From: Streptosporangiaceae bacterium
GTDB lineage: Bacteria; Actinomycetota; Actinomycetes; Streptosporangiales; Streptosporangiaceae
Length of the DNA: 27,568 nt
Reading direction: 5' to 3'
Assembly: GCA_030042885.1 (NCBI GenBank)
Contig: JASHYW010000237.1
Coordinates: 1-27,568, forward strand
Positions 1 to 27,568 of this stretch are shown one piece after another; within the stretch, counting starts at the first letter, position 1, and every line of letters begins with the position of its first letter. The notes under the pieces are model-generated. The model worked only from the letters and a program-made list of their open reading frames with translations. It did not search any database and was not told the origin of the DNA. The position numbers and the translations under genes were made by a program.

Positions 1-1250
1 CCATGACCGTGGCCGAGATAGACGCGCTGCTGTACCTGCCCGGCCACCCGGCGGAGCAGGTGCGCAGGGCGCTGACGATCCCGGCGCTGTCGGAGGGCTG
101 GCAGGCGTCGTTCCGCGCGCTAGCCAGCCAGCCGGACGGCGGCCAGGGCGCGGGCAACGCCGGGCTGGCCGAAGCGAGCCCGCCGCCCGCCTGGCCGGGG
201 TTCCGCCCGCTGGCGGTGACGGCGATCGAGCCGGAGAGCCAATCGGTGATCTCGCTGCGGCTGGCCGACCCCGCCGGGGCGGCCCTGCCGGCCGCCCGTC
301 CCGGTCAGTTCGTGACCGTCCGGCTGCAGCCGCAGCCGGACCAGCCGCCGCTGCTGCGCAGCTACTCGCTGTCCGGACCGCCGGATGCCGGGTTCTACCG
401 GATCAGCGTGAAGCGCGAGCAGCACGGCGTGGCCAGCCAGTTCGTGCACGACCACGTGCGGCCCGGCGACCAGCTCGCGGTCGCCGCGCCGCGCGGCACC
501 TTTATCCTGCAGCCGGGCCCGGCGCCGGTGCTGCTGGTCAGCGCGGGCGTCGGCGCCACGCCGGTGCTGGCGATGCTGCACGCGCTGGCCGACGCGGGGT
601 CCGGCCGCGAGGTGTGGTGGCTGCATGGCGCGCGCAGCCGGGCCGAGGAACCGTTCGCGGCCGAGGCGAGATCACTGCTGGGCAAGCTGCCGCGGGCGCA
701 CCTGCACGTCTGCTACAGCCGACCGGGAGCTGACGACGTGCTCGGCCGCGACTACCAGTCGGCAGGCCGCCTGTCGGCCGCGGTGCTGGCAGGGCTGGAC
801 CTGCCGCGCGAGGCGGAAGCCTATATCTGCGGGCCAACCGGATTCATGACCGACGTGGCGGCCGCGCTGGCCAAGCTCGGTCTCGGCGGCGGCCAGATCA
901 GGACCGAGATCTTCGGCGCGCGGCCGGCGCTGACGCCCGGCATCGCGGCGGCGGCCGCGGTGCCGCCGCACCAGCCGGCCGGGTCGCCGGGCACCGGCCC
1001 GGAGGTCGCGTTCGCACGCAGCGGCCTGACCGCCCGCTGGGACCAGCGCTACGCCAGCCTGCTGGAGCTTGCCGAGGCATGCGACGTGCCCGTGCGCTGG
1101 TCCTGCCGTACCGGTGTGTGCCATACCTGCGAGTCCGGCCTGGTATCAGGGGAGGTCCGCTACCAGCCCGACCCGGTCGACGATCCGGCCGACGGTGACG
1201 TGCTGATCTGCTGCTCGCAGCCGCGCGGCGACGTCGCGCTCGACCTGTGA
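1..1250 (+). CDS. FAD/NAD(P)-binding oxidoreductase with C-terminal 2Fe-2S ferredoxin domain, 5' partial (likely MOSC fusion)
   Basis: The visible 415 codons run from the window edge to TGA at 1248-1250. The first residues (MTVAEIDALLYLPGHP) resemble the linker that follows the MOSC domain in actinobacterial MOSC-reductase fusions, so the true start probably lies outside the window and the Met at position 3 is internal. A ferredoxin-reductase module follows, with RSYSLSGP for flavin binding, VLLVSAGVGATPVLAML for the nucleotide fold and CGPTGFM. The C-terminus is a plant-type 2Fe-2S domain: counting from the Met at 3, Cys368-x4-Cys373-x2-Cys376 and then Cys404. It likely passes electrons from NAD(P)H through flavin and the 2Fe-2S cluster to a partner or to the N-terminal domain. 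The physiological substrate is unknown. The protein appears cytoplasmic, with no membrane segment visible. Confidence 0.88.
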   Translation, partial: MTVAEIDALLYLPGHPAEQVRRALTIPALSEGWQASFRALASQPDGGQGAGNAGLAEASPPPAWPGFRPLAVTAIEPESQSVISLRLADPAGAALPAARPGQFVTVRLQPQPDQPPLLRSYSLSGPPDAGFYRISVKREQHGVASQFVHDHVRPGDQLAVAAPRGTFILQPGPAPVLLVSAGVGATPVLAMLHALADAGSGREVWWLHGARSRAEEPFAAEARSLLGKLPRAHLHVCYSRPGADDVLGRDYQSAGRLSAAVLAGLDLPREAEAYICGPTGFMTDVAAALAKLGLGGGQIRTEIFGARPALTPGIAAAAAVPPHQPAGSPGTGPEVAFARSGLTARWDQRYASLLELAEACDVPVRWSCRTGVCHTCESGLVSGEVRYQPDPVDDPADGDVLICCSQPRGDVALDL

Positions 1251-1280
1251 GAACGTGCGCTGGTAGAGCGTCTCTGTCAC
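1146..1280 (-). other. Possible 44-codon stub with strong ribosome binding site, antisense to the preceding gene's end
   Basis: On the minus strand a strong Shine-Dalgarno sequence (AAGGAGGA, 1287-1294) stands 6 bases before GTG at 1280, opening a frame VTETLYQRTFSQVERD that stops at 1146. Upstream (about 1308-1350) are two TGTAAG-like half sites and an inverted repeat, GAGT-N6-ACTC (1336-1349), which resemble a promoter and operator. Only about ten codons lie outside the opposite-strand reductase gene, so this is more likely the start of a gene whose body was lost than a working small protein. I do not recognise the family. Confidence 0.25.
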
Positions 1281-1772
1281 CGGATCTCCTCCTTCGCCGC
1301 TGCGTCGGCGCCATGATGCTTACATTCTTACAACGGAGTTGAGTCACTCATATCCTCATGGTCTTCGCCGACAGCGATCAACCACGAACTGCCTGCTTTT
1401 GGCCCCGTCTACCCGTTTCCTCGCGGGCGCCGATCCCTGGTGAGTGGCAGCCGGGTCAAGGCTGGCGAAGCCATCGCGCAGGCGGTCAGGGTCGCCCGGC
1501 CCCAGGTGCGGGCGCCGGGAACGCCACAACCCGGCCAGTAGGCTGCGGCGACTCGGGCCCGCCCAGGCCCTGGCCGACGACGTACAAGCGCGGGTCCGCT
1601 CCGCGGCTGAGCGCGCGGGCGAAGGCGCCGCGCATCCAGCTCAGCGGTGGCCAGCACCTGTCCGGCCTCACGCACCCGGACACACCCATTGTGCCTGGTA
1701 TCGGGACAGACCCGGCCCGGAGCCTGAGCTCATCGCTGAGCCGGACCCTGGCTGGGTCTCAAATCACCAAGC
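1281..1772. other. Intergenic stretch, no convincing gene
   Basis: This stretch holds the promoter-like region described for the minus-strand stub and then several short open frames on both strands. None of them shows a recognisable domain, a ribosome binding site and consistent codon bias together. A minus-strand frame around 1490-1690 (RLYVVGQGLGGPESPQP) looks protein-like but I cannot assign it. Confidence 0.4.
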
Positions 1773-2085
1773 GTGACAGCACCTTCCGGGAGCAGGGCGC
1801 CCGACCCGCCGTTATCCACGCCGACTGGAACGTGCCGGGCGGGACTTTGGCGCGCCGGTCTGCAGCGGCATGACCTGAGCGTCCCCGGACGCGAGGTCCG
1901 GCAGCGCGTCGACCTCGGCCCCGACGCGCCCTGCCGTCAAGCACGTCCATCGGGTGAAGCAGGTCATCTACATTCTCGAAGGGTTTGCCGGGTACCAGAT
2001 CGAGGGCCAGCCGTCCCGGACATGCAACGCCGGGCTTGCCTTGACCGTCCCGGTGGGGACGGCCCGTGGGGTAAGGGACGCCTAT
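1773..2085 (+). pseudogene. Cupin-domain protein, 5' part, frameshifted and interrupted by a mobile element
   Basis: From a possible GTG start at 1773 the frame reads LQRHDLSVPGREV and RVDLGPDAP, typical of the first strands of a small single-domain cupin. After PSGE, near 1965, one extra base moves the frame. The next frame continues with QVIYILEGFAGYQIEGQP, the G(X)5HXH-side region followed by the Y.LEG strand, then PVGTARGVRDAY. The sequence stops matching exactly at CTAT (2082-2085), where the mobile element begins. The metal-binding His residues expected before QVIYILEG are not clear because the frameshift lies there. The gene continues at 4801. Small cupins of this type often sit next to hydrolases; an epoxide-hydrolase stub follows at 4959. 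Confidence 0.82.
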
Positions 2086-2109
2086 CAGGGCAGCCGTACT
2101 TCTTGACCT
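2086..2109 (+). repeat. Left terminal inverted repeat of the IS701-like element
   Basis: Begins CAGGGCAGCCGTACTTC and matches the reverse complement of 4777-4800 at 22 of 24 positions. The two mismatches are the outermost base and one base inside. It directly follows CTAT, the duplicated target. Confidence 0.82.
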
Positions 2110-2187
2110 GACCGAGCGGGGATGACCTGGCCTGATCGAGGGGATTGGGCGTAGCAGGCAAGACAGCCGCCTCGTGATCATTAGTTT

Positions 2188-3561
2188 GTGACGACTACTG
2201 ATCTTGAGGCGGCTGCTGCCTCCACTGTAGAAGAGGCCAGGCTGGCCTGCGGGAATCTGGATGAGCTGATGGGGTGCCTGGCGCCGTGTTTCGCCCGGGT
2301 GGAGCCGCGCCGGCAGGCCCGCAAGTACGTCACCGGGCTGATCAGCGACCTGCCGCGCAAGAACTGCTGGGCGCTGGCCGAGCAGGCCGGGGACGCAACC
2401 CCGGACAAGATGCAGCGGCTGCTGGAGCGGGCGGCCTGGTACGCGTCGGACGCGATGCGCGAGATCCGCGCGTTCGTGGAGTCTGGCCTGGGCGACCCGG
2501 CTGGCGCGGTGCTGGTGCTCGATGAGCCGGGGCAGGAGAAGGCCGGCGAGCGCACCGCCGGGGTGAAACGCCAGTACCTGGGGTGCGCGGGCCGGGTTGC
2601 CAACGGCATCAACGTCGTGTTCGCCAGCTACGCGGCCCCGGCCGGGCATGCCATCATCGATGCCCGGTTGTATGTGCCTGAGGACTGGGCCGGTGACAGC
2701 GAGCGGCGTGCCGCCGCGGGCATCCCCGAGGACCTGCAGTTCGCCACCAAGCCGCAGCTGGGCACCGAGATCGTGACCGAGCTCCTCGCCGAGGGGCGCT
2801 GCCCGCCGTGGGTGACCGGCGAGGAGGTCTATGGCCGCGACGCCAGGCTGCGCGCCTTCCTGGAAGACCAGGGCACCGGGTATGTGCTGAAGATCCCCTG
2901 CTCGTTCCGTGCCACGCTGCCCGCCGGGCGGAAGGTGCGCGCCGATCACGCGGCCCGGCTGGTCGCGGCCGCTGCCTGGCAGACCGCTTCGGCGGGGCAC
3001 GGGTCCAAGGGCGAGCGGGACTATGGGTGGGCGTGGCTGGCCACCGCGTCCGCCCGTCACCACCTGCTCGTCCGCCGCAACCTTCGCGACCCCGCCGACC
3101 TGGCGTACTTTCTGTGCCACGTGCCGGCGGGCCGGCCCAGCTCGTTCACCACCTTGGTCAGGGTGGCGGGCCGCCGCTGGCCGGTGGAGGAGGATTTTGC
3201 TCTGGGCAAGAGCTGGTTCGGGCTGGCCGACAGCCAGGTCCGCCGCTACACCGCCATCACCCGGCACCTGGCCCTGGCCATGGCCGCGCTCGCGGTCTGC
3301 GCGGTCACCGCGGCATTAGCCCGCGGGCGCACCAGCGCGCTGGCTCGCCCGCCTGCCTCACCCGATGACCTGCCACCTCAAGATCCCGGGCTGATCCCGC
3401 TCACCGCCGCCGAGATCAAGCGGGTGCTCAACCTGGTCACCCGGACCTGGCAGACCATCGGTCACTACCTGCACTGGTCCTGGTGGCGGCGCCGCCACCA
3501 GGCCAGAGCCCGGTGGTTCCACCAGCGAGCCCGGCTGCGCAGGCCGGCAGCCGATCCATGA
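2188..3561 (+). CDS. IS701-family transposase (DDE_5 superfamily)
   Basis: This 457-residue protein catalyses cut-and-paste transposition of the surrounding element. The first catalytic Asp is Asp112 in VLDEPGQEKAGERTAGVKRQY, the diagnostic LDE.G..K block of IS701. The block that normally reads ADEVYG is GEEVYGRD here (Glu212), so the second catalytic Asp appears replaced by Glu. The third acidic residue is in RRWPVEEDFALGK (Glu334/335), followed by the usual helix VRRYTAITRHLALAMAALA. The GTG start at 2188 is the first codon giving the usual N-terminus; no good ribosome binding site is visible. The TGA stop at 3559-3561 overlaps an internal copy of the element's end. The length is normal for the family. 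Activity is uncertain because of the Asp-to-Glu change. Confidence 0.93.
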   Translation: MTTTDLEAAAASTVEEARLACGNLDELMGCLAPCFARVEPRRQARKYVTGLISDLPRKNCWALAEQAGDATPDKMQRLLERAAWYASDAMREIRAFVESGLGDPAGAVLVLDEPGQEKAGERTAGVKRQYLGCAGRVANGINVVFASYAAPAGHAIIDARLYVPEDWAGDSERRAAAGIPEDLQFATKPQLGTEIVTELLAEGRCPPWVTGEEVYGRDARLRAFLEDQGTGYVLKIPCSFRATLPAGRKVRADHAARLVAAAAWQTASAGHGSKGERDYGWAWLATASARHHLLVRRNLRDPADLAYFLCHVPAGRPSSFTTLVRVAGRRWPVEEDFALGKSWFGLADSQVRRYTAITRHLALAMAALAVCAVTAALARGRTSALARPPASPDDLPPQDPGLIPLTAAEIKRVLNLVTRTWQTIGHYLHWSWWRRRHQARARWFHQRARLRRPAADP

Positions 3562-3563
3562 CC

Positions 3564-3580
3564 AGGTCACTAAGTACGGC
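3564..3580. repeat. Internal copy of the element's inner end sequence
   Basis: AGGTCACTAAGTACGGC matches the right terminal repeat (4777-4793) at 16 of 17 positions, in the same orientation, but the outermost seven bases of the end are not conserved here. It overlaps the transposase stop region. It probably marks the original right end of a 1.5-kb insertion sequence that is no longer the functional end. Confidence 0.65.
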
Positions 3581-3630
3581 GTGAGCTTCAGCTTGACCGG
3601 CGGCCCGTTGCATCCGAGATCCGGCATGAG

Positions 3631-4506
3631 TTACCAGGCGGCGTCATATGGCTGTCCCTCGGGGAACGGCAGCCCGGTGGCGGCGCCTGATGAGATCTCG
3701 ATGCGGTACACGCACCCGGTGGCGAAGGCGAGCAGCGATTCCCCGGCGGGGTCGCGGCAGACCGACCCCCACATGTAGACGACGTTGTGGCGGTCTTCCT
3801 GGTAGCGCAGCTCGAACAGGACGCGGGGCTGGCCGCCGCCGACCCGGACTTCCAGCAGCCGGGTCCATTTCGGGTCGGCCCAGGGGCCGGGCTGCGCGAC
3901 GGTGAGGTACACCGCCTGGCCGTCGGCGCTGATCACCGGGCTGATCGCATCGTAGGGCTGCCCGTCCTGGTCCACGAGCAGCCTGCCCTGGGCGACCCAG
4001 TCGAAGGCAGCAGCGGTCGCGACGTAGACACCTGACACGGCATCGGATCGGGATTCCAGCTGGAAGGCCAGGGCCTGGCCGTCATTGGCCAGTGACAGGT
4101 AACGGACCACGCCAGGCGGGACAGACGCAACCCGGCGCTCACCCGTCACCAGGTCCACCAGCCCCGCCTCGGCGGTTCGCATCGGTGGCCTGATATCCCA
4201 TGCAGCGTAGGCGAGGCAAGTTCCGCCAGGGCTTCCCGCGATGTCCCGGCATTCGGCCGACAGCAGCTCGACGGGCAGGGGCGCAAACCCGGCGACCCGG
4301 CCCGCTGCATCAACCCGCAGCCGGTACCCCCTGGACTGGGAGGTGGGTGAGGCGGTCAGGGTGAACTCGCCGCCGCCGTGGGAGGCCACTTTTCCGAACG
4401 CGGCGCCTGCCAGGGGTTTCACCAGGTCAGTGACCTGGCCGGTGCGGGCGTCGCGTACCGAGGCTCCCTCCGCGGCCCGGCCCGAGTAAGCCGAGACCAG
4501 CGCCAC
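3631..4506 (-). pseudogene. WD40/TolB-like beta-propeller protein, probably 5'-truncated passenger gene
   Basis: The 291-residue frame shows repeated blade-like segments: ASVRDARTGQVTDLV, GLVDLVTGERRVASVP, YLSLANDGQALAFQLES, VISADGQAVYLTV and GESLLAFATGCVYRIE. This is the pattern of actinobacterial WD40/TolB-like proteins of unknown function, whose intact versions often have an N-terminal membrane anchor. The first possible start is GTG at 4506, but protein-like sequence (TTGQPFFVALVSAYSG) continues upstream to an in-frame TGA at 4546-4548, and no anchor is present. The 5' end therefore seems lost, while the 3' end looks complete. It lies inside the mobile element, convergent with the transposase. 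A function for the remaining part is doubtful; it may be captured cargo. Confidence 0.7.
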
Positions 4507-4548
4507 GAAGAACGGCTGCCCGGTCGTGACATACCTCTTTTCAGCTCA

Positions 4549-4776
4549 GCTGCGGGGCAGCACCGACGCGGGCTGGCAGCCGGGGGCAGCAGCTACCTTG
4601 AGCTGCTCCGATTATCCACCGAAAGGGTGTCGCGCGGCACGTGATCAGCCGCTGTCGTCCCGCGCAGACGCAACCCTGCACTGCCCTGTCCCGACAACAC
4701 ACAGTGCAGACCACGGGCACGCAGTCGTATCTGCTCGAAGGCAACAGCACCCTGGCCCAAAGGCTCGATCATTGAT
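4549..4776. other. Non-coding right arm of the mobile element
   Basis: This is about 230 bases between the truncated propeller gene and the right terminal repeat. I see no open frame with recognisable homology, no ribosome binding site and no clear promoter for the passenger gene. Confidence 0.45.
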
Positions 4777-4800
4777 AGGTCACGAAGTACGGCTGCCCTA
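4777..4800 (-). repeat. Right terminal inverted repeat of the IS701-like element
   Basis: AGGTCACGAAGTACGGCTGC and the following bases up to 4800 are the reverse complement of 2086-2109 with two mismatches. CTAT follows directly (4801-4804), the same four bases that precede the left repeat. Confidence 0.82.
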
Positions 4801-4878
4801 CTATAGCGGTGACGAGTCTTTGAATTCGTTACGTAAGCCGTCGAGAAAGGCAAGCCGGTCGTCATGCTGGCCGAGTGA
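4801..4878 (+). pseudogene. Cupin-domain protein, 3' part
   Basis: Directly after the mobile element the cupin frame resumes: YSGDE in the original frame, then after a second frameshift near 4817-4821 EFVT, a TAA codon at 4834-4836 where Tyr or similar is expected, and AVEKGKPVVMLAE followed by TGA at 4876-4878. VEKGKP..LAE is the common C-terminus of these small cupins. The gene thus has an insertion, at least two frameshifts and one nonsense codon, and is certainly non-functional. Confidence 0.8.
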
Positions 4879-4958
4879 GCGCCAGTCCCCCCGGGTACGA
4901 ACACCGTTTGCTCCTTCCCCGCACTGCGGGAGGGTGAGAATCCAGCAAGGAGGGCACC

Positions 4959-5084
4959 ATGACTACCATGGCCAACCTCACTATCCGCCCGTTCGAGATC
5001 CACGTGCCGCACTGCATGGTCACGGCAGGCAAAGTCAGGATCAGGGCCGATGACGCGCCGCTGCAAGCGTCCGGTCGAATCTGA
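4959..5084 (+). pseudogene. Epoxide hydrolase N-terminal stub
   Basis: A good ribosome binding site (AAGGAGG, about 4948-4954) precedes ATG at 4959. The first 17 residues, MTTMANLTIRPFEIHVP, match the start of epoxide hydrolases carrying the EHN domain, where IRPF.IHVP is the hallmark. After that the similarity ends, and the frame closes at about 5084 after 41 codons. The alpha/beta-hydrolase body is absent. The gene lay directly downstream of the cupin and may have shared an operon with it. Its regulatory start is better preserved than its coding body, which suggests a deletion or replacement just after codon 17. Confidence 0.6.
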
Positions 5085-5667
5085 ACTTGCCGTACTCAGG
5101 AAGGACGCTGCCCATCAATACCAAGGTGGGCGCAGCTACTGGATTACCGCTCATGTACAACAGTCTGCCAACAGGCACCGAAATTGCTGACTTCCCCGAT
5201 GTTCTGATCTGGGTAACTATTCCCTGCGGCCTCCAGCGCCGCCCACCATGCAAATCGGCTCGGTGAGCGCGGGTCTGCAGGTTGGTGCCAGCGGCGACCA
5301 TGCTCGGAAAGCTCGCATAAGTATTCGCTCCGGCTCGTCCGAGCAACGTCCGGATCTGCCGCATACAGGGCGCACGGTCGAGCGTGCCGTCGTAGCCGCC
5401 TCGCGACTGGGCGTAGCACCAGGCAAGCCCCGACGGCGCTGGGGCAGGCCGAGGTCGCAGAGGCCGACACCGGAGTTTTTGCATGTACCAGCGCGAGACG
5501 TACACGCTCCCGCCACGGCAATCCCCTGGAAGTGTGCAGACCTGGCTGAGACTGATCTTGGTGGTGCCTGATTCCCCCAGATGGCATGTAAACGCTGTTG
5601 GGCGACGAACCGGTCCGGGTAAGGTTCAGCTTCGAGTCCTTTGATCCCGGCGGCAAGGAGTGACCGA
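5085..5667. other. Degenerate region, unidentified minus-strand remnants
   Basis: No intact gene is visible. Minus-strand frames contain protein-like pieces in different frames, such as LAWCYAQSRGGYDGTLDRAP and TYASFPSMVAAGTNLQT (about 5270-5440) and PDQNIGEVSNFGACWQTVV (about 5150-5210). Together they suggest a frameshifted gene read from right to left, which I cannot assign to a family. The last bases contain the ribosome binding site of the next gene. Confidence 0.35.
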
Positions 5668-7053
5668 GTGGCTGCCAACGATCACCGCACTGGCGCGCGG
5701 CACGAGGCAGAAGCCAGCGCCATCGAGCATTTGTGGCCGCACTCCAACGACCTGGAGTGGGACGAGTACACGGAAAGGGGGCTGCGGGTCTTCGTCTCCG
5801 GGCAGGGCTCCACCCTGACGGACGTGCAGGGGCGGTCCTACCTCGACGGGCTGGCCGGCCTGTTCCTGGTGAACGTCGGGCATGGGCGGGCTGAGATCGG
5901 AGCCGCGATGGCCGAGCAGGCAGGACGTTTGGCCTACACCGCGTCGTCCAACTCGACCAACCCAGCCACCGTGGCGCTTGCCGAGACCATCGCCTCGATC
6001 ACGCCCGGCGATCTCGACCGCGTGTTCTTCTGCTCGGGGGGATCGGAGGCAGTCGAGACCGCGCTGAAGATCGCTAAGCAGGCACAGGTGCTGCGCGGCT
6101 ACCCCAAGCGCTACAAGGTGATCTGCCGACGTGGCTCCTATCACGGCCAGACGTTCGGCGCCATGAGCCTGACCAGCAGTGCCAAGGAACGGTACTTCGG
6201 CCCCTTCATGGCCGGGGTTTCCAAGGTCCCCTCGCCCAACCACTACCGCAACGACTTCGGGCTGGATGGGGAGGCGGGCGACCTGATGTGCGCACGCTAC
6301 GTGGAGCAGGAGATACTCGCCCAAGGCCCAGAGCATGTCGCCGCAGTCATCGGTGAGCCGATCTCGGCCGCCAACGGCACGCACCTGCCCTCACCCGCCT
6401 ACTGGCAGGAGCTGCGCCGGATATGCGACCGGCACGGAGTGCTCCTAATCATGGATGAGGTCATCACCGGCTACGGCCGCACCGGCGCCATGTTCGCAGC
6501 CGAGCATTATGGCGTGGTCCCCGACATCATGACGATGGCTAAGGGGCTATCGAGCGGCTACGCGCCCATCGGTGCGGTGGCCGTGCGCCCCCAGGTGTTC
6601 GAGCTCTTCACCAAGCATGGCAACGCCATCAACCATCTGCTGACCTTTGGCGGACATGCGGTGGCAGCGGCGGCGGCGAGTAAGAACATCGAGATTATCC
6701 TGCGCGAGAATCTCGTCGAACGGTCGGCCGAGATGGGCCGCTACCTTCTGAAGCTGGCCGATGGCCTTCGCCATCACCCCACGGTCGGCGACGTCCGCGG
6801 CGGCAAGGGGCTACTGTGCGCGATCGACCTGGTCCGCAGCAAAGAGACGAAAGAGGCCTGGGGGACCGAACACCCGTTCATCAAGGGCCTCGCCCTCCGC
6901 ACCCAGGAGCGGGGACTGATCACCAGGGTGTGGGACGTCCTGCATCTGGCGCCCCCGCTGGTCATCACGGAGCCGGAGGTGGAGCGCGCGATCGAGATCG
7001 TGGACAGCTGCCTCACCGAGATGGAACACGAGTTCGCCGATGCCATCAGCTGA
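5668..7053 (+). CDS. Class III PLP-dependent aminotransferase
   Basis: A 461-residue fold-type I aminotransferase of the omega-transaminase group, which moves an amino group from an omega-amine or amino acid to a 2-oxo acid such as pyruvate. The PLP-binding lysine is Lys292 in TMAKGLSSGYAPIGAV. Upstream are the phosphate-binding GGSEAVETALKIAKQ, the YHGQTFGAMSLTS segment and IMDEVITGYGRTG with the Asp that holds the pyridine nitrogen. The start is GTG at 5668, seven bases after AAGGAG (5655-5660); the frame is open further upstream but this site fits best. The gene stands alone between degenerate regions, so the substrate cannot be inferred from neighbours. Putrescine, beta-alanine or taurine-type substrates are possible. 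The enzyme appears intact and cytoplasmic. Confidence 0.95.
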   Translation: MAANDHRTGARHEAEASAIEHLWPHSNDLEWDEYTERGLRVFVSGQGSTLTDVQGRSYLDGLAGLFLVNVGHGRAEIGAAMAEQAGRLAYTASSNSTNPATVALAETIASITPGDLDRVFFCSGGSEAVETALKIAKQAQVLRGYPKRYKVICRRGSYHGQTFGAMSLTSSAKERYFGPFMAGVSKVPSPNHYRNDFGLDGEAGDLMCARYVEQEILAQGPEHVAAVIGEPISAANGTHLPSPAYWQELRRICDRHGVLLIMDEVITGYGRTGAMFAAEHYGVVPDIMTMAKGLSSGYAPIGAVAVRPQVFELFTKHGNAINHLLTFGGHAVAAAAASKNIEIILRENLVERSAEMGRYLLKLADGLRHHPTVGDVRGGKGLLCAIDLVRSKETKEAWGTEHPFIKGLALRTQERGLITRVWDVLHLAPPLVITEPEVERAIEIVDSCLTEMEHEFADAIS

Positions 7054-7535
7054 GCCAAGCATGCCCCAGAGCCGCGCTCTGCGCCTCCTAGCCGGTGTGC
7101 GCCATGATGCCTTCGCGTGCCGCTGACGCCAGAACCAGATGTCCTGGGCACCGCCATCTGCGCAAATAGCATCTCCCTCAGCCGCGCGGATTCGGCGATC
7201 GATCTGGCCGTACGTCGAGTCCGTGGTCCGATCACGCTCAGTGACTGCAACTGGTCCGCAGCCGGTGCGCAAGTATCCGCCGATCCGGTCGGCCCGGCGC
7301 TCTGTCTTATCGATTTAAGTGCCGGTCCGGATACGGACGTTTCTGTACGGGCTGATGCGGCGGAGACGGCGTCCTGGATAGGGCACCCCTCAAGGAATCT
7401 TCACCGGGCCGGGTATACGGGACGCTCCTACGCGGGCATGGCCTCGCATCTGCAAGAGTCCCGTTGAGCGTTCGGTAACGAACCAGCGACGGTGGCTGGG
7501 GTGTCGAGACACTTTGCGTGTGGATGTGGATACCG
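7054..7535. other. Intergenic stretch with a degenerate repeat copy
   Basis: No gene is supported. Bases 7228-7293 match 14409-14473 in the same orientation. On the minus strand both copies read DQ(L/A)QSLSVIG before diverging, so both may be remnants of one lost protein family. The rest of the stretch shows nothing clear. Confidence 0.4.
7228..7293 (-). repeat. Degenerate dispersed repeat, copy 1
   Basis: Starts CCGATCACGCTCAG, which is identical in copy 2 at 14409-14473. The first 30 bases agree at 27 positions, and weaker similarity continues over the rest with one gap. Differences in the shared part fall partly at third codon positions of a minus-strand reading DQxQSLSVIG, consistent with descent from coding sequence. 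Confidence 0.5.
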
Positions 7536-8429
7536 TCACCGGCGGTCGGGATCGTGCACAGGCGCAGCGACCGCTTCGGCTCGGGCCCGGTGCGCATGGC
7601 AGCGTGTGATCGACTGCGGCACCGTCATGCGTTCGTGCGCGACCGACCTTAGATCGAGAGCCAGCGGTCGAGTGATCAGCATCCCCGGGGGCCGGCGCAG
7701 TTCTTCCTCGGACAGCGAGATCGAGCGGGTGTAGCGGTCGAGACCGCGGCGAGCACCTCGCGGCCCCGCTGCGAACAGCAGGAAGGCCAGCGGCCACACC
7801 CCCGGGCCACGGCCCACCCCGATCCAGTCGGTGATCACCGGGGGTTGGTCGCCACGCGGGACGGCGTTCGGCGGTGTCAGGTCGGCGTGGATCAGCGCCT
7901 CGGGCAGACCGGTGCCGTCGTCGGCGCCGGCCAGGGTGTCGACGAGTTCGCCGACGGAAGGACCGATCTGGCCGCCGAGGCGAAGCGTGTCGGCGATTTC
8001 GTGCGGCGGGGTGGCGCCGAGCCGGTGCCAGCCGCCGCCGGACGGTAGGTCTCGTGCGGATCGGGTCGCCAGCCGAGCGAGCAGCCCGGCGCATCAGGCC
8101 AAGATGAAGCCTGGACCGGGAGCCGGTGCCGGCTCGACGTACTCGGTGACGAGCAGCTGCCGACCGCCCCCGAGCGGCAGCACCGGAGAGTCGCTCGCGC
8201 AGCTCTCGGCGGGGAACGGCGTGCCCGCCAAACCGGTCAGAACGCGAGCGGCAGCATTCACCGTCGCGGCCTCGACACCAGCCCCGAAGGCTCGCGCAAC
8301 GAGGTCGGGACCGCCATCCGTTGGGCGCAGCCGGTACACGTCGACGTCCAGCACACTGTCCAAAGACAGCGACTCGGCCACCGCGTGAACGACGGTCGCG
8401 GCGTCCTTCACCACCGGCCGAACGCGCAC
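7536..8429 (-). pseudogene. APH-family phosphotransferase with one in-frame TGA
   Basis: One frame of 298 codons runs from GTG 8429 to the stop at 7536, broken only by TGA at 8094-8096 (codon 112), in GFILA-stop-CAGLLARL. A TGG-to-TGA change is the simplest explanation. After the stop lies the kinase core of the aminoglycoside/choline phosphotransferase fold: His181-x-Asp183-x4-Asn188 in IHADLTPPNAV and the metal-binding Asp201 in VITDWIGVGRGPG. These residues are intact, so the break is recent or read through. The gene starts 31 bases after the esterase stop on the same strand, suggesting co-transcription. A GATCGT box six bases before GTG could be a weak leaderless promoter. The likely reaction is ATP-dependent phosphorylation of a small hydroxyl compound; the substrate is unknown. 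Confidence 0.72.
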
Positions 8430-8460
8430 ACACGAACGATCCCACGCACCCTTACCGGGA

Positions 8461-9210
8461 TTACCGGGGTTGCGTGCGGGCCGGTGGCCCGAGACTCGTC
8501 GGGACGCGGATGGCGCGGGTTACCGATCCGGTCGGCCGAGATCGTCCGAACGCCCACGCCACCATCAGCGGGAACTCTTGTCGCCAGAACTCGTCGCCGT
8601 GCGATCCGACGCGCTCGCTCATGACGACGTCCGCACCTGCATCACGTAGGGCGGCCGCCCACCTCGCCGCGTTCTCAAGGAAGAACGGTTCCAGCGTGCC
8701 GACGACGAGGTACGAGCGCGGAAGCGAACTCGGCATCAGCGCAGGCGGTCGGTAGCCCGCGCCTGGCGAGGCGCAGAAGACCGCACCGTAGATGTCTGGA
8801 TGCCGAAGCCCGATGGCGAGCGCCAGCTCTCCGCCCGCCGAGACTCCGCACACCGCGGTGCGGTCGGCGGGCAGCGCTACTCCAAGCCGCGACTCCGTCC
8901 ATCGGCGGACGTCCTCGGCAAAGAACCTCGCGTGTGCCGCGAACCGTTCCGGGGCAAAGGCCGGTGAGTACTCGTGAAGCCGCGGCGTCTCATCGGCCAG
9001 CCCGTGAACACCGACGATCATCGTGGACGGTACGTCAGCTGTTTCAAGGACCCCACCCCACTGCGAGATGAACTGACCGTCACCGGCGAACACGACTGCC
9101 TCGGGAGGGTCCGGCGGGACGTACACCGTGACCTGCCGTCCGCCGTCGTACTCGAACGTCTCGGTGACGAACTCCCCCGAGACCGCGCCGACGATTGTTT
9201 GGTCCTCCAT
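8461..9210 (-). CDS. Alpha/beta-hydrolase, esterase D/enterochelin-esterase-like
   Basis: A 249-residue serine esterase. The nucleophile elbow is Gly-Val-Ser124-Ala-Gly-Gly, and the likely catalytic His204 lies in VGSHGDEFW. VVFAGDGQFISQWGG and FCASPGAGYRPPALMPS are typical of this actinobacterial esterase branch, related to the IroE/Fes fold. I chose ATG 9210 (MEDQTIVG) because the residues just upstream of YDGGRQVTVYVPP then have the usual length. An upstream ATG at 9270 is also open but shares sequence with another protein-like frame. No signal peptide is visible, so it is probably cytoplasmic. The C-terminal 25 residues beyond VAWAFGR are an unusual Arg/Pro-rich extension. The phosphotransferase follows after 31 bases. 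Confidence 0.87.
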   Translation of the reverse strand: MEDQTIVGAVSGEFVTETFEYDGGRQVTVYVPPDPPEAVVFAGDGQFISQWGGVLETADVPSTMIVGVHGLADETPRLHEYSPAFAPERFAAHARFFAEDVRRWTESRLGVALPADRTAVCGVSAGGELALAIGLRHPDIYGAVFCASPGAGYRPPALMPSSLPRSYLVVGTLEPFFLENAARWAAALRDAGADVVMSERVGSHGDEFWRQEFPLMVAWAFGRSRPTGSVTRAIRVPTSLGPPARTQPR

Positions 9211-9954
9211 AGTCGGGCGCCCGATCGTTGAGAGCTTCGCAGGTTCGTACATAGAGTAAAGCGCCGCCATCTTCCGGGTCGACCTGCCAGTACCGATCGG
9301 CCGGCGTGTGGGCCGGGTGATCGATCCATTCGGTAATGAGTGAGGGTTTGGGACGCCGACGGCTGCTTGGTCGCCGTCCCGGTGGGGGGATCCGCTTGCG
9401 GCACACTCCGAGGCGATGATCGGCGGCAGAGAGGACAGAACTGGTCTATCGGGCGCGCCCGCCGCGGCCTGGAGGTTTTCAGCGAAAACGCGCCCAGTCG
9501 GCGTTACGGAACGACGGACACGAATGCCGCTGACCTTGCGTGATCATCCGGGCGGGTTGACGGTGAGGTAAATGGTCATCGCTGGGGCCCGCCGCACCAC
9601 CACCACCACCTCATCGTGCCCATCCGCCGTGATCGCTGTCGCCGAGCCGGTGTTCACCAGAGCCGGGCATCTGCCGCTGGCTGGCTCCTGGCCGGTTATA
9701 CCGGCGTGACCCGCGAGGCCTACGGCCGCCGGCCACCCCGACGCGCCCGAGCCGCCGTGATGCACGCTGGCAGTGATCGGCGGACGGGTCGGTGCAGGCA
9801 CAACGAAACATCGTTCCGCTGCGGGGTGCTGCCTCGCACCTGCCGCTAGCCTGGCACTACCGGGACGCGGGTTCCTGCCTGACGGCTGCGCCGGGGAGAT
9901 CCAGCGGAGATCCTCAGCCGGGAGCTGATGCCATGACCGCAACGGAGGCCGCCG
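9211..9954. other. Intergenic stretch with possible gene remnants
   Basis: Two minus-strand fragments look protein-like but have no start or known family. About 9226-9350 reads ITEWIDHPAHTPADRYWQVD and continues to YVRTCEALNDRAPDYGG. About 9544-9670 ends in APAMTIYLTVNPPG-stop. A short CAC triplet run occurs near 9595. The last 60 bases hold the leader of the crotonase gene, with GGAGG at 9944-9948. Confidence 0.35.
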
Positions 9955-10695
9955 GTGATCGAGTCCACTACGAAGGACGGCGTGGCCGTGCTGGCCATGC
10001 GGCACGGCAAGGCCAACGCGCTGGACACCGAGCTGTGCCAGGCGCTGTGCGGCGCGCTGGATGACGCCGCCGCCGACGGCGCCGCCGCGGTCGTGCTGAC
10101 CGGCGCCGGCACGATGTTCTCGGCCGGGGTGGACCTCAAGCGGGTGACCGCCGGGCGGGAGGGGTACGTGGCCACCTTCCTGCCCGAGCTGCGGCGCACC
10201 TTCACCCGCCTGGCGACCTTCGAGCTGCCCGTGGTGGCGGCCGTCAACGGACACGCGATCGCGGGCGGGTTCATCCTGGTCGCCGCTGCGGACTGGGCGG
10301 TCATGGCCGAGGGCCCGGGCCGGGCGGGCCTGACCGAGCTGCTGGTCGGCGTCCCGTTCCCGGCCGTGGCGCTGGAGCTGCTGCGGCTGCGCGCCGGTGA
10401 TGCGCAGGCCCGGCCGCTCGCCCTGAGCGGGGCCACCTTCGGCGCCGGGGAGGCACTGGCCCGCGGCCTGGTCGACGAGGCCGTGCCCGCGGCGGAGCTG
10501 GCCGGCCGCTCGCTGGCCGCCGCCCAGCGGCTGGCCGCCCTGGGCCCGGCGTTCGGCCTCACCAAGCGCCAGCTACGGCAGCGGTTCCTGGCGCGCGTTC
10601 ATGACCTGGCCGTCCTCGATGCCGAGGTCGATGCGATCTGGCAAGCCCCGCCCACCCTGGAACGCATCCGGTCCTTCATGACCTCGATCAAGTAA
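9955..10695 (+). CDS. Enoyl-CoA hydratase/isomerase (crotonase) family protein
   Basis: A 246-residue crotonase-fold protein acting on acyl-CoA thioesters. The oxyanion-hole segments are visible as FSAGVDLKRVT near residue 60 and VNGHAIAGGFILVAAAD near residue 100. The segment where hydratases carry catalytic Glu residues reads AGLTELLVGVPFP. The length is typical of single-domain members, and the C-terminal helices LTKRQLRQRFLARVHDL and PPTLERIRSFMTSIK are normal. The start is GTG 9955, preceded by GGAGG with six bases of spacing. Another ATG at 9932 lies in a different frame. The gene stands alone, with no other fatty-acid gene nearby, so hydratase, isomerase or hydrolase activity cannot be separated. 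A hairpin at 10736-10759 probably ends its transcript. Confidence 0.93.
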   Translation: MIESTTKDGVAVLAMRHGKANALDTELCQALCGALDDAAADGAAAVVLTGAGTMFSAGVDLKRVTAGREGYVATFLPELRRTFTRLATFELPVVAAVNGHAIAGGFILVAAADWAVMAEGPGRAGLTELLVGVPFPAVALELLRLRAGDAQARPLALSGATFGAGEALARGLVDEAVPAAELAGRSLAAAQRLAALGPAFGLTKRQLRQRFLARVHDLAVLDAEVDAIWQAPPTLERIRSFMTSIK

Positions 10696-10735
10696 GCCGG
10701 GACCCGTCGGAAGCCATCCATGAGGAAGCTGCCCG

Positions 10736-10759
10736 TCGCCGCTGGCTCGTGAGCGGCGA
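10736..10759 (+). terminator. Hairpin downstream of the crotonase gene
   Basis: TCGCCGCT and AGCGGCGA form a perfect 8-bp stem around an 8-base loop, about 40 bases after the stop codon. No T-rich tail follows, as is common for actinobacterial terminators. Confidence 0.5.
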
Positions 10760-10944
10760 AGCGGCCAGCTGGCAATTCCACCGATGAGGTCACCGTAGCC
10801 GCGCCTGATGCTGATCCGGATTCGATCGCGCTGGGCCTTGCTGAGATGGCCATTGATCCGACTGGCCCTCGCTCACCTGCCGTAAACGGGTGTCCGCTGT
10901 ACTTGGATTCGGGAACCGCCGTTCTGCGGGATGAGAGAGCATGA
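10753..10944 (+). pseudogene. Unidentified C-terminal gene remnant
   Basis: A frame without a start codon reads VTVAAPDADPDSIALGLAEM, then SPAVNGCPLYLDSGTAVLRD, and stops with TGA at 10942-10944. Composition and codon choice look like real protein, but I cannot name the family. It directly follows a TGA at 10750-10752, so the 5' part is missing. Confidence 0.4.
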
Positions 10945-11086
10945 GCGGATTGAGGTTGTCGTCTCACAGAACTGGATGTTCGGCGCTTCCGCCCGCAACG
11001 CACAGGCCCCAGCGTCCGTGCGGCGGCGACGCCTGCGTGTACGCATGGGCGGCTGGTCGCTGCTGGAGTAGCTGGCAGGCGGTTGG

Positions 11087-11205
11087 TCAGCTGAGATCGG
11101 CGAGGAATTGGTCCAGCAGCTCGGTGAACCCTGCGGTTGCCTCCTGGTGGGCGGCGTGGCCAGCACCGGGGATCAGCTGCACGCGGCTGCGATACTGGCC
11201 GGAAC
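11087..11205 (-). pseudogene. Alpha/beta-hydrolase C-terminal remnant
   Basis: The minus strand reads RSRVQLIPGAGHAAHQEATA, then FTELLDQFLADLS and TGA at 11087-11089. IPGAGH..H.E....F...L..FL is the end of an alpha/beta-hydrolase, where His of GAGH is the catalytic base. The preceding two thirds of such a protein are absent; upstream frames do not continue it. Confidence 0.6.
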
Positions 11206-11446
11206 GGCATTAGAGCAGTCTGACACCGTTTGCCGAACGGTCTTTCGGACATATTGCCTGCCAGTGAGACAGTGGCTGGCTAAAATGATGAGTGGCCTCG
11301 AGGAAGCCAAGATGCGGAACTGTCCCCAGGCGCACGTTCGCCGGTGACAGGGCACCAGGGGAGGCGGGATCGCTCCATGAGCCGTTCACTCTTGCGGCGG
11401 TAATGACCGGCCAACAGCGGCGAGGTTTTCTTTCCGGCGGCTAATC
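11206..11446. other. Leader region of the SpoIIE phosphatase gene
   Basis: No gene is seen. The region is somewhat less GC-rich (TTCGGACATATTGCC, GGCTAAAATGATG) and is a plausible promoter area for the phosphatase at 11447, though no clear -35/-10 pair can be fixed by eye. Confidence 0.3.
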
Positions 11447-14197
11447 ATGGTGACACATTCTGCCTCTCCCAGGCTACTGGGGCTGGAACCGGCTGGCCGG
11501 CGTCCCCGGTTGGCCGCCCGGCTGCCCCGTGGAGCAAGGGCGCTCGTAGAACGCTGGTCCCGGTCAGCTACTGGGCGCGCGGCGGCCCTGTTCGCGGTCA
11601 TCGCCGGGGCGTACGTGGTGGGCGCGGAGCTGGCGTGGCACCACTTCAGCTCGGGCCTGGCGTTCGGTTATCCCCCGTCTGGTGTCGACGTGGCCGCCCT
11701 GCTGCTGGTGGCGCGGCGGCGCTGGCCGGTGGTGATCGCCGCGATCGTTGTCTGCGAGACCGCTGTCGACCTGCAGCATCACCTGACGCTCGCGGTGGCT
11801 CTGGCATCAGCGCTGGCCAACGCGGTGGAGCCGGTGACCGGCGCGTCGTTCGTCCGCTGGTTCTGCGGAGGACGGCGGCCGGACCTGGGGACCCGCATCG
11901 GTCTGGGCTGGTTCGTGTTGGGCGCCGCGGTCCTCGGGCCACTGGCGGGCGGACTGGTCGGGGCCACTGTGAGCTGGGCGAGCAAAGGCGGCTGGTGGCC
12001 GGGCCTGGTGCTGCAATGGTGGGCCGGGGACGGAATCGCGGTGCTGGTGATCGGCGGCACGGTGCTGCTGTGGGCGCAGCGGCGGGCACTGGCGTCCTCG
12101 CGGTGGCTCGAACTAGTGCTCGTGGTCATGCTCACGGCCGGGCTTTCGGTCGTGGCGTTCCGCCTCAGCGAACCGTCCAGCCTGCTGTTCTTGCCGATCC
12201 TGGCGTGGGCGGCGCTCCGGCTGCGTGATCTGGGCGTGGTTCTTACTGGAGCGGCGTTCGCGGCGGTGGCCAACTACATGACGGCGGCCGGGTACGGCGA
12301 GTTCGCTCATCTCGGGCTGTCGTCCGCTGCTTCGGTGGCCGTCACGCAGGCCTATATCGCCCTGGTCGTCCTGCTCGGCTGGGTGCTGGCCCAGGAAGTC
12401 GCGGGCCGGATGTCGGCGGTGCAGGATCGGGACAGCGCACGGCTGGAGCGAGCGATAGCCGAGGCCCGGCGGGAGGCCGCTGAGCTGGGCGTGGTGCTTG
12501 CCGACGCCGCTACGGCCAACTCCGTCGGCGACCAGGTGTCTGCCGCGGTCCGCGCCCGGCTGGACGCCGCGCAGGTAGTGATCAGTGTGCTGGCCGCCGA
12601 CGGACACCGGTTCGAGCCGCTCGCGGGTCGTGACGCTGCCTCGCGGGTGGCGGTCATATCAGCGGAGTGGCGGATCGATTCCGACGCTCCGGGACCGCGC
12701 GCGGTCCGGGACCGCGCTCCTGTGTACCTCAGCGGCCTGAGGGCACCCGACGCGGAGATCGGGTCTACGGCCGCGCTTCCGTTGCTCACCGAGGTCGGCG
12801 CTCTTGGCTATCTCAGCGTATGGTGGGCCGGGCTGCGTGAGGCGACCGCCGCGGAGCGCGAGTATCTGCGCAGCATGGCCGAGACGACGAGCCGTGCCCT
12901 GGAGCGGGCCCGGCTCCGGCAGGCCGAGCTGCGCGAGCACGCGCGGGTCGAGACACTTGCCGACCTCACCAGGCTGCTCGCCCCGGCGCTGACCCCCGAG
13001 GCGATCGGCGAGGTGGTGGCCGATTGCCTCTGCGCGGCCGTCGGCGGCGCCGACGCGCTATGCCTCGGCATCATCAGCCAGGACGGCCGGCGGCTGGAGT
13101 GGATCACCACGGCCGGGGAGACCGGGGAGGTCGGCGAGCAGTTCCCGGACCTGCCGATGGACGTCCCCGCGGCCGCGACCGATGCCGCCCGGACCGGCCG
13201 CCCGGTGATCATCCGGACGCCCGCCGAGTATGAACAGAGGTACCCGGGCCCGGATACCCCGGCGATCCTCGCGGACGGATGGAGCTGGCTGACCTGGCCG
13301 CTGCGCGCAGGCACGGCACCCGTCGGCGCGATCGGCCTGATGTGGAGGCATCCCCAGCAGTTCGACCCGGGGCAGCTCGCCTTCGCCGCCGCCGCCGCCG
13401 ACCTCATCGCGCAGGCCCTGGTCCGCGCCCGCGTTTACGCCGATGAGCACGCGATCGCCGCCGTTCTGCAGCGCGCGATCGTGCCCGCGGCGGCTGCGGT
13501 GATTCCCGGCCTGGAGATCGGGGCCAGCTACCGGCAGGCCGGAACGACCCAGCAGATCGGCGGGGACTGGTACGACGCGATGGCCCTGCCGGGCCAGCGC
13601 GCCTACCTGGCTGTCGGCGACGTGGTCGGGCACGGCCTGACCGCCGCGGAGGACATGACACAGCTGCGCAACGCCGGGCGTACCCTGGCCATCGTCGGCC
13701 ACCAGCCCGCCAGCATCCTTGAGGAACTGGCGCGGGTTACCGACTGGGCGACCAGCGGGAAGTTCGCCACCGTGGCGGCTGCGATCATCGAGCCCGACAT
13801 GTCCCTGGTCACCTACGCCACCGCGGGCCACCCGCCGATCCTGATCCGCCGCGCCAAGACCGGGACGGTGGAGGTCCCCGCGCCCGCCGAGGGGCCGGCC
13901 CTGTGCTTCCCGGGCGATCAAGACTGTCCGCATTACACCCAGGGCCAGACGGGTTTCGACGTCGGCGACATCATGCTCATGTACACCGACGGGCTGATCG
14001 AGCGGCGCGGCGAGGATCTCGAGGAAGGCATAGCCCGTGTCGCCGAACGACTGCAGGCTTGGCAGCCGGGCGCGCCGCTCGGCAGCCTTTGCGACGAATT
14101 GATCGCGTCTCTCGGCGCCGAACCCCAGCTCGACGACATGTGCGTGCTGGCCGTCTCCCGGCTAGGACCGGGCCGGGCGCAGGGAGAAGTGCTCTGA
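11447..14197 (+). CDS. Membrane-anchored MASE1-GAF-GAF-SpoIIE (PP2C-type) serine phosphatase
   Basis: A 916-residue sensor phosphatase. After a basic N-terminus, about residues 45-320 form a MASE1-like multi-helix membrane domain (GYPPSGVDVAALLL and ending WVLAQEVAGRM). A short coiled coil leads to two GAF-like domains, about 345-490 and 500-660. The C-terminal SpoIIE/PP2C domain has metal-binding GGDWYDA (Asp707, Asp710), DVVGHG (Asp725), YTDGLIERR (Asp848) and PQLDDMCVLAV. Such proteins usually dephosphorylate an anti-anti-sigma factor (STAS) in a partner switch that releases a stress sigma factor. Neither an anti-sigma kinase nor a STAS gene is nearby, so it is an orphan here. The start is ATG 11447; the ribosome binding site is weak (GGCGG). 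Confidence 0.93.
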   Translation: MVTHSASPRLLGLEPAGRRPRLAARLPRGARALVERWSRSATGRAAALFAVIAGAYVVGAELAWHHFSSGLAFGYPPSGVDVAALLLVARRRWPVVIAAIVVCETAVDLQHHLTLAVALASALANAVEPVTGASFVRWFCGGRRPDLGTRIGLGWFVLGAAVLGPLAGGLVGATVSWASKGGWWPGLVLQWWAGDGIAVLVIGGTVLLWAQRRALASSRWLELVLVVMLTAGLSVVAFRLSEPSSLLFLPILAWAALRLRDLGVVLTGAAFAAVANYMTAAGYGEFAHLGLSSAASVAVTQAYIALVVLLGWVLAQEVAGRMSAVQDRDSARLERAIAEARREAAELGVVLADAATANSVGDQVSAAVRARLDAAQVVISVLAADGHRFEPLAGRDAASRVAVISAEWRIDSDAPGPRAVRDRAPVYLSGLRAPDAEIGSTAALPLLTEVGALGYLSVWWAGLREATAAEREYLRSMAETTSRALERARLRQAELREHARVETLADLTRLLAPALTPEAIGEVVADCLCAAVGGADALCLGIISQDGRRLEWITTAGETGEVGEQFPDLPMDVPAAATDAARTGRPVIIRTPAEYEQRYPGPDTPAILADGWSWLTWPLRAGTAPVGAIGLMWRHPQQFDPGQLAFAAAAADLIAQALVRARVYADEHAIAAVLQRAIVPAAAAVIPGLEIGASYRQAGTTQQIGGDWYDAMALPGQRAYLAVGDVVGHGLTAAEDMTQLRNAGRTLAIVGHQPASILEELARVTDWATSGKFATVAAAIIEPDMSLVTYATAGHPPILIRRAKTGTVEVPAPAEGPALCFPGDQDCPHYTQGQTGFDVGDIMLMYTDGLIERRGEDLEEGIARVAERLQAWQPGAPLGSLCDELIASLGAEPQLDDMCVLAVSRLGPGRAQGEVL

Positions 14198-14674
14198 CCC
14201 GCACTCCAGACGCCACCGGCAGGCTACGGCTTTCCCGGCCAATCGCATGCCTACCGTCAGCAGCGCAGTGACTGGGCCAACAACAGCCTCCGGGGCGCTC
14301 ATGGCGGTGTGTATACATAACTGGATGATCAGCGCGTAGTCATGCGCGTGACTGGCACTGTGCTTAACAGCACCGAGTCGGCGATAAGGAACTCGGCGGT
14401 CCAGGAACCCGATCACGCTCAGCGACTGCGCCTGGTCCATGGCCAGTCCGCGATATCCGCCGTTATGGTCGGCTATGGAGCTGCAGCCTTCTGCACTGAT
14501 AGCGGCCCATAATTGCGCAATCTGTCGTGCCAATTGCCCATTGTGGTAGTGGATCTGGCCGAGGGCCGCTGCAGGCCGTCCAGGGCGAAAAGTCAAGGCA
14601 GCAATACCTTGCTGAGCTGCATTGTGTCTCGCCGATCCATGCTGGCCAACAGCCGAGAGCCTGCGAGGCACGCC
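14198..14674. other. Intergenic stretch with degenerate repeat copy
   Basis: No intact gene is visible between the convergent phosphatase and DUF1254 genes. The minus strand holds protein-like pieces, such as QIAQLWAAISAEGCSSIA and DQAQSLSVIGFLDRRVPYRR (about 14360-14540). The second includes the repeat shared with 7228-7293. An imperfect hairpin (CCGAGT at 14373-14378 with ACTCGG at 14391-14396) could serve transcript ends. Confidence 0.4.
14409..14473 (-). repeat. Degenerate dispersed repeat, copy 2
   Basis: Partner of 7228-7293 in the same orientation: the first 14 bases are identical and 27 of the first 30 agree. It reads DQAQSLSVIG on the minus strand, against DQLQSLSVIG in copy 1. Confidence 0.5.
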
Positions 14675-16117
14675 TTATACGCTGATCCGCTGGATCGGCG
14701 GGATCTGGTAGGTGCCGGCCCGGACCACGAGGTGGTTCTCGGTGGGCCCGTCGAGCATCTCCTGCCTGGGCTGGTAGACGCGGACGGTGAGGTTGAACGG
14801 ACCGCTGGGCGGGCAGGGCAGCCAGTTGGGTTCCCGGTCCGGGCCGGGCGATCGTGCCTGGATGTACACGTCGAGGGACCCGTCGGGGTTGTATTGCAGG
14901 GGCATCGCGGAGGTGATCCCGTAGCGTTCGATGGGGTTGTGCACGTAGAAGTTCTCCCGGTACGCCGAGATCGACCAGACCCCGCTGTGGGAGGGGAACA
15001 GCCCGTCCTTGGCGAAGTGGATCCGGTAGGCGCGTCCGCCGTTCAGCGGTTTCCCGTCGCCGTCGGTGAAGGCGCTGGGGTAGACCGCGTCCTCGGGCCA
15101 CAGCGCGCCGAGGCCGGTGAAGGCGACGAACGCGCGGGTGTTGTAGTCGGTGCCGTACCGGCCCAGGTTCAGCGGGAGCAGCCACCCGTTGACGCCCTTC
15201 ATCTGGTAGGGGGCGGTTTCGAGCATGCCCCAGACCCTCCGCGCGGCGCGGGTCAGTCCTTTGGCGGTCGCGGGGTCGACCTGGTCGGCGTCGAAATCCT
15301 TCCACGGGTTCAGGCCGACCGCGTTGAGCCTCATCAGCATCGGCCGGTCGGCGGGACGGGCCGGGTTGTCCTTCAGGGCAGCCGCGAGGCGCTGGAAGAA
15401 CGCGGGGCCGTCCATCAGCCGGACCTGGTCGAATGGGGTCGCCGTGGTGTCCGCGGCGGGGTCGACCGGGACCTCGGCGGGGGGCTGGCAGCCGGGTCCG
15501 CAGGCGCTGAGCGGGGTGATGGTCAGCTCGTCCTGCAGCGCGTGCACCTCGGGGAAGTCCCGGGCGTCAGCGGCGGCGATCTGCACCAGGATCCAGGCGT
15601 ACCGCGTGTCGCACCGGTAGGTCGCCTCGATGTCCGGTGGCGCGGTGCCGTGCCAGCCGGGCCCGGCGATCAGGCAGCGGCCGGCGTCCTTCCCGGTGGT
15701 CCGGGTGCCGATCGAGGCGAAGTTGTCGGTCCACATGTCCATGACCTGCGCGACCAGGTACCGCCCGCCGGCCGCCGGATAAGAGAACACGACAGGTTCG
15801 GCGGCCAGGTCGACGAACGCGGTGGCCCACAGCGAGTTCCGGCTGATGCGGACCACGTTCTTGAAGTCCGGGTCGACGAAATCCCGGAGCCGGTGGAACT
15901 GCCCGATCGGCGCGCTGTACTGGCCGGAGCGGGCCGCTGCGGTCATCACCTGCCTGGTCACGTCCATCAGGACCAGCGGGAACCCGTAAGCGTAGGCGTA
16001 CATGCCGAAGACGTAGGCGACCTGCTCCCTCGCCCAGTCGGCCCGGTGCCTCACCACGGCTGCCGCCTGATCCCGCACCAGGGCTGCCCGGTCCCTGGCC
16101 TGACCTGCACCGGGCAT
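14675..16117 (-). CDS. DUF1254/DUF1214 domain protein
   Basis: A 480-residue protein with an N-terminal DUF1254 part (VAYVFGMYAYAYGFPLVLMD, FVDPDFKNVVRISRNSLWA, YLVAQVMDMWTDNFASIG) and a C-terminal DUF1214 part (GLFPSHSGVWSISAYRENFY, NPIERYGITSAMPLQYNPDG, LDVYIQ). The biochemical role of these domains is not established; they are widespread in soil actinobacteria and proteobacteria. ATG 16117 is preferred over GTG 16120 because AAGGAGG then has normal spacing of about six bases. It is the last gene of a three-gene operon, 19 bases after the DUF1269-like gene. No signal peptide or membrane helix is evident, which is unusual because many relatives are exported. It ends with TAA at 14675. Confidence 0.92.
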   Translation of the reverse strand: MPGAGQARDRAALVRDQAAAVVRHRADWAREQVAYVFGMYAYAYGFPLVLMDVTRQVMTAAARSGQYSAPIGQFHRLRDFVDPDFKNVVRISRNSLWATAFVDLAAEPVVFSYPAAGGRYLVAQVMDMWTDNFASIGTRTTGKDAGRCLIAGPGWHGTAPPDIEATYRCDTRYAWILVQIAAADARDFPEVHALQDELTITPLSACGPGCQPPAEVPVDPAADTTATPFDQVRLMDGPAFFQRLAAALKDNPARPADRPMLMRLNAVGLNPWKDFDADQVDPATAKGLTRAARRVWGMLETAPYQMKGVNGWLLPLNLGRYGTDYNTRAFVAFTGLGALWPEDAVYPSAFTDGDGKPLNGGRAYRIHFAKDGLFPSHSGVWSISAYRENFYVHNPIERYGITSAMPLQYNPDGSLDVYIQARSPGPDREPNWLPCPPSGPFNLTVRVYQPRQEMLDGPTENHLVVRAGTYQIPPIQRISV

Positions 16118-16136
16118 CACGGCCCTCCTTCCGGCC

Positions 16137-16652
16137 TCAGGCGCCGCTGTCGGCCATCTTCTGCTGGGCGTCGGCGATCGCGCCCTTCAGCGCCTGGACG
16201 TGGTGGCCCTCGGCCTGACCGACGACCTTGGTGAGGGCGCGGGTCACGGCCGGCTCGACCTTGGCGGCGGCGGAGTGCGGGTAGGCGACGATCAGGCCCG
16301 CACCGCCGAGGGGGATGGTCTGCCCGGCCTGCTCCTCCAGATTGCTGGCGGTCTTGCGGTGCAGCAGCTTGCCCGCCCCGGCGCCGATCACCGCGCCGAT
16401 CGCGGTCGCGGCCAGCAGCGGCGGCGCGAACAGCCCGACGGCGAACCCGACCGCGCCCAGGCCGGCCGCGCCCTCGCGGACCATGTGGTCGGTCTGCTCC
16501 ACCGACAAGTTGCCCTGCAGGTCCTTGCTGACCACCACCGCGCCGTGGAGGTAACCGCCGCAGGCCAGAACCGCCTCGTAGTCGTCCCGGGCGGCGTCCT
16601 TGGACATGTAGCCGCCGATCAGCACGTCGGTGGTCTCGTCATCGAACTTCAC
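16137..16652 (-). CDS. DUF1269-like protein with glycine-zipper hydrophobic core
   Basis: A 171-residue protein. The N-terminal VLIGGYMSKDAARDDYEAVL and HGAVVVSKDLQGNLSV are typical of DUF1269-type proteins. A central hydrophobic glycine-rich stretch (GLGAVGFAVGLFAPPLLAAT and GAVIGAGAGKLLHRK) may form a membrane hairpin or oligomer core. The C-terminus is helical (VEPAVTRALTKVVGQAEG). GTG 16652 is the start, with GAGGAGG eight bases upstream; the frame is open beyond it but reads as antisense of the sulfatase end. It lies 28 bases after the sulfatase and 19 bases before the DUF1254 gene, so it is almost certainly co-transcribed. Its function is unknown; a membrane-associated accessory role to the two neighbours is my inference. 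Confidence 0.87.
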   Translation of the reverse strand: MKFDDETTDVLIGGYMSKDAARDDYEAVLACGGYLHGAVVVSKDLQGNLSVEQTDHMVREGAAGLGAVGFAVGLFAPPLLAATAIGAVIGAGAGKLLHRKTASNLEEQAGQTIPLGGAGLIVAYPHSAAAKVEPAVTRALTKVVGQAEGHHVQALKGAIADAQQKMADSGA

Positions 16653-16680
16653 TAGCAAACCCTCCTCAACCCCGCGGGGC

Positions 16681-19089
16681 TCACTCAGACAGCGCGTGCG
16701 CCGCGTCCCCGTGCTGAGCAGCCTCGTGCAGCTGCTGCTCGTCCTCGGCGGCCAGGTGCGGCCGGATGTCGAAGACCACCTTCTTGATCGTGCCGGTGAA
16801 CGCGAACGGCTTGCGGTCCTCGTAGCCGCGATCGACCACGCCGCCGTTGTCGCGGCCGATGTCCATACCCGCATAGCCGGAGAAGCGGACCGGGACGGTG
16901 TAGTCCATGCGGCCCTTGCCCACTGGCCGGCCGTTGATGAACAGGGTCACATCCCCACCGGTCGCAGGTTTGGGTGCGTCGGCGGCGAACTCCATCCGGA
17001 TCGTGACCTCCCCTTCGGGCAGCGGTGCGTCGGCCTGCTGGCGGTAGATGAACACGCCCATCATCGAGTAGGTATGGGTGAGCTTGCCGTCGGCGACGAA
17101 CAGCGAGAACCCGCCCAGGTGGTCGGCCTCGGCGACGATGACGCCCTCCGCGCCGCCGGGCGGGACTACCAGATCGGCGCTGATCGCATACGAGTGGTTG
17201 TAGATCCGCGGGATCATGCCCGACAGCACGTTCTGCACATCGCCACGGAACTCGAACCTGGTCTGCTCCGGCAGGGGCGGCAGCATGCCGAAGAAGGTGG
17301 ACAGGGCCGCCAGCAGCGGCAGCACTTTGTACCGCTCGGCTTCGGCCCAGAACAGGTCCTTCAGCTCGGCGACCTTTTCTGGATGTCCGGCGGCCAGGTC
17401 GTGCGCCTGGCTGAAATCGTCGGGCAGGTAATACAGCTCGGCCGGGTCGGCGTCGGGGTCCCAGGCATCGGGCGCGTACGGCTTGAGGGCCTCGGGTGTG
17501 ATGACCCACGGGATCCGCGGGGTCCGCATCGCCAGCCACCAGCCGTCCTTGTACATCGCCCGGTTGCCGATCGTCTCGAAGTACTGCTGCGTGTGCCGCT
17601 CCGGCGCCGCCGGGTCGGTCAGCGTCCCGGCGAACGTCACGCCCTGCATCGGCTCCTGGCCGATCCCGTCCACCGACGCCGGGGCCGGGATGCCCGCGAT
17701 GTCGAGGATGGTCGGCGCGACGTCGATGACGTGCGTGAACTGCGAGCGCAGCCCGCCGGGGCCGGTGACCCGCGCCGGCCAGTGGATGACCATCGGGTTG
17801 CGGTTGCCGCCCAGGTGCGAGCCCACCTGCTTGCCCCACTGGAACGGGGTGTTCCCGGCCCACGCCCACGCCGCCCCGTAATGCGGATCCATCAGCTCGC
17901 CGCCCCAGGCGTCGATGCCGCCGTAACGCTCGGACAGCTGCAGCTGCATCTCGTCGGTGAGCGGGATGCCGTTCTGCATGGTCAGCTCGTTGAACGAGCC
18001 GGTGATGGTGCCCTCCATGCTGGCGCCGTTGTCGCCCCAGATCCAGATGATCAGGGTATTGCCGAGCTCACCGAGTTCCTCGATGGCGTCGATGACCCGG
18101 CCCACGTTGTAGTCGGCGTTCTCGGAGTAGCCCGCGTACACCTCCATCTGACGGGCGTAGAAGGACTTCAGCCGCGGGGGTACGTCATCCCAGGCGGGGA
18201 ACGCCTCGTTCCTGGGCGTCAGCTCGGCATCGGCGGGGATCACGCCGAGCGCCTTCTGCCGCGCGAAGGTCTCCTCCCGCAGCCTGTCCCATCCCTGGTC
18301 GAATGTGCCCGTGTACTTGTCGGCCCAGGCCTTGGCCACGTGGTGGGGGGCGTGGCTGCAGCCGGTGGAGAAGTAGACGAAGAACGGCTTGTGCGCGTCC
18401 TGGGCCCGGACCCCGTGCAGCCACTCGATCGTCTTGTCCGCCATCGCATCCGGGAAGTAGTACGGGTTCTCCTGGTCGTAGTACTCCGCCGCCGTCCCGG
18501 TGATCTTCTGGTTCTCCGCCAGGCACGGGTCCCACTGGCTCGCCCCGCCGCCGAGGAAACCGTAGAAATAGTCGAACCCCCAGCCGTTCGGCCAGCGGTC
18601 GAACGGCCCCGCCGGACCCTGCTGCCCGTCCGGCGTCAGATGCCACTTACCGAAAGCCGCCGTGCTGTACCCGTTGTCCCGCAGGACCCGCGGCAGCGGC
18701 GCGCAATCCCGCGGAAGGGTGGCCGAGTACCCGGGAAACCCGCCCGCGAACTCACCCACCGAGCCGAAGCCCACCGCGTGGCTGTTACGACCCGTCAGCA
18801 GCGCCGCCCGCGTCGGCGAACACAACGCCGTGACATGGAACCGGTTGTACTTCAGCCCGCCCTCGGCCATCCGCGTGTAATTCGGCGTCGCGATCGGCCC
18901 GCCGAAGGTGGACGGATTCCCGAAACCAGCGTCGTCGATCAGCACCAGCAGAACATTCGGCGCTCCTGCAGGCGGCTCAGGATGCCCGATCAGGTTCCAG
19001 TCCGGCCCCGACCCCGCCAGCGTCCGGTTGGCCACCCCCCCAAACGGCGGCCTGCGGACCGGCAGCCTCGTCCGGTCAGGCTCACTCAT
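16681..19089 (-). CDS. Arylsulfatase, type I formylglycine-dependent
   Basis: An 802-residue sulfatase that hydrolyses sulfate esters. Cys90 in ALCSPTRAALLTGRNSH is the C-x-P-x-R signature residue that is converted to formylglycine. Metal ligands are visible as Asp52-Asp53 in LVLIDDAGFGNPSTFGG and in IIWIWGDNGASMEGT. Other family blocks are GKWHLTPDG and FVYFSTGCSHAPHH. The C-terminal 200 residues include a beta-sandwich (GDVTLFINGRPVGKGRMDYT). No signal peptide is present, so it is probably cytoplasmic, like the long actinobacterial arylsulfatases. ATG 19089 has GGGAGG a few bases upstream. It heads an operon with a DUF1269-like and a DUF1254 gene. A palindrome about 95 bases upstream may be an operator. 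No formylglycine-generating enzyme is in the window. Confidence 0.96.
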   Translation of the reverse strand: MSEPDRTRLPVRRPPFGGVANRTLAGSGPDWNLIGHPEPPAGAPNVLLVLIDDAGFGNPSTFGGPIATPNYTRMAEGGLKYNRFHVTALCSPTRAALLTGRNSHAVGFGSVGEFAGGFPGYSATLPRDCAPLPRVLRDNGYSTAAFGKWHLTPDGQQGPAGPFDRWPNGWGFDYFYGFLGGGASQWDPCLAENQKITGTAAEYYDQENPYYFPDAMADKTIEWLHGVRAQDAHKPFFVYFSTGCSHAPHHVAKAWADKYTGTFDQGWDRLREETFARQKALGVIPADAELTPRNEAFPAWDDVPPRLKSFYARQMEVYAGYSENADYNVGRVIDAIEELGELGNTLIIWIWGDNGASMEGTITGSFNELTMQNGIPLTDEMQLQLSERYGGIDAWGGELMDPHYGAAWAWAGNTPFQWGKQVGSHLGGNRNPMVIHWPARVTGPGGLRSQFTHVIDVAPTILDIAGIPAPASVDGIGQEPMQGVTFAGTLTDPAAPERHTQQYFETIGNRAMYKDGWWLAMRTPRIPWVITPEALKPYAPDAWDPDADPAELYYLPDDFSQAHDLAAGHPEKVAELKDLFWAEAERYKVLPLLAALSTFFGMLPPLPEQTRFEFRGDVQNVLSGMIPRIYNHSYAISADLVVPPGGAEGVIVAEADHLGGFSLFVADGKLTHTYSMMGVFIYRQQADAPLPEGEVTIRMEFAADAPKPATGGDVTLFINGRPVGKGRMDYTVPVRFSGYAGMDIGRDNGGVVDRGYEDRKPFAFTGTIKKVVFDIRPHLAAEDEQQLHEAAQHGDAAHALSE

Positions 19090-19182
19090 CCCTGTCCCAC
19101 CTCCCGGTCACCACCCGCCGGCGCGCCTGGGGATAGCCCGCGAATACGTCACCCTGAGCGGCCAGAAGCCTGATGACGACCA

Positions 19183-19198
19183 TGTCGTGACTACGACA
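19183..19198. promoter_or_regulatory. Operator-like palindrome upstream of the sulfatase operon
   Basis: TGTCGT-GACT-ACGACA is a perfect 6-bp inverted repeat with a 4-base spacer, 94 bases upstream of the sulfatase start. Size and symmetry fit a TetR- or MarR-type dimer, or another dimeric regulator. No regulator gene lies next to it. Confidence 0.45.
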
Positions 19199-19317
19199 AG
19201 GATCCACCCGGATGCGCGCAGCCGTCATCACCCGCCCCGGACGATCCCAGGTCGGCCGGCGGCAACGATGCCAAACAGCACGCAACGCCCGCAACCATGC
19301 TCCAGCGTCTCGTCACG

Positions 19318-19500
19318 CTCTTTGTATCTCCCGCAGCCGACCGGGCCGACCGGCCAACAGGAAGCAGCGGACCTGCTCGCCCTGGGCGCCACCCGTGTCC
19401 GGGGTGAACGCGTTACGGGCTTCCGGGTCTTCACCGACCCCGTCGGCCATCCGTTCTGCATCGTCTTCGGCCGCCCGGTGCCGGCTGACCTGGGCGTCCG
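19318..19500 (+). pseudogene. VOC/glyoxalase-like protein, C-terminal remnant
   Basis: The plus strand reads AADLLALGATRVRGERVTG followed by FRVFTDPVGHPFCIVFGRP. LALGATRV..... FRVF.DP.G..FCIV is the usual last third of a VOC-family protein. The first two thirds are missing, and the frame runs on into unrelated sequence. It is on the same strand as the intact VOC gene at 19563, but the two sequences are not similar enough to suggest a recent duplication. Confidence 0.6.
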
Positions 19501-19550
19501 GATCTGCGGCTGCGAGGGCGCCCAGGCCCAGCGTCCGGCTCGGGTCGGCC

Positions 19551-19556
19551 TATGCT
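19551..19556 (+). promoter_or_regulatory. Leaderless -10 box of the VOC gene
   Basis: TATGCT fits the actinobacterial TANNNT -10 motif and ends six bases before GTG 19563, where transcription would start at or next to the start codon. There is no ribosome binding site and no clear -35. Confidence 0.55.
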
Positions 19557-19562
19557 GGCGCG

Positions 19563-19964
19563 GTGCATCTCGGCCTTGTCGCGGTCGTGGTCAGCGAGTA
19601 TGACCCGGCGATCAGATTCTTCGTGGACGCACTGGGCTTCGAGCTGGTGGAGGACTCGCCGTCGCTGACGAATGACGGGCGTGCGAAGCGGCGGGTGGTG
19701 GTCCGGCCGCCGGGTGCCGTCACTGGGCTGCTGCTCGCCCGGGCTGACGGGGAAGATCAAGCCGCGGCCGTCGGGAGGCAGGCCGCAGGCCGGGTGGGTT
19801 TCTTTCTCCACGTTGATGATTTCGATGCTGCCTTGACGCGGATGGCATCGGCGGGCGTCGAGTTTTTGAGGGCGCCGCGCGCTGAACTCTATGGTCGCGT
19901 CGCGGTGTTCCTTGATATCGCTGGCAACAAATGGGACCTGGTCGGTCCCGCCTCGCAAGGCTGA
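19563..19964 (+). CDS. VOC (glyoxalase/bleomycin-resistance-like) family protein
   Basis: A 133-residue protein made of two beta-alpha-beta-beta-beta modules. The N-terminal module is VAVVVSEYDPAIRFFVDALG, FELVEDSPSL, KRRVVVRPPG and GLLLARA. The second is GRVGFFLHVDDFDAALTRM, GVEFLRAPRAELYGRVAVF and DIAGNKWDLVGP. Members bind metals and act as lyases, dioxygenases or drug-binding proteins; this one cannot be assigned further. GTG 19563 is chosen because the module begins there and a TATGCT box stands six bases upstream, implying a leaderless mRNA. The longer upstream frame belongs to unrelated sequence. It converges with the Rieske gene, with a hairpin between them. Confidence 0.87.
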   Translation: MHLGLVAVVVSEYDPAIRFFVDALGFELVEDSPSLTNDGRAKRRVVVRPPGAVTGLLLARADGEDQAAAVGRQAAGRVGFFLHVDDFDAALTRMASAGVEFLRAPRAELYGRVAVFLDIAGNKWDLVGPASQG

Positions 19965-20319
19965 CGGGCCGCGGGCGCAGCAGGAAAGGCCGTCCACGCG
20001 CGGTGATGAACGTCCTTGATGCGCCTCCGCCGAAGGGCGAAGCGTCGCCAAGAGGGTGCGGCCTTGGCGAGCGTGCACCCTTGCCCTGTCACGGCCACCG
20101 ATGACGTCCCGGACCCTCGCGGCGCCGACCCACTTCCAACCTGCGCGTAACGACGATCGCGGAGGGTAGTCGAATCGGAGATGGAACCCGCGCGCAAACC
20201 CGCCTGCGTGCTGAACGGTGACGGCTGCAGGCGCGTCCAGCCGCGCCGGGAATGGTGATTCTGGGCGGCCGGCTGGATTCCGCCCTTCGCAGACTCGCGC
20301 TGATGAGGACACCTCTAAT
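19965..20319. other. Convergent intergenic region
   Basis: This lies between the 3' ends of the VOC and Rieske genes. Apart from the hairpin at 20045-20070 I see no feature and no supported reading frame. Confidence 0.5.
20045..20070. terminator. Hairpin between convergent genes
   Basis: TCGCCAAG (20045-20052) and CTTGGCGA (20063-20070) form a perfect 8-bp stem with a 10-base loop. It lies about 80 bases after the VOC stop and could act in both directions. No T tract follows. Confidence 0.45.
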
Positions 20320-22077
20320 CTAACCCTCGGTGTCGCCTTTGGCGCGGCCCTGGATGAAGTCGATCGCCTCGAGGGTTGCCTGGTAGACAAAGCGCTCGCG
20401 TTTGGGTGCGGCCAGGAACCTGGCCGCCGCTGCGAGTGGCTCCCGCCCGGCCGTGCCGGCGCGGGACTCGGCGATCGCGGCGGTGGTGGTCTTTACCGCG
20501 TGCGCGACCATGATCGACGCGGTCGAGTTGTCCTCGGCGGCGGCCTGGGTGAGCGCGGTCTCCAGCGGCGCGGCGGGGCCGTCGTAGCCCTTGACCAGCG
20601 CCACCGCCTGGTCCGGATCGCGCTTCCTGATCGCCGCCAGCACCGCGTCCGGCTTAGACCCCGGGTACGGCGCCACCGGAGCCGGTTCTGGCTTGGCGTC
20701 GAACTTCGATGTCCACTGGACGAACCAGGCCGCGTGCAAGACCCCGCGCAGCACCTGGGGACCCGGGTCGGCCGACCACGCCCAGCGCAGCGCGTTGGTG
20801 TAGGTCAGGGTGTGCGTGACGTCCAGCCAGCCGGCGTCTTTGGAGTCGTCTGTGTCCGAGGCGATGTCGAACCGGCCCAGCCGGGCCGCCGCCACCGACG
20901 CGATCGCATCGATGATGTGCGGCACCGGCACGCCACCACGAACCGCGGCAGTGACCGCAGCGACCGCATCCTCCGGCATCCCGTCCAGCAGTATCCGCCG
21001 CAGGCCGGGAATATCCGGATCTGGAGCGGCCGGGACGGGGACGTGACCTGGGACGGCGGCGCCGCGGTTCTGGGCAGCGCGGGCGCGGACGTCCGGGTCG
21101 TCTGCCGCCCGCCAGGCCCGCAGGAAGCGGCGCATGTACGGAAGCCGGTCGTACCGGGTGGACCAGGTGATCGCAGGCACCAGTGGCGCCAGCACCGTGT
21201 CCGCCTGCGACCAGCCGATCCGGTCGAGCAGGCCGAACGCCTTCTGGCAGTAGATCATCGGGTGCCCGTACCCGAGGAAGTGGTCAGTGATCGCGCAAAG
21301 GAACGCGTGCCGGATCTGCCCCGGCGACGCGCCGGCCGCCAGCAGTCCGCGCAGCAGCGCCTCGGCGTCCTCGCCTTGCTCGGCGTCGACCAGAGGGGGA
21401 AACGCGGCCAGGCCGTCAGCCACCGAGCCGTATGCGCCGACGACATCCACCGGGTCCGGCCGGGGCCGCGGCGGCCGGCGCACCTCGGTGCGGCTCACCG
21501 TGGACAGGCCCTGGATGACCGGCAGCGCGCTCAGCGGCCCCTGGAAGGCGGCCGCCATCGTCAGGCAATCCGCGAGCGTGGCCAGGGAATGGTTCCAGCC
21601 GTACTCGGCGCGGGTGGCGCCATACCTCACGCCCGCGCGCACCACCTCGGTCAGCGGTGTCCCGATCGCGCGCAGGCGCATCGTGTCTCTGGCGAGGCGG
21701 CCGGTATCCACCTCACCCATGGCGTCGAGCAGGCTCGCGAACAACTCCGGTGCGATCTGCTCCGGCGCCGGATCGGTGACGTCCACATACACCCACCCGT
21801 CACGCACCGACACCGGATACGTCCGGATGTTCTCCCCGCCGAACACGCACTTGCCGTCGGTCAGCCGGAACTTCCAGTTGTGCCACGCACAGGTCAGCAC
21901 GTCCCCGCGGATGTCGCCGTCCTTCAGCGCGTACCCCTGGTGCGGGCACCGGTTGTCCGCCGCGTACACACCCGCGGCGGTACGGAACAACGCGATCCGC
22001 TTGCCGCCATGACGCCAGAGCTTGCCCTGCCCGTCCGGGATATCCGCGATGGCTACGGCGCGCACCAAGTTCGTCAT
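20320..22077 (-). CDS. Rieske 2Fe-2S protein with large helical C-terminal domain (questin-oxidase-like?)
   Basis: A 585-residue protein. Residues 1-105 form a Rieske domain: Cys44-Pro-His46 and Cys63-Ala-Trp-His66, spaced C-x-H-x16-C-x2-H, in NRCPHQGYALKDGD and VLTCAWHNWKF. The remaining 480 residues are helical and carry His-rich segments: EYGWNHSLATLADCL, CAITDHFLGYGHPMIYCQKA and WLDVTHTLTYTNALRWAW. The pattern of NH, H-P and TH..T..ALR motifs recalls questin-oxidase-like (DUF4243) proteins, but this is my tentative reading. It could be a single-chain oxygenase in which the Rieske cluster feeds an oxidative domain. ATG 22077 is chosen over an upstream ATG at 22113 because the Rieske strand begins there and TACCGT lies six bases before it. 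The protein is probably cytoplasmic. Confidence 0.88.
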   Translation of the reverse strand: MTNLVRAVAIADIPDGQGKLWRHGGKRIALFRTAAGVYAADNRCPHQGYALKDGDIRGDVLTCAWHNWKFRLTDGKCVFGGENIRTYPVSVRDGWVYVDVTDPAPEQIAPELFASLLDAMGEVDTGRLARDTMRLRAIGTPLTEVVRAGVRYGATRAEYGWNHSLATLADCLTMAAAFQGPLSALPVIQGLSTVSRTEVRRPPRPRPDPVDVVGAYGSVADGLAAFPPLVDAEQGEDAEALLRGLLAAGASPGQIRHAFLCAITDHFLGYGHPMIYCQKAFGLLDRIGWSQADTVLAPLVPAITWSTRYDRLPYMRRFLRAWRAADDPDVRARAAQNRGAAVPGHVPVPAAPDPDIPGLRRILLDGMPEDAVAAVTAAVRGGVPVPHIIDAIASVAAARLGRFDIASDTDDSKDAGWLDVTHTLTYTNALRWAWSADPGPQVLRGVLHAAWFVQWTSKFDAKPEPAPVAPYPGSKPDAVLAAIRKRDPDQAVALVKGYDGPAAPLETALTQAAAEDNSTASIMVAHAVKTTTAAIAESRAGTAGREPLAAAARFLAAPKRERFVYQATLEAIDFIQGRAKGDTEG

Positions 22078-22083
22078 GCCAGG

Positions 22084-22089
22084 ACGGTA
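22084..22089 (-). promoter_or_regulatory. Leaderless -10 box of the Rieske gene
   Basis: On the minus strand TACCGT (TANNNT) is followed by exactly six bases and then ATG 22077. The absence of a ribosome binding site agrees with a leaderless transcript and decides the start codon. Confidence 0.5.
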
Positions 22090-22113
22090 ACGCCCCGTGC
22101 CCCGCTTGCACAT

Positions 22114-22536
22114 CGGCCGTTCGTCCTAGGACCAGGCCGGGGCTGTGCCCGGACAAGTTGATATGACGTTAAGCGCCTTACTCGTGCCACGGCCCAGATG
22201 CCGCATGGCGGACGATACAAAACAAAGCGAAAAGCCTTGGCGATCACATTCCGTAACCGGTGCTGTTTACTCGCCGCGCGCAAAGCCGCCGTTCTGGTCG
22301 CAATCAAGGCACTCGGTATCCGCCAGCTGAGGCACGCAGAAGAGGTCGATCTGGTGCGCCATGATCAGGGCGAACCGCGCCCCCGAGCGACCGTAGCCGC
22401 GATGAGGTGTGTCACGACCGCGATCGCAGAATGCATCGACCTCCAAAGCGCGGACGGACCTGCTGATGCGTTGCATACCGTGACCGGTCAGTGCCGAGCC
22501 ACTGCCCATCGGCTACCGAGGTCGGCCGAGGTCAAC
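22114..22536. other. Intergenic stretch with unassigned protein-like fragment
   Basis: The minus strand from about 22270 to 22420 reads GARFALIMAHQIDLFCVPQL, then CLDCDQNGGFARGE. It includes a C-x2-C pair but no credible start, so I treat it as a remnant of unknown origin. The part next to the Rieske gene contains its upstream region. Confidence 0.35.
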
Positions 22537-22923
22537 CTACAGGTGACCTATCGCGGCAGCTGCCGCCGTCCCGATGGCAATGAGTGCAGAGACCGTCGCA
22601 AGGCAGTCCTTGGCCGACCCGAACAAGCTCCTGACCAGCTCTCTCCACCGGGCAGGCACGAAGGCCTGCTTCAATCTCTGCCACTTGTGCTGGCGTATCC
22701 AGCAACCGAGCAGCAAGCCGCGGGAGTTATTGCGGCAGGCCAGCCCTTCGCGTGTCGGCGTCATGCATACCACTGGTGCCAGCAGGAGGAGGTAGAAGAA
22801 GGCTAGCCCGGCGAGCACCAACACGGCTAAGAACTCCAGGTGTTCTATTACTCCGACCACCGCAGCGATCAAGGCAAGGTGGCCCCAGTAGCGCACGAAC
22901 ATCTTGCTGGCCCACTTCCCCAC
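22537..22923 (-). CDS. Small conserved membrane protein of unknown function
   Basis: A 128-residue protein. Two adjacent hydrophobic helices occupy about residues 14-55 (GHLALIAAVVGVIEHLEFLA and LVLAGLAFFYLLLLAPVVC). A polar middle part follows with conserved-looking CRNNSRGLLLGCWIRQHKWQ and FVPARWRELVRSLFG, and the C-terminus ends in a weakly hydrophobic stretch (TVSALIAIGTAAAAAIGHL). This matches a type of hypothetical protein I associate with actinomycetes; no function is known. GTG 22923 is chosen because the protein begins there with MGKWASKMF and a TACGTT box stands six bases upstream, again a leaderless layout. The gene stands alone, between degenerate sequence and the DUF1990 pseudogene. 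Confidence 0.78.
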   Translation of the reverse strand: MGKWASKMFVRYWGHLALIAAVVGVIEHLEFLAVLVLAGLAFFYLLLLAPVVCMTPTREGLACRNNSRGLLLGCWIRQHKWQRLKQAFVPARWRELVRSLFGSAKDCLATVSALIAIGTAAAAAIGHL

Positions 22924-22929
22924 GGCCAG

Positions 22930-22935
22930 AACGTA
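22930..22935 (-). promoter_or_regulatory. Leaderless -10 box of the small membrane protein gene
   Basis: TACGTT on the minus strand fits TANNNT and lies six bases before GTG 22923. The geometry is identical to those at 19551 and 22084. Confidence 0.5.
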
Positions 22936-23209
22936 ACCCCGCTCGCCGCACCGTTCCAGACGTATTTACCTGGCCATTCAGTCACTGACGTCAGCCACAG
23001 CCCGATGGCCACCCAACACCGGAGCAGCGCCTGCAGGCTTGGCGACTGTGCGGGCGGCGCTCAGAACGGCAACGCGCACGTTCAGCACATCTCATCAATC
23101 GGCGCGGTGATGCTGGGACGGGCTGCATGAGTATAGATGTCGGCCTGGCACAAGCGACGGTGCTCATGCCGCGGACAGCGCTGGTGTTTCGGTCCGGGAT
23201 GATGGGCCC
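22936..23209. other. Divergent intergenic region
   Basis: Short region between the diverging membrane protein gene and DUF1990 pseudogene. No gene is seen. GATGAT at 23198-23203, six bases before ATG 23210, may be a weak leaderless -10 element for the DUF1990 gene. Confidence 0.4.
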
Positions 23210-23745
23210 ATGCCGCCGGTCGTTCTCATGCCTGCCGCCTTGGCGAACCGCCTGCGCGAAGCGGACCTGACTTATCCCGAGGCAGGGGCAACCACCGGGT
23301 TGCTCCCGCCCGGTTACCATCACCTGCGCCGCACCGTGACGATCGGCCACGGCACCCAGGCGTTCACCACCGCCGCGGACACCCTGGCCGGCTGGCAGGT
23401 GCACGCCCGGGCGGGTCTGCACGTCTCAGCGTCTGCAGCCACGGCCGAGCTGGGCAGCGTGCTGCACCTGAGCCTGGGCCTCGGCGCGATCCGGATCGGC
23501 GCACCCTGCCGGGTCGTCTACGTGGTCGACGAGCCGGACGCGGCTTCGCCTACGGGACGCTGCCCGGCCATCCCGAACGCGGCGAGGAAGCCTTCATCAT
23601 CAGCCGCCGCCAGGACGCGGCAGTGACCTTCACGATCATCGCCTTCTCCAGGCCGGCATCACCGCTGGCCACAGCCGCAGGACCGTTCGGCCGGGCCATT
23701 CAGCGCCGCATCACCAGCCGCTACCTGCGGGCGATTCCCCGCTGA
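23210..23745 (+). pseudogene. DUF1990 family protein, broken by a one-base deletion
   Basis: From ATG 23210 the frame reads LREADLTYPEAGATTG, LLPPGYHHLRRTVTIGHG, AGWQVHARAGLHVSAS and PCRVVYVVDEPD, the standard order in DUF1990 proteins. Near 23537-23540 one base is missing. The continuation is in another frame: RGFAYGTLPGHPERGEEAFI, VTFTIIAFSRPASPLA and GPFGRAIQRRITSRYLRAIP, ending at TGA 23743-23745. With the base restored, the product would be about 178 residues, the normal family length. Everything else is well preserved, so the break is recent or a sequencing error. DUF1990 proteins have no assigned function. The arrangement suggests a single-gene unit. Confidence 0.82.
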
Positions 23746-24154
23746 CCACCGTCCAGCGGTCCCGGCAGCGCAAGCATGCGCCCATGCCGGGCAGCGCGCC
23801 ACGCCGAGCCTCACGCAGCCGCCTGGCGGCCGTATGCCGCGCCTGCCAGAACTCGCCCGGGGGCGACAGGCCGTGACCTTCTGCAACCGGTCCTGGATGG
23901 TCCGGTCTGCCGGTCGATCTCGGATTACATCGACCTGAGCATCACGCTGACTGAGACGGCAGAAAAGTCAGAGAGTGCCCACCGAGCCGCCGATCTGCGC
24001 GGCCGCCTGGGTGTGACGGCGCCGTCCGCGATGCTCGCAGATCTGGGCGATCTGCGCGCCCCTCACGGCCGCCGACTCCGGTTCATGCCGACAATCGGAG
24101 GCCTGCGAGGTCCGGTTACCGGCGCTTCAGCGGGGAAGGTGAGACCATTACACG
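23746..24154. other. Intergenic stretch
   Basis: No intact gene. A plus-strand piece around 23900-23995 (SISDYIDLSITLTETAEKSE) looks like a helical protein fragment, without start or family. The last bases contain GGGGAAGGTGAG, a possible but distant ribosome binding site for the VOC gene at 24155. Confidence 0.35.
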
Positions 24155-24538
24155 ATGCAGCTCCATCCGATCATGTATGTCACCGACCAGTACGCGGAGC
24201 GTTCCTTCTACGAACTGTTCGGCTTCGAGCGCCTTTATGAGGGTGACGAGTTACCCGGTTTCCTGGCTATTCAGCACGGCGAAGCGATTATCGGACTTCA
24301 GCGAGCATCGTCCGAGCAACCGGCCTATTCGAAGGGTCTTCGATGGCAGTTCGAGCTCGATACGGCTGATCAGGTCGACGAGATCATCGCGATCTGCCGC
24401 GACCACGGACTTGAGCATGAGGTCGTCACTGAGCAAGGCGGAGATCGCTTTTTTCGTCGTCTGGTCGCCGTCCGTTCCCCGGGCGGCGTGACCGTTTGGT
24501 TTGAGGGCGCGAACGAGGCTGGTTCGGCTGGCGGCTGA
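24155..24538 (+). CDS. VOC (glyoxalase-like) family protein
   Basis: A 127-residue VOC-fold protein. The first module is HPIMYVTDQYAERSFYELFG, FERLYEGDELPGFLAIQHGE and AIIGLQRASS; the second is LRWQFELDTADQVDEIIAIC, HEVVTEQGGDRFFRRLVAVR and SPGGVTVWFEGAN. The arrangement and length are normal. The metal-ligand pattern of true glyoxalases is not obvious, and the activity is unknown. Codon use includes more A/T-ending codons (ATT, TCG, CGT) than the neighbouring genes, so a separate origin is possible. The ATG start at 24155 begins exactly at the fold. AAGGTGAG lies 10-17 bases upstream, so a ribosome binding site is weak. It is not closely similar to the VOC protein at 19563. Confidence 0.85.
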   Translation: MQLHPIMYVTDQYAERSFYELFGFERLYEGDELPGFLAIQHGEAIIGLQRASSEQPAYSKGLRWQFELDTADQVDEIIAICRDHGLEHEVVTEQGGDRFFRRLVAVRSPGGVTVWFEGANEAGSAGG

Positions 24539-24747
24539 ACACGACTCTGTGCCTGCATGCCTGTCGCCGGTTGCAGAGCGTGATCGACTCACAAATGACA
24601 ACCGCGCACACTGCCGCCGTTCGGCGCGGCCTTCGGCTCGATGCCGATCACGATGATGGCCGTCCAGATTTGGGCATTCTGTGCGTTCACGAGCCGGGCA
24701 GACGGGGATCGCTGGTTACATCCTGGGGCTGACAGCCGCCGGTCAGG
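24539..24747. other. Convergent intergenic region
   Basis: Between the 3' ends of the VOC gene and the sigma factor gene. No gene and no clear hairpin with a T tract is seen. Confidence 0.4.
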
Positions 24748-25584
24748 TCAGTCGAGGTAATCCCGCAGCACCTGGGACCGGGACGGGTGCCGCAGCTTCG
24801 ACATGGTCTTGGACTCGATCTGCCGGATCCGCTCCCGGGGGGTGGGCTCGCGGCCCAGGTCCTGCAGCATCTGGCGCTGCGCCCGGGCGAGCTCGCTGAT
24901 GGCCTCGACCACGTGCACCGGAAGGCGGATCGTGCGGGCCTGGTCGGCCATGGCCCGGGTGATCGCCTGCCGGATCCACCAGGTGGCGTAGGTGGAGAAC
25001 TTGTAGCCCTTGGTGTAGTCGAACTTCTCGACCGCGCGGATCAGGCCCAGGTTGCCCTCCTGGATCAGGTCCAGCAACAGCATCCCCCGGCCGGCATACC
25101 GCCTGGCCTGCGAGACGACTAGGCGCAAGTTGGCCTCCACCAGGTGGTTCTTGGCCGTCCTGCCGTCTTCGGCGACCCGCTCAAGGTCAATGCTCTGGCC
25201 GGGGCGCAGCACCCCCCTGCCTGCGGCGAGCTTCTCCTCGGCGAACAGCCCGGCTTCGATCTGCTTGGCCAGCTCGACCTCCTGCCCGGCGCTGAGCAGC
25301 GGGACCTTGCCGATCTGCCTGAGGTAGTCCTTGACCGGGTCGGCCGTAGCCCCGGCCACTGCCACCTGCGCGGCGGGCAGGTCCTCGTCGTCATCGCCGA
25401 AAACCAACGGCTCGTCCTCGCGCTGGCCGGTGCCTGGCTCCTTGCCGGCCGCCTCCTGCCCGGCGCAGGGCTCATCGTGGGCAAGACCTGAGCGCGCCAT
25501 TTCGATCGGAGCGGCAGGCAGCGGCCCGTCGATCTCAACAGCGTCGCCGTCCCCGCGGGGGTCGGCCGGGTCATTCAAGCCCAT
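24748..25584 (-). CDS. Principal-type (SigA/HrdB-like) sigma factor with internal deletion of region 3 and most of region 4
   Basis: A sigma-70 protein of about 278 residues. Region 1.2 ([20 protein letters not shown]) and regions 2.1-2.4 ([57 protein letters not shown]) are complete. After LGREPTP the chain jumps in frame to [18 protein letters not shown] and ends SQVLRDYLD. In ordinary group 1 factors about 100 residues separate these parts: regions 3.0-3.2, 4.1 and the first helix of the region 4.2 helix-turn-helix. The join lies at 24833-24845 in a C/G-rich run. Core binding and -10 recognition could persist, but -35 contact should be lost. The start is uncertain: ATG 25584 has no clear ribosome binding site, and the frame is open to 26070. 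It may be a decaying paralogue of the housekeeping factor. Confidence 0.85.
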
Positions 25585-26165
25585 AACAGCGTTGATACCA
25601 CCGCCAGCAGCTGCAACGAGCTCGAGCCCACGGGCCAGCCCGGGAGCAGCTGCACCTGACCTGACTTCGGCCCAGCAACCAGGTACTCGCCGGGCTTCTG
25701 ACACTTCTTGCGTCCAAGCGTGCGAGCCTGCGTCCAGCACATAGCGCGGGCCGGGCTGGCCGCTGGTTATCTTGCACACCAACGCGACTGTTCCCCGCCC
25801 GGTGCGGACCAGCGGCGCGGCACCATGCCATGCCCGGTGAGCCACGAAGACATGCATCCCAGCATCGGGCCGTACCGGTCGGTACCTGCCCCTGCCCGGG
25901 ACCCGGACCAGCTCGCAAGTCAGCCTTGCCTCCGGGTCGTGGTCTTCATGGGCTACCTGCAGACTGGCGCCCGGCACGCGTGGCCGGGTGAGGGTGTCTA
26001 ATGGACCGGGTTGCAGTCGAAGTTCGTGTACGTGTCGCAGCGCCTGCGAAATTCTGACAGCGGGCGCCATCGGTGCCCATAGCCAGGCATTACCGGCAGG
26101 CGGTCCGCGCCAGCCCGGGTCGCGGGCACGCGCGTCCCCAAGATCGTCGCACCGGGAGAAGGCAC
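25585..26165. other. Divergent intergenic region between sigma factor and cold-shock genes
   Basis: The sigma factor frame stays open across most of this stretch (for example [20 protein letters not shown]), so part of it could encode an N-terminal extension, but no known domain is visible. The right end is the long leader of the cold-shock gene, with GGGAGAAGG just before its start. Confidence 0.35.
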
Positions 26166-26369
26166 ATGGCTCAAGGCACTGTGAAATGGTTCAGCGCCGA
26201 CAGGGGGTACGGTTTCATCGCCCCGGGCGATGGCACCGGCGACGTCTTCGTGCACCAGTCCGCCATCCAGGCCGAAGGTTACCGCAGCCTGCAAGAGAAC
26301 CAGCGGGGCGAGTACACCGCCCGCCGCGGGCCCAAGGGTCCGCAGGCCGAGCAGGTCCAGCCGCTCTAG
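26166..26369 (+). CDS. Cold-shock domain protein (CspA family)
   Basis: A 67-residue single OB-fold nucleic-acid-binding protein that acts as an RNA chaperone. [20 protein letters not shown] contains RNP1 (YGFIAP), and DVFVHQSAI is RNP2. The rest is [20 protein letters not shown] and AEQVQPL. ATG 26166 follows GGGAGAAGG at good spacing. The length is the family standard. Compared with usual actinobacterial CspA the second half has Gly-Glu-Tyr-Thr-Ala-Arg-Arg in place of the more acidic V-E-F-x-V-T-x segment. It has a long untranslated leader, which in this family often regulates translation at low temperature; that is inference here. A hairpin 50 bases after the stop is a likely terminator. 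Confidence 0.95.
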
Positions 26370-26418
26370 CCCGTTCAGCCACGCTGGCTGCCCATACGGG
26401 CTGCCAGCTGCCGGGACC

Positions 26419-26437
26419 GGTGGTTCCGCGGAACCGC
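26419..26437 (+). terminator. Hairpin downstream of the cold-shock gene
   Basis: The palindrome GGTTCCGCGGAACC (26422-26435) can fold as a 5-bp stem with a CGCG loop, extended by a wobble and a G-C pair outside. It lies about 50 bases after the stop. No T tract. Confidence 0.4.
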
Positions 26438-26610
26438 TCCGCTCTCGCAGCGCCGATCAGCGGGCCGGGTCGATCCGGTGCGGGCCGCGGCCTCCCGCAG
26501 AACTGGATGCGTCAGCTGTGCCGCCGCGACGCATTAGGGCTCTCGCCAGCACCGTGCGAGGCGGCATCACCATGGCCTGCCGCCGTAGGCACGTATCCGG
26601 CTGAGGGATG

Positions 26611-26847
26611 TTACAGCTTGGTGAGCTTGGCGCACGGCAGCGGGATCCGCCGTTGCTGCGGGCGGAAGTCCACGAGCACGGCGTGGTCTTCCACGCCGAG
26701 GATGACGCCGAGCCCGTACGCGTCGTGCGTCACCTGATCGTGGACGGCGAACGTCTCGGCCGGGCGCACCGGAACCGGGGCCTTGAACGGGCTGCCGGGC
26801 AGGTAGCGCCGGGCCGCGGCGCGGGGTGCGTTCATAGCTACTATCAT
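26611..26847 (-). CDS. Small tudor/CarD-like domain protein
   Basis: A 78-residue protein whose C-terminal half, VHDQVTHDAYGLGVILGVED followed by AVLVDFRPQQRRIP and LPCAKLTKL, is an SH3/tudor-like barrel. It resembles the RNA-polymerase-interacting domain of CarD and the C-terminal domain of UvrD/PcrA. The G.GVI.GVE......V.F sequence is the core. The N-terminal 30 residues are basic and Pro-rich. ATG 26847 has GGGAGG just upstream, with rather short spacing; ATG 26835 (MNAPRAA) is an alternative. Proteins of this kind are common in actinomycetes, and a role at RNA polymerase or on DNA repair complexes is inferred from the fold only. It stands alone, convergent with the cold-shock gene. Confidence 0.78.
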   Translation of the reverse strand: MIVAMNAPRAAARRYLPGSPFKAPVPVRPAETFAVHDQVTHDAYGLGVILGVEDHAVLVDFRPQQRRIPLPCAKLTKL

Positions 26848-27286
26848 GCGCCCTCCCTGCCCAGGCCAGCGACGCCGGCCGGCCGCACCCGGCCGGCGCA
26901 GGCCAAAGAGCCACACGACCGGCGCAGGCACCGAATTGAGAGCGACGAGCTGGGTGCCCAGACCAGGCCTTGCCAGGCACGGGTCATAGGACAAGTCAGC
27001 AAGTAGCCGATTTCAGGACGTTGCGCTTGTACATGCTTACGCGCAACCAGCATGATCATTCGTTGTCCGGGCGGCAATCCCGCCAGAGGTACCCGGCCGA
27101 GCGCCTGACCACTCCCGAGGCGGCCAAGACTCAACGTCACTTTCTGTGATCAGTGCTGCTCCTGGCTGACGCGCGCGGAGCCGCCGTTACGCGTGGCTCT
27201 AGTGTACGGATTCTGGTGCAGCTGATCAGCGCGGTACTGGGTGATCTGGGTGGTTGTACGACACCGGGCCGGCCGCCCGGGTCTGG
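26848..27286. other. Intergenic stretch
   Basis: No gene is supported. TACACT on the minus strand (27201-27206) resembles a -10 box but no gene follows at a suitable distance. The right end contains the terminator hairpin of the DUF899 gene. Confidence 0.4.
27264..27280 (-). terminator. Hairpin downstream of the DUF899 gene
   Basis: CCGGGC and GCCCGG form a 6-bp G-C stem around a 5-base loop, six bases after the minus-strand stop codon of the DUF899 gene. Position and strength fit a terminator without T tract. Confidence 0.5.
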
Positions 27287-27568
27287 TTATTCGCTGGCCC
27301 CGCTTGCGCGGTCGTACTCGTCGTGGCGGCGGAACCAGTTGAGCGGGTCGTCGGGGCCGCGCGCCTCATTTCGCCCTCGCGGCGCCCGGTCGAGCCACTG
27401 GTACATGCCCCACAGGCCGTCCAGGCCGCGCGCATAAGCCGAGTAGGTGTGGTAGACGACCCCGTCCTCGAGCGCGAATGCGCTCATGCCCGGGCGCTCG
27501 CGTGTATAGATCGCCCAGTCCGTGCCCGTGGTTGCGGCCCACGCGTCGAACGGCCCGCGCATGTCCTC
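27287..27568 (-). CDS. DUF899 family (thioredoxin-like) protein, 5' partial
   Basis: The visible 93 codons are the C-terminal part of a DUF899 protein; the frame continues past the window edge, so the Met at 27562 is internal. Diagnostic segments are MSAFALEDGVVYHTYSAYAR, GLDGLWGMYQWLDRAPRGRN and WFRRHDEYDRA. DUF899 proteins have a thioredoxin-like fold but usually lack a clear redox Cys pair in this part; their function is unknown. The stop is TAA at 27287, and a GC hairpin follows directly. The preceding DWAIYTRERPG links the fold's last strands. Confidence 0.9.
   Translation of the reverse strand, partial: EDMRGPFDAWAATTGTDWAIYTRERPGMSAFALEDGVVYHTYSAYARGLDGLWGMYQWLDRAPRGRNEARGPDDPLNWFRRHDEYDRASGASE

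Follow-up and report, generated by a model that had tools for sequence, protein, structure and literature searches.

The actinobacterial principal and group 2 sigma factors of the HrdB/SigA and HrdA/C/D types are the closest described counterparts of the protein analysed here, P0001, which resembles them in regions 1.2, 2 and 3.0 and in its last 29 residues and differs from them by 103 absent residues. In such factors, region 2 serves core binding as well as -10 recognition and melting. As in P0001, the -35 domain is lost from the E. coli sigma70 fragments 1-448, 1-529 and 1-553, for which the sections of PMC7948647 dealing with them report that the shortest is inactive at promoters yet stimulates nucleotide addition by the core, that the two longer ones fail on lacUV5 and work at a reduced level on an extended -10 promoter, and that activity at both promoters survives a small deletion confined to the region 3.2 finger. 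In E. coli, region 4.2 itself is dispensable at the extended -10 promoter lambda Pre* (Kumar 1993, as relayed in the relevant text of PMC2613000). Unlike these fragments, P0001 is shortened internally and keeps a C-terminal remnant of 29 residues. The SigO-RsoA system of Bacillus subtilis offers another likeness, since region 2 function is provided there, as in P0001, without region 4 in the same chain (available text of PMC8103513); the two domains are assigned the other way round in a table within the available part of PMC10141391.

Domain anatomy of the shortened sigma factor

P0001 is encoded on the minus strand of the window, that is, the whole analysed stretch of 27,568 nucleotides from a soil-type actinobacterium, by an open reading frame that begins with an ATG at 25584, ends at 24748 and holds no internal stops (Table 1). 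It matched PRK05901 of NCBIfam with an E-value of 4.9e-131, and the general cut-off of TIGR02937 was the only one that it passed (25 NCBIfam families shown of 44 matched). Its best relatives among solved structures (PDB) are HrdB and SigA, from hosts which we take to be actinobacteria. An assignment to the ECF (group 4) sigma factors was rejected, region 4 being incomplete and the nearest families being SigA/HrdB.

Table 1. Coordinates, in the window, of the features of the shortened sigma factor gene and its 3' flank
Feature	Position	Strand	Basis
Truncated HrdB/SigA-like accessory sigma factor P0001, 278 aa	24748..25584	-	Pfam, NCBIfam, PDB relatives
Region 1.2, kept (residues 82-115)	25240..25341	-	PF00140, E 2.8e-15
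Region 2, complete (residues 148-218)	24931..25143	-	PF04542 1-71/71, E 1.3e-23
Region 3 remnant: most of region 3.0 helix + LGREPTP (residues 227-249)	24838..24906	-	PF04539 positions 1-25 of 78
Join between residues 249 and 250; 309 bp / 103 codons absent relative to intact relatives	24835..24841	-	alignments, blastn
Surviving end of region 4.2 (residues 250-278, 29 residues)	24751..24837	-	second aligned stretch to SigA/HrdB
3' flank common to the G037 accessory sigma copies, with GCACAGAATGCCCNNATCTGGAC at 24662-24684	24613..24747	-	blastn, motif search

Regions 1.2 and 2 were recovered with 56.4 bits (cut-off 22) and 83 bits, respectively. The match to region 3 was incomplete and covered 25 of the 78 model positions at 22.7 bits, below the cut-off of 25.3; the first helix of this region, region 3.0 (about residues 222-249), is retained, including H224, which is invariant in alignment A1, and E227, which is nearly so. 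No match to the region 4 helix-turn-helix family PF04545 was found in P0001 by Pfam at E 0.001, and HMMER aligned P0001 to SigA as two segments (49-258 and 232-278). Lost are the remainder of region 3, region 4.1 and the beginning of the region 4 helix-turn-helix. Residues 252-278 show no amino-acid difference (dN 0) to the corresponding part of C338, a long HrdB-like frame of the genome G037 described below. The AlphaFold2 model of P0001 was poor (mean pLDDT 51.8).

The preliminary description of this DNA had reported LGREPTP joined straight to RERIRQI, with about 100 residues or some 300 bases missing, and this holds, the exact figures being 103 residues and 309 bp. It had also taken region 3 and the front of region 4 to be missing in frame; the in-frame loss stands, but the region 3.0 helix belongs to region 3 and is still in place. 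Likewise, the frame and the C-terminus survive as had been stated, whereas of the recognition helix it is most, rather than all, that remains.

Placed on the E. coli factor, the collinear part of P0001 ends near residue 480 (3iyd, query 140-255 on chain 371-486, assumed to be ungapped), and collinearity presumably resumes at R584. Equivalents of E. coli W433, W434, Q437, T440 and H455 are, as we take it, present in P0001. So is the equivalent of E458, a residue named in the text of PMC2613000 at hand. The collinear end thus lies between the inactive (1-448) and the impaired (1-529, 1-553) sigma70 fragments.

The available text of PMC8103513 describes, for SigO-RsoA, how the functions of regions 2 and 4 are shared out between two proteins, and P0001 might accordingly be one half of a two-part sigma factor that receives region 4 from a separate protein. 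We regard this as highly improbable: unlike SigO-RsoA, no partner was seen among the window frames scanned, with no region 4 protein in 19 further ORFs examined with Pfam (of 87 ORFs of at least 100 aa); the C-terminus of P0001 is a region 4 leftover and not a new interface; and no second case of the join was found in the searches made.

Elsewhere on the plus strand, the window encodes a 457-aa DDE_5 transposase (2188-3561) and a 916-aa MASE1-GAF-SpoIIE protein (11447-14197), both identified with Pfam. SpoIIE-kind phosphatases often control anti-sigma switches. At 26166-26369 (+), a frame different from the one read in the longer ORF listed for this place encodes a 67-residue protein (MAQGTVKWF...GYGFI...DVFVH) that we take from its motif to be cold-shock-like; similar sequence is found at several places in G037. 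A plasmid search of the window returned nine records, in none of which a single place covered 80%, and tRNA and Rfam scans of it (the latter at the gathering threshold) were empty, as was a terminator scan of 24500-26100.

Rarity of the join and intact relatives

Three protein searches, each keeping the best 120 of about 8,000 scored candidates, listed 352 distinct proteins, P0001 included. Both landmarks, LGREPTP and RERIRQI, were located with a loose motif in 350 of them, a motif distance of 105 corresponding to 103 residues between the two landmarks because the motif stops two residues earlier. Among these matches listed, the spacing was standard (103 residues) in 342/350 and 94-106 or 149 in seven, and the direct join occurred in P0001 only, being missing from every one of the other 351 proteins in the lists. 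The two proteins without both landmarks were P0089, which misses the second, and P0323, which was missed by the first motif and whose entry shows regions 3 and 4. Similar results were obtained at the DNA level: among the matches listed, no direct join was present in at least 80 named genome loci (80/80 at the standard distance), and of the loci L081-L144, some of which overlap each other, 63/64 had the standard distance, L114 being without one landmark. A degenerate DNA pattern for PTPRERIRQ was absent from 341/341 genomes of the family of G037. One match of the pattern to a viral contig (L175) was rejected as a chance occurrence, its frame not being that of a sigma gene and lying opposite another ORF.

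The database cluster of P0001 consists of one member on one contig, and no report of a natural HrdB/SigA protein with such an internal loss was found in the literature as judged by titles and the openings of abstracts. The search for relatives with the same join that the preliminary description had called for returned no second protein, either among the 352 listed or in the 341 family genomes, and the join looks private to P0001. With P0001 as the single case in these searches, a conserved class of shortened sigma factors is not supported. It is quite improbable that P0001 represents a naturally minimal housekeeping-type sigma factor, composed of regions 1.2-3.0 and a short helical tail, that acts among its paralogues as a -35-independent initiator at extended -10 promoters or as a competitor damping transcription.

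The closest genome reached, G037 (6.7 Mb), belongs to the same family as Actinomadura rupiterrae (G001); two of the listed proteins, P0028 and P0061, bear the database label Streptosporangiaceae bacterium. G037 holds a 628-aa open frame on contig C338, which is probably its principal HrdB, an intact accessory copy of 399 aa (C380), and two further copies (C433 and C601) in which the front of the gene is cut by the contig end and regions 3-4 are kept. A more distant homologue (50%) is found on C234, and C444 carries a tail fragment that is 93% like C338 over 647 bp; because of this resemblance, G037 may hold two HrdB copies or derive from mixed strains. The longest match of G037 to window positions 7600-27568 is 70% over 2.3 kb and the others range widely, so that G037 and the window organism are probably different species. 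The earlier suggestion to look for a full-length paralogue was thus borne out in the nearest genome reached, from which the intact copies of the window organism itself would be deduced.

The accessory copies of about 399 aa (P0002, C380, C433 and C601) are the nearest sequence relatives of P0001, and all four keep regions 3 and 4, the join being found in P0001 alone. P0002 (about 398-399 aa) is 92% identical to P0001 in alignment A1 and 84% by BLAST; compared with it, exactly 103 residues are missing from P0001 between LGREPTP and RERIRQI. In a FastTree phylogeny of 139 sequences (P0001-P0120 without P0089, four G037 copies and 16 hand-picked HrdB-like loci), P0001 falls within a seven-member clade together with C433 and P0002 (support 0.95). 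Given that both of these retain the lost part, the deletion is most simply placed later than their split from P0001. P0089 (275 aa, on a 14.4-kb contig) has a changed frame just after LGREPTP, which leaves regions 1.2-3.0, as deduced from the protein.

The relation to C433 is not uniform along the gene. DNA identity between the window and C433 amounts to 96.4% over the 415 bp ahead of the break and to 78% in the tail and 3' flank, with a dS of 0.078 in the head (residues up to 251) and of 0.48 in the tail (27 codons only); identity declines from 100% at the start of the C433 contig to 68-82% in the blocks of the 3' flank. C433 and C601 are, in turn, nearly identical in the tail and 77-83% identical in a middle stretch. 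These patterns suggest gene conversion or a mosaic history among the sigma copies. C433 as a simple ortholog was rejected, its contig having no blastn match in the window from base 985 onward. The 23-base GCACAGAATGCCCNNATCTGGAC downstream of the stop codon occurs once in the window and, allowing up to two mismatches, three times in G037, each time beside one of the accessory copies C380, C433 and C601 and nowhere else in that genome. Since the surroundings of the accessory copies otherwise differ, these copies are best described as dispersed duplicates.

Conservation of the retained part and probable origin of the join

If P0001 were an old pseudogene, drift would be expected in the retained part. 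In the near-invariant-column test no such drift was found: P0001 is changed at none of the 133 covered columns in which 97% or more of the other rows agree, a result shared by 59/124 rows. At the 90%-conserved columns of alignment A1 it departs at 2 of 159 positions (R108Q and F170L), the median of 45 rows also being two. Over 202 core positions it has a single private residue, E231 (0/139 other rows), rows ranging from 0 to 4. An old pseudogene is therefore disfavoured, the retained part being without visible decay. The absence of departures at the 133 columns and the single private residue fit a young event, and the absence of decay would be expected equally from a recent deletion and from selection acting on the shortened protein.

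Taken alone, the dN/dS of 0.34 between the heads of the window gene and C433, the third highest of ten pairs, would be a hint that constraint is relaxed; on visual inspection, C433 accounts for several of the non-synonymous differences. In the recognition helix of C433, RERIRQI reads REWIRQI (R to W), and a near-invariant alanine is replaced by threonine. Departures at near-invariant columns number two in C433, two in the HrdB of C338, three in C380 and one in C601. Relaxed constraint in C433 is thus weakly indicated, HrdB having two departures as well.

As regards the join itself, blastn matches of the window to the G037 copies break at 24838/24839. The preliminary description had proposed a short-homology deletion between shared ACCC(C)GGAG stretches. 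This is true in a loose sense, CACCC or ACCC occurring near both deletion ends in the accessory copies C380, C433 and C601; the usable overlap between front and rear ends, however, is limited to 2 bases in C433 and 1 base each in C601 and C380, and there is none in the HrdB of C338.

So short an overlap also argues against a join made from k-mers during assembly. That 309 bp were lost from the contig through collapse or chimerism of near-identical paralogues, in the assembly or in the library, is rather unlikely: the multi-copy family does break contigs in G037, where C433 and C601 end inside the gene, and the P0001 cluster has its one member on one contig, but 1-2 bases in the accessory copies are far too few for a k-mer join, and the frame and codon usage of P0001 are clean (GC3 0.91).

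Taken together, we consider it probable, though well short of certain, that a recent and private in-frame deletion of 309 bp, in one of several redundant accessory sigma copies, gave rise to P0001. The starting copy would have belonged to a dispersed accessory (group 2) HrdB-like family of uncultured Streptosporangiaceae, and C-rich stretches would probably have mediated the deletion, through illegitimate recombination or replication slippage. With intact copies and the principal HrdB doing the work, a truncated copy would be tolerated. To judge by their sequences, further family members may be damaged too (the R to W change in C433, the frame change in P0089), which would add support to such a recent loss. 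Conversely, the two thirds of the protein that remain are well conserved and in frame, the latter being something that luck would allow in one of three cases, and a functional short sigma factor would match these features as well. It also weighs against such a loss that the intact copies of the window organism are deduced from G037, probably a different species.

Expected activity and significance

As region 2 and the region 3.0 helix are intact, P0001 is predicted to dock on the core and to read -10 and extended -10 elements, docking presumably on the beta-prime clamp via region 2. The product would be unable to hold the flap or the -35 box, the region 3.2 finger would be gone and the last 29 residues could not form a helix-turn-helix; with these contacts lost, the product alone would be an inactive or very weak initiator. 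A mild competitive effect may be exerted, if the product is expressed. By analogy with the E. coli fragments, initiation by P0001 is likely to be absent or very weak, with competition for core as the most that would be expected.

P0001 may alternatively be a working regulator, either a sigma factor of regions 1.2-3.0 serving extended -10 promoters without -35 contact, perhaps aided by an activator or an RbpA-like helper, or a dominant competitor for core. All 133 covered near-invariant columns and the region 3.0 residues H224 and E227 are kept, in line with such a role, and the E. coli work points the same way in so far as an extended -10 promoter does without region 4.2 (relevant text of PMC2613000) and the fragment 1-448 stimulates nucleotide addition by the core (PMC7948647, same sections as above). 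We nevertheless find it unlikely, given that the searches made returned no second case of the join, that the same sections of PMC7948647 describe 1-448 as promoter-inactive and the longer fragments as impaired, and that a sigma-70 promoter scan of 24500-26100 returned nothing, such a scan being a weak test in a GC-rich actinobacterium. The activity at extended -10 promoters initially proposed is hence conceivable from the intact region 3.0, yet the inactivity of 1-448 and the impairment of 1-529 and 1-553 speak against it. The accompanying proposal of leaderless-type promoters is unsupported. Being leaderless is a property of an mRNA.

Overall, the join in P0001 is real and unusual-looking, and most likely the outcome of an ordinary event, a recent deletion in one accessory copy. 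Should P0001 work, nature would have supplied an equivalent of the laboratory sigma70 fragments with which core binding, melting and starting are probed. Irrespective of this, members of a dispersed, several-copy accessory HrdB-like family can lose parts in uncultured Streptosporangiaceae, presumably through redundancy, and the better question is why this lineage keeps several near-copies of a housekeeping sigma factor.
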